A DNA stretch of 64,000 nucleotides from the NCBI GenBank assembly GCA_016464795.1, contig JAEKNN010000012.1, positions 1-64,000 of the forward strand. Reading direction: 5' to 3'. The notes beneath the pieces were generated by a model. It searched no databases and had not been told where the DNA came from. It saw nothing but the letters and a program-made list of their open reading frames with translations. Below, in pieces: positions 1-64,000 of this stretch. The DNA comes from Candidatus Amunia macphersoniae (GTDB lineage Bacteria; Chloroflexota; Dormibacteria; Aeolococcales; Aeolococcaceae). Position 1 is the first letter of the stretch; each line of letters starts with the position of its first letter. The position numbers were made by a program, and so were the translations under genes.

Positions 1-192
1 ATTCCTTCGTGACCGAACGATGGGCCCAAAGTCAGATTCTCGTTGAGGGAATACGAGGGGTGGACGCTGGGGTCACGCGCGCCGCATCCTGAGCTGCGCG
101 GCCTCAGCGGCGGGGGTCGCGCCTGGGTAACGGTCGCGCGCGCCGAGGAGCCGGCGAGCCGTCGAGCCGCGACACTGTGCGGCGTGTCAGTG

Positions 193-1494
193 ATGGCGAG
201 ACGGCGCCCGGCCAGGGGCACCGGCGGTTCGGCTCGGGCTTGGCGGCCGCTGCTGTCGCTGGTGCTGAGCGCGGCCGCCATCGCCGCCGGCGTCGGCGCT
301 GTCTACAACTTCGTCGTCCTCCCACTGGCAGGTGCGTTCACCGGGCCGTTCGAGGATTTCGCGGCGTACTCGCAGGCGGCCCACGCCGTCGCCGCCGGGA
401 CCACCCCATACGCCAACTTCGACGGCGGCACCGTGGTGATGTCGGGCTTCGACTATCCACCCTTCGCGGCGCTGGTGCTGCGGCCGCTGGACCTGCTCTC
501 CTCACGGTGGCAGGAGATCACGTGGTTGTGGCTGTCGCTGGCCGCGCTTGTCGGGGGAGCCGTGATCGTGGCGCGGACCCTGCTACCCGCCGTCTGGCCC
601 CGCGCCCGGATCGGCATCCTCGCCGCACTGATCTTCGCCCCGGCGACATACAACCTCTGGCACGGCCAGATCAACCCGGTGATCTTTCTCCTGCTGGCCG
701 TGGCCCTCTCCGACTACGTCTGCGGGCATCGCACCCGGTGCGGGGTTGTCCTGGGATTCGCGGCGGGCATCAAGCTGGCTCCGGTCGTGCTGGTGATCGT
801 GCTGGCTCGACGAGGCTGGTGGCGGGGCGTGGCGGCGGCAGCGGCAACCGGTGTCGCCACACTCCTTGTCGCAGTCGCGGCCCTGGGATGGCCGGTCACC
901 CATCAGTACCTCACCTCAGTCCTACCCGTCCTGAACCGCGACAACGGGTGGATCTACAACCAGACGTGGAACGGGGTGATCAGCAGGCTGGCTGAGCACG
1001 CCGTGCTGACGTCCGGCAGCCCCTCACTGTGGCTGCACCTGGTGGCAACAGCACTGTCGGTGGGCACGGTCGCGGTGCTGCTGGTGGCGGTGAGGCGCGG
1101 TGATCGCTCGCGCGCGGAGCGGGGGGCGGAGTTCGCCTGCGGCGTGCTCGCCATGTTGCTGGTGGGGTCGATCGCGTGGTATCCGGTGTACGTTCACCTG
1201 CTGATCGCGGTTGCCGCCGCCCTCGGCCTGGCGCACGAGCGCGGCCTCCACCGCCGGGCGCTGCAGGGCTGGAGCGCGGCGGCGCTGATCGGCATCGGCG
1301 TGATCGGCGCCATGGTGATCGCAGTGATCACCATGGCAAGCATCGTCGACATCTCCCACGGCCCCCTCTGGTGGGCATTCCTCCAAGCCTGCTCGCTGCC
1401 GGCGTTGCTGGCCGCGGGGCTGCTCGCCACCACCGCTCGCAGCCTTCGCGACCCCGGCCGCGCCGTCATCCCAGGCGCTGTGCGCGTGCTGTGA
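193..1494 (+). CDS. GT87-like polytopic membrane glycosyltransferase (DUF2029 family)
   Basis: Predicted integral membrane mannosyltransferase-like protein of the GT87/DUF2029 family, which moves sugars from polyprenyl-phosphate donors to acceptors outside the membrane. From the ATG at 193 it is 433 aa, with a first membrane helix at about residues 18-45, then an extracytoplasmic loop with the family-typical FDYPPF motif (about 86-91) and some eight to ten further hydrophobic segments. The reading frame stays open upstream to 43, but that stretch is Arg/Ala-rich and looks non-coding; a GTG at 184 is an alternative start. The 3' end overlaps the convergent smpB gene by 29 nt. The acceptor cannot be told from sequence. 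Family assignment is moderate, membrane nature is strong. Confidence 0.75.
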   Translation: MARRRPARGTGGSARAWRPLLSLVLSAAAIAAGVGAVYNFVVLPLAGAFTGPFEDFAAYSQAAHAVAAGTTPYANFDGGTVVMSGFDYPPFAALVLRPLDLLSSRWQEITWLWLSLAALVGGAVIVARTLLPAVWPRARIGILAALIFAPATYNLWHGQINPVIFLLLAVALSDYVCGHRTRCGVVLGFAAGIKLAPVVLVIVLARRGWWRGVAAAAATGVATLLVAVAALGWPVTHQYLTSVLPVLNRDNGWIYNQTWNGVISRLAEHAVLTSGSPSLWLHLVATALSVGTVAVLLVAVRRGDRSRAERGAEFACGVLAMLLVGSIAWYPVYVHLLIAVAAALGLAHERGLHRRALQGWSAAALIGIGVIGAMVIAVITMASIVDISHGPLWWAFLQACSLPALLAAGLLATTARSLRDPGRAVIPGAVRVL

Positions 1495-1951
1495 TCCTCT
1501 CGACGTCTCTGCGCGCGTCACGCTCGGCGATGGCCTGACGCTTGTCCCACAGCTTCTTGCCGCGAGCCAGCCCGAACTCCAGCTTGATGCGGTTGCGCTT
1601 GAGGTAGATGCGCAGCGGGACCAATGTGAGCCCTTGCTGAGCAACCTTGGCGCCGAGGTACTGAATCTCGCGCCGGTGCAGCAGCAGACGTCGCCGTCGC
1701 TGCGGCTCGTGATTGCGGCGGTGGCCCTGGGTGTACTCGGCGATGTTGACCCCGAGCAGCCAAGCCTCACCGTTCTCGATACGCACATAGCCCTCGCGCA
1801 GCTGGGTGCGACCGTCGCGAAGCGCCTTGACCTCGGTGCCGGCGAGCTCGATCCCGGCCTCGAAGGTCTCGAGGATGGCGTATTCATGCGACGCCTGACG
1901 ATTCCGCGCCAGGGTTGGATCGGACCCTGCTTTGGCGGTGGCCTTGGCCAT
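1466..1951 (-). CDS. smpB: SsrA-binding protein SmpB
   Basis: Binds tmRNA and delivers it to stalled ribosomes for trans-translation. The 161-aa length and order are typical: an N-terminal RNxxASHEY segment, the beta-barrel core with GTEVKALRDG and REGYVRIENGE, and a basic C-terminal tail (residues about 130-161, including KKLWDKR) that is disordered in solution and folds in the decoding centre. It is the last gene of the long minus-strand run, 3 nt after fmt. No tmRNA gene was recognised next to it. The 3' end overlaps the convergent glycosyltransferase gene. Confidence 0.97.
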   Translation of the reverse strand: MAKATAKAGSDPTLARNRQASHEYAILETFEAGIELAGTEVKALRDGRTQLREGYVRIENGEAWLLGVNIAEYTQGHRRNHEPQRRRRLLLHRREIQYLGAKVAQQGLTLVPLRIYLKRNRIKLEFGLARGKKLWDKRQAIAERDARRDVERITARAQRLG

Positions 1952-1954
1952 GAC

Positions 1955-2872
1955 CTACGCCTCCGTCCGGCGCCCGCGAAGGTAGGCGGCGGCGCTCATC
2001 GGCCGGCCCCCGGGCGGTTGCACGAAGCCCACGCGGTACGTCCCGGCGGTGGTGGCGACGTCGACCCCCTCCCCCACCGTCGCCACCACCTGGCCGGGCG
2101 CTCCGGGCGCCTGCCCGCTCTCGCCCACCTCGCCGGCCAGCAGCCGAACCGTCTGGCCGCCGAGCGGCGCGCTGGTTCCCGGCCACGGCTGTAGCGCCCG
2201 CACCAGCCGGCCGACCTCCACCGCTGTCACCGTCGCCCAGTCGACGGATCCGTCCTCTCGAGCGAGCCGCGGCGCATAGGTGGCCATCGACTCGTCCTGG
2301 GGCACGGCGTCGAGAGCGCCTGCGCCGACCCCGTCCAGGACGTCGAGCAGCAGGCTCGCGCCGTGCGCCGCCAGCCGGTCAGTGAGCAAGGGGGTGGTGT
2401 CTCTCGAGGTGATGGCGATCTCCCTGGCCGCATACACAGGCCCGGTGTCCAGGCCGACCTCCATGCGCATGATCGACACCCCGGTTGCCTGGTCGCCGGC
2501 CAGGATCGACGCCGCCACCGGCGCCGCACCTCGCCAGCGCGGCAGCAGCGAGCCATGCACATTGACCCCTCCCAGCCGCGGACCCTCCAGCAGGGAGGCG
2601 GGGATGATCTGGCCATAGGCGGCAACAACCAGCACGTCCGGACTGAGGTCGAGGATCTCGGCGACGGTCTCGGCTGCCCTGACCCGCTCGGGCCGGAGAA
2701 CCCGGAGGCCCAGCAGTGAGGCCGCGGCGCTCACCGGGCGAGCAGCCGGTCGCCCGCGCGAGCCGGCGCGGTCCGGCTGCGTGACCACGGCGAGCACCTC
2801 ATGGGCACCAACCAGCGCGTGCAATGACGGCACCGCGAAATCCGCCGTGCCACAGAAGACGATGCGCATCAC
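1955..2872 (-). CDS. fmt: Methionyl-tRNA formyltransferase
   Basis: Formylates initiator Met-tRNA using 10-formyl-THF. About 305 aa, the usual length. The N-terminal Rossmann-like formyltransferase domain starts RIVFCGTADFAVP; the catalytic region carries NVHGSLLPRWRGAAP (Asn, His), followed by LDTGPV; the C-terminal OB-like domain begins near residue 205. Two adjacent starts exist, GTG at 2872 and ATG at 2869. It lies 27 nt after def and 3 nt before smpB, the common def-fmt pairing that couples N-formylation with its removal. Confidence 0.97.
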   Translation of the reverse strand: MMRIVFCGTADFAVPSLHALVGAHEVLAVVTQPDRAGSRGRPAARPVSAAASLLGLRVLRPERVRAAETVAEILDLSPDVLVVAAYGQIIPASLLEGPRLGGVNVHGSLLPRWRGAAPVAASILAGDQATGVSIMRMEVGLDTGPVYAAREIAITSRDTTPLLTDRLAAHGASLLLDVLDGVGAGALDAVPQDESMATYAPRLAREDGSVDWATVTAVEVGRLVRALQPWPGTSAPLGGQTVRLLAGEVGESGQAPGAPGQVVATVGEGVDVATTAGTYRVGFVQPPGGRPMSAAAYLRGRRTEA

Positions 2873-2899
2873 AGTCGGTGTGGGCGAGGGCGTCGGCCC

Positions 2900-3415
2900 T
2901 CAGCCGACCAGCTCGCCCTCGACCGCCTCGGCCTCCTGCTCGTGAGCCAGCTCCCAGGGCCGGAGCGTCCCCTCGATGACCTTGGTGGTGAACAGGATGC
3001 CGTCGAGGTGATCGATCTCGTGCTGGATGGCGCGCGCCAGCAGCCCGTCGCCCTTGACGCGGATCTCCTTGCCGTGGCGATTCAGGCCCCTTGCGACCAC
3101 CCGCTCGCAGCGGGTCACCTCGCCGATCAGCCCGGGCACCGAGAGGCAGCCTTCGAAACCAGTCTGCTCACCCTCGCAACGCACCGTCTCGGGGTTGGCG
3201 AGCTGGTACACCTGGTTGTCGACCCTGAGCACGATGACACGCTGTGACACCCCCACCTGGGGCGCCGCCAGCCCGGCTCCATGGGCCTCGATCATGGTCT
3301 CGACCATGTCGTCCATGAGCTTGCGGACTGTGTCGTCCACACGGGGCACCCGCGTCGCCCTGGTGGTGAGGACGGGATCCTTGTCAGTGGTGAGGACGAT
3401 GGGGAGGACTGCCAC
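2900..3415 (-). CDS. def: Peptide deformylase
   Basis: Metal-dependent enzyme that removes the formyl group from nascent peptides. All three signature motifs are visible: GAGLAAPQVG (about residues 46-55), EGCLSVPG with the metal-binding Cys, and QHEIDHLDG with two metal His and the catalytic Glu. It has 171 aa including a short acidic C-terminal tail. Start is GTG at 3415, preceded by AGGTGA as a possible ribosome site; only 8 nt separate it from priA upstream. Confidence 0.97.
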   Translation of the reverse strand: MAVLPIVLTTDKDPVLTTRATRVPRVDDTVRKLMDDMVETMIEAHGAGLAAPQVGVSQRVIVLRVDNQVYQLANPETVRCEGEQTGFEGCLSVPGLIGEVTRCERVVARGLNRHGKEIRVKGDGLLARAIQHEIDHLDGILFTTKVIEGTLRPWELAHEQEAEAVEGELVG

Positions 3416-3423
3416 GATTCACC

Positions 3424-5481
3424 TCACGGTCCGGGGTCGACATCGATGCTCCAACCGCGGCCGCGCGGCAGGTGGGGAAACGCCCTCTCGATCACCTCGC
3501 CCCGGACCGTGATCTGCCAGCGGTATTCGCCGCGCAGCCGATGCAGGAAGGCAGGAGTGGGCCCGAGGACGTCCAAGCCCGACTCCGCGCCGAGTTTATC
3601 AGACACCTCGGCGAGCGCCCGGCGAGCGGCGAGCTCGGCGCGTGCGTCCTCGCGATCGCTGATCGTGCACACCACCATTCGCGTGTACGGCGGGAAGCGC
3701 AGCGCCTTGCGGACCCGGATCTCCTCGCGCGCGAAGGACAGGTAATCGTGGGTGGTGGCGTGACGCACCGCGTAGTGCTGCGGGCTGTACGTCTGCAGGA
3801 TGACCCGGGCGGGCTCGTCACCACGTCCGGCGCGGCCGGCGACCTGGGTGAGCAGCGAGAACGTCAGCTCGCCGCTGCGGTAGTCGGGAAAGTGCAGCGA
3901 CACGTCGGCATTGACGATCCCGACCAGGCGCACGTTGCCCAGGTCCCATCCCTTGGCGACCATCTGGGTGCCGATCAGACAGTCGGCCTGGTGGCGCGCG
4001 AACCGGTCGTAGATGGTGAAGTAGGCGTCACGGGTGGCTGTGGTGTCGCGGTCCATCCGGATCAGCCGCAGCTCGGGAAAGCGCTCGTGCACCTCGACCT
4101 CGAGCCGCTCGGTGCCCATGCCCAGGCCGCGGATCGCGGGCGAGCCACAGCTCGGACAGAGCTCCGGCAGCGGCCGTGAGGCGCCGCAGTAGTGGCAATC
4201 GCAGCGGCGCCGCTGGGCGTGATACACCAGCGAGACGCTGCAGCTGGCGCAGCAGACGGCCTCCCCGCAGGTGCGACACACCACCACGGTGGCCGTGCCT
4301 CGCCGGTTGAGAAAGAGGATCGACTGGCCGCCCCCGGCGTGGCAATCGCGCAGGGCACGCACCAGCTCCAGCGACAACGGGCTGCGGTTGCCGGCGCGAA
4401 GCTCATCGCGCAGGTCGACCACCTCGATGGGGGGGAGCAGGCGACCGCTGATGCGCTGCTCGAGGGTCACCAGCTCGAACCCACCGGTGTGCGCAGCGTA
4501 GTACGTCTGCACGCGTGGGGTGGCGCTGCCGAGCACCACTGGAATGTCTTGGAGTCGACCCCGCTCGAGGGCGACATCGACGGCGTGGTAGCGGGGGATC
4601 CTGTCCTGCTTGTATGCCCCTGAGTCCTCCTCGTCGACGACGATGATGCCCGGCCGCGGCAGCGGCGCGAAGACCGCGCTGCGTGAGCCAACCACGACGT
4701 CGAGCTCGCCAGCGCGAATGCGCCGCCACTCGCGGGCACGTTCGGACTCGGTCAGGCCCGAGTGGAGCACCGCAACCCGCCCCGGGAAGCGAGCCGCAAA
4801 GCGTCGGATCGTCTGAGGCGTCAGGGCGATCTCGGGGACCATGACGATCGCCTGGCGGCCCGCCTCCAGCGCGGCGGCGATGGCTGCCAGGTACACCTCG
4901 GTCTTGCCGGCCCCGGTGACGCCGTGGAGCAGGACGCGGCGGTGGACGCCGGCGGCGACCGCCTCGAGCAGGGGTGCCGCGGCGGCGCGCTGGGGGTCGG
5001 TCAGCGCCGGCGGTGTCTCCGCGAGGTCAGCGCCGCCAGCCCTCGCCGCCTCCACCGCAGCCGAGGTGGTGCGCGGCCCCCGCTTGCGGCCACCCGGCCG
5101 GGCGCTGCGAACCCCCTTGGGGATCATCGCCCTGATCACCTCGCCGAGCGGGGCGCAGTACCGCGTGGCGATCCAGCGCGCCAGCGCCAGGGAGGCGGCC
5201 TCGAGGATCGGTGCCTCATCGAGCACCGCAGTGAGAGATCTCACCTCGCCGCCGGCCAGCTGCCGATCTGCGGCCACGATGTAGCCGATCACCTGGCGGC
5301 GGCCGAACGGCACCTCGACGCGGGCCCCGGGCACGGCCGTCACCACCAGGTCGTCCGGCACCGCGTAGGTGAAGTGGTCGACAGGCAGGATCGCACCCGT
5401 GTCGGGGACGACAGCCACGTAGGTGACGGTGCCGTCGACGACGTGGCGCGCTGCGGATGGTTCAGTGAGCTGCACCGACAC
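3424..5481 (-). CDS. priA: Primosomal protein N' (PriA), replication-restart helicase
   Basis: Superfamily 2 helicase that reloads the replisome at abandoned forks. From GTG 5481 the protein is 685 aa; the frame is open to 5592 but that part lies inside coaB. Visible are the N-terminal 3'-DNA-binding domain, Walker A (GVTGAGKTEVY), the zinc region with four CxxC pairs (CRTC, CASC, CHYC, CPSC) and motifs V/VI (TQMVAKGWDLGNV, QVAGRAGRG). The Walker B box reads DEED where PriA normally has DEEH, and KGWD replaces the usual KGHD. The cysteines and Walker A are intact, so activity is likely, but these changes are notable. Operon context: after coaB, before def. Confidence 0.93.
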   Translation of the reverse strand: MSVQLTEPSAARHVVDGTVTYVAVVPDTGAILPVDHFTYAVPDDLVVTAVPGARVEVPFGRRQVIGYIVAADRQLAGGEVRSLTAVLDEAPILEAASLALARWIATRYCAPLGEVIRAMIPKGVRSARPGGRKRGPRTTSAAVEAARAGGADLAETPPALTDPQRAAAAPLLEAVAAGVHRRVLLHGVTGAGKTEVYLAAIAAALEAGRQAIVMVPEIALTPQTIRRFAARFPGRVAVLHSGLTESERAREWRRIRAGELDVVVGSRSAVFAPLPRPGIIVVDEEDSGAYKQDRIPRYHAVDVALERGRLQDIPVVLGSATPRVQTYYAAHTGGFELVTLEQRISGRLLPPIEVVDLRDELRAGNRSPLSLELVRALRDCHAGGGQSILFLNRRGTATVVVCRTCGEAVCCASCSVSLVYHAQRRRCDCHYCGASRPLPELCPSCGSPAIRGLGMGTERLEVEVHERFPELRLIRMDRDTTATRDAYFTIYDRFARHQADCLIGTQMVAKGWDLGNVRLVGIVNADVSLHFPDYRSGELTFSLLTQVAGRAGRGDEPARVILQTYSPQHYAVRHATTHDYLSFAREEIRVRKALRFPPYTRMVVCTISDREDARAELAARRALAEVSDKLGAESGLDVLGPTPAFLHRLRGEYRWQITVRGEVIERAFPHLPRGRGWSIDVDPGP

Positions 5482-5521
5482 CGTCCGAGTCTGGCAGGCG
5501 CGCGCCCGGCACTGGGCGCGG

Positions 5522-6208
5522 CTACCGGGGGGGCGAGACCCGGACAGCAGGAAGACGGGCGGTGACGAGGTCGAGGAGCCCGGCGGCGACAAGCGCCTTG
5601 GACCGCCGGCTGATGTGCATCACCAGGCCGGTCGAGTCGAAGACGCTGACCTCATTGTCCTCGCTTCCCATGCCGATCTCCGCCCGTGAGACGTCGTTGA
5701 GGACGATGAGGTCGAGATGCTTCTCCCTCAACTTTCGGCGCGCGTTGGCGCCGGCGTCGTCGGTCTCGGCGGCGAACCCGACCACCACCACCCCATCGCG
5801 GATCGGGTCGCCGGCGAGGCCGCGGAGGATGTCGACGGTGGGCACGAGATCGAGTCTCAGCGCGTGGCCCTTCTTCAGCTTGCGCGGTGCGATCGCTGCG
5901 GCGCGGTAGTCGGCGACGGCCGCCACCATCATCAGGACGGCGGCCCCCGGCAATGCGCTCCTCACCGCGCTGTCCATCTCCTCGGCGGTGTCGACCCTGA
6001 TCACCTCGATGCGCGGGTCGGGGGGTGCAGCGACGGTGGTGATCAGGGTGACGCTGGCGCCGCGAAGGATCGCCGCTACCGCGATCGCGTTGGCCATCCG
6101 GCCGCTGCTGCGGTTGCCCAGATACCGGACAGGGTCGATGGGCTCACGAGTCCCGCCCGCTGTCACGATCAGGCGGCGGTCGGCGAGCGGCGCGTCTTGT
6201 GCGTCCAC
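5522..6208 (-). CDS. coaB: Phosphopantothenoylcysteine synthetase, separate CoaB
   Basis: CTP-dependent ligation of 4'-phosphopantothenate to cysteine in coenzyme A synthesis. The 228-aa protein from GTG 6208 matches the CoaB half of CoaBC: LIVTAGGTREPIDPVR, GNRSSGRMANA, a GFAAETDD block and NDVSRAEIGMGSEDNEV. In most bacteria this domain is fused behind CoaC; here it is in a different frame and begins 29 nt after the coaC stop, so the enzyme is split. The frame is open further upstream (to 6412) but that sequence overlaps coaC and looks non-coding. Confidence 0.9.
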   Translation of the reverse strand: MDAQDAPLADRRLIVTAGGTREPIDPVRYLGNRSSGRMANAIAVAAILRGASVTLITTVAAPPDPRIEVIRVDTAEEMDSAVRSALPGAAVLMMVAAVADYRAAAIAPRKLKKGHALRLDLVPTVDILRGLAGDPIRDGVVVVGFAAETDDAGANARRKLREKHLDLIVLNDVSRAEIGMGSEDNEVSVFDSTGLVMHISRRSKALVAAGLLDLVTARLPAVRVSPPR

Positions 6209-6237
6209 GGCGGCCGTACTCTGCCACGCCGGTGCCG

Positions 6238-6810
6238 TCAGCCTGTGCTCTCCCTGACCAGCGCCAGCACAGCCTCGACCACCGCCGCCACCTCCACCAT
6301 TCGGCCATCGCCCTCGGCGCCGCTGGCCAGCCGGCCGCTGACCGGCCCGAGGAGGTGCGCCCCCCTCGAGCGCAATGCCTCCACGTTGGCCCGGGTGGCA
6401 GGGTGCTCCCACATCGCCGTCTCCATCGCCGGTGCCACCAGAAGCGGCGCCCGGGTGGCCAGCAGTGAGGTGGTCACCGCGTCATCGGCGAATCCGTGAG
6501 CCAGCCTGGCGATCAGGCTGGCTGACGCGGCAACCGCCACATGCACGCCGGCCCACGACCCCAGGTCGATGTGACCCATGCCATGAGCCTCGGTTCCGTT
6601 CGCCCACATGTCGTCGAGCACGGGATGGCCGCTGAGGCTCCGCAGGGTGGCGGCGGTGATGAACCGTTTCGCGCCCGCGGTCATGGCCACGCGCACCTCG
6701 CAGCCGTTCTTGCGCAGCGCGGTGATCAGCTCGCACGCCTTGAATGCCGCCACGCTGCCGGAGACGTGCACGGCGACGTGCTTCGAGCCGTCAACGGTGA
6801 CCGGGATCAG
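6238..6810 (-). CDS. coaC: Phosphopantothenoylcysteine decarboxylase, separate CoaC (likely CTG start)
   Basis: Flavoprotein decarboxylase of the HFCD family in CoA synthesis. Conserved: VSGSVAAFKACEL, the catalytic-His segment GHIDLGSWAG, GFADDAVTT and PAMETAMW. Two classic residues differ: the Asn of the PXMN motif is Glu, and the lid Cys (usually ACGD) is Ser (LASG). The only ATG/GTG/TTG start, GTG 6771, falls inside the first beta-strand; the frame reads through to a CTG at 6810 that overlaps the gmk stop as CTGA and has GGAGG five nt upstream. I take that as the start (190 aa). Start certainty is moderate, family is sure. Confidence 0.85.
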   Translation of the reverse strand: MIPVTVDGSKHVAVHVSGSVAAFKACELITALRKNGCEVRVAMTAGAKRFITAATLRSLSGHPVLDDMWANGTEAHGMGHIDLGSWAGVHVAVAASASLIARLAHGFADDAVTTSLLATRAPLLVAPAMETAMWEHPATRANVEALRSRGAHLLGPVSGRLASGAEGDGRMVEVAAVVEAVLALVRESTG

Positions 6811-7400
6811 ACGCCCTCCGACCGCCGGTGGCGCACGATGTCGAGGATCTCACGGGCGGCCCGCCGGACATCGTCGTTCACCACCCGGTGATCGTACGCC
6901 GCACCCTCGGCGATCTCCGCGACCGCGTTACGCACGCGTAGGTCCAGAGAGGCTGCGTCCTCGGTGTCGCGAGCCAGCAGGCGGCGGCGCAACTCGTCCT
7001 CGGACGGGGGCATCAGGAAGATGAAGACGGCGCCGGCCACCCGCGGGCGAATCCAGGCAGCGCCCTGAACATCGATCTTGAGCACGATGTCCTCACCGCG
7101 CGCCAACGCCTCGACGACCCTCGCCTCGGCGGTGCCGTAGAGGTGGCCGTGAACCTCGGCCCACTCCAGGAATTCTCCTCGCTCGGCCATCGTCCGGAAG
7201 CGCGATTCGTCGATGAAGGAGTACGAGACCCCGTCCACCTCACCGTCCCGCGGCGCCCGGGTGGTGTACGAGACGCTGTACCGCATCCCCGGCTCCAGCG
7301 TGCGCAACTCGTGCAGAACCGTGTCCTTGCCAACGCCGCTCGGCCCCGAGAGCACGATCAGCCGTCCTGGCTGGGTGGTGACCCGCGGGGCGCGCGCCAT
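6807..7400 (-). CDS. gmk: Guanylate kinase
   Basis: Phosphorylates GMP to GDP. 197 aa with P-loop SGPSGVGKDT (about 18-27), the GMP-binding segment SYTTRAPRDGEVDGVSY, and EWAEVHGHLYGT. Its ATG overlaps the rluD stop as ATGA, and its stop overlaps the proposed coaC CTG start. rpoZ, which often lies between gmk and coaBC, is absent here. Confidence 0.97.
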   Translation of the reverse strand: MARAPRVTTQPGRLIVLSGPSGVGKDTVLHELRTLEPGMRYSVSYTTRAPRDGEVDGVSYSFIDESRFRTMAERGEFLEWAEVHGHLYGTAEARVVEALARGEDIVLKIDVQGAAWIRPRVAGAVFIFLMPPSEDELRRRLLARDTEDAASLDLRVRNAVAEIAEGAAYDHRVVNDDVRRAAREILDIVRHRRSEGV

Positions 7401-8305
7401 CAGGACACCTCGGCCGCAACCAGCATCGCCGTGCTGAGGTCGGCAGGAAGGGGCGACTCGAACTCGCAGAGACGCCCGTCGTCGGGGTGGAGGAAGCTCA
7501 GCCTCTGAGCGTGGAGGGCCGGGCGCGGGGCGACGACGTCGCCGCGGCGGCCGTACACGGGATCGCCCGCGATCGGATGACCGATCGAGGCCAGGTGGAC
7601 CCGGATCTGGTGGGTGCGGCCGCTGAGCAGCCGCACCTCCAGGCGGGTGAACCGTCGCAGCCGTTCGACGACAGCGAAGTCGGTGATCGCCGGCCGGCCG
7701 GCGTCGACCACGGCCATGCGCTGCCGGTGCCCCGGATCTCGACCGACCGGGGCGTCGACGCGTCCTGTCGACTCCCTGAAGGTGCCGTGCACCAGCGCCC
7801 AGTACACCCTGCCCAGGGTGCGTCGCTGCAGCTGCTGCGACAGGGAATGATGTGCGGCCTCTGTCTTGGCGACGACCAGCAGCCCGCTGGTGTCGCGATC
7901 CAGGCGGTGAACGATTCCCGGCCGCTGCTCACCCCCCAGCTGCGACCAGGTGACGCCGCGCTGGCGCAGGCCGTCGGCCAGGGTCCCGACCGGATGGCCG
8001 GGCGCAGGGTGGACCACCATCCCGGCGGGCTTGTCGACCACCGCCAGATCGCCATCCTCGTACACGATGGTCAGAGGTACTGGCGGGCCGTCAGGGAGCT
8101 GTTGGGCCACCGCGGCAGGCGGCACCACCACCACCACCTCGTCGGCACCGCCCACCCGCTGACCGGACTTGGCCGGGCGGTTGTTGACCCGTACATGGCC
8201 GCCGGCGATCAGTGCCTGGGCGGCGCTCCGGCTCACTCCCGCCTGCTCGACCACGCGCATGTCCAGCCTGATGGATCTCTCGCCATGCTCGACCGCACCG
8301 GTCAC
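7400..8305 (-). CDS. rluD: RluD-family 23S rRNA pseudouridine synthase
   Basis: Isomerises specific uridines of 23S rRNA helix 69. The 301-aa protein from GTG 8305 has an N-terminal S4 RNA-binding domain (residues about 10-75, RLDMRVVEQAGVSRSAAQ) and the catalytic domain with HRLDRDTSGLLVVAKT, whose Asp is the nucleophile, followed by the SGRTHQIRVHL motif. GTG 8305 overlaps the lspA stop (GTGA); the frame further upstream lies inside lspA. lspA-rluD is a common pairing. Confidence 0.95.
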   Translation of the reverse strand: MTGAVEHGERSIRLDMRVVEQAGVSRSAAQALIAGGHVRVNNRPAKSGQRVGGADEVVVVVPPAAVAQQLPDGPPVPLTIVYEDGDLAVVDKPAGMVVHPAPGHPVGTLADGLRQRGVTWSQLGGEQRPGIVHRLDRDTSGLLVVAKTEAAHHSLSQQLQRRTLGRVYWALVHGTFRESTGRVDAPVGRDPGHRQRMAVVDAGRPAITDFAVVERLRRFTRLEVRLLSGRTHQIRVHLASIGHPIAGDPVYGRRGDVVAPRPALHAQRLSFLHPDDGRLCEFESPLPADLSTAMLVAAEVS

Positions 8306-8844
8306 GCGCTGCCGTCGCCCTGGCCTCTCACCCCCGGCGCGCTCCGCAGCGTGAGCGCGCCGACGATGATGCCGACCACTATCGCCATGTCGGCGACGTT
8401 GAACACCGGCCAGCGCTGAAGGTCGATGAAGTCGACAACGTAACCTTGCGCGACCCTGTCGACGGCGTTGGCGACCGCTCCGCCGAGCACCATGCCCAGG
8501 AGCGCCTGAGGGAAGACTCCGGGACCGAAGCGCCGCCCCGCCACCAGGATGTAGAGGGCGACGACGGCAGCCACGGCCAGGAAGATGAAGTGCATCTGAG
8601 GGAACAGGCCGAACGCAGCGCCGCGGTTGTGGATGTGATGAATGGTCACCGGGCCGCTGGCCGGCACCTGGTCGCCGAGCGCTATGTGATCGGTCACCAA
8701 CCACTTGGTGAGGTGGTCGAGCCCGAAGATCACCAGCGCGGTGGTCAGCAGCACTGTCAGCTGACGTCCCCGGCCGGGGACGGCCATCGTGTCAACCAAG
8801 GGGACGGCCGGGGACTGGGCACCGGATCTGGCGGGTTCGTGCAT
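8302..8844 (-). CDS. lspA: Lipoprotein signal peptidase II
   Basis: Aspartyl peptidase of the inner membrane that cleaves lipoprotein signal peptides. 180 aa with four membrane segments; the catalytic Asp residues lie in NAVDRV and FNVADMAI, and NRGAAFGLF is the conserved loop. The N-terminal 25 residues are an unusual hydrophilic extension, so translation might begin at the internal ATG for MAVPGRG (about 8787). Confidence 0.96.
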   Translation of the reverse strand: MHEPARSGAQSPAVPLVDTMAVPGRGRQLTVLLTTALVIFGLDHLTKWLVTDHIALGDQVPASGPVTIHHIHNRGAAFGLFPQMHFIFLAVAAVVALYILVAGRRFGPGVFPQALLGMVLGGAVANAVDRVAQGYVVDFIDLQRWPVFNVADMAIVVGIIVGALTLRSAPGVRGQGDGSA

Positions 8845-8871
8845 TGCGCCTCAGGATAGCTGCGAGTGGTC

Positions 8872-9591
8872 TCAAGGCCCCGCTGCGGAGAGATCGCCGA
8901 AGAGCACGGTGCCCAGCCGGATGGTCGTGGCGCCCTCCTCGACGGCGATCTCGAAGTCGCCGCTCATGCCCATGCTGAGCTCCGGCAGGGAGAGGCCGTG
9001 GCTCTGGCGCAAGCGGTCGCGAAGGTCGCGGAGGCGAGCGAAGCAGGCCCGGACCGCGGCGGATGGCCCAGGGGGCGCCACGGTCATCAGACCGACGGGT
9101 GACAGGTGCGGCAGCCCGCGCAGTCCGCTGAGCAGGTCGGCGGCGGCGGCGGCGTTCACCCCGCTGCGGCTGGCGATTCCCGTCAGCTCCACCTCGATCA
9201 GCACCGGCAACGGCTCAGCGCCGCCGACACGATGGCGCTCCAGACGATGACGCTCGAGTGCGGAAGCCAGTGCCGCGCTGTCCAACGAGTGGATGACGTC
9301 GAAGAGGCTTGCCGCCGATCGTGCCTTGTTGCGTTGCAGGTGGCCGAGCATGTGCCAGCGCGCATCGCCTCCGGCAAGCCCCGCCTGCTTGGCCTGCGCC
9401 TCCTGCACCCGGCTCTCGCCGATGTCGTGCAGCCCCAGGGACAGGGCGGCCTCCACAGCGGCCCGAGGGTGTCCCTTGGTGACCGCGACAAGGTGCACGC
9501 CGGCCGGGTCGCGCCCCGCCCGCGCCGCCGCATCCCTGATCCGCTCGCGCACCGACTGAAGGCGTTCGCGGATCACACCGGGGTCGTTCAC
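8872..9591 (-). CDS. yggS: PLP homeostasis protein, YggS/PLPBP family
   Basis: Non-catalytic, alanine-racemase-fold PLP-binding protein that buffers pyridoxal phosphate. The PLP Lys is in VAVTKG near the N-terminus; IGESRVQEAQAK, WHMLGHLQRNK and the C-terminal SMGMSGDFEIAVEEG and RLGTVLFG motifs are typical. I chose GTG 9591 (239 aa); an upstream GTG at 9660 would overlap nrdR by 29 nt. In many genomes this gene sits behind ftsZ and before sepF; here it follows nrdR and no sepF is seen. Confidence 0.93.
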   Translation of the reverse strand: MNDPGVIRERLQSVRERIRDAAARAGRDPAGVHLVAVTKGHPRAAVEAALSLGLHDIGESRVQEAQAKQAGLAGGDARWHMLGHLQRNKARSAASLFDVIHSLDSAALASALERHRLERHRVGGAEPLPVLIEVELTGIASRSGVNAAAAADLLSGLRGLPHLSPVGLMTVAPPGPSAAVRACFARLRDLRDRLRQSHGLSLPELSMGMSGDFEIAVEEGATTIRLGTVLFGDLSAAGP

Positions 9592-9631
9592 CAGGATCTC
9601 GGCCGCGACAGTGGGTTGAGACGGTCGCAGC

Positions 9632-10171
9632 TCACTTGCCGATGTCGAGGGCGGGCTCACTGCGCTCGTCAGCGCGCTTGCGGCGTCGCCGCGGGGCGTC
9701 GGGCGGCCGGGTTCCGGGCGGGTTGGCGAGCACCTCCTCGATCGTCGCCCGCATCTGGGCCACGTCCTGGAACGAGCGGTACACCGACGCGAATCGAACG
9801 TAGGCGATCTCGTCGAGCGCTCGGAGCCTCTGCATCACGATCTCGCCGATCTCGCGGCTGCGCACCTCGGTGACATTGCGCGACCGCAGCGCATTCTCGA
9901 TGTCGTCGATCAACACCTCCAGCTGCGCGGAGGCGATGTCCCGTTTGGTGGAGGCGTTGACCAGGCCGCCCATGAGCTTGCGGCGGTTGAACTCCTCGCG
10001 GCGCCCATCCTTCTTGACAACCCACAGCGGTACCGCCTCCACCCGCTCATAGGTGGTGAATCGCTTGTGGCAGCTCAGGCATTCGCGTCGCCGGCGGATC
10101 GCCTCGCCGGTCTCGGAATCGCGTGAGTCGACAACCTTGGATTCAGGCTGCGAGCAGTATGGGCACTTCAT
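9632..10171 (-). CDS. nrdR: Transcriptional repressor NrdR
   Basis: Represses ribonucleotide reductase genes in response to ATP/dATP. 179 aa: an N-terminal zinc ribbon (CPYC at the start and CLSCHKR about 32 residues later) and an ATP-cone domain (about 49-139), then a basic Arg/Lys tail. It lies 56 nt downstream of ftsZ, separated by a strong GC hairpin. Confidence 0.97.
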   Translation of the reverse strand: MKCPYCSQPESKVVDSRDSETGEAIRRRRECLSCHKRFTTYERVEAVPLWVVKKDGRREEFNRRKLMGGLVNASTKRDIASAQLEVLIDDIENALRSRNVTEVRSREIGEIVMQRLRALDEIAYVRFASVYRSFQDVAQMRATIEEVLANPPGTRPPDAPRRRRKRADERSEPALDIGK

Positions 10172-10185
10172 GTCACAAACAGGCG

Positions 10186-10206
10186 GCCCCCCGCACGGCG
10201 GGGGGC
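10186..10206 (-). terminator. GC-rich hairpin between ftsZ and nrdR
   Basis: A perfect 9-bp stem (GCCCCCCGC pairing with GCGGGGGGC) around a 3-nt loop lies 21 nt after the ftsZ stop and 15 nt before nrdR. The following minus-strand bases (CCGCCTGTTTGTG) are only mildly T-rich, so it may be a weak terminator or an attenuator/RNA-stability element that lowers nrdR-and-downstream expression relative to ftsZ. Confidence 0.5.
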
Positions 10207-10227
10207 TCCTGGCGTGGGGGTGTGTCC

Positions 10228-11328
10228 CTAGCGGCGATCGCGCAGGAACGCCGGGATGTCGAGGTCATCGGCGTTGGGTGGCAACGACGACCGGCCGCCG
10301 ATGGTGAACGCCGGAGAGGGCGCCATCGTCGAACGGGCCGCCGGCTCGTAGGCCAGGGTGCCGAGCACGTCGATGTGACCGGTGAAGCCGGTGGCGATGA
10401 CGGTGATCTTCACCTCGCCCTTCATTTGCTCGTCGATGACCGTGCCGAAGATGATCTGCGCGTCCGGGTCGGCCGATTCGCTGACCAGCTGGGCGGCCTC
10501 GTTGACCTCATACAGGGTCAGATCCGGGCCGCCGGTGACGTTGAGGAGGATCCCCTTGGCGCCTGCGATGGTGGTCTCCAGCAGCGGGCTGGCCACCGCG
10601 TCACGCGCTGCATCAGCGGCACGCGTGTCGCCGTTGCCGAAACCGATGCCCATCAGCGCTGCTCCCTGGCCGGACATGATCGCCTTCACATCGGCGAAGT
10701 CCAGGTTGATCAAGCCCGGGAAGACGATCAGGTCGCTGATGCCCTGCACACCCTGGCGCAGGACGTCATCGGCGAGCTTGAAGGCCTCGGTGATCGGCGT
10801 CTTCTTGTCGACCACCTGCATCAGGCGCTCGTTGGGGATGGTGATCAGCGTGTCGACCCGGCCCTGGAGGTTGGCGATGCCGTCGTCCGCAGCCCGTTGG
10901 CGCTTGAGGCCCTCGAACTTGAAGGGCTTGGTGACCACACCGATGGTCAGTGCGCCCTGCTCGCGGGCCATCTCGGCGACCGCGGGGGCTGCCCCGGTTC
11001 CGGTACCGCCGCCCATGCCCGCGGTGACGAACACCATGTCGCAGTCCTCGAGCAGCTTGCTCAACTCCTCTCGCGACTCCTCAGCGGCCTCAGCCCCACG
11101 CTGCGGGTCACCGCCGGCTCCCAGACCCCGGGTCAGCTTGGAACCGATGCGCATCTTCTTGTGGGCGTTGCTCAACTGCAGCGCCTGGTGGTCGGTGTTC
11201 ACGGCGATGAACTCGACCCCCTTGAGGCGGCTCTGGATCATCCTGTTGACGGCGTTGCTGCCGCCGCCGCCAACACCCACAACCTTGATGCGGGCATTGC
11301 CTTCCAGCGTCCGGTCGAGATCGTTCAT
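10228..11328 (-). CDS. ftsZ: Cell division GTPase FtsZ
   Basis: Tubulin-like GTPase that forms the Z-ring. The 366-aa protein from ATG 11328 has the nucleotide-binding [15 protein letters not shown], tubulin signature [10 protein letters not shown], the T7 catalytic loop [11 protein letters not shown], and a C-terminal conserved peptide [13 protein letters not shown] that tethers FtsA. The ATG is preceded by GAGGAG at 7 nt. The frame is open upstream into ftsA, but that N-terminal stretch does not resemble FtsZ. Directly after ftsA. Confidence 0.97.
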
Positions 11329-11464
11329 GGGCATCTCCTCACGCTGCCTGTTCCTCGGACGCAGCGAAAACTCCCCCGCACGCGTCGTTTCATCATCGTT
11401 GCCACCATCGACTCGCGTCGCCGGCGGCTGCTCGCCGTCGTCGAGCCCGTACAGCTTCATCCGT

Positions 11465-12703
11465 TCAGAAAAGTTCACGTATCCACCGTCCAAATCGATC
11501 GCCAACGTGGTCTGCGCTCCCGCTCTGGGCCCTCCCCGTCAGCTGCACCCCGCGACCGAGACGGCCACGGGCGCCCCAGCGCAGCAGGCCGACGACTGTG
11601 GCGTGGTTGGGGCCGCTGATCTCATCGTTCATCCCGGTCACCCCGTGCGGAGCCGCCACCCGCGCGGGCAGGTCGGTCACCTGCTGGATGACCTCTGCGA
11701 AGCCGCGCAGCAGGGCGCCCCCGCCGGTGAGCACGATGCCTCCCGGGAAGCTGCTCGGAGGGCCCGCCTTCTCCACCTGAGCGGCGATCAGCTGGGCCAT
11801 CTCGCGCGCCCGCGGCCCGATGATCTCGGCGAGAAATCTCTGTGGCACATTGACCGGCTCGTCGTAGCCCATCGGCAGCAACTTCACCTCCGCGTCCGCC
11901 GGAAGGGTGAGCTGCAGGCAGTGACCGTAGGCGCGCTTGGTGGCTTCGGCGGTCTCGAGATCGCATCGCAACCCCACCGCCATGTCCCCGCTGACATGGT
12001 TGCCGCCGACTGGGATGACCGCTGTGTGGATGATGCTGCCTTTGGCAAAAACAGCCACATCAGTTGTGCCACCGCCAATATCGGCAACCACAACACCGCG
12101 GTCGAGCTCATCCTCACCAACCACCGCCTCGGCCGAGGCGAGCACCTGGAGCACCAGATCGTCGACGTCAAGGCCCGCCTTGTGGACCACCTTGATCATG
12201 TTCTGGATGGCGGTGTTGGTGCCGGTGATGATGTGCGCGTCGACCTCGAGCCGGGTCCCCGCCATCCCGAGGGCATCGCGCACCCCCTCCTGTCCATCGA
12301 TGGTGAACTGCTGGGGGAGGACGTGGACGATCTTCCGATCCGAGGGCACGCTGACGGCGCGAGCAGCCTCGACGGCCCGGCTCACATCGGCGTCACGCAC
12401 CTCGCGATGCCCGGCGGACACGGCGACCACGCCGCGGGAGTTCTGGGAGGTGATGCTGGTTCCGGCCAGTCCCACCACCGCGGAGTCGACGGGCACCCCG
12501 CTCATCTGTTCAGCCAGGTCCACAGCTTCGGCCACGGCCTCGGCTGCACGATCGATCTCGATGATCGACCCCTTGCGGACCCCTCGAGAGGCGGCCTCGC
12601 CCACCCCGATGACGCGCAGTCCGGTGCTGTCCAGCTCAGCGATGGCGCAGCAGACCTTCGTCGTTCCGAGATCGAGTGCAAAGACGCGGCGAGAACGGGT
12701 CAA
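11465..12703 (-). CDS. ftsA: Cell division protein FtsA
   Basis: Actin-fold ATPase that anchors FtsZ to the membrane. It has [17 protein letters not shown] (phosphate 1), [14 protein letters not shown] (phosphate 2) and [11 protein letters not shown] (adenosine motif). I chose TTG 12703 (412 aa), with GAGG a few bases upstream and the protein starting two or three residues before the usual FtsA N-terminus; another TTG at 12760 is possible. The C-terminus ends in GRWIRELF, a short amphipathic membrane-targeting helix. Presence of FtsA argues against a true actinobacterium. Confidence 0.95.
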
Positions 12704-12714
12704 CTTGGCCTCAG

Positions 12715-12720
12715 AGTATA
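12715..12720 (-). promoter_or_regulatory. ftsA: Candidate -10 box for ftsA-ftsZ
   Basis: TATACT on the minus strand ends 11 nt before the TTG start of ftsA, which would leave a leader of only about 5 nt. The hexamer 17 nt upstream (TTTCTT) is a poor -35 match. It is the best promoter-like sequence in the 300-bp gap that separates ftsA from the rest of the dcw cluster. Confidence 0.4.
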
Positions 12721-12984
12721 ACCGGGCCCCTGCCCTTAAGAAAGGGGTCTGCGAGGGCAAAACCGCAAGATGCTGAGTCTGCAGCTGGAGTATGCCACAA
12801 GATGTGGCCTGTCAGAGCCTAAGCTGTCAAGCCTGCCGAACACCTCAGTCGGTCCGCACTGCCCTGCGCTGGACAGGGGTGGCCAGGGGTGGGATCATGA
12901 CCGGCGCCGCGGCCCAGACGGGGGCTGCGAGGCGGGAGCTCGCTCAACAGGTGCAGTTTGACGGCGAGCCCCCTGACCCCTGGG
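12721..12984. other. Gap between ftsA and the alcohol dehydrogenase gene
   Basis: No convincing gene. It holds a 15-nt perfect interrupted palindrome, GCCACAAGATGTGGC (12794-12808), about 90 nt upstream of the ftsA start, which could be an operator. A short plus-strand frame starting at ATG 12897 runs into the dehydrogenase gene on the other strand and lacks features of a real protein. Confidence 0.4.
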
Positions 12985-13004
12985 CGCCCGGAAATGGCCG
13001 GGCG
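12985..13004 (-). terminator. GC hairpin after the alcohol dehydrogenase gene
   Basis: A 7-bp perfect stem (CGCCCGG / CCGGGCG, 6-nt loop) begins one base after the stop codon. There is no T-run after it on the minus strand, so termination by this hairpin alone is uncertain. Confidence 0.4.
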
Positions 13005-13005
13005 T

Positions 13006-14055
13006 TCAGGCGGCCGGAGTCAACACCAGCTTGCCGCGGCGGTCGCCGGCGATCAGTGCTCGCATCGCATCAGCCGCCTTGCCAAGCGGGCGCACCGAGT
13101 CCACCCACGGCTGCAGCCGGCCGGCAGCGCAGAGCTCCACGAGCCGAGCCAGCTCGTCGCGCGTGCCCATGCTGCTGCCGGCGATGGTGAGCTGCCGCCA
13201 GAAGATTCGGTTCAGCTGCGCTGGAGGGTTGGGCCCGGTGGTGGCGCCCGAGACGACCACTGTCCCACCGGCACGAAGCACTCGCAGCGAGAAGTCCCAG
13301 GTGGCCTCCCCCACCGTGTCGAGCACCACGTCGACACCTCCGCCGGTGGCCGCGATCACCTGCTTGACCGCGTCCCGGTCGGTCGCGAACGCGGCGGTGG
13401 CGCCGAGCTCGACGGCGGCCGCACGCTTGGCCTCGTCCCGCGACGTGGCGTACACGGTGAGCCCCGCCGCCCTGCCGATCAGGATCGCGGCGCTGGCGAC
13501 ACCCCCGGTGGCGCCGTGAACAAGCACGCGCATCCCCGCGCGCAGCCCGCCGCGGACGACGAGCATCCTGTAGGCGGTGAGGTATGCGGTGGGCAGGCAC
13601 GCCGCAGTGATCATGTCGAGGCCGTCGGGCAACGGGATCAGGTTGCGCGAGGGGACGACGAGCAGCTCGGCCAGCGTGCCCGGGTAGGGTGGCTCGCTGA
13701 GCAGGCCAACCCGTGGACAGTGGAGCTCGTCACCGCACCGGCAGGCTGTGCAGTGCCCACAGCTCAGAACGCTGTGAACGACCACCCGAGCACCGATGGC
13801 AGGGCAGCCCTCGGCCACGTCCCCATCGCCGTACGCGAGCACCGTGCCGGCAGCGTCGCACCCGAGCACCTGGGGCTCGGACAGCGGCCGCGAGCCGACT
13901 CCCCGCAGCGTCCAGAGGTCGTGATGGTTCAGTGAGGCGGCGTCGACGGCGAGGAGCACCTCGCCGGCGCGCGGGGTCGGATCTGCAATCTCGCTCACCT
14001 CGAGGTTGGCGAGTGGGTCGTCGCCGCCGTAGCGGACCGCACGGACTGCAAGCAC
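13006..14055 (-). CDS. Zinc-binding alcohol dehydrogenase-like MDR oxidoreductase
   Basis: Medium-chain dehydrogenase/reductase that would oxidise or reduce an alcohol, enone or quinone with NAD(P). 349 aa: GroES-like domain with NHHDLWTLRG and a GCDAAGTV segment, structural-zinc cysteines in CGHCTAC and HCPRVGLL, and a Rossmann domain with VHGATGGVASAAI. Substrate unknown. GTG 14055 lies 7 nt after a TACCGT -10 box. It and metF interrupt the dcw cluster between ftsA and ftsQ, and nothing suggests a link to division. Confidence 0.88.
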   Translation of the reverse strand: MLAVRAVRYGGDDPLANLEVSEIADPTPRAGEVLLAVDAASLNHHDLWTLRGVGSRPLSEPQVLGCDAAGTVLAYGDGDVAEGCPAIGARVVVHSVLSCGHCTACRCGDELHCPRVGLLSEPPYPGTLAELLVVPSRNLIPLPDGLDMITAACLPTAYLTAYRMLVVRGGLRAGMRVLVHGATGGVASAAILIGRAAGLTVYATSRDEAKRAAAVELGATAAFATDRDAVKQVIAATGGGVDVVLDTVGEATWDFSLRVLRAGGTVVVSGATTGPNPPAQLNRIFWRQLTIAGSSMGTRDELARLVELCAAGRLQPWVDSVRPLGKAADAMRALIAGDRRGKLVLTPAA

Positions 14056-14062
14056 GAGGGCA

Positions 14063-14068
14063 ACGGTA
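14063..14068 (-). promoter_or_regulatory. -10 box (TACCGT), leaderless-type, dehydrogenase gene
   Basis: TACCGT on the minus strand lies 7 nt before GTG 14055, leaving essentially no 5' leader. It matches the TANNNT pattern seen before other first genes in this window. Confidence 0.55.
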
Positions 14069-14114
14069 GCAGCGGGGTGGCGACACGACGACGGCCTGCG
14101 TCACCATCATCACC

Positions 14115-15002
14115 ATGCGCATCGACAGCCTGTTCACCGGCCAGGAGCCACTCTTCTCGTTCGAGTTCTTTCCACCCAAGGACGACGAGGGTGCCGAGAA
14201 GCTCTTCGCGACCATCGCTGCGCTGCGTGACCTCGATCCCGCTTTCGTCTCGGTGACCCACGGTGCGGGAGGCAGCAGTCGCGACGACCGCACGCTGCGA
14301 CTGGTGCAGCGCCTGCGCGCCGAGACCAGCCTGCTGCCCATGGCCCACCTGACCTGCCGTGACTCGACAGTCGCCGACCTCCTCGAGGAGATCCGGCTGT
14401 ACCGAGAGGTGGGCATCGACAACGTCCTGGCGATTCGCGGCGACCCGCCCAACGGCGAGGGAACGTTCATCCCCCACCAGGGCGGGCTCCGTTACGGAAG
14501 TGAGCTGGTGCAGCTTCTCAGCGACAACGCCGACATCTGCGTGGGCGCGGCCTGTTCGCCGGAGAAGCACGTCGAGTCCGCCGGCATCGAGGACGATGTC
14601 CTCGCTGCTGTCAACAAGGTCCGGGCCGGCGCACGCTTCCTGATCACCCAGCTGATCTTCGACAACGCGGTGTACCTGAGGTTCATGGAACGCGCGCGGG
14701 TGGCGGGGATCGACGTGCCCATCGTCCCCGGGATCATGCCGATCACCAACGTGGACCAGCTCTATCGCTTCACCGCGAAGATCGGCGCCACCATCCCGGC
14801 GGCGCTCCGCGCTGCGCTGGAGTCCCGCGCCGATGATCCGGCCGCGGTGCGCGAGCTGGGGGTGGCCTGGGCGACGCTGCAATGCTCGGAGCTGCTGAGG
14901 GCGGGTGCCCCGGGGGTGCACTTCATCACCCTGAACCGGTCGCCGGCGACGCGGGCGATTCTCAGCGCCCTACGCATCGCCCGCCCCTGGGCGATTGCCT
15001 GA
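14115..15002 (+). CDS. metF: 5,10-methylenetetrahydrofolate reductase
   Basis: FAD enzyme that makes 5-methyl-THF for methionine synthesis. 295 aa TIM barrel with FSFEFFPPKDDEGAEKL (catalytic Glu), VSVTHGAGGSSRD, MAHLTCRD, IRGDPPNGEG and FLITQLIFDN, all conserved. It is the only plus-strand gene inside 29 kb of minus-strand genes; it is divergent from the dehydrogenase gene and its stop lies 3 nt from the ftsQ stop. No promoter was recognised. Confidence 0.97.
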   Translation: MRIDSLFTGQEPLFSFEFFPPKDDEGAEKLFATIAALRDLDPAFVSVTHGAGGSSRDDRTLRLVQRLRAETSLLPMAHLTCRDSTVADLLEEIRLYREVGIDNVLAIRGDPPNGEGTFIPHQGGLRYGSELVQLLSDNADICVGAACSPEKHVESAGIEDDVLAAVNKVRAGARFLITQLIFDNAVYLRFMERARVAGIDVPIVPGIMPITNVDQLYRFTAKIGATIPAALRAALESRADDPAAVRELGVAWATLQCSELLRAGAPGVHFITLNRSPATRAILSALRIARPWAIA

Positions 15003-15005
15003 CCC

Positions 15006-16163
15006 TCAGTGCCGCGGCGTCGGCGACGGCGACGCCAGGGTGAACACAAGCGGCGTCGGTGTGGGTCGTGGGGTGGGTGCCGGCGTGGGAGTGGGCGCCG
15101 CCGCGGGCCCGGCCGCAGCGGTCGGGGCGGCGCGGCTGGCTGGAGCAGGGACGCGTGGCGGCGCCGGTGAACTGGGCAGGATGCTGCCGGAGATATCGCT
15201 GGTCAGCGCCGGCGGCTCCCCTGGCTTGCCGCCAGCCGCCGGCGCGCCCGGGTTCTCGAGGTCGACGTAGCCGAAGGCTGGGCTGGCGAAGTCCAGCCGA
15301 CCCCTGAGGGCGGCAAGGACCGCGAGCTGGCCGGGGATCGCGGCCGCCGCCTGGCTGCTGTCGAGCGCACCGAAGACAGCCTGCCACCCGCTGTGGCACC
15401 AGGCGGAGAAGATGTTGCTGTTGTTGATCACAAAGGCGTCCAGGGTGCAACCGAAAGTGGCGCTCCATCGCTGCGCTGCCCCCCCCAGCAGTTCGGCGAA
15501 GCCGCTGGGAAGCGGCTGCTGTGGACCCGCCCGGTAGTCGAGCAGCAGCGGTGTCCCCCTGCGCGCGCTCTCTGTCGCTTGGGTGAAGGGCAGAACCGCC
15601 TCGTTAGCGGCGATGTAGGTGGCGTCAGAGCCATGGCGGAGGAGCACAGCCGGCTGCCATTCGGTGACGGCGATGTTCACCGTCGAGGGCAGCTGGGTGG
15701 TGACGGTGGCGCTGCGCACCCATGGCAGGGCGGCGATGCGAGATCGAATCGCCTCGTCGTCGAGGGTGAAGAGGCTGGACTCCGGGATGCGCGCGGCTCC
15801 GAGGACCGCGCTGCGGCTCAGCAGGCGCTCGCCCCTGACGTCGACGGCGTGGACCTTGAACGCCGGGGCCACCAGCAGGGCGCACAGCAGCGCCACCTGC
15901 GCGAGCAGCAGTCCCGCGCCCACGATGCGACGCAGCATCGGGCCCCGTTTGGGCTCAGCCGGCGCCGACCGGGGACGGCCGGCGTGTTTGCGGTGGCGGG
16001 GGGACGCCTGCAGCGCGACCCCGGCAGGAATGTGAAAACGGCGGCCCATGCGCGGGCCATCGACCAGACCGGCGGCGATGGCACGAAGGTGCGCGCGACG
16101 TGCGACGACGTCGCCGGGTGGCGGGGGCGCGCCCCGGGGGGGCTCGTGGAGGTGCTGGGGCAT
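15006..16163 (-). CDS. ftsQ: Cell division protein FtsQ
   Basis: Bitopic protein of the divisome core. 385 aa: basic cytoplasmic N-terminus (about 75 residues), one membrane helix (RIVGAGLLLAQVALLCALLV), then a POTRA domain (FKVHAVDVRGERLLSRSAVLGAA) and the FtsQ beta domain (LPSTVNIAVTEWQP). The last about 90 residues are an unusual periplasmic tail rich in Pro, Thr and Ala (PTPTPAPTPRPTPTP). The start is uncertain; internal Met codons exist (for example MGRRFHIP). It lies after the membrane MurF gene, cut off from ftsA by two unrelated genes. Confidence 0.9.
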   Translation of the reverse strand: MPQHLHEPPRGAPPPPGDVVARRAHLRAIAAGLVDGPRMGRRFHIPAGVALQASPRHRKHAGRPRSAPAEPKRGPMLRRIVGAGLLLAQVALLCALLVAPAFKVHAVDVRGERLLSRSAVLGAARIPESSLFTLDDEAIRSRIAALPWVRSATVTTQLPSTVNIAVTEWQPAVLLRHGSDATYIAANEAVLPFTQATESARRGTPLLLDYRAGPQQPLPSGFAELLGGAAQRWSATFGCTLDAFVINNSNIFSAWCHSGWQAVFGALDSSQAAAAIPGQLAVLAALRGRLDFASPAFGYVDLENPGAPAAGGKPGEPPALTSDISGSILPSSPAPPRVPAPASRAAPTAAAGPAAAPTPTPAPTPRPTPTPLVFTLASPSPTPRH

Positions 16164-16270
16164 CGATGAGGGTGACGTGAGCGAGGACGTTCGGCCCTGT
16201 GCGCCGGTTGCGCCATTATGCGGCGGAATGGCGCTTGGGAACGGCTTTGGCCCGCCCCGGCGGTGTCCGA

Positions 16271-17923
16271 TCAGGCGGCGCCCAGGTACGTGTCGGGAAG
16301 GTCGTTGGCGAACAGCACGGCGTCGCCCGGCCGAGCGATGCGGCCGATCAACGCCGTCGCCTCCGAGAGCGATCTGACCACGTGAACATGGTCGTCGGCC
16401 ATCCCGCCTGAGCGCAGCCCGTCGCGGAGCGCGCGGGCCGGCCGCGCGTCCATGACGATGACGTGGTCGCAGACGCGCGCCGCGTGCTCACCGTAGCGCC
16501 GGTTCTCCACGTCCTCGACAGCGCCCAGCTCCACCAATCCGGGCGTGACCAGGATGCGGTGCGTGGCCTCGAGCTCGGCCAGGACCTCGAGACCGTTGTG
16601 CACCCCAACCGGGTTGGCGTTGTACGAGTCGTCGATGACGGTGATGGCGTTCCCGGTGGCGATCGGCTGGAGACGGTGATCGACGGGCTGCAGCGAGGCC
16701 ACGGCGTCCAGCGCCGGCTGCAGCGGAAGGCCGAGCCGTTGGACGGTGGCCAGCGCGGCGGTGAGGTTGAGCACCTGGTGGCGACCGAGCAGCGGCAGGA
16801 CCACCTCGGCATGAGCCTCCACCGCAGCCCAGCTCCAGGTGAACCGGGACCCGCTGCCAGTGACCACGACGTCGCCGGCCACCACGTCCAGGCCGGGGCC
16901 ATCCTCGTCGGAGCCGTAAGTGACCACCTCTCTGCCCTGCTCCCGCGCACGCGCTGCCAGCGCGGCGGTGGCCGCGTCACCGCCGTACACAACCGCGAAA
17001 CCCCGGGCGGGCAGGGCGTCGACCGTCTCGTACAGCGCCGCCGCGATCCTGTCGAGGGTGCCGAAACGTTCCAGGTGCTGCGGGCCCACTGATGTGATCA
17101 GCGCGTGAGTGGGCCGAACCAGCGCGCAGATGGAGGCGATCTCGCCGGGAGCGTAGGCGTCCATCTCGACCACGAATGTGCGATGGGTCTCCTCGAGGAC
17201 ATCGTTGACGGTGCGCGACACCCCCATCAGGGTGTTGAAGCTCTTCGGGGTGGCCAGGGTCGGTCCGTACCTGTCGAGGAGGTGGGCGAGGATGTGTTTG
17301 GTGGACGTCTTCCCGTAGCTCCCCGCCACCGCGATCACCAGCGGGTCGAAGCGCTCGATTCGGCGCCGGGCGGCGCGCAGGAAGCCGCGCCGGATCCGGG
17401 CCTCGACGGGTGCGTTGATCCCGTTCGCCGTCACCAGCAACAGCAGGCTCAGCGAGGTCACCGCGGCACCGGACAGGGTGACCACAGCAGCCGCCAACCA
17501 CATCGGGGCGAGCTGGAGCACTGCGCAGATGGCCGCCCCCACCACCACCGCCAGAACTGCTGCACCGGCGAGCAGGCGGCGAAGCCTCGGGGTGTACACC
17601 AGCTCCTTCTTGGGCGGCAACCATGTCCACGTGCGTTGCGCGACAGCGGTCCCGGCCAGCCACGCGGCGGCAACGATGGCGCGCAGTGAGCCGGTGACGG
17701 CGAGGGCGGCGCAGACAACTGTGACCACGGCGGGCACGGCAGCGGCCAGCAACGCGCTGCGATGCAGCCACCATGCGCGGATGCGGCCCCAGGCGAAGAG
17801 TCGGCTGCCTTCGTACTCCTCGATCTGGTACATGCGCGCCGCCACCAACAGCACGCGAACCACCAGGAGCAACCAGCCGGCGCCGCCAAGCGCCACCAGC
17901 CCCGATTGCAGCGCTGCCATCAC
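16271..17923 (-). CDS. Membrane-anchored MurF-type Mur ligase
   Basis: Predicted UDP-MurNAc-tripeptide:D-Ala-D-Ala ligase with a polytopic membrane domain. In 550 aa, the first about 180 residues hold five or six hydrophobic segments in place of the normal MurF N-terminal domain. Then comes the ligase core: GSYGKTSTK P-loop, VVEMDAYAPGEI, ITSVGPQHLERFGTLD, and the MurF hallmark DDSYNANPVGVHNGLEVL in the C-terminal domain. GTG 17923 overlaps the hydrolase stop; ATG 17920 is an alternative. No ordinary murF or murE is in the window, so this is probably the working MurF, acting at the membrane. The substrate is inferred. Confidence 0.85.
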   Translation of the reverse strand: MMAALQSGLVALGGAGWLLLVVRVLLVAARMYQIEEYEGSRLFAWGRIRAWWLHRSALLAAAVPAVVTVVCAALAVTGSLRAIVAAAWLAGTAVAQRTWTWLPPKKELVYTPRLRRLLAGAAVLAVVVGAAICAVLQLAPMWLAAAVVTLSGAAVTSLSLLLLVTANGINAPVEARIRRGFLRAARRRIERFDPLVIAVAGSYGKTSTKHILAHLLDRYGPTLATPKSFNTLMGVSRTVNDVLEETHRTFVVEMDAYAPGEIASICALVRPTHALITSVGPQHLERFGTLDRIAAALYETVDALPARGFAVVYGGDAATAALAARAREQGREVVTYGSDEDGPGLDVVAGDVVVTGSGSRFTWSWAAVEAHAEVVLPLLGRHQVLNLTAALATVQRLGLPLQPALDAVASLQPVDHRLQPIATGNAITVIDDSYNANPVGVHNGLEVLAELEATHRILVTPGLVELGAVEDVENRRYGEHAARVCDHVIVMDARPARALRDGLRSGGMADDHVHVVRSLSEATALIGRIARPGDAVLFANDLPDTYLGAA

Positions 17924-18693
17924 CCCTCACTGCCCCGCAGGAAGACGCGGACGATGTGGCTGAACCTGTCGGGCTGCTCCGCGTAGGCGAAGTGGCCGCT
18001 GCCCTCGAACAGCACCAACCCCGAGTCAGGGATCAGCCGCTCCATGGTGCGCGCATCGGCGACCGGTGTCTCCTGGTCGCGATCCCCCCAGATCAGCAGC
18101 GTGGGCACGCGCAGGCGGGACAGGTGCGGACGAAGGTCGGCGTTCACCAGGCGGACCATGCTGCCGCGCAGGCTGCCGGCCGCGGCTCGATAGTCAGCGC
18201 TCCCGCGCCGCCCAGCACGCCGAGCTGCAGCGGCGCGCAAGCCGGACGGCAACCACCGCGCTCGTGCTGCCGCCTGCAGCATCTTGAAGGTGCGAACCCG
18301 CCAGTGATGGGTGAGCCCATGGTGTGGGCGAATGCCGGCGCTGTCGGTGAGCACCAACCGGTCGACGCGCTCGGGTCGTGCGGCGGCCAGCGCGATGGCG
18401 ATGCGGCCACCGTTGGAGTGGCCGACGAGGTGCGTCCGATCGACACCGAGCCGGTCGAGCAACGTGATCACCCACCCGGCGTACTCATCGATCCCCCAGG
18501 CCGCCGGCGGCGCGCCCGTTGCACCGAAGCCGGGAAGGTCGGGCACGATCACACGATGACCGGACAGCCGGTCGGCGATGGGTGCCATCAGCTCCTTGGT
18601 CGCACCCCAACCGTGTAGCAGGACCACCGGCGGCCCGCTTCCGATGTCGATGAGCGCCGCTGTTGGTTCCTCGGTCTGGGTCGCCACGGTCAC
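17920..18693 (-). CDS. Alpha/beta hydrolase in the cell-wall cluster
   Basis: 257-aa alpha/beta-hydrolase fold enzyme. The oxyanion HGWGAT, nucleophile elbow GHSNGG, acid in WGDRDQ and the C-terminal GSGHF His make a full catalytic triad. No signal peptide or membrane helix, so cytoplasmic. GTG overlaps the ddl stop and its own stop overlaps the membrane-MurF start, so the three are translationally coupled. The coupling suggests a job with lipid-linked or peptide precursors, but no substrate can be assigned. Confidence 0.85.
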   Translation of the reverse strand: MTVATQTEEPTAALIDIGSGPPVVLLHGWGATKELMAPIADRLSGHRVIVPDLPGFGATGAPPAAWGIDEYAGWVITLLDRLGVDRTHLVGHSNGGRIAIALAAARPERVDRLVLTDSAGIRPHHGLTHHWRVRTFKMLQAAARARWLPSGLRAAAARRAGRRGSADYRAAAGSLRGSMVRLVNADLRPHLSRLRVPTLLIWGDRDQETPVADARTMERLIPDSGLVLFEGSGHFAYAEQPDRFSHIVRVFLRGSEG

Positions 18694-19880
18694 GCCGTCG
18701 ACTTGGCCCCGCCGCCACCCAGCATCCAGCGGTCGAACACGGCGATGCTGTCCGCGTTGCGCGCATGGCGTCGCAGGGCGATGTCGATCAGCTCGTCGAG
18801 CAGCGCTGTGAAGGAGGTGCCGGCGGGCTCGAAGAGATAGAAGGACAGTGAGCCGGGGATCGGGTTGATCTCGTTGACGACAAAGCTGCCAGCTCCGCTG
18901 TCGACGAGCAGGTCGACGCGGGCCACGCCGGAGGCCCCGACAGCGCTGAAGGAGTCCAGCGCGGCCTGGGTGAGTCGTTCGGCCAGCCCGGCTTCCAGCG
19001 GCGCTGGGATCAGCCGCTGGGCACTCTTCATTCCCGCTGACGTCGGCGCCGACTTGCCGCCCTTGGATCGGTACTTGTCGTCGTAGCTGAGCAGCCCTCG
19101 CTTGGTCGGCTGCTCGAGCAGAGAGGGGCGTGCCCCCGTCTGGTCACCGAGCACAGCGCAGTTGATCTCGATGATCCCCTCCTGGGCGGCCTCGACGATG
19201 CACCGTCGGTCGAAGGCCAGGGCGGTCTCGATCGCGGTGCTCAACTCGGCGCTGTCGGCGGCACGCGAAACGCCGATGCTCGAGCCCAGGCTCATCGGCT
19301 TGACGTACAGGGGGTACGGCGCCAGGGATTCCGCGAACCGAACAGCTGCGGATGGGTCGCTGCGCCAGCGCTCGCGGTCCACGCAGACGTCGTCGAGCAC
19401 CGGCAACCCTGCGGCGCGCAGCACGGTCTTGGCGAGCCGCTTGTCCATCGCCACCGCTGACCCGGCCACGTCGCTGCCTGTGTAGGGCACTCCGGCCATC
19501 TCGAGCAGGCCCTGCAGGGTGCCGTCCTCGCCGAGGTTTCCGTGCAGCAGAGGCATGACCACATCGACATCCATCGCCTCGGCGCTGCCACGCCCGAACA
19601 ACCCGCGCTTGGGGGAAGCCATCGGCAGGAGGCGAAACCCGGGGTTGGAGGCGTCGACAACGGGGGTGACCGCCGTGCAATCGGCGAGCAGCTCGTGGAC
19701 GTCAGCGAAGCGACGCAGGTCGCGCAGCACGTCCCCGGTGTACCAGCATCCGTCCTTGGCGATGTACACGGCCACGGCGCGGTGGTGCGGGCCCAGGGCG
19801 GCCATCGCCTGGTGCGCTGTGATCACCGACACCTCGTGCTCCACGGAGCGGCTGCCGAAGATGCACGCGACAGTGCTCAC
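18690..19880 (-). CDS. ddl: D-alanine--D-alanine ligase
   Basis: ATP-grasp enzyme making D-Ala-D-Ala. 396 aa, the longer Ddl/Van type. Visible: FGSRSVEHEVSVITA near the N-terminus, HGNLGEDGTLQGLLEM, GVPYTGSDVAGSAVAMDK, LYVKPMSLGSSIGVS and VNEINPIPGSL. The omega loop reads YDDKYRSKGGK, which differs from the common EKY context, so specificity for D-Ala over D-Lac or D-Ser is not certain. GTG start overlaps the murB stop (GTGA). It is followed by the hydrolase and MurF-like genes that would use its product. Confidence 0.94.
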   Translation of the reverse strand: MSTVACIFGSRSVEHEVSVITAHQAMAALGPHHRAVAVYIAKDGCWYTGDVLRDLRRFADVHELLADCTAVTPVVDASNPGFRLLPMASPKRGLFGRGSAEAMDVDVVMPLLHGNLGEDGTLQGLLEMAGVPYTGSDVAGSAVAMDKRLAKTVLRAAGLPVLDDVCVDRERWRSDPSAAVRFAESLAPYPLYVKPMSLGSSIGVSRAADSAELSTAIETALAFDRRCIVEAAQEGIIEINCAVLGDQTGARPSLLEQPTKRGLLSYDDKYRSKGGKSAPTSAGMKSAQRLIPAPLEAGLAERLTQAALDSFSAVGASGVARVDLLVDSGAGSFVVNEINPIPGSLSFYLFEPAGTSFTALLDELIDIALRRHARNADSIAVFDRWMLGGGGAKSTA

Positions 19881-20803
19881 CGGACTCTCCCTGCAGCCGC
19901 GGGCTCGGCCAGCTCCTCGCCCAGCAGCACGATCTCGCGTTCGAGAACCACGCCGAAACGGGATGCCACCTCATCGCGAACGATGTCGACGAGGGTCAGC
20001 ACGTCAACCGCGCTGGCGTGGTCGATGTTGAGGATGAAGTTGGCGTGCTTGGGGGAGATCTGCGCGCCACCCTGTCGTCGTCCCTTCAGGCCGGCCTCCT
20101 CGATCAGCCGGCCCGCGAAGTCTCCGTCCGGATTCTTGAAGGTGCTCCCCAGGCTGCGTACCCCGTACGGCTGAGTCCGCTTGCGCTCCGCCTGCACAGC
20201 GTCGGTGCGAGCCCGCACCGCTGCAGGGTCCTGGTGCGAGACGGCGAAGGCGCCGCGCATCACGACGTGCCCTGCCAGGTCGTGCTTGAAGGCGGAGTCC
20301 CGATATGCGAAGGCGCACTGCGAGCTCTCGATCCACCGAGTGGTGCCGTCAGGCGCGATCACCTCACAGGCTGTCAGCGTGCCGGCGACATCGCCTCCGA
20401 AGGCACCGGCATTGCCCCATATCGAGGCACCGCAGCTGCCGGGCACACCGATGCCCCACTCCATGCCGGCGACGCCCTGATGGGCCAGGTCGAGCGCCGC
20501 TCGCGGCATCATCGTTCCGGCGGCGAGCGTCGCCTGGCCGTCCGCGACCTGGGTCTCCTTGCTCGCCGAGCGGACGGCGAGGCCGCGGATCCCACCATCG
20601 AGGATCAGAGCGTTGCTGCCCGCGCCGAGAATGGTGAGCGCCGTCCCCGTCGCGGTGCATCGTGCCACCAGCTCGGGCAGCACGGCCAGGTCGTCGACTC
20701 GCAAGAAGGCGTCAGCAGGGCCGCCGACACCGTACTGGCTGTGCCGCGCCAGCGGTTCATGGTGGCGAACACCGGGCCAGCCCGCCAGCCATTCAGAGGA
20801 CAC
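19877..20803 (-). CDS. murB: UDP-N-acetylenolpyruvoylglucosamine reductase
   Basis: FAD enzyme that finishes UDP-MurNAc synthesis. About 308 aa from GTG 20803, which overlaps the upstream ligase gene by 11 nt. FAD-binding ILGAGSNALILDGGIRGL, GIGVPGSCGASIWGNAGAFG and the catalytic Ser segment RSLGSTFKNP are conserved, with AGLKGRRQGGAQIS and HANFILN near the C-terminus (type II MurB). A longer frame to 20839 exists. Confidence 0.95.
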   Translation of the reverse strand: MSSEWLAGWPGVRHHEPLARHSQYGVGGPADAFLRVDDLAVLPELVARCTATGTALTILGAGSNALILDGGIRGLAVRSASKETQVADGQATLAAGTMMPRAALDLAHQGVAGMEWGIGVPGSCGASIWGNAGAFGGDVAGTLTACEVIAPDGTTRWIESSQCAFAYRDSAFKHDLAGHVVMRGAFAVSHQDPAAVRARTDAVQAERKRTQPYGVRSLGSTFKNPDGDFAGRLIEEAGLKGRRQGGAQISPKHANFILNIDHASAVDVLTLVDIVRDEVASRFGVVLEREIVLLGEELAEPAAAGRVR

Positions 20804-22193
20804 GCGATGGCTCCAGGGCGCTGACCAGGCGCGTGGCAATCTTGTCGAATCCGCCCAGGGACAGAACCAGGATCACGTCACCACTGCGGGCCAGGCGTTC
20901 CACCAGCTCGATCGCCTCATCAGCGGACCCGACCACGTGAACCGGTGCGTGGTCCCCGGCTCGGGCTGCCACATCATGGCTGCTGACCAAGGCCGTCATG
21001 CCCCGCTCGCGGGCGGCCTCGATGGGCCCGAGGATCACCACGTCAGCGCCGGTGAAGCTGTGCGCGTAATCGTCGAGCAGGGTCAGGGTCCGCGAGTAGG
21101 TGTGCGGCGTATGGATGGCGATCAGTCGCCGTCCGGGATACCGTGACCTCGCCGCTGCGATGGTGACCTCCACCTCGGTGGGATGGTGTGCGTAGTCGTC
21201 GATGATGGTTGCGCCACCGACCTCGCCCACCACCTGGAAGCGGCGGCTGGGCCCGGCAAAGGTGGCACAGGCGTCGACACACGCTTGCCACGAGGCGCCC
21301 GCATCCTCGGCGAGGATCAGCGCTGCGGTGGCGTTGAGCGCGCTGTGCCGGCCGGGGAAGGTCAGAGCCACCGGCGAGCTGACGTCGTCGTGACTGACCG
21401 TGAAGTGCTGCAGACCATCGTGGTCATTGTCGGGCCGCACGCGCCAGTCGGCCGCGATGCTGGAGCCGTAGGTGACGACGCGGCAGGCAGCATCCGCGGC
21501 CAGGGCGGTGCACTCGGTGTCGTCAGCGCAGAGCGCCAGCAGACCGTCCGCCGGCATCGTCCGCGCCAGCTCCACGAAGGGTGCTCGATAGGCGTCCAGG
21601 GTTGGGTACACGTCGGGATGGTCGAGCTCCAGCCGGATGACGCAGGCTGCCTGGGGGTTGATGTGCAGGAACTTCGGCCGGGCGTCCCAGGGCGCCGTGG
21701 TGTACTCGTCGCCCTCTAACACGAAGGGCCCAGTTCCCAGCCGGGCGCTGCCACCGAGGTCCAGCGACGTCGAGCCGAGGCGATAGCCGGGATCCAACCC
21801 AGCGGTCGACAGCATGTGGGCCAGCAGCGACGACGTCGTGGTCTTGCCGTGGGTACCGCACACGGCGATGCGGCGCCGATCCGCGGTGAGGCGGAGGTAG
21901 AACTCGATCTCGCTGCAGAGCGGCAACCCACGATCGCGGGCTGCGATCCACTCCGGATTGGTGACCCGGGTCTGGTTGCCGACGACCACCAGCTCGGGGA
22001 CGCCCCAGCGATCTAGGTTGGCGGCATCGCTGCCGTCGACCCAGTCGACGCCGGCAGCGCTGAGGATGTCGGTCGTCGGCGGGTAGGCCTGGTCATCGGA
22101 TCCCGACACCCGCCAGCCCTGTTCCCGCGCCACCAGCGCGGCACCGCTCACGGCATAGCCGCAGATCCCCAGGAAGTGCACATGGCCGGTCAC
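20793..22193 (-). CDS. Mur ligase in the murC position, Mpl-like
   Basis: 466-aa cytoplasmic Mur ligase. By position it should be MurC (UDP-MurNAc:L-Ala ligase), but its signatures are those of Mpl, the recycling enzyme that attaches a whole tripeptide: LGICGYAVSGAA then GSDDQAYPPTTDIL, VVVGNQTRVTNPEW, the P-loop GTHGKTTTSS, SARLGTGPFVLEGDEY and RPKFLHINPQ ahead of LDHPDVY. Classical MurC has ADESDASFL and VTNIEADH here. The C-terminal part has IIDDYAHHPTE shared by both. No other murC is in this window, so either this Mpl-like protein does the MurC step or murC is elsewhere. Directly upstream of murB and downstream of murG. Confidence 0.85.
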   Translation of the reverse strand: MTGHVHFLGICGYAVSGAALVAREQGWRVSGSDDQAYPPTTDILSAAGVDWVDGSDAANLDRWGVPELVVVGNQTRVTNPEWIAARDRGLPLCSEIEFYLRLTADRRRIAVCGTHGKTTTSSLLAHMLSTAGLDPGYRLGSTSLDLGGSARLGTGPFVLEGDEYTTAPWDARPKFLHINPQAACVIRLELDHPDVYPTLDAYRAPFVELARTMPADGLLALCADDTECTALAADAACRVVTYGSSIAADWRVRPDNDHDGLQHFTVSHDDVSSPVALTFPGRHSALNATAALILAEDAGASWQACVDACATFAGPSRRFQVVGEVGGATIIDDYAHHPTEVEVTIAAARSRYPGRRLIAIHTPHTYSRTLTLLDDYAHSFTGADVVILGPIEAARERGMTALVSSHDVAARAGDHAPVHVVGSADEAIELVERLARSGDVILVLSLGGFDKIATRLVSALEPSRVL

Positions 22194-23293
22194 GCCGGAA
22201 TTCTCGCCGGAGCACCCGCCAACGCGCCCAGCAGATCCACCACGCGCGCGGCAGCGTCACGACGGCCGAGGGTCGAGCTCGCCGCCGCCATCCGTCGCCA
22301 GGTGGTCGGGTCGTCGATCAGCGCCATCAGCTCGTCGGCCACCCGCTGAGGCGAGCATTCCGCATCGGGGATGACGCGGGCGGCACCCGCGTCGGCGTAC
22401 GGCCGTGCGTTGAAGCGCTGGTGGTCGCCCGCATGCGGGTATGGCACCAGGATCATCGGGCGTCCCATGGCGGAGCACTCGGCGAGTGACGACCCGCCGG
22501 CGCGCATCAGAACCGCATCGGCGGCCGAGATGGCCGCACCGACGTCGTCGATGAAGGGAAACGCCCTCCACCGCGCGCGCAGCGCGTCGGGCAGGGCGGC
22601 GCGAGCCGTCTGCATCTCCGCATCGTCGAGGCTGCCCGTCTGGTGTGTGATGTGGAGCAGCGGATACCTCTGCAGCAGTGACCGCACGCATCCGGCGACG
22701 GCACGGTTGATGCGCCGCGCCCCCTGCGAGCCGCCCATCACCAGGACGTGGTCGCAGTGACCATCGAGCGGCCGGACGGGGACCGCCAGCACCTCGGTGC
22801 GAATTGGGTTGCCGGTGTGGACAACCCGCACCCCCGGGAGCAGCGCCGCCGTCTGCTCGAACGCAGACGCCACCAGCCGCGAACGTCGCGCCAGCAGGCG
22901 GGTCGCGCGTCCGGGAAGCGCGTTCTGTTCGAGCAGGACGACAGGGATCCGCAACCGGCGAGCAGCGAGGACAACCGGGACGCTCACGTAACCGGCGCCG
23001 CCCACCACAACATCCGCGCGGAAGCTCCGGATGATGCGTGCTGCCGCCGCGATCGCGGCTGGAAGCTGGGCGGCGAACCGCGCCACGCTGGTCGCACTGC
23101 GCATGTCGAGGCCGGACACGCGCAGCGTCTCCAAAGCGAAGCCTGCCGATGTCACCAGGCGCTCCGCGACCCCGCCGCGGCGTCCCACGATCAGCACCTC
23201 GCCGTCTGGGTCAGCTCGACGCAGCTCCTGGGCGACTGCCAGCACCGGCGTCAGGTGACCGCCCGTCCCGCCTCCGGCGATCAACGTGCGCAC
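22190..23293 (-). CDS. murG: UDP-GlcNAc:lipid I GlcNAc transferase
   Basis: Makes lipid II at the inner membrane face. 367 aa GT28 enzyme with GGGTGGHLTPVLAVA at the N-terminus, VVGGAGYVSVPVVLAA, LLEQNALPGRATRLLA, VMGGSQGARRINRAV and the UDP-binding RAGGSSLAE. The start (GTG 23293) is 83 nt inside the 3' end of ftsW in another frame; its stop overlaps the next gene. Confidence 0.97.
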   Translation of the reverse strand: MRTLIAGGGTGGHLTPVLAVAQELRRADPDGEVLIVGRRGGVAERLVTSAGFALETLRVSGLDMRSATSVARFAAQLPAAIAAAARIIRSFRADVVVGGAGYVSVPVVLAARRLRIPVVLLEQNALPGRATRLLARRSRLVASAFEQTAALLPGVRVVHTGNPIRTEVLAVPVRPLDGHCDHVLVMGGSQGARRINRAVAGCVRSLLQRYPLLHITHQTGSLDDAEMQTARAALPDALRARWRAFPFIDDVGAAISAADAVLMRAGGSSLAECSAMGRPMILVPYPHAGDHQRFNARPYADAGAARVIPDAECSPQRVADELMALIDDPTTWRRMAAASSTLGRRDAAARVVDLLGALAGAPARIPA

Positions 23294-24470
23294 GAAGCGC
23301 CACCCCCTGTCTGCGTCCCTGCGCAGACACGTTGCAGAGGATCCCCACTCCGGCCAGCGTCACCGCCAGCGAGGTGCCCCCGTAGCTGATGAACGGCAGC
23401 GGGATCCCGGTGGTGGGAATGACGCCGGTGACAGCACCGATGTTGACGAACGCCTGAATGCCGATCCACGCGGTGATACCTCCGGCGAGCAGGGCCCCGT
23501 AGGCGTCGGGGGCGCGCAGGGACGCGCGGACTCCGCGCCACAGCAGCAGTGTGAACGCCAGGACGACCGAAACGGTTCCGAGCAGGCCCAGCTCCTCACC
23601 GATGATTGCGAAGATGAAGTCGGTGTGAGCTTCGGGGAGCCACTGGTACTTCTGCACTGAGTTGCCGAGCCCCACGCCCGCGAACCCGCCACTGCCGAGC
23701 GCGTAGAGGGCCTGGCAGGCTTGAAATCCTGTCTTCAACGGGTCGTCGCAGGGGTGCGTGAAGTTGGTGACCCGGCTCGACCGGTAGGAGACCAACATGA
23801 TCGCCATGTAACCACCGGCCATCACCAGGCCGAGCAGTACCAGGAGATGGTGCTTGCGCACCCCGCCAAGTGCCAGCAGTGCCAGCGCGGTGCCCGCGAT
23901 GATGATGCTGCTGCCGAGATCGCGCTCGAGCAGAACCAGCCCCAGGAGGATCCCCACCAACAGGCCGTAGTCACGCACCCCGCGCGCAGTGCGAATCGCC
24001 GGGGCGCGCTCGGCGAGCCATCGAGCGAAGAAGAGGACCGAGACCAGGATGGCGATCGCCGAGGGCTGGACCGACATCGGCCCGATGGTGAACCACCGGC
24101 GTGCACCGTTCGCCTCGGTGCCGAGGTGTGGCAGCAGCACCAGGATGAGCAGAGCCACCGTGCAGAGCCCCACTGCGGGGGTCAGTCGGTGGAAACGGTG
24201 ATAGTCCGTCCGTGCCAGGATCACCAGCGCGCACACGCCGAGCCCCATGCCGAGCAACTGCCGCAGGAAGAAGTAGTTGGGGTTCTCGAACCAGAGGTAG
24301 CCGAGCGCCTCGCTGGCGCTGTACACCATCACCAAGCCGAGCGCGCACAGCGCGGCGATGTCGGTGAGCAGCCAGCCGTCGGCGCCACCGAGGCTGAGGG
24401 TGCGGCCGCCGGTGAGCACTTCCCGCAGGCGCAGGGCGGGCATCGCCAGTGGTCGGGCGCGGGTGGCCAT
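23211..24470 (-). CDS. ftsW: SEDS peptidoglycan polymerase FtsW
   Basis: Lipid II polymerase of the divisome. 419 aa with ten predicted membrane segments; VMVYSASEALGY, RRWFTIGPMSVQPSA and the late PTTGIPLPFISYGGTSLAVT motif define the SEDS family. The catalytic Asp region lies in the large loop with SVQKYQWLPEAHTDFIFAIIGEE-type sequence. The last about 40 residues are Arg/Gly-rich and overlap murG, so they may be an unconserved tail. Start ATG overlaps the murD stop as TGATG. Confidence 0.95.
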   Translation of the reverse strand: MATRARPLAMPALRLREVLTGGRTLSLGGADGWLLTDIAALCALGLVMVYSASEALGYLWFENPNYFFLRQLLGMGLGVCALVILARTDYHRFHRLTPAVGLCTVALLILVLLPHLGTEANGARRWFTIGPMSVQPSAIAILVSVLFFARWLAERAPAIRTARGVRDYGLLVGILLGLVLLERDLGSSIIIAGTALALLALGGVRKHHLLVLLGLVMAGGYMAIMLVSYRSSRVTNFTHPCDDPLKTGFQACQALYALGSGGFAGVGLGNSVQKYQWLPEAHTDFIFAIIGEELGLLGTVSVVLAFTLLLWRGVRASLRAPDAYGALLAGGITAWIGIQAFVNIGAVTGVIPTTGIPLPFISYGGTSLAVTLAGVGILCNVSAQGRRQGVALRAHVDRRRRDGRSPDAGAGSRPGAASS

Positions 24471-25831
24471 CAGCGCTCCCCGTCCGTCGCCGGCAACGCG
24501 CGCACCGACGCCGCGAAAGCGGTCCCCCGCTCCTCGAAGTTCTTGAACTGGTCGAAGCTCGCATACCCTGGAGCGAGCAGAACGACGTCACCCGGCCGGG
24601 CGAGGTCGGCGGCGGCGTGCACCGCGGCAGCCTGGTCGGCAACCCGCACCAGAGAGTGGAAGCCGCGAGCTCCCAACTCTGCTTCGAGCTCGCCTGCCGT
24701 GTCGCCGTTGACGATGGCGGCACGGGCGTGGCCGACCACGGCTGCCGCCAGCTCGCCGGCAGGCACGCCCTTGCTGTAGCCCCCGCCGATCCACACGATC
24801 GGCCTGTCGAACGCCTCCAGGGCGCGGGTGGCGGCGTCGACGTTGGTGGCCTTGCTGTCGTTGACCCACACGACCCCGTCCCGATCGGCGACCACCTCCA
24901 ATCGATGGGGCACCGCTGTGAAGTCACGCACCGCGGCCGCGATGTGGTCCGCGTCGACGCCCGCCGCATGACCCACCGCCGTCGCGGCAAGAACATTCAG
25001 GACGTTGTGCGCGCCGAACAGTGGGATGTCGGCCACAGGCATGACCATGCCTGCGCCACCGGAATCGACGATCACCACATCGGTACCGTCGACCGTGGCC
25101 CCGTCCACACCGCGCAGGTGAGCTCCGAAGTAACGGACCTGCGCCGCGGGCGGCGCCGCCGCGGCCATTGCGCGCGTCACCGGGTCGTCCCAGCCGAGCA
25201 CCGCGAAGGAAGCCGCGTGTTCCACGACGCGCTGCTTGGTTGCTGTGTACGCCGCGAGCGTACCGTGCCGGTCGAGGTGATCGGGGCTGACGTTGAGCAC
25301 CACTGCGATCTCGCAGCGCGGAGCCTCGACCGACTCCAGCTGAAACGACGACAGCTCCAGCACCACCCAGTCGTCGCTGCGGACGAGGTCGAGCCGATCG
25401 AGCATGGTCGCGCCGATGTTTCCGCCCAGGTGCACAGTTCGTCCGTCGCGGCCGATCACGGCGGCGCACAGGCTTGTGGTGGTGGTCTTTCCATTGGTAC
25501 CGGTGATGCCGACGATGCGCCCGCGGCAGCGCTCGAAGACCAGGGCGATCTCGCTGCGAACAGGTATGGCGAGACTCCGGGCGAGAGCCAGCTCCGGGGC
25601 GACCCAGGGCACCCCGGGCGACGGGCAGACGACGGCAGCCCCTCGAACCACGTCCGGTTCGTATCCCCCCAGCTGGGTGCGCACGCGCGGGGGCAGGGTG
25701 GCCGCCAGGTCGCGCAGGCGTGCGTCATCGCCGCGGTCGACCACCAGCACCTCGAATCCTTCGCCGGCGAGGACCCGCGCGCACGCGGCGCCGCTGCGAC
25801 CCAAGCCGATGATCACCGCGCGATCGTTCAC
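24470..25831 (-). CDS. murD: UDP-MurNAc-L-Ala:D-Glu ligase
   Basis: 453-aa Mur ligase with an N-terminal VIIGLGRSGAACARVL domain, P-loop GTNGKTTTTS, the Asn/His segment LNVSPDHLDRHG, and a C-terminal domain with VNDSKATNVDAATRAL, a MurD hallmark. GTG start overlaps the mraY stop (GTGA). It is the only fully canonical Mur ligase in this window. Confidence 0.96.
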   Translation of the reverse strand: MNDRAVIIGLGRSGAACARVLAGEGFEVLVVDRGDDARLRDLAATLPPRVRTQLGGYEPDVVRGAAVVCPSPGVPWVAPELALARSLAIPVRSEIALVFERCRGRIVGITGTNGKTTTTSLCAAVIGRDGRTVHLGGNIGATMLDRLDLVRSDDWVVLELSSFQLESVEAPRCEIAVVLNVSPDHLDRHGTLAAYTATKQRVVEHAASFAVLGWDDPVTRAMAAAAPPAAQVRYFGAHLRGVDGATVDGTDVVIVDSGGAGMVMPVADIPLFGAHNVLNVLAATAVGHAAGVDADHIAAAVRDFTAVPHRLEVVADRDGVVWVNDSKATNVDAATRALEAFDRPIVWIGGGYSKGVPAGELAAAVVGHARAAIVNGDTAGELEAELGARGFHSLVRVADQAAAVHAAADLARPGDVVLLAPGYASFDQFKNFEERGTAFAASVRALPATDGER

Positions 25832-26805
25832 GCCACGGCTCCGCGCGAACGTGCGTACAGAACCGTGAGAAGGGTGCCGAGCGCCGCGGCCAGGCTGAAA
25901 CAGGCCACCAGCCGCTGCTCACGGATGCCGAGCTCCTCGAAATGGTGGTGCAGCGGGCTGGCCCGCAAGACTCTGCGGTGAAATCGCTTGATGGCGGTGA
26001 CATTGACCAGAACGCTGAGAGTCTCGACCACGAACACGATGCCGGTCAGCGGCAACAACCAGAGCAGGTGCAGCTCGGCAGCGACGGCGACAAGTGCGCA
26101 CCCGATCGCCAGCGAGCCGGTGTCACCCATGAAGATGCGCGCCGGGTACCAGTTGAACAGCAGGAAGGCTGCGAGCCCGCCCACCAGGGCGGCGCTGGCA
26201 ACCACCGCCGGCAGCGCGTGCTGGTGCAACGCCACCGCGAGGAGACCGGCAAAGACGATGGCGCTGCAGCTGGCTGCAAGGCCGTCGACACCGTCGGTGA
26301 GATTGACGGCGTTGCTGACCGCGGCCACCGCGAGCATGCTCACCACGATGATGCCTCCGCCTCGCAGGTCGGGGGCGCCGAGCCCTGGAAAGAACTGGCG
26401 GGTGGCGCCGACGACGTCGAGGCCGATGCCGACGAGCAGACCGATGAAGGCCTGGAACACCAGCTTCTCCCGGGCCCCCAGCCCGAAAGCGCCACGCCCA
26501 CTGATGTTGGCGCGGTCGTCGAGCAGCCCGAGCAGAGCACCCGCGCCCAGAGCGAAGACCAGGACGAACCCCGCCCGGCTACGGTCGAACCCCAGCCACG
26601 CTGCGACCACGATCGCACAGAAGAGTGCTCCACCCATGGTCGGCGTGCCCTGCTTGAGCAGGTGGGTCGCGGGGTTGTACGACTGGACCCGCTGACCAGC
26701 CCCATGCCGCGCCAGCTGCGTGATCAGCGCCGGATACAACACCACCCCAGCCGCCACCGCAAGCACCAGCACCAGTGCAGCGTGTCTCAGGGAAGGATCC
26801 TCCAC
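25828..26805 (-). CDS. mraY: Phospho-N-acetylmuramoyl-pentapeptide transferase
   Basis: Ten-helix membrane enzyme that makes lipid I. About 325 aa from GTG 26805, overlapping the PBP gene by 19 nt. Conserved: KQGTPTMGGALF, NAVNLTDGVDGLAA with the catalytic Asp residues, FNWYPARIFMGDTGSLAIG and the C-terminal HHHFEELG. A longer frame to 26838 exists but adds a non-conserved N-terminus. Confidence 0.96.
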   Translation of the reverse strand: MEDPSLRHAALVLVLAVAAGVVLYPALITQLARHGAGQRVQSYNPATHLLKQGTPTMGGALFCAIVVAAWLGFDRSRAGFVLVFALGAGALLGLLDDRANISGRGAFGLGAREKLVFQAFIGLLVGIGLDVVGATRQFFPGLGAPDLRGGGIIVVSMLAVAAVSNAVNLTDGVDGLAASCSAIVFAGLLAVALHQHALPAVVASAALVGGLAAFLLFNWYPARIFMGDTGSLAIGCALVAVAAELHLLWLLPLTGIVFVVETLSVLVNVTAIKRFHRRVLRASPLHHHFEELGIREQRLVACFSLAAALGTLLTVLYARSRGAVA

Positions 26806-28550
26806 TGGTCGATGGTCACCTGGGCGACCTGCTTCCACACCGGGGCCGCCAGGGTGGCGCCGAAGCGCTGGACGAAACCCTCATGGGGATAGTTGAGAAC
26901 CACCAGCATGGTGAACTGTGGATTCTTGGCGGGCAGGAACCCGGCGAAGGACACCACCAGGTTGTCTCCGTAGCGTCCGTTCTGGGCGACGCTGGCGGTT
27001 CCCGTCTTGCCGGCCACCTGGCCCTTGAAGGCGGGGATGCGGGCCAACGAGCCCTCACCCCCCTTGTCCTCGACCACACCGGTCATCATCTGGGAGAGCG
27101 TGGCGGCCGCTTCCGCTGAGATCACACGTCGGGTGGTCGGCACCACCGGCGTCGACCGGCCAGTCGAGGGGTCGATCACCGCCTGCACCGCATGCGGTTG
27201 CACCCACACGCCGCCGTTGGCGACGGCGTTGATGGCAGCGAGAACCTCGACCGGGGTCACCTGCACGTGCTGTCCGAAGGCATCCTCGGCGAGGTCGAGC
27301 GGGCTCTGGGAGGGTTGCGCGGGCAGCGGCACGTTCTGCTCACCGGCGAGATCGACGCCGGTGGGAGCGCCGATACCGAAGGCCAGCTGGTTGCTGTAGA
27401 AGGCGTCGGGTCCCATCAACTGGCCGATCTTGATGGCGCCGTTGTTCAGCGACAGGTCGAGCACGTACTGCATGTTGATGGTGCCGTGGGCACGATTGTC
27501 CCAGTCGTGGATGGTGGCGCCGTTGATGGTGGTAGGGCCTTCGTTGAAGGTGTAGCCGGGAGTGATCGCATGGGCGTTGAGGCCGCCGGCGAAGGTCACC
27601 ACCTTTTCCACGGATCCGGGCTCGTACACGTTGGCGACGGCCAGGTCACGGAGACTGGCGATTGGCGAGGCCCAGTAGCTGTTGGCATCGTAGGTCGGCG
27701 CCTGCGCCCACGCCTTGATGGTCCCCGACTTGGTGTCCATCATGATCAGCGTTCCTGAGGAGGCCTGGGCGGAGGCCACGCCCTGCGCGAGTGCCTGCTC
27801 GGCCCAGTACTGAACCTGCGAGTCCAACCCCAGCTGCAGATCGTTGCCGTTGCGAGCATCTGCCTGTGGATCGTTGCTCAGGGTGATCGAGTTACCCGCC
27901 ACGTCGCGAACGGTGGATTGGCGGCCGTCGCTGCCGTGGAGCACCGATTCGTAGTACGACTCGAGACCGTACTGACCGTGACCGTCGTTGTTGACGTAAC
28001 CGAGGAGGTTGGCGGCAAAGGACGAACCGCCCACCGGGGAGGGCTCGTACACGCGCTGCTCGGCGGGTACCACAACGATGCCCGGGAGCTGGAGGGCTGT
28101 CAGGCGATCGCTGACATCCTGCGAGACCCCCTTGGACAGGTACACGAAGCGAGTCGGCTTGGAGATCAGCGAGTCGATGCTTGTCGTGTCCATCGACAGC
28201 GCCGGAGCCAGGCGTCGGGCAACGTCCCCTCTGGTGGCGACCTGGATCAATCCCGGGTCCGCGTACACGTCGTAGATGGTGCGATTGCTGACCAGCACAC
28301 GTCCTGTGCTGTCCAGGATGCGCCCGCGCGTCGCCGGGATGACCACGGACTTCTGGTGCAGGGCCGCTGCCGCCGTCGCCAGCGCGGAGTGCTGGCGCAC
28401 CTGCACGTCGAGAAGGCGTGCGGTCAGGGTGATCGCCATCGCCAGGAACGCAAGGGCGAGCCACCTGCTGCGGTGCCTGAAATCCGGGGCGTCGGCGACG
28501 AACCATCCGCGCAGCCGGGGGGATGGGACAGGGTTGCGCCGCCGGCTCAT
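26787..28550 (-). CDS. Class B penicillin-binding protein (FtsI/PBP2 type)
   Basis: Septal transpeptidase partner of FtsW. 587 aa: short cytoplasmic tail, one membrane helix (about 29-50, LALAFLAMAITLTARLL), a pedestal domain with RGRILDSTGRVLVSN, and the transpeptidase domain with SxxK in YEPGSVEKVVTF, SxN in LSLNNGAIKIG and KTG in GKTGTAS. No PASTA repeats. It overlaps ftsL upstream by 4 nt and mraY downstream. Its dcw position supports an FtsI role; no murE or murF follows it, unlike in most dcw clusters. Confidence 0.95.
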   Translation of the reverse strand: MSRRRNPVPSPRLRGWFVADAPDFRHRSRWLALAFLAMAITLTARLLDVQVRQHSALATAAAALHQKSVVIPATRGRILDSTGRVLVSNRTIYDVYADPGLIQVATRGDVARRLAPALSMDTTSIDSLISKPTRFVYLSKGVSQDVSDRLTALQLPGIVVVPAEQRVYEPSPVGGSSFAANLLGYVNNDGHGQYGLESYYESVLHGSDGRQSTVRDVAGNSITLSNDPQADARNGNDLQLGLDSQVQYWAEQALAQGVASAQASSGTLIMMDTKSGTIKAWAQAPTYDANSYWASPIASLRDLAVANVYEPGSVEKVVTFAGGLNAHAITPGYTFNEGPTTINGATIHDWDNRAHGTINMQYVLDLSLNNGAIKIGQLMGPDAFYSNQLAFGIGAPTGVDLAGEQNVPLPAQPSQSPLDLAEDAFGQHVQVTPVEVLAAINAVANGGVWVQPHAVQAVIDPSTGRSTPVVPTTRRVISAEAAATLSQMMTGVVEDKGGEGSLARIPAFKGQVAGKTGTASVAQNGRYGDNLVVSFAGFLPAKNPQFTMLVVLNYPHEGFVQRFGATLAAPVWKQVAQVTIDQWRILP

Positions 28551-29035
28551 GGGGACACCCCGCGAGGCTGATGCACGCCCAGGGCACCGCCGACGGTCGC
28601 CACGAACCGCTGGAGCGGATCACCCCCTGCGGGCGCGCTCGCCACCAGGGGCGCCGGCATGTTCACCACCGGCTTGAGAGGTACGTCGACATACGACCAG
28701 TGCCCCGCCGGCCGCATGCCTAGCGTCTGCGCCGCCGCCACGATGCGCTCAGCGCTCTCGAGGCGCGCGAGATCGCCCGCGAGCTGGGAGTTCTGGCCGC
28801 GCAGCTGCTGGTTCTGCTCTGCCAGGTTGCCCGCCTGGTAGGTGGCCTGTGTGGAGTGCGCGCTCTGGCTCACGTACGCCACTCCCACTCCCGCGAGCGC
28901 TGCGATGAGCGGCAGCAAGGGCAGCGGGGTGCGCGGACCGCCACGACGCAGGCGGGTGCGGCGGGCGGGCGGGTGGTCGTTGACGTGCCTGTCGAGGTCG
29001 TCGGCGGGAAGCTGAAGGTGTGGCTTTCTGGGCAC
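28547..29035 (-). CDS. FtsL-like division protein
   Basis: 162-aa bitopic protein: basic cytoplasmic N-terminus (about 38 residues), one helix (PLPLLPLIAALAGVGVAYV), then a coiled-coil (about 68-105, NLAEQNQQLRGQNSQLAGDLARLES) and a non-conserved extracytoplasmic tail. This layout and the position between rsmH and the PBP gene identify the FtsL slot. GTG 29035 has GGAG 9 nt upstream. Sequence identity in this family is too low for a firm symbol. Confidence 0.8.
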   Translation of the reverse strand: MPRKPHLQLPADDLDRHVNDHPPARRTRLRRGGPRTPLPLLPLIAALAGVGVAYVSQSAHSTQATYQAGNLAEQNQQLRGQNSQLAGDLARLESAERIVAAAQTLGMRPAGHWSYVDVPLKPVVNMPAPLVASAPAGGDPLQRFVATVGGALGVHQPRGVSP

Positions 29036-29092
29036 AGCCCGGATCTCCGTATGGGTGAGACGTTGGGTGGGTGACGGACGGCGACGGCGTGG

Positions 29093-30094
29093 TCAGCGCG
29101 CGTCGTCGAGCCTCTCGGCGACACGGAGCCGGGCGGATCGAGCTCGCGGATTGGTCGCGAGCTCGGCGGCGTCGGGCTTGATCGCCTTGCGGCTGAGGAG
29201 GAGAAGAGAGGCCCGGTGAGCGCAGGTGCAGTGGGTCTGTTGGGGCGGACATAGACAGTTCTGTGCTGCGACGTGGAGTGCGTTCTTGACAATGGTGTCC
29301 TCGAGGGAGTGGAAGGAGACAACCCCAAGACGCCCACCGGGCCGAATGATTCGGATGGCTGCCTGCAGTCCCGCGTTCAGGCTCTCCAGCTCGTGGTTCA
29401 CCTCGATGCGGAGTGCCTGGAATGTGCGTGTGGCCGGGTGGATCCGCTTCGGCCAGAAGCGCCGCGGGATGGCCCGTTCGACCACCTCGCGCAACTGGGT
29501 GGTGGTGGTGAGCTGCCGCTCGGTCCGACTGCGCACGAGGCTGGCGGCGATGGCGCGAGCGAAGCGCTCCTCCCCGTAGGTGCGGATCAGGGCGGTCAGG
29601 TCGGCCTCCGGCCAGCCGTTGACGATGTCGGCGGCAGTGATGTCATCGCGGCGATCCATGCGCATGTCCAGCGGACCATCGAAGCGGAAGCTGAATCCGC
29701 GCACAGGGTCGTCCAATTGCAGCGACGAGAGGCCGAGGTCGAGCACGACGCCGTCGACACGGCCGAGGCGGTGGGCCTCCGCGATCGACTCCAGGTCGGC
29801 GAAATCGCCCTGGACGGCGGTCACCGCGGTGGTTGTGAAGCGCCTCCTGGACAGGTCCACGGCCGTCCGGTCGCGATCGATGGCAAGGATGCGCCCACCG
29901 GGATGAACGCGCTCGAGGAACGCGGCGACGTAGCCTCCGGCGCCCAGGGTGCCGTCGATGTACGTCTGCCCCGGCCGGGGCTGCAGGCTCTCTATGAGGG
30001 GGTGTAAAAGGACCGGCCGGTGACCCGTCGCCTCAGGCGTCGGACCACCGGGCGTGGCAGTGATCTCGTCGTCCATGCCGGCCACGATCGACAT
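29093..30094 (-). CDS. rsmH: 16S rRNA m4C1402 methyltransferase
   Basis: SAM-dependent methyltransferase, formerly MraW. 333 aa with HRPVLLHPLIESL, the SAM motif DGTLGAGGYVAAFL, VVLDLGLSSLQLDDP and GGRLGVVSFHSLEDTIVKN. The ATG at 30094 has AGAGG about 6 nt upstream; a second ATG at 30076 is possible. Second gene of the mra operon. Confidence 0.97.
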   Translation of the reverse strand: MSIVAGMDDEITATPGGPTPEATGHRPVLLHPLIESLQPRPGQTYIDGTLGAGGYVAAFLERVHPGGRILAIDRDRTAVDLSRRRFTTTAVTAVQGDFADLESIAEAHRLGRVDGVVLDLGLSSLQLDDPVRGFSFRFDGPLDMRMDRRDDITAADIVNGWPEADLTALIRTYGEERFARAIAASLVRSRTERQLTTTTQLREVVERAIPRRFWPKRIHPATRTFQALRIEVNHELESLNAGLQAAIRIIRPGGRLGVVSFHSLEDTIVKNALHVAAQNCLCPPQQTHCTCAHRASLLLLSRKAIKPDAAELATNPRARSARLRVAERLDDAR

Positions 30095-30133
30095 GTCGAG
30101 CCTCTGGCGAAGTGGTTGTTGGGGTGAGCTCGG

Positions 30134-30583
30134 TCACTGACGATCGGCAGCCGCGCGCGATCGGGTGCCGATGCGATCGCCGAGCTCGGTGAAGATCTCA
30201 GGATTGAGGGCCAGTACCTCGGCGTCCCAGACCTGCTCGCCAACGATCTCCACGACGTTGGAGACCCCGACAAAGACAGCTCGATCCTGGATCTGCGCAA
30301 AGCTGCGGTGCTCGGGGGTGAGCAAGATCCGGCCCTGCGCGTCGATGTCGACCGGCCGGGCGCCGGCATGGAGGTGGCGCATGAAGAGGCGCTTGTCAGC
30401 TGAGCTCTCGGCCGTCAGGCGGAAGTTCTGCTCGTACTCCTGCCACTCCTGCGCCGGCCGGATCACGAGCCGGTTCTCCGCGCCCGGAGCAACCACGGCG
30501 CCGGCCAGGTCGCGGCGGAACTGAGCCGGAAGCGCCACCCGGCCCTTGGGATCGACGGAATGGCGGAAGCTGCCGTAGAACAC
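30134..30583 (-). CDS. mraZ: Transcriptional regulator MraZ
   Basis: DNA-binding protein of the AbrB-like double-psi fold that usually represses its own dcw operon. 149 aa with two tandem MraZ/SpoVT-AbrB units: GSFRHSVDPKGRVALPAQFR at the start and DIDAQGRILLTPEHR at about 84-98. First gene of the operon. A set of AAAGTGG-type direct repeats lies in its leader (see operator at 30633-30658). Confidence 0.97.
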   Translation of the reverse strand: MFYGSFRHSVDPKGRVALPAQFRRDLAGAVVAPGAENRLVIRPAQEWQEYEQNFRLTAESSADKRLFMRHLHAGARPVDIDAQGRILLTPEHRSFAQIQDRAVFVGVSNVVEIVGEQVWDAEVLALNPEIFTELGDRIGTRSRAAADRQ

Positions 30584-30632
30584 GGCTCAGCCCTCGCCAT
30601 CACGTCGTGCCCACGGCCTCTGCACATTCCTT

Positions 30633-30658
30633 GCCCTTTCACCACTTTCCACCACTTT
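30633..30658 (-). promoter_or_regulatory. mraZ: Candidate MraZ operator (AAAGTGG direct repeats)
   Basis: On the minus strand three direct repeats are stacked with 9-10 bp spacing: AAAGTGG (30652-30658), AAAGTGG (30642-30648) and AAAGGGC (30633-30639). MraZ is known to bind direct repeats of this general kind ahead of its own operon. The block sits about 20-45 nt downstream of the predicted -10 box, an ideal place for autorepression. Confidence 0.75.
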
Positions 30659-30676
30659 GCCCCACCAGTGCCGCGA

Positions 30677-30705
30677 AAGGTAGCAGTCTGGCCTCAACGC
30701 GTCAA
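30677..30705 (-). promoter_or_regulatory. mraZ: Promoter of the mraZ-dcw operon
   Basis: Minus strand: -35 TTGACG (30700-30705), 17-bp spacer, -10 TACCTT (30677-30682). Predicted transcription start near 30670, giving a leader of about 87 nt that contains the MraZ repeats. Confidence 0.7.
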
Positions 30706-30761
30706 TGCGAACAGATGTACCTGTCGTGTCGCCTCGCTCGGCGGCCGTGGCGGCGCCGAGA

Positions 30762-30767
30762 TAGAAT
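30762..30767 (+). promoter_or_regulatory. rnpB: -10 box of rnpB
   Basis: TAGAAT ends 6 nt before the predicted RNase P RNA 5' end at 30774. No good -35 hexamer is visible 17 nt upstream. Confidence 0.5.
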
Positions 30768-30773
30768 TGGCTG

Positions 30774-31173
30774 GCAAGCCGGCCGGACGGCCGCGGGCGC
30801 TCGTCGTCCGAGGAAAGTCCGGGCTCCACAGAGCAGGGCGCTGGGCAATACCCAGTCGGGGTGACCCGAAGGAGAGTGCCACAGAAATGACACAGCCGCG
30901 GTGAGAGCCGCGGCAACGGTGAAATGGTGGGGTAAGAGCCCACCGGCGGCCGGGTGACCGGCCGGCCAGGTAAACCCCGTCCGGAGCAAGGCCGAACAGG
31001 GACGAGCGGCTCGCCGCTCAGGGGCTGCTCGCCCCGTGTCCCGGGTCGGGCCGCTGGAGGCGCCGGGCAATCGGCGTCGTAGATGGATGGCCGTCCCCCG
31101 CCGCCGGGGAGCGGCGACCTCGGGGTCGTCAACGAAGCGGTGGGGACAGAACCCGGCTTACAGGCCGGCTTGC
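30774..31173 (+). ncRNA. rnpB: RNase P RNA, bacterial type A
   Basis: Catalytic RNA that trims tRNA 5' leaders. The ends pair as helix P1 (GCAAGCCGGCC at 30774 with GGCCGGCTTGC ending 31173). Conserved cores are present: GAGGAAAGTCCGGGCTCC near the 5' side, the GGTAAACCCC segment, and ACAGAACCCGGCTTACA at the 3' end. About 400 nt, consistent with type A. Divergent from mraZ, convergent with rnhA. No T-run terminator is visible before rnhA. Confidence 0.95.
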
Positions 31174-31194
31174 ACGCTCCCCACCCCGACGTTC

Positions 31195-31659
31195 CTACTC
31201 CAGGGGCAGATCGGCTCGGCGGGTCGATGGTGGCGCGCCGGTGGCCAGCTGTCGCGCCACCGCGCTCACGGCCAGCGCGTCGACTCGCTCGTTGCCCGGC
31301 TCGCCACTGTGGCCGCGAACGTGCTCGAACTGCACGCGCGAGTCCACCAGCGGGTCGATGGTTGGATACAGGTCGAGGTTCGCCTTGCGCTTCCATCGGC
31401 GCTGCAGCCAGTTGATCGCCCCCAGGCTGTCGGTGCGCACCACGATGCGCCAACTGCTGTCGTCGCCGACGCGCGCTCGGACGGCGCGCAGACCTTCGCG
31501 GACCGCCTTGAGCTCCTCACGATTGTTGGTGGTCATCGGCTCCGCACCCGCAGCTTCCTGCACTGAGCCGTCGGGCCATTCCACCCGGAACGCCCATGCG
31601 CCTGCCCCGGGGTTTCCCGAGCAGGCGCCGTCGGTGTAGACGACGACCGTGCCGGTCAC
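31195..31659 (-). CDS. rnhA: Ribonuclease HI
   Basis: Cleaves the RNA strand of RNA-DNA hybrids. The 154-aa protein from GTG 31659 has the catalytic residues in YTDGACSGNPGAGAW (Asp), NNREELKAV (Glu), RTDSLGAINWL (Asp) and GEPGNERVDALA (Asp), with the His in HVRGHSGE. GTG overlaps the stop of the upstream zinc-ribbon gene (GTGA); the frame upstream of it is inside that gene. Confidence 0.95.
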   Translation of the reverse strand: MTGTVVVYTDGACSGNPGAGAWAFRVEWPDGSVQEAAGAEPMTTNNREELKAVREGLRAVRARVGDDSSWRIVVRTDSLGAINWLQRRWKRKANLDLYPTIDPLVDSRVQFEHVRGHSGEPGNERVDALAVSAVARQLATGAPPSTRRADLPLE

Positions 31660-32351
31660 GAGACCACGATCCGGTCGCACCCAGAGCACTGCGCCGGCTC
31701 GCCGGCGAGGCGAATGTGACGCACCTCCGAATTGGCGAAGGGGATGTGACAGCCCCCGCAGCTGTCGGCGGTCAGGTGCACCACAGCCGGCTGCACGCGA
31801 CGGCGGAGCCTTTCGTACAGCGCCAGGTCCGTGGCCTGCTGCGTCGCCGCCAGCTCCGCCCGCTCCCGCTCGTGCTGATCGATCGCCGCTCGCAACGCCG
31901 CCGCCCGCTCCAGCACCTCGCCGGCCCGACCAGCCCGCACCTGCTCCAGCTCGACGGTCGCCCCGTTGGCGTCGCGCTCTCGAGCCGCGGCCGACTCGGC
32001 GGCCTGCATGAGCTCGAGGAGACGGTCATCCTCGACGTCGATCCGCTGCCTCAAGGCCTCCAGCTCGTGCTGCATGCCGAGCAGCTCCTGAGGGTTGCGA
32101 ACCGAGCCTCCGTAGAGGTGCCTGTCCAGCTCCCGGGCACGCTGCCTCAAGCCCTCCACGTGCTTCTCCGCGGTGGCCACGCTGTCCTCGGCGGCTGTCT
32201 GTTCCCGGTGCGCCTTGCGAGCCTGGCGTCGCCGCCGCTCGAGCTCCGGATCCCCGGCGATGGCGGCCTCCGCGTCGCGCAGGCGGGCTGTGTCATGCAC
32301 CACGCGTGCATCGATCTCCTGGAGGCGCAGGAGGTCGCCGCCCCGGCTCAC
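31656..32351 (-). CDS. Coiled-coil protein with C-terminal zinc ribbon (COG1579 type)
   Basis: 231 aa: a long antiparallel helical hairpin (about residues 5-175, heptad Leu/Ala/Arg pattern) and a C-terminal C4 zinc ribbon (CGGCHIPF, then CSGCDRIVV). This architecture is the widespread COG1579/CdsZ family, proposed to bind nucleic acid. Often next to rnhA in actinobacteria-like genomes, as here. Start overlaps the trpD stop (GTGA). Confidence 0.88.
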   Translation of the reverse strand: MSRGGDLLRLQEIDARVVHDTARLRDAEAAIAGDPELERRRRQARKAHREQTAAEDSVATAEKHVEGLRQRARELDRHLYGGSVRNPQELLGMQHELEALRQRIDVEDDRLLELMQAAESAAARERDANGATVELEQVRAGRAGEVLERAAALRAAIDQHERERAELAATQQATDLALYERLRRRVQPAVVHLTADSCGGCHIPFANSEVRHIRLAGEPAQCSGCDRIVVS

Positions 32352-33373
32352 TCAATCCCCTGCGAGACCGCGACCAGACAGTGCAGCGCGGTGCGGGCAG
32401 CGCCCGAGTCGATGGAGGCGCGCGACCGCTCGATGCCGTCGGCCAGGTCGACGGCAACATCCGCCGCCACGATCGCCGCGGCCGCGTTGAGCAGCACCAC
32501 GTCACGGGCGGGTCCTTCGCACCCATCCAGCACCGCGACGATGGCGGCGGCGTTGACGGCGGCGTCCCCGCCGCTGATCGCCTCGCGTGGAGCAGCGCGC
32601 AGTCCCAGCGCCTGGGGGTCGATCTCGAGGTCGCGCACACCCCCCACGGTGACCTCATGGCCGTGGGCGACGCCGTCGAGTCCGAGCTCGTCCATCCCGT
32701 CGGGGCCGATGAACACCAGCGCGTGGACGTGACCGAGCCGGTGCAGCACCCCCGCCATCACCGCCGCCGGCGCACTGCCGGCCACTCCCAGCGCCTGGTG
32801 GCGAACCCGCGCCGGGTTGGCCAGCGGACCGAGGATGTTGAAGACTGTGCGGATGCCGAGCTCGCGGCGGGGGGCTGCCGCGTGGCGCATGGCGGGATGG
32901 AAGGCCGGCGCGAAGATGAAGCCGATTCCGGCCTCGTCGACGCAGCGACGCACACCGGCGGCATCGAGGGTGACCCGCACCCCCAGCTCCTCGAGCACGT
33001 CGGCACTGCCACACCGCGAGGAGGCGGCCCGGTTGCCATGCTTGGCGACCCTGCACCCCGCGCCCGCGGCCACCAGGGCGGCGGCGGTTGAGATGTTGAA
33101 GGTGTTGCTGCCGTCGCCGCCCGTGCCACAGGTGTCCACCGCTCCGGGTTCGAGCTGGACCGGGGTGGCGTGGTCACGCATCGACATCACCATCCCGGTG
33201 AGCTCGTCGACGGACTCGCCCTTGGTGCGCAGAGCGGCGAGCAGAGCACCGATCTGGGCCGGCGTCGCGGTCCCCTCCATGACCGAGTCCATGACTGCGC
33301 GCGCGGTCGGGACGTCCAGCGAGTCGCCGCGGACGATCGTCTCGAGCGCCACGCGCATCAGCACATCGGTCAC
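32348..33373 (-). CDS. trpD: Anthranilate phosphoribosyltransferase-family protein
   Basis: Transfers phosphoribose to anthranilate in tryptophan synthesis. The 341-aa protein from GTG 33373 has GTGGDGSNTFNIST (PRPP loop), KHGNRAASSRCGSADVLE and FAPAFHPAMRH, the family signatures. No other trp gene is nearby. The frame upstream of 33373 is Arg-rich and non-coding; GTG 33373 sits 9 nt after a TACCGT box. Two family members can coexist in a genome, so TrpD function rather than a paralogue is probable, not certain. Confidence 0.92.
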   Translation of the reverse strand: MTDVLMRVALETIVRGDSLDVPTARAVMDSVMEGTATPAQIGALLAALRTKGESVDELTGMVMSMRDHATPVQLEPGAVDTCGTGGDGSNTFNISTAAALVAAGAGCRVAKHGNRAASSRCGSADVLEELGVRVTLDAAGVRRCVDEAGIGFIFAPAFHPAMRHAAAPRRELGIRTVFNILGPLANPARVRHQALGVAGSAPAAVMAGVLHRLGHVHALVFIGPDGMDELGLDGVAHGHEVTVGGVRDLEIDPQALGLRAAPREAISGGDAAVNAAAIVAVLDGCEGPARDVVLLNAAAAIVAADVAVDLADGIERSRASIDSGAARTALHCLVAVSQGIE

Positions 33374-33382
33374 CAGGGCGCG

Positions 33383-33388
33383 ACGGTA
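33383..33388 (-). promoter_or_regulatory. trpD: -10 box (TACCGT), leaderless-type, trpD
   Basis: Lies 9 nt before GTG 33373 on the minus strand, so the transcript would start at or next to the start codon. Divergent from the TATACT box at 33407. Confidence 0.6.
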
Positions 33389-33406
33389 GCATCCGCGGCG
33401 CCGGCC

Positions 33407-33412
33407 TATACT
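33407..33412 (+). promoter_or_regulatory. -10 box (TATACT), leaderless-type, esterase gene
   Basis: Lies 10 nt before ATG 33423; predicted leader about 4 nt. No clear -35 hexamer. Confidence 0.6.
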
Positions 33413-33422
33413 CGGCGCCCCC

Positions 33423-34226
33423 ATGGCAGCCCGGACGTCCATCCCCTTCGACCCGGCGGTGGTGAGTCCCTGGGCGATCGGAGAGGGGCCCAGGGGCGTG
33501 CTCCTGCTGCACGGTTTCGCGGGCACGCCCCCCGAGCTGCGCCGCCTCGGCAACCACCTCGCTGGGCGCGGCTACCGCTGCCGCGGACCCGCTCTGGCCG
33601 GTCACGCCACCACCCCGGAGGCGCTCCTGGCAACCGATCGACGCGACTGGACCCGCTCGGCGCAGGCCGAGCTCGACCGCCTGGCCGGCGAGTGCGAGCA
33701 GGTCATGGTGGTGGGGCAGTCGATGGGCGGCACCATCGCTCTGCACCTCGCCGCCACCGATCTGCGGATCGCGGCTGTGGCCACGCTCGCCGCCCCGGTG
33801 TGGCTCTCGGCGGCGGCGACGCGACTGATCTCCATCGCCAAGTACGTGGTGCGCTGGCACACAGCCGGCAGCGACGTCGATCTCTACGATCCGGTGGCCA
33901 TCGAGGAGCTGTACTCGCACGGACGACGCCCGATGCGCTCGATCCGGGAGTTCACACGGCTTCTCGGTGAGGTGCGCGACGAGCTGGCGATGATCCGCGC
34001 CCCCGTGCTGGTGCTCCACGGCGGCCGCGATCGCACGATCGATCCGGAGAACGCGCTGGAGATCGAGCGCCGCCTGGTCTGCAGCAGCCACGTGGCCCGC
34101 ATCGTCTTTCCGCGCAGCGGCCACGGGATGAGCGTCGACATCGACAGTGAGCCGATCAATGCCGCCGTCACCGACTGGCTCGACAGCCACACCAGCGCGC
34201 CGCTGACACCGTCAGCCGGGCGCTGA
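33423..34226 (+). CDS. Alpha/beta hydrolase, carboxylesterase/monoacylglycerol lipase type
   Basis: 267-aa cytoplasmic esterase-like enzyme. The oxyanion loop LLHGFAGTPPELR, the nucleophile GQSMGGTIAL, the acid in HGGRDRTIDPEN and the His in SGHGMSVDID form the triad. The pattern resembles Est30-like carboxylesterases of Firmicutes. Substrate unknown. ATG 33423 follows a near-leaderless promoter. Confidence 0.88.
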   Translation: MAARTSIPFDPAVVSPWAIGEGPRGVLLLHGFAGTPPELRRLGNHLAGRGYRCRGPALAGHATTPEALLATDRRDWTRSAQAELDRLAGECEQVMVVGQSMGGTIALHLAATDLRIAAVATLAAPVWLSAAATRLISIAKYVVRWHTAGSDVDLYDPVAIEELYSHGRRPMRSIREFTRLLGEVRDELAMIRAPVLVLHGGRDRTIDPENALEIERRLVCSSHVARIVFPRSGHGMSVDIDSEPINAAVTDWLDSHTSAPLTPSAGR

Positions 34227-34228
34227 GC

Positions 34229-34522
34229 TCAGCCGCCGAGCTCCTCGAGAAGGCGACGTGCCAGCTCGGGGTCGATGACCGGGTTGGACGGTGGTCCCTC
34301 GGCGATTGGCTGATGGCGCCGTGACCGACCAGCACCAACGCGCCCGGCGTCACTCCGCGTCACTCCTGTCACGGTGCGACCGCAGGCCCCGCAGCTCAAC
34401 ACCGACGTGCTGGTGCCGGCCCCGGCGTACTCGCGATGGGAGCTGCGGAGCCAGCCTCCGCAGTGCGGGCACAGCCGCGGCGGGGGGCGATGCCCGGGGC
34501 GCGACGCAACACCTCGTTGCAC
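34229..34522 (-). CDS. Small zinc-ribbon protein
   Basis: 97 aa, not recognised as a named family. Two CxxC pairs (LCPHCGGW and SCGACGRT, about 26 residues apart) predict one zinc ribbon; the C-terminus ends in DPELARRLLEELGG, a short helix. GTG 34522 has a perfect AAGGAGGT ribosome site 8 nt upstream, which supports expression. It converges on the esterase gene (2-nt gap). Confidence 0.7.
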   Translation of the reverse strand: MQRGVASRPGHRPPPRLCPHCGGWLRSSHREYAGAGTSTSVLSCGACGRTVTGVTRSDAGRVGAGRSRRHQPIAEGPPSNPVIDPELARRLLEELGG

Positions 34523-34648
34523 GACCTCAGACCTCCTTCACGCAGATTTACCAATGCTTGGTCGCCGCGTGACCGTTGCCACAGGCTGCAAGCGTACGTT
34601 GCCAGCAGCCCCGGTGCCACCGGGTCCAACCAGCCCAGGAGCAAAGAC

Positions 34649-34822
34649 ATGGCAGCTGTAGAACTGCAACGCGAGGTAGACGCCAGCGAGAACGACGCCT
34701 CCGACAGGTACATCCGCCGGCAGCGTCTTGCCGTGTTCCTCGCGGACGCCGTGCGTCACGCGGACGCCATGCTTCGACTCGAGGCCAGCCTTCGCAACTC
34801 CGTGAGGCAGACCGCAGCCTGA
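34649..34822 (+). CDS. Small hypothetical protein, 57 aa
   Basis: ATG 34649 has AGGAG 7 nt upstream. The product is hydrophilic and helical: MAAVELQREVDASEN start, then RYIRRQRLAVFLADAVRHAD and LRLEASLRNS, an amphipathic pattern. No family recognised. A small hairpin (CCCGGT/ACCGGG) lies just upstream, near 34610. It precedes the Nudix gene, which has its own promoter. Confidence 0.6.
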   Translation: MAAVELQREVDASENDASDRYIRRQRLAVFLADAVRHADAMLRLEASLRNSVRQTAA

Positions 34823-34842
34823 TCTGGTGACTGGCGGTCCCG

Positions 34843-34848
34843 TACAGT
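34843..34848 (+). promoter_or_regulatory. -10 box (TACAGT), leaderless-type, Nudix gene
   Basis: Lies 6 nt before ATG 34855, so the mRNA probably begins at the start codon. Confidence 0.55.
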
Positions 34849-34854
34849 GGCTGG

Positions 34855-35460
34855 ATGGCAGAGCTCGTGCAGCTGCTGCGCCGCGCCATGGACGGCCTGG
34901 ATGCCGAGCACGAGGCCGCACCCCCGCGCAGCCGTCGCGCCGCCGGGGTGCTGCTCCTGTTCGACAGCCGGGATGAGCGACTGCCACTGCTCTTCCTGGA
35001 ACGTACAGCCCACCTCCGCCACCACGCCGGACAGATCGGTTTCCCTGGTGGCGGCAGCGAGGCGAGCGACGTGGACATCGTCGACACCGCCCTGCGTGAG
35101 GCTGCCGAGGAGGCGGGGATCCCGCGCCAGCTCGTGGAGGTGATCGGCCTGTTACCGCCGTTCTTGACTGCAACCTCGGACAACTGGCTGACCCCGGTGA
35201 TTGGCGTGCACGACTGCGAGATCGACCTGCGCCGTGACCCTTTCGAGGTGGCGCGTCTCTTCCGTGTCGACCTGTGCACGCTCATGGATGCGCCTCACAC
35301 AGTGCGCACGATGAGCGATGAGGGACGGGCTCGCGACGTCCACTTCTACGAGGTCGCGGGCACTGTCATCTGGGGCGTGACCGCGGCCATCGTCGCCGAG
35401 CTCCTCACCCGCATACGCGCCCAGGCGAGTGGGGCGGACCAAGTGTCAGGTCAACGGTAG
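34855..35460 (+). CDS. Nudix hydrolase, CoA pyrophosphatase type (NudL-like)
   Basis: Probably cleaves coenzyme A or its oxidised forms to 3',5'-ADP and phosphopantetheine. 201 aa with the CoAse-type lead-in RTAHLRHHAGQIGFPGGG and the Nudix box REAAEEAGI following it. The 3' end overlaps the convergent MBL-fold gene by 10 nt. Confidence 0.87.
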   Translation: MAELVQLLRRAMDGLDAEHEAAPPRSRRAAGVLLLFDSRDERLPLLFLERTAHLRHHAGQIGFPGGGSEASDVDIVDTALREAAEEAGIPRQLVEVIGLLPPFLTATSDNWLTPVIGVHDCEIDLRRDPFEVARLFRVDLCTLMDAPHTVRTMSDEGRARDVHFYEVAGTVIWGVTAAIVAELLTRIRAQASGADQVSGQR

Positions 35461-36103
35461 CGAGGATGCACGATGAACGGGTTGTCCCGCATCTCATCGC
35501 CGATGCTGGTGCGGGCTCCGTGGCCGGGGTACACCACAGTCTCGGCCGGCAGGGTGTACAGCCTCTCCTCGACGCTGAACATCAGTTGCTGCCAGTCCCC
35601 GCCGGGAAGATCGGCACGGCCCACCCCCCGGTGGAACAGCGTGTCGCCGCTGAGCAGGTCGGTGCCGGCGACGAAGCAGACCGAGCCGCGGGTGTGGCCA
35701 GGGGTGTGGACGACGCCGATGCCGATCCCCTGCCATTCGAGGACCTGGCCGTCGACCAGGTCTTCGTCGACCACCACGTCGGGGATGTCCGCAGGGATTC
35801 CCGGGAGAAGGCGCATGGTGACCAGCTGCTCGCGATCATGAGGATGCAGCGCCACCGGACAGCGGTGGGCTGCCACCACCCTCGGCACCCCGTTGACGTG
35901 GTCGCCATGGCCGTGGGTCAGCAGCACTCGCTCGCAGCGCCACCCGTGGTCCTCCAGCAGCTCCAGGACGGCGGCGTTCTGCAGGCCAGGGTCGACGACC
36001 ACGGCGGCGTCGCTGTCGCGCCTGTGCAGCACATAGCAGTTCTGGTCGTAGGTCGGGTCGACCACGATGTGAAGGTCGACGAGATCGCCCAGCCCCTCCG
36101 GCA

Positions 36104-36104
<1 letters not shown>
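35451..36104 (-). CDS. MBL-fold metallo-hydrolase (glyoxalase II-like)
   Basis: 217-aa metallo-beta-lactamase fold protein: LTHGHGDHVNGV metal motif, HTPGHTRGSVCF, and LLSGDTLFHRGVG with the bridging Asp. Resembles small glyoxalase II/YcbL-type hydrolases acting on thioesters. ATG 36104 overlaps the lon stop (ATGA), so it is the downstream partner of lon. Confidence 0.87.
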
Positions 36105-38722
<2,618 letters not shown>

Positions 38723-38739
38723 ACCCCGCACCCCGCGCG

Positions 38740-39795
38740 TCAACCCGTCTCGGCGGTGGCCTGCTCAGCCACCGCCCAGTCGCGCTCGAACGCATCTGCG
38801 AAGTACGCGCTGGCGGCGGCGTTGTCGATGCGCAGACAGCTCTCGATCGAGGATCCGAGTCCCGCCGCGCTCCAGTTCGACGACATCACCAGCACTGTGG
38901 AGTCCGCAACCAGGCCCTTGACATGGCCGGTGGTGCAGCGTGCCGGGTCCATCACCCGGGCCGGGACGCCGCGGGTTCGGAGGGTGGCGGCATCGCCCCC
39001 GGCCGGCTCCATGCCGAGCAGAACACGGACGTCGAGCCCCTGGCTGCGCAGATCGGCCAGGCGGTCCAGGAGCGGGCGCACCTCGTGCGCCCAGGTGTGG
39101 ACGTACGGCACTGCCAGCAGGCATCGCCGCGCCGCCCTCTCCAGCGCGGCCTCGATGGTCATCCTCACCGCCCGGCCCTCGATGACCAACTGGAGGTGGC
39201 GAGCAGCCATCTCCAGCTCGAGCGGGGCGACGGCCGGCTGGGGGCACCCCACGGGCGGCACCTCGAGCGCGCGCTCCACCGCCCAGAGCGCCGGCGGGGG
39301 GCTCGACTCCCGCCAGACGGCCGTCAGCCGAGAGCGCGCCGCGGCGGCAAGGGTGGGCGCCCCGTCAACAAATGCCCACCACTCGCGCGTCCCAGCCATG
39401 GGAGGCGACTCCGGGGGCAGCCGTCCCTGCCTGTCAGCGGGGGCGTCACGTCCGATCAGGTTGCCTGTGCCCACCGCCAGCCTGTCCGCATCCGCGATGA
39501 GCAGCTTCCAATGTGCCTCCCGGTGGCCGTCGTGGCGGCGCACCCGGCAAGGCACCTCGACGCCGCGAGCGGCAGCAGCACGGAGCTCCTGGATGCAGCC
39601 CTGGTTGGCGCCTCCGTGCCCGTCCAGCAGCAGCCTGGTGCGCACTCCGCGCTCGACGGCGCGCGGGAAGGCCCACCCGTAGCTCGGCCCCACCTCATAC
39701 ACCCCCACGTCCAGACGGGTGGTCGCCGACGCCAGGAACCGGTGCAGCATCGTGCCCGCCGCATCGGGCCCGAGAGCGCAGGTGAGCCGGGTCAC
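38740..39795 (-). CDS. Phospholipase D-like protein with two HKD motifs
   Basis: 351 aa, cytoplasmic. Both halves carry a PLD catalytic motif: HWKLLIAD at about 124-131 with GTGN after it, and HVKGLVAD at about 298-305 with SSNWS. It could be a phospholipase, nuclease or cardiolipin synthase-like enzyme; no membrane helix favours a soluble role. GTG 39795 overlaps the end of an 11-codon frame (39792-39827). Directly upstream of lon. Confidence 0.85.
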   Translation of the reverse strand: MTRLTCALGPDAAGTMLHRFLASATTRLDVGVYEVGPSYGWAFPRAVERGVRTRLLLDGHGGANQGCIQELRAAAARGVEVPCRVRRHDGHREAHWKLLIADADRLAVGTGNLIGRDAPADRQGRLPPESPPMAGTREWWAFVDGAPTLAAAARSRLTAVWRESSPPPALWAVERALEVPPVGCPQPAVAPLELEMAARHLQLVIEGRAVRMTIEAALERAARRCLLAVPYVHTWAHEVRPLLDRLADLRSQGLDVRVLLGMEPAGGDAATLRTRGVPARVMDPARCTTGHVKGLVADSTVLVMSSNWSAAGLGSSIESCLRIDNAAASAYFADAFERDWAVAEQATAETG

Positions 39796-39827
39796 CGGTG
39801 CCGGTCAGGGAGGACGCTGGCGAGCAT
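39792..39827 (-). CDS. Possible leaderless 11-codon upstream frame (MLASVLPDRHR)
   Basis: ATG 39827 lies 9 nt after TATTGT (39837-39842 on the minus strand), the same spacing as other leaderless genes here. Its TGA overlaps the GTG of the PLD gene as GTGA. It may exist only to bring ribosomes to the PLD start. Too short for coding statistics. Confidence 0.35.
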   Translation of the reverse strand: MLASVLPDRHR

Positions 39828-39866
39828 GCGCAGGCCACAATAGGTGGCATCGAGAAGATTGAGGGC

Positions 39867-41033
39867 ATGTCCGAGCCCGCTCACGCTCCCATGGGCACCG
39901 GCTGGCCTGTCCGTGAGCCAGGCGCCGGCGCGAACCACGAGCCTCCACCCCCTCCCGACCTGCCCTCCACCGCCCGGCGCAGAGGCTGGCGCGGCGCTCT
40001 GGCGATGCTCCTCCTGGGGCTGGCCGCGGGTGGGCTGATCAGCTTCGGGCTGACCCGCTACGCCGGCTCCGGCGTCACCGAGATCCGGGTCAACGACACC
40101 CCTGTGAAGGCGGGCGCTGCCGTCGCGGTGGATGTCGCCAAGCGGCTGGCACCTGCCGTTGCCACCATCGTCGCCACCCAGGCCAGCTCGACCGGCCTGG
40201 GCAGCGGGTTCGTCATCGCTCACGATTCGTCGGCCAGCTACCTGGTCACCAACAATCATGTGGTGCAGGGCGCCACCAACCTCCACGTGGTCATGCCGGA
40301 TGGCCAGCAGTTCACCGCCCACCTGGTGGGGACCGATGCCCTCGACGACATCGCCGTGGTCAGCGTTCCCAGCACCAGCCTGCCCCAGGCCACGTTCGGC
40401 ACCTCCGCGCGTCTGTCGGCGGGCCAATCAGTGATCGCCATCGGCTCGCCGCTAGGCAATCAGGGCTCGGTCACAGTCGGCGTCATCAGCGCCCTTCACC
40501 GCACCATCCAGGCTGGCGGCGAGGCCGGGTCGTCTGCAGAGACCCTCGAGGACGTGCTCCAGACGGATGCTTCCATCAACCCGGGCAACAGCGGGGGTCC
40601 GCTCGCCGACACCGCCGGCAACGTGGTGGGAGTCAATGTCGCCACCGCCGGCAATGCCAACAGCATCGGCTACAGCATCCCCGCGGACCTGGCCCGATAT
40701 GTCGCCGGGACCCTGATCAAGCACCAGAAGGTTCAGCACCCCTTCCTGGGCATCAAGTATCTCAGCAGCATCGACGCCATCGAGGCCGGGTCCGGGTTCT
40801 CCGGTCCCGGCGTCTTTGTCAAGAGCGTCAACGCAGGGACCCCGGCAGCGACGGGCGGCTTTCACGCCGGCGACATCCTGGTGGCCATCAACAGCGTCGA
40901 GATCGACAACGGTCAGACCCTTGGCGGGCTGATCCAGGAGCACAAGGTGGGCGACGTGGTCGTCTGCACGGTTCGCCGCGGCGGCCAGACGATCACCTTG
41001 AACGCCACCCTGGCGGAGCGCCCCGGGGCCTGA
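39867..41033 (+). CDS. HtrA/DegP-type serine protease with PDZ domain
   Basis: Envelope quality-control protease. 388 aa: Pro-rich cytoplasmic N-terminus, one membrane helix (about 40-62, ALAMLLLGLAAGGLISFGL), trypsin-like domain with the triad in VTNNHVV (His), DALDDIAVV (Asp) and NPGNSGGPL (Ser), and one C-terminal PDZ (about 285-375, GFHAGDILVAINSVEI). ATG 39867 chosen because upstream codons look non-coding; it overlaps nothing. Membrane-tethered with the active site outside. Confidence 0.93.
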   Translation: MSEPAHAPMGTGWPVREPGAGANHEPPPPPDLPSTARRRGWRGALAMLLLGLAAGGLISFGLTRYAGSGVTEIRVNDTPVKAGAAVAVDVAKRLAPAVATIVATQASSTGLGSGFVIAHDSSASYLVTNNHVVQGATNLHVVMPDGQQFTAHLVGTDALDDIAVVSVPSTSLPQATFGTSARLSAGQSVIAIGSPLGNQGSVTVGVISALHRTIQAGGEAGSSAETLEDVLQTDASINPGNSGGPLADTAGNVVGVNVATAGNANSIGYSIPADLARYVAGTLIKHQKVQHPFLGIKYLSSIDAIEAGSGFSGPGVFVKSVNAGTPAATGGFHAGDILVAINSVEIDNGQTLGGLIQEHKVGDVVVCTVRRGGQTITLNATLAERPGA

Positions 41034-41043
41034 CCCGGCTCGG

Positions 41044-41763
41044 TCAGCGGGGCTGGCGAAGGCGGACGGTGGCCGGTACGCGCGAGCGCCGCGTGCTCCA
41101 GGCCGGTCGGCGATCGACGAACTCGTAGAGAGCTGCAGGCCGTCCTGGTCGGTTCTTGACAATGCTTCCCGTGTCGTGGACCAGGCCGGACTGCTCCATG
41201 CCTCGACGGAAGTTCGAGGGCTCGTACGCCACCCCGCTGATGGCCTCGAAGACCCGGCGCGCCTGCGGCATGGTGAACTTCTCGGGCAGCAGCCCGACAG
41301 CGATGTTGGACCACCACAGCTTGCCACGCAGGCGGTCGACGCCGTCGCTGATGACCGCGTCGTGGTCGAAGGCCAGTGGTGCCAGAGCGTCGACGGGAAA
41401 CCACCGGGCGGCCGACTCCTGCTCGCGCAGCACAGCGGCGTCGATCAGCCCCAGATAGGCAACCGAGGGAATCCAGCCGCGGGGATCGCGCTTTGGGTCT
41501 CCGTAGGTCTGCAGCTGCTCCATGTACACAGCCCCCACGCCTGTTTTCTCGGTCAGCTTGCGCTGGGCGGTCTCCTCGGGCCTCTCATCACCGCTCATGA
41601 AGCCCCCGGGAAGGGACCACATCCCCGCATGCGGCTCCTCCTCACGGCGCACCAGGAGCACATGCAACCGTCCTGCCACCGGGGCGAAGACAACGGGAAG
41701 CGCGGTGAGGCCTGCCGGGGCGGCGAAGCCGGCACCGTTGACGGCGCGCAGTGGTTCGTGCAT
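41044..41763 (-). CDS. Nudix domain protein with C-terminal winged helix (NrtR-like)
   Basis: 239 aa from ATG 41763. Nudix domain with SLPGGFMSGDERPEETAQRKLTEKTGV, which departs from the strict catalytic box (RKLTEKTG instead of REUxEExG), then a C-terminal winged-helix region (EKFTMPQARRVFEAISGVAYEPSNFRR). This is the NrtR/Nudix-regulator architecture, in which the Nudix domain senses an NAD-related metabolite. It could also be an enzyme. A 22-bp inverted repeat copy lies just upstream and may be its operator. Confidence 0.8.
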   Translation of the reverse strand: MHEPLRAVNGAGFAAPAGLTALPVVFAPVAGRLHVLLVRREEEPHAGMWSLPGGFMSGDERPEETAQRKLTEKTGVGAVYMEQLQTYGDPKRDPRGWIPSVAYLGLIDAAVLREQESAARWFPVDALAPLAFDHDAVISDGVDRLRGKLWWSNIAVGLLPEKFTMPQARRVFEAISGVAYEPSNFRRGMEQSGLVHDTGSIVKNRPGRPAALYEFVDRRPAWSTRRSRVPATVRLRQPR

Positions 41764-41773
41764 CGCGCGGCTC

Positions 41774-41779
41774 AACCTA
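41774..41779 (-). promoter_or_regulatory. Possible -10 box (TAGGTT) of the NrtR-like gene
   Basis: Minus strand, 10 nt before ATG 41763. The first 22-bp inverted repeat copy begins 5 nt upstream of it (41785), covering the spacer and -35 region. Confidence 0.4.
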
Positions 41780-41784
41780 GTGGC

Positions 41785-41806
41785 GTGCGGCGGAAGTTGG
41801 TGACCC
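41785..41806 (+). repeat. 22-bp inverted repeat, copy 1
   Basis: Starts GTGCGGCGGAAGTTGG. It is the exact reverse complement of 41928-41949. It overlaps the promoter region of the NrtR-like gene. Confidence 0.9.
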
Positions 41807-42000
41807 ATTCATCCACCTATCCTCGCCGATCTCGGCGTCGGCTTCTGCGCGCGCTCGGTCATGCATCGATCGATGCACTCCCTGGTGTGCTCGGCCCTCC
41901 TTGACCTCGGCGGTCTATGCGGCGCCTGGGTCACCAACTTCCGCCGCACTTCACTGGCAGTCGGCGTTGTGTCCGTACCGCATCCGCGCAGCCTGTGCGT
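41807..42000. other. Intergenic region between the repeat copies and the leader promoter
   Basis: No gene. It contains a perfect 16-bp palindrome, TGCATCGATCGATGCA (41862-41877), almost at the centre of the region bounded by the 22-bp repeats, and the second repeat copy. Frames crossing it are random. Confidence 0.7.
41928..41949 (-). repeat. 22-bp inverted repeat, copy 2
   Basis: Perfect inverted match to 41785-41806; 121 bp lie between the copies. It lies about 50 bp upstream of the TTGACT promoter at 42001. Confidence 0.9.
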
Positions 42001-42030
42001 TTGACTCACCCGCCGCCGCGCACGTACGAT
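42001..42030 (+). promoter_or_regulatory. Promoter of the ABC-transporter leader
   Basis: -35 TTGACT (42001-42006), 18-bp spacer, -10 TACGAT (42025-42030). One of the best sigma70-type promoters in the window; start expected near 42037. Confidence 0.75.
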
Positions 42031-42082
42031 CAGCGCCACGCGCAACGTCAGCCAGCGCGGAGTCACCCCAGAGGATGTCCCG

Positions 42083-42151
42083 ATGCTCAACCCCAGTCCC
42101 AAGGTGCGCGCATCGCGCGCAGCCCTGATGCCGTCGGGGGCCGCAGCCTAG
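42083..42151 (+). CDS. Possible 22-aa leader peptide
   Basis: ATG 42083 has AGAGG 8 nt upstream. The frame encodes MLNPSPKVRASRAAL and ends in a short Gly/Ala-rich tail before TAG 42151. It lies between the leader promoter and the terminator, so it could be a ribosome-sensing leader peptide for the exporter operon. A second overlapping frame starts at 42075. Confidence 0.4.
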   Translation: MLNPSPKVRASRAALMPSGAAA

Positions 42152-42183
42152 GTAGCACCGCTCGCCAACGCGACGCTCACCCG

Positions 42184-42215
42184 GACCGTGCGGCACCGGC
42201 AGGCACGGTCTTTTT
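42184..42215 (+). terminator. Intrinsic terminator upstream of the ABC transporter genes
   Basis: Perfect 8-bp stem GACCGTGC / GCACGGTC with an 11-nt loop, followed by TTTTTCTT. It is the clearest rho-independent terminator in the window and lies 44 nt before the ATPase start, so it would stop leader transcripts before the operon. Confidence 0.85.
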
Positions 42216-42258
42216 CTTGTCCCCGGCGGGACCTTGATTCGGTGAGTTGGAGCACGAG

Positions 42259-43173
42259 ATGGAAACCCTGGCAGTCCTGGGACCGGCGATCGATGTCGTC
42301 GGTGTGAGCAAGTCATTCCGCAAGCGGCGGGGCAGTGCGTGGCGAGGGCGCGCCGAGGTGCGCAAGCTCGCCCTGGACCGCGTCTGGATGTGCGTGGAGC
42401 GCGGGGAGATCGTCGGCATCGTCGGCCTCAACGGCAGCGGCAAGTCCACTCTGATCCGAGTGCTGGCCACGCTCACAACTCCCGACTCGGGGACTGTGCG
42501 GATCTTCGACCGCGACATCATCGATGACGCAGCCTGGGTGCGCCGCCACATCAACCGGGTGTCGGTCGACGCGGCATTCGCCAAGGAGATGAGCCCGTGG
42601 GAGAACCTCAGCTTCGCCTCACGGCTGTACGGCGACCACGCGCCCGACCGTCGCCGGCGCGCCCTCGCCGCGCTGGCACGACTGGGCCTGCCACGGGACA
42701 CCGTCGACCAACCGATGAAGCAACTCTCGCGCGGCCAGCAGCAGAAGGTGGCGATCGCGCGCAGCCTCCTGACCGCTCCGTCGCTGCTGCTGATGGATGA
42801 GCCCACCACCGGCCTGGACCCGCGCAGCAAGCGCGAGGTGCAGTCGTTCGTTCGTTCACTCCACGCCGACACGGGCGCCACGGTGCTGGTCTGCACCCAC
42901 GACCTCGACGAGGCGGAGGCGCTGTGCGGCCGGGTGCTGATGCTCGACCGCGGGCGGATCGTGGCTGACGGCAGCCCAGCCGAGCTCCGGGTTCGCCATG
43001 GGCAGACCCCCGGCGCCACCCTCGAGGACGTCTTCCTTCACCTCACCGGGCGCAGCTTCGGCGACGACCGCGAGGACGGGGACGGGGACGGCGACCGCGA
43101 GGGCGACGGCGACAGCGAGAGCGACGGCAACGGCGACGCTGTTGAGAGCCGGGAGACCGAGGTGGCGCGATGA
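42259..43173 (+). CDS. ABC transporter ATP-binding protein (exporter type)
   Basis: 304-aa ATPase of an ABC-2 type exporter. Walker A GLNGSGKST, signature LSRGQQQKVAIARSLL, Walker B LLLMDEPTTGLDP and the switch His in VCTHDLDEAEAL. ATG 42259 has GGAG 6 nt upstream. The C-terminal 35 residues are an odd Asp/Gly/Glu low-complexity tail encoded by a GACGGC-like repeat. ATGA overlap with the permease gene. Drug or lipid export is likely by family; substrate unknown. Confidence 0.92.
   Translation: METLAVLGPAIDVVGVSKSFRKRRGSAWRGRAEVRKLALDRVWMCVERGEIVGIVGLNGSGKSTLIRVLATLTTPDSGTVRIFDRDIIDDAAWVRRHINRVSVDAAFAKEMSPWENLSFASRLYGDHAPDRRRRALAALARLGLPRDTVDQPMKQLSRGQQQKVAIARSLLTAPSLLLMDEPTTGLDPRSKREVQSFVRSLHADTGATVLVCTHDLDEAEALCGRVLMLDRGRIVADGSPAELRVRHGQTPGATLEDVFLHLTGRSFGDDREDGDGDGDREGDGDSESDGNGDAVESRETEVAR
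43060..43140 (+). repeat. Degenerate GACGGC/GAGGGC hexamer tract in a coding region
   Basis: About 80 bp of imperfect 6-bp repeats within the 3' end of the ATPase gene, encoding the alternating Asp-Gly/Glu tail. Such tracts change length by slippage without breaking the frame. Confidence 0.75.
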
Positions 43174-44006
43174 GCACGAGGGCCCTGCGCTGGGAGACAA
43201 CCGCCTTCCGAGGCTTCTTCGAACGCCAGCTCCATCTCTACTCGCGCTACTGGGTGTGGGAGGTGGTCTGGTTCGTGTACAGCGTGGCCACCGTTCTCAG
43301 CGTCGGCTACCTGGCGACCGGACTGGGGGTGATCGGCGCCGGTGAGAGCGCGGCAGGGGTGCACAGGGCACAGCTGTACCTGCTGGTGGGGGCGCTCCTG
43401 TGGACCTTCATGTCGCTGGTGTTCCACGAGACCTCCTTCGCGATCGCGTGGGAGCGCTGGGAGGGAACCATCGAGTACACCTTCATGGCCCCGGTGCGAC
43501 GCGTCACCCACCTCGCCGGGATCAGTTGCTTCTCGCTGGTGTACGGGCTGCTGCGCAGCGCGCTGCTGGTGGCGGTGGTGGTTCTCGCCATCCACGTCGA
43601 CCTCTCCAACGCCAACCTCGGCGCGGCAACGCTCGTCCTGGCGGCGTCGACGGTCCCACTGACAGGCCTCGGCATCTTCATCGCCATCCTGCCGCTGCTC
43701 TCGCCCGAGAAAGGCGAGCAGATGACCTTCGCTGTCCAGGGCATCCTCCTCCTGGTCTCCGGCGTGTACTACCCGCTCAGTGTCCTCCCCGGGCCCTTCC
43801 AGGTGGTGGGGCGCGCCTCTCCCCTCACCTACACCCTGCAGGGGACTCGCGATGCGCTGATCAGCAACCGCGGCATCATCGACCTCCTGCCGACCATCTG
43901 TCTGTTGCTGGCGATGGGGGTGGTGTTGGTGGCCGGCGGCCTGATCGCGTTCGGTTCCGCGGAACGGCGAGCCAAGCGGCTCGGGCTGCTGAAGCGCAAT
44001 GGCTAG
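43170..44006 (+). CDS. ABC-2 type permease
   Basis: 278-aa membrane partner of the ATPase gene it overlaps. Six hydrophobic segments after a cytoplasmic N-terminus with an amphipathic helix; the late GVYYPLSVLPGPFQVVGRASPLTY is the ABC2_membrane signature. With the ATPase it should form a homodimeric exporter. Confidence 0.9.
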   Translation: MSTRALRWETTAFRGFFERQLHLYSRYWVWEVVWFVYSVATVLSVGYLATGLGVIGAGESAAGVHRAQLYLLVGALLWTFMSLVFHETSFAIAWERWEGTIEYTFMAPVRRVTHLAGISCFSLVYGLLRSALLVAVVVLAIHVDLSNANLGAATLVLAASTVPLTGLGIFIAILPLLSPEKGEQMTFAVQGILLLVSGVYYPLSVLPGPFQVVGRASPLTYTLQGTRDALISNRGIIDLLPTICLLLAMGVVLVAGGLIAFGSAERRAKRLGLLKRNG

Positions 44007-44129
44007 CGGAGTGCGAGCCGCCGCCCCGGGTCGGGCATACGATCACGGCCAGGTCACGCCGGCGTCGAGGGCCGGCGTACCGTGAATCGGTCGTGACGCC
44101 AACGCCACGGATGGCCGAGGCGGCCCCTC

Positions 44130-44135
44130 TACGCT
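44130..44135 (+). promoter_or_regulatory. -10 box (TACGCT), leaderless-type
   Basis: Lies 6 nt before GTG 44142 of the next gene, and directly adjoins the alternative GTG 44136. The spacing decides for GTG 44142. Confidence 0.5.
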
Positions 44136-44141
44136 GTGACG

Positions 44142-44768
44142 GTGACTCGCCCGGTCCCCACTGCCTTCCGTCCCCTCGGCGTGCAGCCTCCGCGACGCCG
44201 CTTCATCGCGCCGGCCGCGGTCCGGTTGGCCCAGGTCTGCCTGGTGACGCGGATCACCTCCTTCGCCGGGCTGGTGCTGACCGCCGGGATCAATGCGCCC
44301 TCGAGCTCGTTGACGTTGCCCGGATGGCACACGGTGACGCTTCCTGGGGGCGCACTGCTCAACACCCTCGCCGGTTGGGTGCTGGCGGGCTCGGTGTTCG
44401 AGGCCGCCATGGTGCTCCGGCTGGGAACACTGCGCAGCGGCAGTCGTCGGCTGGTGCTGCTCGTCGAGGCCGTGGTCATCGCCGCCACCGGGGTCTACGC
44501 TGCAGCCGGGTTCAAGGTGGCCCTGGTGCCGATGGTCGCCGCCATCGCTGCCATCGTGCTTCTCCGGCTGGACCACGTCCGCCACTCGTTCCAACGCGCG
44601 CATGCGGAACGCAGGCTGATCGGACGGCGTGACATCTCGTCAGTGGTCTTCGACGGCTACGCGTTCTCGGATCCCGGGGCCTCCAAGCCGGCCCAGGAGG
44701 TGGGCTACCGGCGCGGCATCGATTATCCCCGGCGCAACGACGGTGACCCGGAGATGTCCAGGGCGTAG
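44142..44768 (+). CDS. Uncharacterised membrane protein
   Basis: About 208 aa, no family recognised. Four hydrophobic segments: LAQVCLVTRITSFAGLVLTAG, LLNTLAGWVLAGSVFEAAMVL, LVLLVEAVVIAATGVYAAAGF and LVPMVAAIAAIVLL, then a soluble tail of about 60 residues. The 3' end overlaps the convergent GNAT gene by 46 nt. Confidence 0.6.
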   Translation: MTRPVPTAFRPLGVQPPRRRFIAPAAVRLAQVCLVTRITSFAGLVLTAGINAPSSSLTLPGWHTVTLPGGALLNTLAGWVLAGSVFEAAMVLRLGTLRSGSRRLVLLVEAVVIAATGVYAAAGFKVALVPMVAAIAAIVLLRLDHVRHSFQRAHAERRLIGRRDISSVVFDGYAFSDPGASKPAQEVGYRRGIDYPRRNDGDPEMSRA

Positions 44769-45247
44769 CCGACGGCGGGCTCCTGGTGGCGGCCGATGCT
44801 GAAGCTGCCGGTGCCGAAGGCCACGCAGCCGCGAGACTCATAGAACCGGCAGGCGTCGGCCCGACCGAGGGCCCAGACCTCCATGCGGATGCAGCCGCGC
44901 TCTCGCAACTCCTCGATCGACCGCGACCACAGGCTGATGCCGACCCCGCGGCCCTGGCTCTCCGGGCGCACATAGAGGGCAGCGAGCTCGGCGTCGCCAC
45001 TGCGCAACAGGCCGAGCGAGGCGAGGCCGATCAATCGCCCGTTGTGGCGCGCCCCGAGCGTCCCCGCCGGGGCCAGGCGCTCGGGCACCCAGCTGCCCTG
45101 GCCTTCCACCTCCCCATCGAAGATTCCGTCGATCTCTGACCGGCTGAAGATGTGGGCGTACGCCGCCCGCCACGCGGAACGGATGACGTCGACGCGCGCC
45201 TCACGTTCGTCGACGCCCTCGCTCCACCCGATGGCGACCTCGCTCAA
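44723..45247 (-). CDS. GNAT-family N-acetyltransferase
   Basis: 174 aa with the acetyl-CoA loop RPESQGRGVGISLW and the late ACRFYESRGC motif of GNAT enzymes. Acceptor unknown. Start TTG 45247 overlaps the stop of the upstream Cys-rich gene (TTGA), so the two are coupled. Confidence 0.85.
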   Translation of the reverse strand: MSEVAIGWSEGVDEREARVDVIRSAWRAAYAHIFSRSEIDGIFDGEVEGQGSWVPERLAPAGTLGARHNGRLIGLASLGLLRSGDAELAALYVRPESQGRGVGISLWSRSIEELRERGCIRMEVWALGRADACRFYESRGCVAFGTGSFSIGRHQEPAVGYALDISGSPSLRRG

Positions 45248-45918
45248 TGACCGGGGACGACCTCCTGGCGAGTCACCACCAGCTCGATCGAGCGCGCCAT
45301 GGCACCAGAGAAAGCCCGTCTCTCGCTGGCGTCGGTGGCGGCGTCGACCTGCTCACCGGCGCGACGGTGCTCGATCCAGGGCGGGACCCCCTGGCCGATC
45401 AACTCGGTGTCCACCCGGGCGCAGACGGAGCTGTCGTCGCTCTCGTCCACCTCGATGGCGACTCGGTTGAGGATCGCTGTGTCGTCGACGATCTTCCACG
45501 TCTTCGCCCAGCGCCGGGTTCCCCCGCCAGGGGTGAGCAGCAGCCGGACGGGATCGGCCACCACCACGCCTCCAGTCGGGGCGATGCGCAGGAACAGCTC
45601 TCGGATGGGTGCGTCGAGGTCGCGGCCGATCCAGCCGACCAAGGACGGTGCGCGATTGTCGAGATCGGGCAGACCGGCAACCGGCTCCGCGCCGTCGAGC
45701 GCTGTCATGGTGGAGGCGTGCCGCCGGCAGAATGGAAGGCCACCGACCAGCACCGCGTGGCCAGGGCACCAAGCGGTGGGACAGCTTCGCGAGCGCTTGT
45801 CGACGTAGCTGCACGCCGAGCCGTCACGGCGGCGGCAGCCCGCCGAGAAGCACCGATACGCGCCCCCGCGAGCGAGGGGTTCGGCGGAGGAATCAGCTGG
45901 CCGGCGGCGAAAGATCAC
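45244..45918 (-). CDS. Cys/His-rich hypothetical protein
   Basis: Not recognised. The N-terminal about 60 residues carry a Cys/His cluster (CFSAGC, CSYVDKRSRSC, WCPGH, FCRRH) that looks like two zinc sites; the rest is an alpha/beta region (PVRLLLTPGGGTRRWAKTWK and EVDESDDSSVCARVD). GTG 45918 has AAGGAG 7 nt upstream; longer starts at 45957 and 46014 are possible. Coupled to the GNAT gene and divergent from a membrane protein gene. Confidence 0.6.
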   Translation of the reverse strand: MIFRRRPADSSAEPLARGGAYRCFSAGCRRRDGSACSYVDKRSRSCPTAWCPGHAVLVGGLPFCRRHASTMTALDGAEPVAGLPDLDNRAPSLVGWIGRDLDAPIRELFLRIAPTGGVVVADPVRLLLTPGGGTRRWAKTWKIVDDTAILNRVAIEVDESDDSSVCARVDTELIGQGVPPWIEHRRAGEQVDAATDASERRAFSGAMARSIELVVTRQEVVPGH

Positions 45919-46063
45919 CCGTCTCTCCTTGCGGTCATGGTGGGCCGTTCCCGACATCACGTCAAGCCGCTTCAAGGGCGTCGCTCCCCTCATTAGCTCC
46001 ACAAGATCGCTCATCTGTGGTATCACTTGCTCACCAATCGCCATTGGGGGGAAGGAGATCACC

Positions 46064-46756
46064 ATGGCCCTTGCCTCCCCTGTGCAGACACCGGCTGCCG
46101 CGCCCGTCACCCGGTCGGTCAACGGACGGCTCCGCCTTGCCTACCCGACGCGCGGCTATGCGGTGACCCGCAACCCTTTCGCGATCTGGGCAATCCTGCC
46201 CCTGATCACTCTCGCATTCATCGGCCTGGCCTTCGCTGAGTTCTTCGGCGACAACACCGTCGTGGTCAGCTGGCTGGGCAGGTCGACGTCCACGTCGATG
46301 ACCGCCATCACCTTCGCCGTGGTGGCGCTCGGGCTGCTCCTGATCCCGGCTGTGGCTCTCAAGGGCAGCCTCAACCTGACCCATGACGGGGTCACCTTCG
46401 AGCGCGGCAAGGATCATCTCACCGCAGCCTGGGAACAGGTGACAGGGCTCGTCTACCGCCGCGGCGCGGGGCTCTGCCTGGCCATCGAGGGAGCCCATCA
46501 GAGCCGCTCGTCGATGCGCCTCCCCGGCGGTTTCAACGCCACCAAGGGCTCTGTGCAGATCCCGCTGCGGATGTTTGGCGACCGCCAGTTCTCGATCCTC
46601 TACGACGTCCGTGACCGCCTGCCCGAGCAGAGCTGGTTGCCCGCTGTGCAGAAGCTGAAGGAACGCTCGCCGCGCCTGAACCTCGCCATCTACGCGGCCG
46701 TCGTGCTGATCAGCGCCGGCGCACTCATCGCAGTGGCGGTCGCCGTCTCCCCATAG
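46064..46756 (+). CDS. Membrane protein with a PH-like domain
   Basis: 230 aa from ATG 46064, which has a GGAAGGAG ribosome site. Two helices near the N-terminus (FAIWAILPLITLAFIGLAF and MTAITFAVVALGLLLIPAVAL), a cytoplasmic beta-rich domain (LTHDGVTFERGKDHLTAAWEQVTGLV) of bacterial PH type, and one C-terminal helix. Function unknown. Confidence 0.65.
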   Translation: MALASPVQTPAAAPVTRSVNGRLRLAYPTRGYAVTRNPFAIWAILPLITLAFIGLAFAEFFGDNTVVVSWLGRSTSTSMTAITFAVVALGLLLIPAVALKGSLNLTHDGVTFERGKDHLTAAWEQVTGLVYRRGAGLCLAIEGAHQSRSSMRLPGGFNATKGSVQIPLRMFGDRQFSILYDVRDRLPEQSWLPAVQKLKERSPRLNLAIYAAVVLISAGALIAVAVAVSP

Positions 46757-46759
46757 GGC

Positions 46760-47818
46760 TCATCTCGGCTCGCTTGGGAACCATCGCCATGGGCTGCGCC
46801 CGTCCCGCCGAACGGTGCCGCGGCTCTCGAGAAGCACCAGGTGGGCCAGGGTCTCCCCCACCGCCGCGCGCTGCATGTGACCGCGGATCTGGTCCCACGA
46901 ACGCGACCAGGGCAATCGCCGGGTGGTCTCCCAGCAGCTCGTTCCAGGATGGTCGTCGACGTCGCCACTGACGACATCGAGGCGGTGAGCGTGGTGCTCG
47001 AGAAGCTCGTCGACGCGCGCTCTCAGCGGCCTGAATCGCCACTCGTGCGCGGGGAGGACCTCCTCGACATCCAGGTCGCGGACCGAGCGGAGCGAGTCGA
47101 GGAAGTCGGCCAGCGGGTTGCCCGGCTGCTGCGCATGGACGGAGATGTTGGGGCTGATCCGCGGCAGCACGTGATCTCCGCTGAGCAGCAGCCGGCGATC
47201 CCGATCCAGGAAGCAGACGTGACCCGGTGAGTGGCCTGGTGTGTGCAGAGGGATCAGGTCCCAACCCCGGAGCGGCAACTGTTTGCGGTGCTCCAGGAGC
47301 ACGTCGGGCTGCGCCTGGCCGACGAATTCGCGCACCCCCATCGATGCCTCGCTGAGCTCCGCGATCACCTCCACGGGCACACCGCACTCGGCGAGCAGCC
47401 CGCGCATCTGAGCGACGACTGTGCTCACTCCCTCGCCGTACCGCCCCGGCAGCAACTCCGCGTCGGCGGGGTGGAGTGCGACCCAGGCACCACTGGCGTC
47501 GCGCAAGCGGCCCGCCAGCCCGTAGTGGTCCGGATGGATGTGGGTGATCAGCGCAGCGCGAACATCGCCAACCGCGTAGCCGGCCACCGCGAGCCCCTCG
47601 ACAAGGGCGCCCCAGGCGGCCTCCGTGTTCCAGCCGGTGTCGACGGCGGCGACGCCGTCGTCGAGCTCGAGAAGGTGCACGAGCACGTAGCGGAGGGGGT
47701 TGTTGGGGATGGGAACAGGCACCGACCACAGCCGGGGGCGCACCTGCTCCACCGCCGGCAGGACGCCGTCACGCCAGGCCTGGCGCTGCGCAGCTCCGGT
47801 GATCTCGACCCCACTCAC
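46760..47818 (-). CDS. MBL-fold metallo-hydrolase
   Basis: 352 aa from GTG 47818. LITHIHPDHYGLAGRL binds the metals, HTPGHSPGHVCF and LLSGDHVLPRI complete the site, and a C-terminal DNA- or membrane-neutral helical domain follows (LPAHEWRFRPLRARV). Related to hydroxyacylglutathione-hydrolase-like enzymes. GTG 47818 lies 8 nt after a TACGAT -10 box; the frame upstream of it overlaps the divergent gene's promoter. Confidence 0.85.
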   Translation of the reverse strand: MSGVEITGAAQRQAWRDGVLPAVEQVRPRLWSVPVPIPNNPLRYVLVHLLELDDGVAAVDTGWNTEAAWGALVEGLAVAGYAVGDVRAALITHIHPDHYGLAGRLRDASGAWVALHPADAELLPGRYGEGVSTVVAQMRGLLAECGVPVEVIAELSEASMGVREFVGQAQPDVLLEHRKQLPLRGWDLIPLHTPGHSPGHVCFLDRDRRLLLSGDHVLPRISPNISVHAQQPGNPLADFLDSLRSVRDLDVEEVLPAHEWRFRPLRARVDELLEHHAHRLDVVSGDVDDHPGTSCWETTRRLPWSRSWDQIRGHMQRAAVGETLAHLVLLESRGTVRRDGRSPWRWFPSEPR

Positions 47819-47826
47819 GAGGGCGG

Positions 47827-47832
47827 ATCGTA
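47827..47832 (-). promoter_or_regulatory. -10 box (TACGAT), leaderless-type, MBL gene
   Basis: Minus strand, 8 nt before GTG 47818. Forms a divergent pair with the TATGGT box at 47880. Confidence 0.6.
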
Positions 47833-47879
47833 GTTGGCTTGTGTCGGCCGCCGGACCGATGCGGCCGGGCACGCCCGGC

Positions 47880-47885
47880 TATGGT
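47880..47885 (+). promoter_or_regulatory. -10 box (TATGGT), leaderless-type, HlyIII gene
   Basis: Lies 6 nt before GTG 47892 and fixes that start. Confidence 0.55.
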
Positions 47886-47891
47886 GGTGCG

Positions 47892-48620
47892 GTGAGCACC
47901 ACTCCCTCCTTCTCTGAGGCGGTCTCTGATGCCGTGTCCGACGCCGTCGACGACGCCGGCGGCGTGGCTCGGGCGGCGGTGGCCTTCGTCCGGCCACGGT
48001 TGCGCGGCGTGCTCCACGAGTTCGCCTTCCCGGTCTCGATCCTCGCTGGGGTGTGGGCAATCCTCGACGCCAGGGCGGGCTCCCCTCGGGTGGCGACAGC
48101 CATCTACGCGGCCACGCTCAGCGCCTGTCTGGGCGTGAGCGCCCTGTACCACCGTGGCCACTGGTCGGTGCGGGTGCGTGCCTGGTTGCGGCGCCTCGAC
48201 CACGCCACCATCTTCCTGTTGATCGCCGGCACCTTCACCCCGATCGCGGTGATCGCCCTCACCGGGTGGCTCCGGATCACCACCCTGGCAGTGGTGTGGG
48301 GAGGCGTGGTGCTCGGCAACCTGCTCAACCTCTTCTGGATGAACGGGCCGGCCGCCCTCGAGGTGGCCCCCTACATCGTGATGGGGGGCTTCGGCGTGGT
48401 GCTGATGCCCCACTTGCTCGGCAACCTCGGACCGGTGGGGGTTGGGCTGCTCGCCCTTGGCGGCGCGCTCTACATCGCCGGCGCTGTGATCTACGCCAAG
48501 AAGCGGCCCAACCCGTGGCCACAGACCTTCGGGTTCCACGAGATCTTCCACTCACTGGTCATCGCGGCGGCCGTTCTCCAATGGGTGGTCATCAAACACT
48601 GGGTGCTGCCGGCGGGATGA
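47892..48620 (+). CDS. Hemolysin III-family (PAQR-like) membrane protein
   Basis: 242 aa, seven membrane segments, with the family metal motifs: SALYHRGHW near helix 2, RLDHATIFLLIAGTFTPI, and FHEIFHSLVI near the end. Despite the family name most members are not toxins; PAQR relatives act on lipids or membrane fluidity. GTG 47892 follows a leaderless-type -10 box. Confidence 0.88.
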   Translation: MSTTPSFSEAVSDAVSDAVDDAGGVARAAVAFVRPRLRGVLHEFAFPVSILAGVWAILDARAGSPRVATAIYAATLSACLGVSALYHRGHWSVRVRAWLRRLDHATIFLLIAGTFTPIAVIALTGWLRITTLAVVWGGVVLGNLLNLFWMNGPAALEVAPYIVMGGFGVVLMPHLLGNLGPVGVGLLALGGALYIAGAVIYAKKRPNPWPQTFGFHEIFHSLVIAAAVLQWVVIKHWVLPAG

Positions 48621-48640
48621 GGCCTCCGCACGGCGCCGGG

Positions 48641-49381
48641 CTACCCAGTGGCCTGGCAGGCGGGGCACCAGTACACGATCCGAGACGGTCGCCCCAGCGG
48701 GCGCATCCTGATCAGGGTGGCGCAGGTGGTGCAGGGCCGACCGCAACGACCATGCACCCCGGCACGCGGCCGAAAGCCGTCGCTGACGGCTCCGCGGCGC
48801 AGCAGCCCGCGGGCGCGGCTGAAGAGGCGCCCGATGGTGGCGTCGTCGACGTCGCCGATCGGGGTGAACGGATCGACCCGCTCGTGCCAGAGCGTGTTGC
48901 ACCTGTAGATGTTGCCAATCCCAGCACAAACAGACTGATCGAGCAGGACCTCGGCGACAGTCGCGCTCGACGACCGCCGAGCCAGAGCCACCACCTCGGC
49001 GACGTCGAAGCCCTCGCCGAGGATGTCCGGGCCCAGCCCCTGGGCCACAGCCGCGGCGACCGTCAGTTCGCACAGAGGTGCGGCGAACAGCACCGCCAGG
49101 GTGTCGCCGAAGTCGAGCACGGCGGTGGCGCGGTGGGCCTGCCGTCGCCACGTCTGGCCGCGGCCGTAGATGTGCCAGGCGCCGGTCATGCGCATGTGCG
49201 TGTGCAGCACCAGGCCTTTCTCGAACTCCATGTACAGATGCTTGCCGTGCGCCCGCACGCCCACCAGCAACTGGCCGCCGAGACGCCCCAGGGCGGCCGG
49301 CCGCGCGGCCACGACCCGCCGCCCTGCCAGCGCCTGGCGCAGAGCGCTGGCGCTGCGCCAGATCGTGTCACCCTCGGGCAT
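48641..49381 (-). CDS. nei: Endonuclease VIII-like DNA glycosylase (Nei)
   Basis: Excises oxidised pyrimidines and cuts the abasic site. 246 aa: MPEGDTIWR N-terminus with the catalytic Pro2 and Glu3, the helix-2-turn-helix segment LLDQSVCAGIGNIYRCNTLW, and the C-terminal zinc finger (CGRPCTTC then CPACQ). Overlaps lhr by 14 nt, the nei-lhr pair known from actinobacteria. Confidence 0.93.
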   Translation of the reverse strand: MPEGDTIWRSASALRQALAGRRVVAARPAALGRLGGQLLVGVRAHGKHLYMEFEKGLVLHTHMRMTGAWHIYGRGQTWRRQAHRATAVLDFGDTLAVLFAAPLCELTVAAAVAQGLGPDILGEGFDVAEVVALARRSSSATVAEVLLDQSVCAGIGNIYRCNTLWHERVDPFTPIGDVDDATIGRLFSRARGLLRRGAVSDGFRPRAGVHGRCGRPCTTCATLIRMRPLGRPSRIVYWCPACQATG

Positions 49382-52300
49382 CTGCTCTGGGGTGCGGCGC
49401 ATGGGGACGCGGCGGGTACAGCACCAGTCCACGCGTGCTCGGCACGAAGCCGGCGGCGCGCAACCGGGTGGCCAGCGGATGGCCGGCCGCCGAGTGCCCG
49501 TCGATCGTCTGCAGATCGAGCCGACCCAGGCGGCTCGCCACCTCTGCCAGTAGCGCGATGTCAACGTCGTCGGGCTCGCCGGCGGTGAGCAGTGACCGGC
49601 CGCCACGCTCGATGAAGAAGCGCAGCTCGCCGCCGCTGACGATCGTGTAGGCGCCGGCGGCGCGAGCTGCCCGACCCGCGAGGGCCGGCCACGGCAGCAC
49701 CGCGCCAAAGAGGCTGGCCGGATCGACGGCGGCGAGCAGCACCGCAGCGGAGGCTGCGCCGCGTTGTGAGCGCAGTGCATCCACTGCTCCCGGAAGCGCG
49801 AACTGCGCCGCCCCGCAACCCTCGACGAAGTAGCCACGCCTGATCCGGCCCGCCTCCTCCATGGCGCGGAGCACGGGGTACAGCCCCGCGAACCCGCCGA
49901 CGACGCCCTCAGCAGCGACGGCCTCACGGGTGAGCACACCGTGGCGCTGCAGCAGGCTGCCGGCGAGCGCGATCCCCCGCTCGGTGCCGCCTGACGCCGG
50001 CGCGCCGGCGGCGATCAGCGACCACCGTCCCTGAGCACGCGGAGGCACCAGCCGCATCAGCGGTCGTCGCTGATGGCGCCGCACGGGTCCCAGGAACCGG
50101 AGCGGCTGCAGGCTGTCATTGGTTACCTCCCCCGCCCACACCAGGTCGTAGACAGCGTCCACGACCTCGTCCAGGGGCACGCCGGGACATGCATCGAGAA
50201 GCTCGCGCGCGAAGGCGGGGCCCCGGGATCCGAGGCGATCTCTGATGGCGGCATGCAGGGGGGACGGTGGCGGGTCGATCGGGGGGGCGACGAGTGCACC
50301 GGCGTCGCCGCGCAGGAAGACCGCGATCCGGCCGTCGTCGCGCCCGACCGCACGCCTGCCCTGCCAGACCACCTCGCCGGCGCCGATCAGCTCGTCGAGC
50401 AGACGGCCGTCGTACGACATGCGCGCCGGCAGGATGTCCCGCTCCAGCACCGACAGAGCCACCGCCATCCCCTGCAGCTGGGTGAGCACCTCGAGTAGGC
50501 GTTCATGGCCGCGACCGCGCGAGCCGACGCCCTGCCAGGCGGACAGGAAGCGCGCAAGCGTGGCGGGTGGGACCGCCTCCACCTCGCGGCGCAGCGCGGC
50601 CAGAGAACGCCGGCGCAGCCTCTGCAGCACGTCGGGGTGGCAGTACTCCCGGTCCGCCCCGCCGGGACGGAAATGCCCAGCGATCACGTCGCCGTCTTTG
50701 ACCAGCGCGCCCAGAGTGTCGACCACCCCGCCGACAGGGAGCGCCCACCGCGTCGCGATGTCGCCGGCCACGAAGGGCACGTGGGTGCGCGCGTAGCGGC
50801 GCAAGAGAGCGGCACGCGCGTTCTCGACCGGGGCCAGGTGGGTGGTGGCCAGACCTGGCGGGAGCGCCACCCCGAGAGCGTCCCGGTAACGGCCGGCATC
50901 GTCGGCGGCGATGACGCGCACCTCGCCGGCGAGTCGCACACGCACAGCGCGACGGGCCGCCACCAACTCCGCCAGCCAGGTCGTCCCGATCCCGCGCGCG
51001 GCCGCCTCGGCCTCGGTGAGATCGCCGATCACGCGCAGGGCGTCCAGCGCCTGGTCGATGTCCCTGGGATGCATCACCGGATCGAGACGCTGCAGCTCGA
51101 GCTCAGTGGCATCGATGGCGTCGCCGTCGAGCAGCTCGCGCAGGTCGTCGCTGCCGAGCAGCTCGGCGAGGAGCTCGCGGTCGAGGCTGAGCGCCTGCGC
51201 GCGCCGTTCGGCGAGCGGCGCGTCGCCGTCGTACATGTACTGGGCGATGTACTCGAAGAGCAGGGATGACGCCACCGGCGACGGCTGCGCAGTTTCCACC
51301 TCGACCACCCGCATCTGGCGGGCACGCACCGCCCTCATGATCCCGGCGAGCGCCTCGAGGTCGAAGACGTCGCGCAGGCACTCCCGGTACGTCTCCACCA
51401 GGATCGGGAAGGAGGGGTGGTGGGCCACCACCTTCAGGAGGCCGGCACTGCGCTGGCGCTGCTGCCACAGCGGCGTGCGCTGGCCGGGCCTGCGGCGCGG
51501 CAGCAACAGGGCGCGGGCCGCATTCTCGCGAAATCGCGAGGCAAACAGAGAGCTGCCCTCGAGCTGCCCGGTCACGGCGTCGACGACGTCGTCGGGATCC
51601 AGGAACAGCTCGGCTGCGTCAGGCAGCGTGTCGGCATCGGCGATGCGCAGCACGAACCCGTCATCGCTGTGGATGGTCTGCACGTCAGTCCCCATCCGCT
51701 CGCGCAGCCGCTGTGCCGCCACCAGCGACCAGGGCGCGTGTACCCGCGCCCCGAACGGCGTCAGCACGCAGAGCCGCCAGTCACCGAGCTGGTCGCGAAA
51801 GCGCTCGACGACGATGGTTCGGTCATCGGGAACGGCTCCGGTGGCGCGGGCCTGGTCGGTGAGGTGGTCGAGGAGGTTGCTTGCGGCGCGTTCGTCGAGC
51901 CCCGCCCGTGAGCGCAGCCGGTCGAGGGCCTCCGGCCGCGGCGCAGCGTGCAGCTCGCGCACCATGGCTCCGACCGCGACTCCAACCTCGAACGGGCGGC
52001 CCACCGCGTCCCCGTGCCAGAAGGCGATCTTTCCCGGTTCGCCCGGTGCCGGCAGCACCAGCACCTGCTGGGGGGTGATGTCGACGCATCGCCAGGTGGT
52101 GGCGCCGAGGATGAAGGTCTCGCCGGGTCGGAGCTCGTACACCATCTCCTCGTCGAGCTCGCCGACGCGCCGCCCGTCCTCGAAGATGTTGACGCTGTAG
52201 AGGCCGCGGTCGGGGATGGTGCCGCCGCTGGTGACCGCCAGTCGCTGGGCGCCGGCGCGACCGCGCACGGTGCCGGCCACACGATCCCAGACGATGCGCG

Positions 52301-53735
52301 CGCGCAGCTCGGCGAACTCCTCCGAGGGGTAGCGTCCGTCGAGCATGTCGAGCGTGGCCTCGAAGGCGCGCTCGCCGAGGTCCGCGAAGGGATACGCCCT
52401 GATGACCGTGCGCCGGAGATCGGCGACGTCCCAGGTGTCGAGCGCTGCCATGGCCACGATCTGTTGGGCGAGCACGTCCAGCGGGTTGCGCGGCACGCGA
52501 GTCTCCTCGATGGCACCCACGAGCATGCGCTCGGCGATGGCCGCGGTCTCGACGAGATCTCCCCGGTGGGTGGGAAAGATGGTGCCGCGTGAGACGTCGC
52601 CGACGTTGTGCCCGGCGCGGCCGATGCGCTGCAGTCCCGAGGCCACTGTCAGCGGTGAGCCCACCTGCACCACCAGGTCGACGGCCCCCATGTCGATGCC
52701 CAGCTCCAGGGACGAGGTGGCGATGATCGCCGGCAGCCGACCCTCCTTGAGCATCTCCTCGACCACTGTGCGTTGCTCGCGGGCGATCGATCCATGGTGG
52801 GCTCTCACCAACTCGTCGCCGGCGAGGTCGTTGAGCTGACCGCTGAGCCGCTCGGCGAGGCGGCGAGAGTTGACGAAGACGATCGTCGACCTGTGGCTGC
52901 GGATCAGCTCGAGCAGACGTGGAGCGATCGCCGGCCAGATGCTTCGTCGCGGAGCCCGCGTGGCCGACGTGGCCCCGCCACGATCTGCGCCCTGATCCAG
53001 GTCACCCATGTCGTCGACAGGAACCTCGACGCGCAGCTCCATCGGCTTGCGGACGCCGGCATCGACGACCACCACCTCGCGGTCGCGGCCACCGAGGAAT
53101 CGCGCCACCTCGCTGAGCGGGCGCTGCGTCGCCGACAAGCCGATCCGCTGTGGCTCGGCACCGGTGAGGACGGCGAGCCTCTCCAGGCTCAGGGCGAGGT
53201 GGGCACCGCGCTTGGTCCCTGCGAGCGCATGGATCTCGTCGACGATGACCGCCCGGACGCTGCGCAGTGTCTCGCGCGCCGCGCTGGTGAGCATCAGGAA
53301 GAGCGACTCGGGGGTGGTGATGAGGATGTCGGCGGGATGGCGGGCCAGGTCCGCGCGCTCCGCGGCCGTGGTGTCGCCGCTGCGAACAGCGGTGCGCGCT
53401 TGGGCAAACGGGTCACCCCGCCGTTCGGCCTCCAGGGCGATGCCGCGCAGAGGCGCGCGCAGGTTGCGCTCCACGTCCACCGTGAGCGCCTTCAGGGGCG
53501 AGATGTAGAGGACGCGGCAGCGCTCCGCCTCCGGTGGCACCGTGCCGCGGCCGAGCCTGTCGACGAACCACATGAATGCCGCCAGCGTCTTGCCGCTGCC
53601 GGTGGGTGCGCAGAGCAACGCGTTGGCCCCCGCGGCGATCTCCGGCCAGCCGCGGGTCTGCACCTCGGTGGGCTCGCCGAGGGCGTCGGCGAACCAGGCA
53701 CGAGCGGCAGGTGAGAAGAGGCTCAGCGCATCCAC
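49368..53735 (-). CDS. lhr: Lhr-type ATP-dependent 3'-5' helicase
   Basis: Large SF2 helicase of DNA repair. 1455 aa, the full-length Lhr class. Walker A APTGSGKTLAAF near residue 42, DEIH box VDEIHALAGTKRG, motif VI QRIGRAGHNVGDVSRG, then the winged-helix/Lhr-core region and a long C-terminal domain (from about residue 870). GTG 53735 start. Overlap with nei suggests a joint base-repair role. Confidence 0.94.
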   Translation of the reverse strand: MDALSLFSPAARAWFADALGEPTEVQTRGWPEIAAGANALLCAPTGSGKTLAAFMWFVDRLGRGTVPPEAERCRVLYISPLKALTVDVERNLRAPLRGIALEAERRGDPFAQARTAVRSGDTTAAERADLARHPADILITTPESLFLMLTSAARETLRSVRAVIVDEIHALAGTKRGAHLALSLERLAVLTGAEPQRIGLSATQRPLSEVARFLGGRDREVVVVDAGVRKPMELRVEVPVDDMGDLDQGADRGGATSATRAPRRSIWPAIAPRLLELIRSHRSTIVFVNSRRLAERLSGQLNDLAGDELVRAHHGSIAREQRTVVEEMLKEGRLPAIIATSSLELGIDMGAVDLVVQVGSPLTVASGLQRIGRAGHNVGDVSRGTIFPTHRGDLVETAAIAERMLVGAIEETRVPRNPLDVLAQQIVAMAALDTWDVADLRRTVIRAYPFADLGERAFEATLDMLDGRYPSEEFAELRARIVWDRVAGTVRGRAGAQRLAVTSGGTIPDRGLYSVNIFEDGRRVGELDEEMVYELRPGETFILGATTWRCVDITPQQVLVLPAPGEPGKIAFWHGDAVGRPFEVGVAVGAMVRELHAAPRPEALDRLRSRAGLDERAASNLLDHLTDQARATGAVPDDRTIVVERFRDQLGDWRLCVLTPFGARVHAPWSLVAAQRLRERMGTDVQTIHSDDGFVLRIADADTLPDAAELFLDPDDVVDAVTGQLEGSSLFASRFRENAARALLLPRRRPGQRTPLWQQRQRSAGLLKVVAHHPSFPILVETYRECLRDVFDLEALAGIMRAVRARQMRVVEVETAQPSPVASSLLFEYIAQYMYDGDAPLAERRAQALSLDRELLAELLGSDDLRELLDGDAIDATELELQRLDPVMHPRDIDQALDALRVIGDLTEAEAAARGIGTTWLAELVAARRAVRVRLAGEVRVIAADDAGRYRDALGVALPPGLATTHLAPVENARAALLRRYARTHVPFVAGDIATRWALPVGGVVDTLGALVKDGDVIAGHFRPGGADREYCHPDVLQRLRRRSLAALRREVEAVPPATLARFLSAWQGVGSRGRGHERLLEVLTQLQGMAVALSVLERDILPARMSYDGRLLDELIGAGEVVWQGRRAVGRDDGRIAVFLRGDAGALVAPPIDPPPSPLHAAIRDRLGSRGPAFARELLDACPGVPLDEVVDAVYDLVWAGEVTNDSLQPLRFLGPVRRHQRRPLMRLVPPRAQGRWSLIAAGAPASGGTERGIALAGSLLQRHGVLTREAVAAEGVVGGFAGLYPVLRAMEEAGRIRRGYFVEGCGAAQFALPGAVDALRSQRGAASAAVLLAAVDPASLFGAVLPWPALAGRAARAAGAYTIVSGGELRFFIERGGRSLLTAGEPDDVDIALLAEVASRLGRLDLQTIDGHSAAGHPLATRLRAAGFVPSTRGLVLYPPRPHAPHPRADARG

Positions 53736-53814
53736 GTCCGAGATGATCCCGCAGCCGGATCACCCACCGGAGTCAGTAGGCTGGCCCGACCGTCGGCGAG
53801 TGGAGGTGAAGTCA

Positions 53815-54636
53815 ATGACCAACAGCGCGGCAGCGACCCTCGACGCCATCGCCGGTTGCCGCGACCGGATCGACCAGATGTGCGCGCCGCTCGACCAGGC
53901 GCGGTGGCATCAGCCCACAGCGCTTCCGGCATGGGACGTGCAGGACGTGGTCGCGCACCTGGGCTCGCTGGAGGCGATGCTGCTGGGCTGGGAAGAACCT
54001 GCGCATCAGGCAGCCACGACCGCTCATGTGCGCAATCCACTCGGCGCTCTCAACGAGGGACTGGTCGATCGCAGGCGCAGCTGGTCGGGTGCCCAGGTGC
54101 TCGACGAGTTTCGCGACACCACTGCGCGGCGGCTCGCCGACCTGAGGGCTCTCGACGAGGTGGCTCTGGACCATGAGGTGCTCGCCCCCAGCGGCAGGAT
54201 GGTCCCGCTGCGCGACTTCCTCGGGATTCGCGTCTGGGACTACTTCGTGCACGAGATGGACATCACGGACGCGCTCGGCCTGGCTCCGCCGCTGGCGACC
54301 ACGGCGGCCACCCGCGTGCTCGACGAGATGCTGCTTCTGCTCCCGCGCGCCGCCGCCAAAGCAGGTGCGCCCGACGGGACGTTTGTCCGGCTGGACCTCA
54401 CCGAGCCCGTGCCACGGTCAGTGGCAGCTGGCGTCGACGGTGGCCGCGGAGCATTGGTCGATCCATCGGCGGCGGGTGAGGCGGCGCTGCAACTTCGCGC
54501 CTCTCCCGCCGCCTTCCTCCGGGTGGGCACAGGTCGCCGGGCGGGGGCCGACGCGATCAACGCAGGCGAGATCGAGGTCGGCGGAGACTCCGAGCTGGCA
54601 GCTCGTGTCCTCGCCCGCCTCAACGTGGTGCCCTGA
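53815..54636 (+). CDS. DinB-fold MDMPI-type protein
   Basis: 273 aa of the maleylpyruvate isomerase-like/TIGR03083 family: N-terminal DinB four-helix bundle with VQDVVAHLGSLEAMLLG and WDYFVHEMDITDALG, which give metal-binding His residues, and a C-terminal domain. In actinobacteria such proteins use mycothiol; thiol use here is unknown. ATG 53815 has GGAGGTG 8 nt upstream. Divergent from lhr. Confidence 0.8.
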   Translation: MTNSAAATLDAIAGCRDRIDQMCAPLDQARWHQPTALPAWDVQDVVAHLGSLEAMLLGWEEPAHQAATTAHVRNPLGALNEGLVDRRRSWSGAQVLDEFRDTTARRLADLRALDEVALDHEVLAPSGRMVPLRDFLGIRVWDYFVHEMDITDALGLAPPLATTAATRVLDEMLLLLPRAAAKAGAPDGTFVRLDLTEPVPRSVAAGVDGGRGALVDPSAAGEAALQLRASPAAFLRVGTGRRAGADAINAGEIEVGGDSELAARVLARLNVVP

Positions 54637-54928
54637 CCCGCGCCCGGCAGAACGGCGATTCCAGCGGCAGGGCCAGCTGACCGAAGCGGCGACTCGGGCG
54701 AGGCGCCACGTCTCGCAGGGATCGCCGCCGACTCGGAACGTACGGGAGCGAGTGCACGATCTCCGTGGGCTGACGCGTCATTGCCGCCAGCCTGCTCTGG
54801 TAGTGGCCGGGAGGTGGCCGGTCGATCTGAATTGCGGTCGATCGGATCATGGCGATGATGATCCGCGGAGCCCACGACAACAGCCTGTCGCCACCCGCCT
54901 CGATGATTCGCGTTGGCTCCTGGTCACG
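54637..54928. other. Gap with a CGGTCGATC direct repeat
   Basis: About 290 bp without a credible gene. CGGTCGATC occurs twice (54819-54827 and 54835-54843) 16 bp apart, roughly 90-110 bp upstream of the next -10 box, so it may be an operator. Confidence 0.4.
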
Positions 54929-54934
54929 TATCGT
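54929..54934 (+). promoter_or_regulatory. -10 box (TATCGT), leaderless-type
   Basis: Lies 7 nt before ATG 54942 and supports that start over the upstream ones at 54849 and later. Confidence 0.55.
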
Positions 54935-54941
54935 CGCCGTG

Positions 54942-55613
54942 ATGGCCAACCCAGCCCCGCGATCCGCGCCGCCCAACCGCGCTCTTGTCGAGGCGCGCTG
55001 GCCGGCGACGCTGGCTGTTCTTGGCGCCATCGCCCTCTACGTGACTCTTCCTGCCGACCTCGTGCTGGGGCCGAGCTGGGTGCTTCCCGTTCTCGAGGGC
55101 GCCATCCTCGTGCCCCTGACCATCGCCCGTCCGCACCGCCACGCGGGGGAGGCCGGCGCCAGTCGAATCGCGGCGATCGTTCTGATCGCGCTCGCCAACG
55201 TCGGCAATGTCGCCTCGCTGATCCTCCTCATCCACCAACTGCTCATCCACGGACCGATCACTGGACGCACCCTGTTGTTCGCGGCGATCGAGATCTACCT
55301 CACCAACGTGATCATCTTCGGCCTCTGGTACTGGGAGCTCGACAGCGGCGGCCCGGCGCAGCGCCTCGCGGGGTCGGCCCGTCATCCCGACTTCATGTAC
55401 CCGCAGATGAGCCAGCCCGACAAGGCACCTCCCGGCTGGCGCCCGACCTTCCTCGACTACCTCTACGTCTCGCTCACCAACGCCACCGCCTTCAGCCCCA
55501 CTGACACGATGCCGCTCACACGCCTGGCCAAGTCGTTGATGGGCTTGCAGGCGATCGCATCGCTGCTCACCGTCGCACTGGTCGCCGGACGCGCTGTCAA
55601 CATCCTCGGCTGA
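54942..55613 (+). CDS. Uncharacterised membrane protein, DUF1345-like
   Basis: 223 aa with five or six membrane segments. The stretch around FLDYLYVSLTNATAFSPTD and the final LGLQAIASLLTVALVAGRA-like helix resemble a family of bacterial membrane proteins related to the pore region of two-helix ion channels. Function unknown. Two nt separate its stop from the WYL regulator start, so they form one unit. Confidence 0.65.
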   Translation: MANPAPRSAPPNRALVEARWPATLAVLGAIALYVTLPADLVLGPSWVLPVLEGAILVPLTIARPHRHAGEAGASRIAAIVLIALANVGNVASLILLIHQLLIHGPITGRTLLFAAIEIYLTNVIIFGLWYWELDSGGPAQRLAGSARHPDFMYPQMSQPDKAPPGWRPTFLDYLYVSLTNATAFSPTDTMPLTRLAKSLMGLQAIASLLTVALVAGRAVNILG

Positions 55614-55615
55614 CC

Positions 55616-56593
55616 ATGAGCCAGCGCTACGAGAGCGGTGAGAAGTTCCTTCGGGTCATCCAGCTGTTCCAGCGGCTCTCCGACACGCAGACGGGGCTGA
55701 CCACGCGCCAGCTCGCCAACGAGCTGGAGGTGACCACGCGCACCGTGCAGCGCTACCTGAGCACCCTCCGTGACAGCGCCGGCATCGACATCGAAGAGGT
55801 CGAGGGGCGCTTTCGCATCGGTTCGCTGAGCCGGCTTCCCGCCATGCAGCTCGACCACTATCAGGCGACCGAGCTGCTGCTTGCGGTGCGTGCCATCCAG
55901 CAGATTCGCTCAGAGCAGGAGCCGGCGCTGATCGGCGCGCTCGCCCAACTGGCGCGCGCCCTGAGCGTGCCGGTGGTGACCCGCTACCTGCAGGGCCTGA
56001 TCGCCGCTGCGGAGCGCCGCCCCGCCGGTGGCGCACGTCACCAGGTGGAGCGCGCGGTGGTCGACGGCTTCGTGTTGCGGCGATCTGTGGAGGTGACCTA
56101 CCGCGACGCCGAGGGGCGCGAGACGCGGCGGGTCCTCAGGCCCTACTTCCTGGAGCCGCGCGCCGAGAGCCGCACGCTCTACATCTTCGCGCACGACGAT
56201 CTGTCCCAGGAGGTGCGGCCCTTCCGTATCGACCGCGTCCTCGAGGCGCGCCTGCTCACCGAGCCCTTCAGCGTCCCCGACGACTTCGACATCGACGCCG
56301 TCGTCAGCGGATCGTGGGGCATCTGGCAGGCGCCCGGGCAGGACGAGGTCCTGCTCCGTTTCGACAGCGCCATCGCGGAGCGGGCCCGCGAGGCGCTCGG
56401 ACATCGCACCGCGGAGATCAGCGAGGGTGTGGGCGGTGCCATCGACGTCCGAATCCGGGTGGCCAGCGAGGTGGAGATGCGTTCCTGGGTGCTCGGCTGG
56501 GGCGGCTCGGTCGAGGTGATCGCACCGCCGTCGCTCCGCGACCATGTTGCTGCGACGCTTCGCCAGGGGGCGGCGCGGTACGGGAGCGCCTGA
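55616..56593 (+). CDS. WYL-domain transcriptional regulator
   Basis: 325 aa: N-terminal helix-turn-helix (LTTRQLANELEVTTRTVQRYLSTL), middle helical region, then a WYL domain (about 155-230), here with LYIFAHDDLSQEVRPFRIDRV in place of the WYL triplet, and a C-terminal WCX extension. WYL proteins sense nucleic acid ligands or metabolites. Likely autoregulates with the membrane protein gene before it. Confidence 0.88.
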   Translation: MSQRYESGEKFLRVIQLFQRLSDTQTGLTTRQLANELEVTTRTVQRYLSTLRDSAGIDIEEVEGRFRIGSLSRLPAMQLDHYQATELLLAVRAIQQIRSEQEPALIGALAQLARALSVPVVTRYLQGLIAAAERRPAGGARHQVERAVVDGFVLRRSVEVTYRDAEGRETRRVLRPYFLEPRAESRTLYIFAHDDLSQEVRPFRIDRVLEARLLTEPFSVPDDFDIDAVVSGSWGIWQAPGQDEVLLRFDSAIAERAREALGHRTAEISEGVGGAIDVRIRVASEVEMRSWVLGWGGSVEVIAPPSLRDHVAATLRQGAARYGSA

Positions 56594-56635
56594 GGCAACC
56601 GCCATGTGGAGTCGCCGCCGCCGGTGCGTTTGCAC

Positions 56636-56641
56636 TACGGT
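56636..56641 (+). promoter_or_regulatory. -10 box (TACGGT), leaderless-type
   Basis: Lies 6 nt before GTG 56648 of the small membrane protein gene. Confidence 0.55.
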
Positions 56642-56647
56642 GCGCAC

Positions 56648-56857
56648 GTGGAGACCACGCCGTCGGGGAGACCTCCTGTCCAGCGCCTGCTGGCGATCCT
56701 GCTCCCGGTCCTGGTGGTGATCGTGGTGGTGATCTTCGTCCTCGCCAAGGTCACCGGCAGCAACACCAACGGCGGCTCGCCGCAGGCGTCGCCGGGCGGC
56801 AACCTCTCCAGCCCGGGGGGAGCCCAGCCCGGCCCCGGAACCGGCGTCAGCCCGTGA
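56648..56857 (+). CDS. Small single-pass membrane protein, 69 aa
   Basis: One helix (LLAILLPVLVVIVVVIFVLA, about residues 13-32) and a Gly/Pro/Ser/Asn-rich tail of about 36 residues, presumably outside. No family recognised. GTG 56648 follows a leaderless-type -10 box. Confidence 0.6.
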   Translation: METTPSGRPPVQRLLAILLPVLVVIVVVIFVLAKVTGSNTNGGSPQASPGGNLSSPGGAQPGPGTGVSP

Positions 56858-56903
56858 GCGGGCGGCCACGGGCGGGTGGAGTCCATCCGGCCGGCCGATG
56901 CTC

Positions 56904-56909
56904 TACCGT
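56904..56909 (+). promoter_or_regulatory. msrB: -10 box (TACCGT), leaderless-type, msrB
   Basis: Lies 8 nt before ATG 56918 and decides that start. Confidence 0.6.
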
Positions 56910-56917
56910 TTGAAGCC

Positions 56918-57364
56918 ATGACCGACACAGTTGTGAAGTCCGACCAGGAGTGGCGTGATCAGCTGACGCCCGAGCAGTACGCGGTGCTGCGCCGTGGTGC
57001 CACCGAGCGTGCCGGGACCGGGCAGTACGTGCACGTCAAGGCGGCGGGACAGTACCTCTGCGCCGGATGTGGGGCCGAGCTCTTCGACTCGAGCACCAAG
57101 TTCGACTCCGGATCTGGCTGGCCCAGCTTCTCCGCTCCGGCGAATGCCGAGCTGATCGAGGAGCACCGCGATTTCAAGATGATCGTTCCGCGAACCGAGG
57201 TTCGCTGCGGACGCTGCGGCGGCCACCTCGGACACGTCTTCGGCGATGGACCTCAGCCCTCCGGCCAGCGCTACTGCATCAACTCCGCCGCGCTGCGATT
57301 CGCCAAGGCCGCGAGCGTCGGAGCAGACGCCGCCGCCGAGGATCACACCGAGAGCAAGGCTTAG
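56918..57364 (+). CDS. msrB: Peptide-methionine (R)-S-oxide reductase
   Basis: Repairs oxidised methionine. 148 aa with zinc CxxC pairs CAGC and CGRC, GSGWPSF, GHVFGDGP and the catalytic Cys in QRYCINS. ATG 56918 is set by the TACCGT box. Its stop overlaps the stop of the acidic protein gene on the other strand. Confidence 0.96.
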   Translation: MTDTVVKSDQEWRDQLTPEQYAVLRRGATERAGTGQYVHVKAAGQYLCAGCGAELFDSSTKFDSGSGWPSFSAPANAELIEEHRDFKMIVPRTEVRCGRCGGHLGHVFGDGPQPSGQRYCINSAALRFAKAASVGADAAAEDHTESKA

Positions 57365-57642
57365 GCCTCCTCCTCCTCATCGGGCGCCCCGTCGAGCTGG
57401 CTCGAGCGGTGGTCCGGGCGCTCGGTCTGCCGCGGGGGTGCCCCCAGGCTCGGTGTGCTGGTCGCCTCGGGGGTGACCTGCTCGCCCTCCGAGTGTCCGA
57501 TCGTCACCTCCGCCGAGGGTCTCTCGCCGGCGCTGGGAATCAGCCCGTCGTTGGTCGGCAGCGAGCTGCGATCGGGGTGCTCACGAGCTCGCTTCACCTC
57601 GTCGGCGATGGGGTCATCCCTCTGCTGGTCAGTGGCGGCCAC
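57361..57642 (-). CDS. Small acidic hydrophilic protein, 93 aa
   Basis: Not recognised. GTG 57642 has GGAGGT 9 nt upstream. Rich in Glu, Asp, Ser, Pro and Thr; no hydrophobic core, so probably disordered; ends with a run of Glu. Converges on msrB. Confidence 0.5.
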   Translation of the reverse strand: MAATDQQRDDPIADEVKRAREHPDRSSLPTNDGLIPSAGERPSAEVTIGHSEGEQVTPEATSTPSLGAPPRQTERPDHRSSQLDGAPDEEEEA

Positions 57643-57732
57643 CGTCAGGCACCTCCGTGGCGGTACATCGAAGCATCGACTTCCATGATAGGCGCGCTGC
57701 CACCACCCAAGGCCCGAATAGGCTGCGTGTCG

Positions 57733-58752
57733 TCATCCGGGCTCGACCAGCTTGCGGGCGCGGCTCGGCGCCACCCGTGGCGGTTCGCCCGGCATCTTGG
57801 GATAGACCGGCGGCCACGGCGCGTCCGCCAGTCCCGCCGCCGCGTCACGTTCGTGGAGGTTCAACAGCGGTTCCAGCGACTGGGGGGCATCAGCCATGGA
57901 TGCCCAGGGATCTCCATCGCGAGCCACCCTCCCCGGCACGGTGGCGATGGTGAGCGCATCCGGGTTCACGGTGTCGAGCTCATCCCACGCAAACGGAGTG
58001 GACACCTGGGCACCCGGACGGGCCCGGGCGGACCAGGCGCCGAAGATGGTCTTGTGCGGAGCGTTCTGGTTGAAGTCGACAAAAACGCGGACCCCACGCT
58101 CCTCCTTCCACCAGGCGGCGGTGATGAGGTCGGGACGGCGCCGCTCCAGCTCGCGCGCCACCGCCACGGCCGCGGCGCGCACCTGGTACGAGGTCCACAG
58201 CGGCTGCAGCCGCACGTAAACGTGGATCCCGCGGTTGCCTGTGGTCTTGGGCATCGCTGCCACGCCCACCTCCTGCAGCAGCGTGTGCACAACGTGGGCC
58301 GCTTCCTGCACCATCGCGAACGTGACGCCCGGTGTCGGGTCGAGGTCGATGCGCAGCTCATCGGCGTGCTCTGGATCTGACGCCTTGGCGGGCCACACGT
58401 GGAAGCCCAGGCAGGCCAGGTTCACCGCCCAGAGCACGTGCGCCAGATCGGCCGCGACCAGTGCCTGCGAGGTGGTCCCGTTGGGGGTGCTGACGATGGT
58501 GGTCTGCAGCCACTCGGGATGTGCCTCGGGCACACGCTTCTGGAAGAAGGACGTGCCCCCGGCACCGCGAGGAAAGCGCTGCAGCAGCACCGGCCGGCCG
58601 CCCATGGCGCTGAGCAGCGGCTGCTCGATGGCCTGGTAGTAGCGCACCAGGTCGAGCTTGGTCTCGCCCCGCTCTGGGAAGAACACCTTACCCGGGCTGG
58701 TGATGGGCACCTCATGTCCGGAGGCCTCGACCAGCACGGCGTCGTCGTCCAT
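57733..58752 (-). CDS. Stand-alone LigD-type polymerase/primase domain
   Basis: Archaeo-eukaryotic primase-like polymerase domain, as in LigD of non-homologous end joining. 339 aa: SPGKVFFPERGETKLDLVRYY, metal-binding RIDLDPTPG, GNRGIHVYV, and FVDFNQNAPHKT. No ligase, nuclease or Ku gene is nearby. Such separate domains in mycobacteria act in gap filling and repair. Ten nt separate it from fba upstream, so it may be co-transcribed with the Calvin-cycle genes. Confidence 0.9.
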   Translation of the reverse strand: MDDDAVLVEASGHEVPITSPGKVFFPERGETKLDLVRYYQAIEQPLLSAMGGRPVLLQRFPRGAGGTSFFQKRVPEAHPEWLQTTIVSTPNGTTSQALVAADLAHVLWAVNLACLGFHVWPAKASDPEHADELRIDLDPTPGVTFAMVQEAAHVVHTLLQEVGVAAMPKTTGNRGIHVYVRLQPLWTSYQVRAAAVAVARELERRRPDLITAAWWKEERGVRVFVDFNQNAPHKTIFGAWSARARPGAQVSTPFAWDELDTVNPDALTIATVPGRVARDGDPWASMADAPQSLEPLLNLHERDAAAGLADAPWPPVYPKMPGEPPRVAPSRARKLVEPG

Positions 58753-58761
58753 GGCGATGTC

Positions 58762-59763
58762 TCAGGCAGCTCGCGCCTGTGCATTGGCACGCGCTCGTTC
58801 CGCGAGCGCCTGCTGGCCGTCCCCGGCAAGCCCGGGTTCCCCGCGCCACGCCTTCAGCGCCAGGTCGACGAGCGCGCGGCCGAAGGAGAAGCTCAGCTCC
58901 CACGGATGCGGACCGAGCCCGTTCATCTCCGCGAGATGCGTGGTGGCCATCTCGACGCCCTGACCGCCCGAGAGGAATGCGATGCCGGGCACTGCCACGG
59001 GAACTGTCCGTCGCAGGGTTCGGATGGTGGCCGACGCGACCTCAGCGGGGCTGCTGGAGGTTGCGCACCTGTCGCCGGGTACGACCATGTTCGGCTTGAG
59101 CACCATCCCCTCGAGGGCCACCCCCTGCGCAGTGAGCTCGTCGAAGATGCTCCTCAAGGTGGTCTCCGTCACCGCCGCGCAGCGGTCGAGCGAGTGCTCG
59201 CCGGTCATCAGCACCTCGGGCTCCACGATGGGAACCAGGCCGGCTTCCTGGACCAGCGCCGCGTAGCGAGCCAGTGCCTGGGCATTGGCGGCAATCGCAC
59301 GAGGCGTCGGCAACCCGTCGCCGATCTTGATCACTGCTCGCCACTTGGTGAACGACGCTCCCGCAGCGGCGTAGGACTCGAGCCGCTCGCGCAGACCGTC
59401 CAGCCCCTCGGTGACTGTCTCGTCCGGGGCGCCGGCCAGTGCCTTTGCGCCAGTGTCCACCTTGATCCCGGCCAGCATCCCCGCCTCGACGCAGGCGACG
59501 GGGAAGGGCTTTCCATCACCCGTGCTGGCGGTGAAGATGTCCTCGGAGAGGATGATGCCGCTGATCCACGCGGACAGCCCGGGGGTGGTGACCAGCATCG
59601 CCCGGTACGCTCGGCGCTGCTCAACGGTCGGTGGAACCCCAGCTCCCTCGAGCCGCGAGTTCATGGTGCTGACGCTCTCGTCTGCGGCGAGGATGCCGCG
59701 GCCCCCGCTGACCATCGTCCTGGCGATCTCACCGATGGGCCGCTGGATCGTGTCCGTGCTCAT
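58762..59763 (-). CDS. Class I fructose-bisphosphate aldolase
   Basis: Schiff-base aldolase of glycolysis and the Calvin cycle. 333 aa from ATG 59763: GILAADESVSTMNSRL, TKWRAVIKIGDG, LVPIVEPEVL, the Schiff-base Lys in VLKPNMV, and FLSGGQGVEMATTHL. Its ATG overlaps the stop of the 74-aa gene (ATGA). Downstream of prk, it fits a Calvin-cycle operon. Confidence 0.95.
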   Translation of the reverse strand: MSTDTIQRPIGEIARTMVSGGRGILAADESVSTMNSRLEGAGVPPTVEQRRAYRAMLVTTPGLSAWISGIILSEDIFTASTGDGKPFPVACVEAGMLAGIKVDTGAKALAGAPDETVTEGLDGLRERLESYAAAGASFTKWRAVIKIGDGLPTPRAIAANAQALARYAALVQEAGLVPIVEPEVLMTGEHSLDRCAAVTETTLRSIFDELTAQGVALEGMVLKPNMVVPGDRCATSSSPAEVASATIRTLRRTVPVAVPGIAFLSGGQGVEMATTHLAEMNGLGPHPWELSFSFGRALVDLALKAWRGEPGLAGDGQQALAERARANAQARAA

Positions 59764-59984
59764 GTTCCCTCTCCTGCGCACTCAGCCAACGGATGTTGAT
59801 AAGCCCACTGGCCCTGGGTGCGGGCCACCGCAATTCTCAGGTCACAGCGTACGCAGCGCGCCTCGAACCGGTAGCCGAACGATCCCGTGCGCCGGGTGAA
59901 GCCGCGAAGGTCGTGGCCGGTCTCGACCGCCTCGACGGTTGCCGCTTCGATCACGGCCACGGGATCAGTGACGGGCATTGGCAC
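59760..59984 (-). CDS. 74-aa Cys-containing protein in the Calvin-cycle operon
   Basis: Not recognised. Residues about 36-70 (FEARCVRCDLRIAV and HPLAEC) could bind one zinc; CxxC and His/Cys spacing support that. It lies 57 nt after prk and overlaps the aldolase start, so it is translated with fba. Possibly a small regulator or assembly factor; no function can be assigned. Confidence 0.65.
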   Translation of the reverse strand: MPMPVTDPVAVIEAATVEAVETGHDLRGFTRRTGSFGYRFEARCVRCDLRIAVARTQGQWAYQHPLAECAGEGT

Positions 59985-60040
59985 GCACCCAGCTCAGAGG
60001 TTGGTCAGGAGTTTCGGTCGTGGCGCCGGGGGCCGCATGG

Positions 60041-61051
60041 TCAGCGTCGTTCGGCCGCCAGCTGCAGAAGGTGGTAGACGAGGATCAGCTGGGTGACCGC
60101 GAGGGGCTCGTTGCGCACGCCTTCGATGCCCCCGATCCCCTGGGGCAGGTCGGCATCCTCGCCGAATTCGAGCCCGCGCCAGAGCGCCTCCTCCACCTGA
60201 TGGGTCAGATCGGGTGGGGCGTGCCCGTGCACGTGGAGCGCGTCGACGGGCTTGCCGTCATCGTCGCGGATCAGCTTGAGGTGGATGGCGCGGCGGTTCT
60301 CATCGGTGAGCACTGAGGTGAGGTCGGGATGGGTCACCGTCGGCCGCAGAAGCAGGGTCGCGCTCAGCGTCTCCCCGCCCGAATCCTCGTGGGCGTGGGC
60401 GTGCGGCCAGAGGCCGTCTTCGGCCTGCTGGAGGGGACCGAAGCTGACCACGATGTCCGCCTTGGCGCGTTGCGGGCGAATGAACTCGGCCGACTCCGCT
60501 TCGCGTCTTTCCAGCTCTTCCACGACCTGTTCTTTGGTGTAGCCGCGCTTGGTGGAGTCACGGGCGATCTTCCAGGCACGCCGGATCGCCTCCGGTGGAT
60601 CGAGATACACGGTGACGTCGGCACACGCCTGGGCCAGCCTGGTGTACATCGGCAGCAGGCCTTCGACGATCACGAAGCGACGTGCTTCGACAAACTCAGG
60701 GCGACCGAAGGTCCCGGTGCTGTGGTCGTACTTCGGCTTGAGGATGGGCTGGCCGTTGGCGAGCAGCTCGAGATGCTGCTCCATGATCTCGATGTAGTTG
60801 CACTTCGGATTCAGCGGTGTGAAGGGGAGCGTCTTGCGCTCTTCACGGTCGTACCGGTGATAGTCGTCAGCGCACACCGCGGTGACATTCGCCTCACCGA
60901 GAGCCTCGACCAGCCCCTTGGTGAGCGTTGTCTTGCCGGCGGCGCTGTCTCCGGCGATGGTGAGCATCACCGGACGCTGCACTGGATCCTCGCTGGACCA
61001 TCCGGCTCGCTCCATGGACATCGCCTTGTCCGGCATCACGCGATCGGTCAT
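60041..61051 (-). CDS. prk: Phosphoribulokinase
   Basis: Makes RuBP for RuBisCO. 336 aa, the longer (cyanobacterial/plant-like) class. P-loop [35 protein letters not shown], the catalytic-loop [11 protein letters not shown] and [13 protein letters not shown] 61051 overlaps the cbbX stop (ATGA). A C-terminal extension of about 60 residues follows the kinase core. Confidence 0.97.
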
Positions 61052-62082
61052 TCGGGCGCTGACTCGGCGGAGTCGCCTCCCGCAGGCCCGCCGGCCAACA
61101 GCCGGCTCTTGCGGACGTCGGCGACGTCGATGCGCATCAGGTCGTCGCGGCTGACCGTTCCTCCGGCGGCGACCAGCCGGTTCGCCTGACGCAGCCGACA
61201 GCGCTCCAACGCGTTGCGCACGCTGCGGGCATTGGCGAAACGCGGCATCGCCATCCGCCTGTCGAGCAACTCACGAAAGGCCTGGGCGGCGGCGTCGGAG
61301 AACATGTAGCGCTGATCCGTGAGCATCAGCTCGGCGATGGCCATCAGCTCCTCGACCGAGTAGTCGGGGAAGTCGATGTGATGGGCGATTCGTGATTGCA
61401 TGCCCGGGTTGCTCTCGAAAAAGGTGTCCATGCGGTCCTTGTACCCGGCCAGCACCACCACGATGTCGTCGCGTTGATTCTCCATCACCTGGAGAAGGAT
61501 CTCGATGGACTCAGCGCCGTAGTCGCGCTCGTTGTCGTTCTTGTACAGGTAGTACGCCTCGTCGATGAAGAGGACTCCGCCCATGGCGCGCTTCAGGACC
61601 TCACGCGTCTTGGGCGCGGTGTGGCCGATGTACTGACCAACCAGATCGTCGCGCGTGACCGTGACCAGGTGGCCCTTGGCGAGGTAGCCAAGCCGGTTGA
61701 GGATGGCTGCCATGCGCATGGCCACAGTCGTCTTGCCCGTCCCCGGGCTGCCGGTGAAGCACATGTGCAGAGTCGGTCGTTCCGACTCCAGACCAAAACC
61801 GTGGCGCAATCGATCGATCACCAGCAGCGACGCGATCTCTCGGATGCGCGTCTTCACGGGTTCGAGCCCCACCAGGTCGCGCTCCAGGCTTTCGAGAACC
61901 TCGGCGATGCGCGCCTCCGCCATCTGAGCTCCCAGATCGACCTCGGCTCCCTCCTCCCAGGCGGGCTGGGGTGCCTCACCGCTGGACGCGTGGTCAGCTT
62001 CGGACGCGTCCGCGCCGGCGGAGGCGTTCCCCGCAGCCGGCTGCGGGGACATCCCGAAGCGTCGTCGTCCGTCGGTGGCCAT
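61048..62082 (-). CDS. cbbX: RuBisCO activase CbbX
   Basis: AAA+ remodeller that removes sugar-phosphate inhibitors from red-type RuBisCO. 344 aa: N-terminal about 55 residues disordered, then [17 protein letters not shown]-like lead, Walker [10 protein letters not shown], Walker [10 protein letters not shown], pore loop VGQYIGHTA, and the sensor [15 protein letters not shown] 62082 overlaps the cbbS stop (TGATG). Confidence 0.97.
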
Positions 62083-62504
62083 CAATCGCGGTACCGCTCA
62101 CCCTCGGGCCTGTCGGTCGCGTACGCGTGGATGGTGTAGTGGACCTGGCGGTCGGGTCCCTCCTCACGTTGGAGACGGAAGCCCGGCTCGGCGGGTGGCC
62201 GATTGACGATGAAGCTGAGAGCTGTCGTCTGGCGGCCGAGGGTGCGGTCGTACGCGTTGAGGCGGATGTAGTGGTTGGGGTGCACCTTGCGGCAGCGATT
62301 GATCTCGAGCAGGATCGCCGAGGGATCCGCCATGTCGAACATGGGCAGCTCCCACATGTCCCACAGGAAGTTGCGCGGGTGCGGGTCATCGGTGAACTCC
62401 ACCGACAGCGGCCACCCCTTGTCGAGGCAGTACTGCAGCTGGGCTGTGATCTGCTCGTCGGTGAAGTCGGGCAGGTAGGAGAAGGTCCCCTGGGTGATGC
62501 GCAT
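62082..62504 (-). CDS. cbbS: RuBisCO small subunit, form I
   Basis: 140 aa, with the start [18 protein letters not shown], the [18 protein letters not shown] segment and [11 protein letters not shown], typical of red-type small subunits. A C-terminal extension ends in [13 protein letters not shown], the position of the red-type beta-hairpin. Between cbbL (14-nt gap) and cbbX. Confidence 0.97.
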
Positions 62505-62518
62505 GTGCTCTGTTCCTC

Positions 62519-64000
<1,482 letters not shown>

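Follow-up and report, generated by a model that had tools for sequence, protein, structure and literature searches.

A predicted LexA box and a predicted MraZ operator at the dcw promoter of Candidatus Amunia macphersoniae and its family

The window analyzed here, a contig stretch of 64,000 nucleotides from Candidatus Amunia macphersoniae, carries mraZ on the minus strand (30134..30583, GTG start). Membership of its product in the MraZ family is clear from Pfam (PF02381, 83.3 bits compared to a cut-off of 23) and from PDB sequence matches, and the KGR and QGR loop residues are invariant in 12 of the 12 aligned sequences. Genes of the dcw cluster continue on the same strand with rsmH/mraW (29093..30094; PF01795, 343.7 bits), and a scan listed no terminator between mraZ and rsmH. 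A small ORF with no Pfam match (28547..29035) occupies the place of ftsL and was assigned by position, and the next gene encodes an ftsI-type penicillin-binding protein (26787..28550; PF00905 and PF03717). The remaining cluster (11465..26838, minus strand) has Pfam matches, and names were given from Pfam and gene order: mraY, murD, ftsW, murG, murC, murB, ddl, an alpha/beta hydrolase, a Mur ligase, ftsQ, a zinc alcohol dehydrogenase, and ftsA. The zinc alcohol dehydrogenase (13006-14055) and the alpha/beta hydrolase (17920-18693) are insertions in the cluster. On the plus strand, the divergent neighbor of mraZ is rnpB, the gene for RNase P RNA class A (30775..31176; RF00010, 248.5 bits), and it lies outside the regulatory region considered below.

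An earlier note on this DNA had placed a TTGACG-17-TACCTT promoter before mraZ. We found the promoter on the minus strand and conserved across Candidatus Dormiibacterota relatives. The -35 hexamer TTGACG, read from the sequence and conserved, is at 30700..30705 (reads 30705-30700), and the -10 hexamer TACCTT, separated from it by a spacer of 17, is at 30677..30682 (reads 30682-30677). Counting 5-10 nt from the -10, transcription would start at approximately 30667..30672 (near 30670) on the minus strand. TACCTT is a weak match to TATAAT (3/6 positions), and for this reason a strict sigma-70 consensus scan of 29900-31300 listed no promoter. It is thus conservation that argues for the promoter. 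We searched 60 relatives for MraZ; five of them had no match on their contigs, and mraZ upstream regions were taken from 55. Regions of 200 bases were used, except in family f4, where a small ORF ahead of mraZ made us extend them to 330. All family counts (f1 to f4) include the window genome, which belongs to f1. Once aligned on the -35, the upstream regions of the relatives share TTGAC, a 17-base spacer, TA...T, and then the repeats. The corresponding pattern TTGAC-N18-TA...T is present in 25/27 f1, 16/18 f2, 6/6 f3, and 4/5 f4 upstream regions, and at most 0.3% of letter shuffles match it.

Downstream of the -10 are three GTGGNGNNAA units (30640..30665, minus strand), assigned as an MraZ operator from pattern match, genome-wide uniqueness, and conservation. 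The earlier note had described three AAAGTGG-type repeats with 9-10 bp spacing; the three repeats stand, and the spacing has to be corrected to a period of exactly 10 bp, with GTGG cores beginning at 30665, 30655, and 30645. The array is located 82-57 nt before the mraZ start and is followed by a weak partial fourth unit, AAAGGGC, extending to about 30632. The three-unit consensus GTGGNGNNAAGTGGNGNNAAGTGGNG agrees with the mraZ site at 19/19 fixed positions, compared to 13/19 for the runner-up among non-overlapping positions of the window. A search for the three-unit pattern in the organism's own genome (2,923,699 bases), tolerating up to 3 mismatches, found the mraZ site only; with the pattern reversed as a control there were 0 forward and 2 reverse matches. 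Hence no second three-unit array that could serve as another MraZ target was detected in these 2.92 Mb. Two exact two-unit matches do exist elsewhere (on contigs C2 and C27), but for this shorter pattern the reversed control exceeded the pattern itself (35 vs 22).

The search for these repeats in relatives, which the earlier note had proposed, turned out positive: GTGG-N6-GTGG is present upstream of mraZ in 52 of 56 genomes (26/27 f1, 15/18 f2, 6/6 f3, 5/5 f4), compared to 0.8-1.2% of letter shuffles. Of 52 more distant mraZ loci, 42 also have a GTGG pair when the spacing is allowed to vary more, in a search run without shuffle control; these 52 come from a set of 80 loci, of which 28 judged Dormiibacterota-like were left out. 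The pairwise identity of the array in 13 f1 sequences is 0.46, a value that is understated by one-base shifts. Repeats of similar type are described for Mollicutes, E. coli, and Burkholderia. The operator is given as (AAAGTGKN3)3 in Mollicutes and as four 7-nt repeats with 3-nt spacers in Burkholderia cenocepacia (PMC5282649, PMC8475190, PMC7761207). The array described here resembles both in having direct repeats with a GTG core and a 10-bp period, which follow the -10 and overlap the start of the dcw operon or lie close to it, and it is unique in its genome as in M. genitalium. It differs from them in having three clear units with a GTGG-richer core, in belonging to a high-GC uncultured phylum, and in having a LexA box upstream. 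A search for literature on MraZ structures with DNA returned nothing of use. We regard the array as an ordinary predicted MraZ operator; its placement just downstream of the predicted transcription start, as proposed earlier, has good support from the sequence, its uniqueness, and its conservation.

Immediately before the -35, within this intergenic region but beyond the interval covered by the earlier note, is the 13-mer GTACATCTGTTCG (30708-30720). An identical 13-mer precedes recA in the same genome, in the same orientation relative to the gene. This block is a candidate LexA box abutting the core promoter: the predicted LexA/SOS box, the 14-mer GTACATCTGTTCGC (30707..30720, minus strand), ends one base before the -35 and was assigned from the recA identity, a scoring matrix, and conservation. 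The matrix, 14 bases wide, was built from 35 boxes of family f1 (17 of lexA and 18 of recA) with no mraZ site included, and was used to scan both strands of the window. It ranks the mraZ site first in the 64 kb, with 23.9 bits compared to 12.2 for the second best site. The score exceeds 12.2 in 24 of the 27 f1 mraZ upstream regions; degraded boxes at equal offset are found in genomes G009 (8.8) and G015 (6.3), and G016 has none. In the f1 alignment the block reads GTACATTTGTTYG(C) right before the -35. A fixed-position pattern places the box at a constant distance from the -35 in 26/27 f1 genomes, and 12 of the 13 f1 genera having mraZ carry it, where it should be noted that box counts in f1 to f4 are not independent because the genomes are related. 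The mean pairwise identity of the box is 0.76 vs 0.31 in the 29 bases upstream, as calculated from 13 sequences of 12 genera (two from the organism's own genus, G016 left out).

Outside f1 the box is distributed unevenly. Family f2 is mixed: 1/18 genomes fits the fixed-position pattern, seven of the eight genomes of genus g15 have a GTACTACAGTTCGC-like box that is absent from the remaining one, g17 and g18 have boxes with other spacing or orientation, and g16 and g19 show no box at mraZ in 7/7 genomes. The fixed-position pattern matched 0/11 mraZ promoters of f3 and f4, and a LexA box specific to f3, sought by eye at mraZ, was not seen. The lexA promoters of f4 keep similar boxes while mraZ there is without one. 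At the 52 more distant mraZ loci the box was found in 0/52. Genome G016 has no convincing LexA (E 4.6e-4) and no box at mraZ or recA. As a separate observation, G016 (loci L045 and L195) seems to have lost LexA and both boxes and yet has kept its MraZ repeats.

The LexA encoded by the genome of the window has a DNA-binding domain and an S24 domain for self-cleavage. In this genome the pattern CGAACANATGTNC gave six rows, corresponding to five distinct places (one being a palindrome), and its reversed control gave 0; these places precede recA, imuA, radA, a repair-type helicase, and mraZ. The pattern GWACAWNYGTTYG gave 15 rows, or 14 distinct places, with 1 match of the reversed control. Genes adjoining these sites are lexA itself (TIGR00498, 185.2 bits vs cut-off 110.95; S24 peptidase domain), recA, radA (TIGR00416, over cut-off), xseB, mraZ, and those encoding an ImuA-like protein (34.3 bits, below cut-off), a DEAD helicase (partial ORF, best NCBIfam match DECH_helic), an RNase_H_2 protein, a helix-hairpin-helix protein, a YneA-like LysM protein (best NCBIfam match the YneA division suppressor, 41.6 bits with cut-off 60), and two DUF222-HNH proteins with LexA-type boxes at their starts (C45:73348, L290, and C64:45915, L292). 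The two other sites are one at a contig end (C48:16435), whose 13-mer is identical to one of the DUF222-HNH boxes, and one on C70 that has no assigned gene. The set of 14 sites looks like an SOS regulon, so that the mraZ motif, as part of this set, goes beyond a chance occurrence. Within f1, GAACATCCGTTTGC-type boxes are readable in 17 of 18 lexA promoters, the eighteenth being cut by a contig end, and GTACANNTGTTCG-type boxes or close variants precede recA in 18/19 genomes, G016 being the exception. A looser LexA-box pattern in six genomes gave further matches, which were assigned in part. The Gram-positive-type LexA box is GAACNNNNGTTC, and the regulon resembles Gram-positive LexA regulons both in box type and in its targets lexA, recA, imuA, and the YneA-like suppressor. 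It differs from them in that the dcw promoter is included and in that the first half of the box is often GTAC at mraZ and recA. The YneA-like LysM ORF (C45:46522-46567, L288) is membrane-protein-like; two LexA-like boxes accompany it, and the lexA box is about 2.5 kb away.

From the sites, the regulon match, and the conservation, all of which are seen directly, we infer binding and repression by both proteins as well as the transcription start: the dcw operon is most likely under LexA and MraZ control. Division genes would then probably be tied to the damage response in a clade of uncultured bacteria. The three MraZ boxes would be located at about +5 to +30, and an MraZ ring there may block promoter clearance, resulting in autoregulation. 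The LexA box would span about -50 to -37 and touch the -35, and a LexA dimer bound to it may hinder RNA polymerase; since the box is just upstream of the -35 and not across it, repression by LexA is likely but not forced. DNA damage would induce self-cleavage of LexA and lift the hindrance. Provided that the cluster is transcribed as one unit, all of its genes would be subject to both proteins. Damage could plausibly trigger a pulse of dcw transcription, which MraZ would go on to limit, beside the YneA-like SOS division suppressor whose gene neighbors lexA. Autorepression of the whole dcw operon by MraZ had been predicted in the earlier note. The operator part of that prediction holds, the repression part is carried over from other species, and MraZ does not appear to be the sole regulator given that a LexA box abuts the -35. 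Absence of the box in f3, f4, and part of f2 counts against dual control.

SOS division control is usually ascribed to dedicated inhibitors (SulA, YneA), and induction of division genes in SOS runs counter to the usual division block. A possible, though doubtful, reading is that MraZ acts as an SOS brake on division: removal of LexA by damage would cause a burst of expression of mraZ, which heads the operon, and MraZ would then shut its own promoter and with it the dcw cluster. If true, the circuit would form an incoherent feed-forward loop, and its effect would be to time or pause division, in parallel to the YneA-like inhibitor.

Dual repression has to be weighed against other readings of the same sites. 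It seems unlikely that both sites are real but that one of the proteins acts positively, with LexA upstream of the -35, or MraZ, as activator. With its center near -44, the LexA box is placed such that an activator could touch polymerase; however, LexA is a repressor in well-studied systems. As for MraZ, the reports in Mollicutes have opposite signs: overexpression in M. gallisepticum is accompanied by more FtsZ (as cited in PMC8475190), whereas deletion of mraZ in M. genitalium is reported to raise the downstream mraW and ftsZ. The location of the repeats at the start site favors repression by MraZ. We consider it quite improbable that MraZ is the sole regulator and that the upstream block, on which LexA would not act, is a usual part of the promoter or is bound by some other factor. 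In favor of this reading, the block borders on the -35, a region in which conserved promoter elements do occur; against it, few copies of the motif exist in the genome, among them those before lexA, recA, imuA, and radA. Furthermore, its recA copy is downstream of a -10-like TACAGT and not upstream of a -35, and the mraZ promoters of f3 and f4 retain their -35 and -10 without it. Finally, ownership of the box by the divergent gene is highly improbable and was rejected: rnpB does start 55 bp from the box on the other strand of the window, but the distance of the box is constant to the mraZ -35 and not to rnpB, three f2 loci have rnpB co-directional with mraZ, and in genome G008 rnpB is about 800 bp away with a co-directional ORF between that ends 24 bases before the box, so that no divergent gene explains the box there. 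Judged by position, the fixed partner of the predicted box is the mraZ -35.

A LexA site upstream of mraZ has been found before, in gut metagenome data, where B. subtilis LexA bound it in an in vitro gel shift (2014, PMC3998124). The two cases share a LexA site upstream of mraZ, shown by binding in that work and predicted from sequence here. The site of that study is metagenomic Gram-positive, whereas the one reported here belongs to Dormiibacterota and is kept at one position over 12 genera; it is also an asymmetric GTAC...GTTCG box common to recA, and it shares one promoter with an MraZ operator. In C. glutamicum, ciprofloxacin is reported to lower mraZ mRNA, and the LexA-mraZ link is therefore not general. 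Searches of non-subscription literature for LexA with mraZ and for LexA with Dormibacter found no report for the phylum. The MraZ operator part of our result is ordinary; what is new is a dcw promoter with both predicted operators, kept through the family. The operon of the division and wall machinery itself appears to be under the damage repressor, at a fixed position through the family and together with a widespread MraZ operator. This would add a second lineage in support of a LexA-mraZ link that previously was one in vitro observation from gut metagenomes, and the long-obscure role of MraZ becomes testable within the damage response.

Two minor features were seen in the mraZ upstream regions of the other families. 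In f4 (L078, L084, L086) the small ORF seems, by eye, to be placed between the MraZ operator and mraZ and to meet the mraZ start, and it contains GGGGAGAAGTGG on the opposite strand. In f3 (L077, L081, L083) a different conserved block, CACAAGATTTAGT, is located shortly before the -35, with a similar CACAACATCTAG preceding it.
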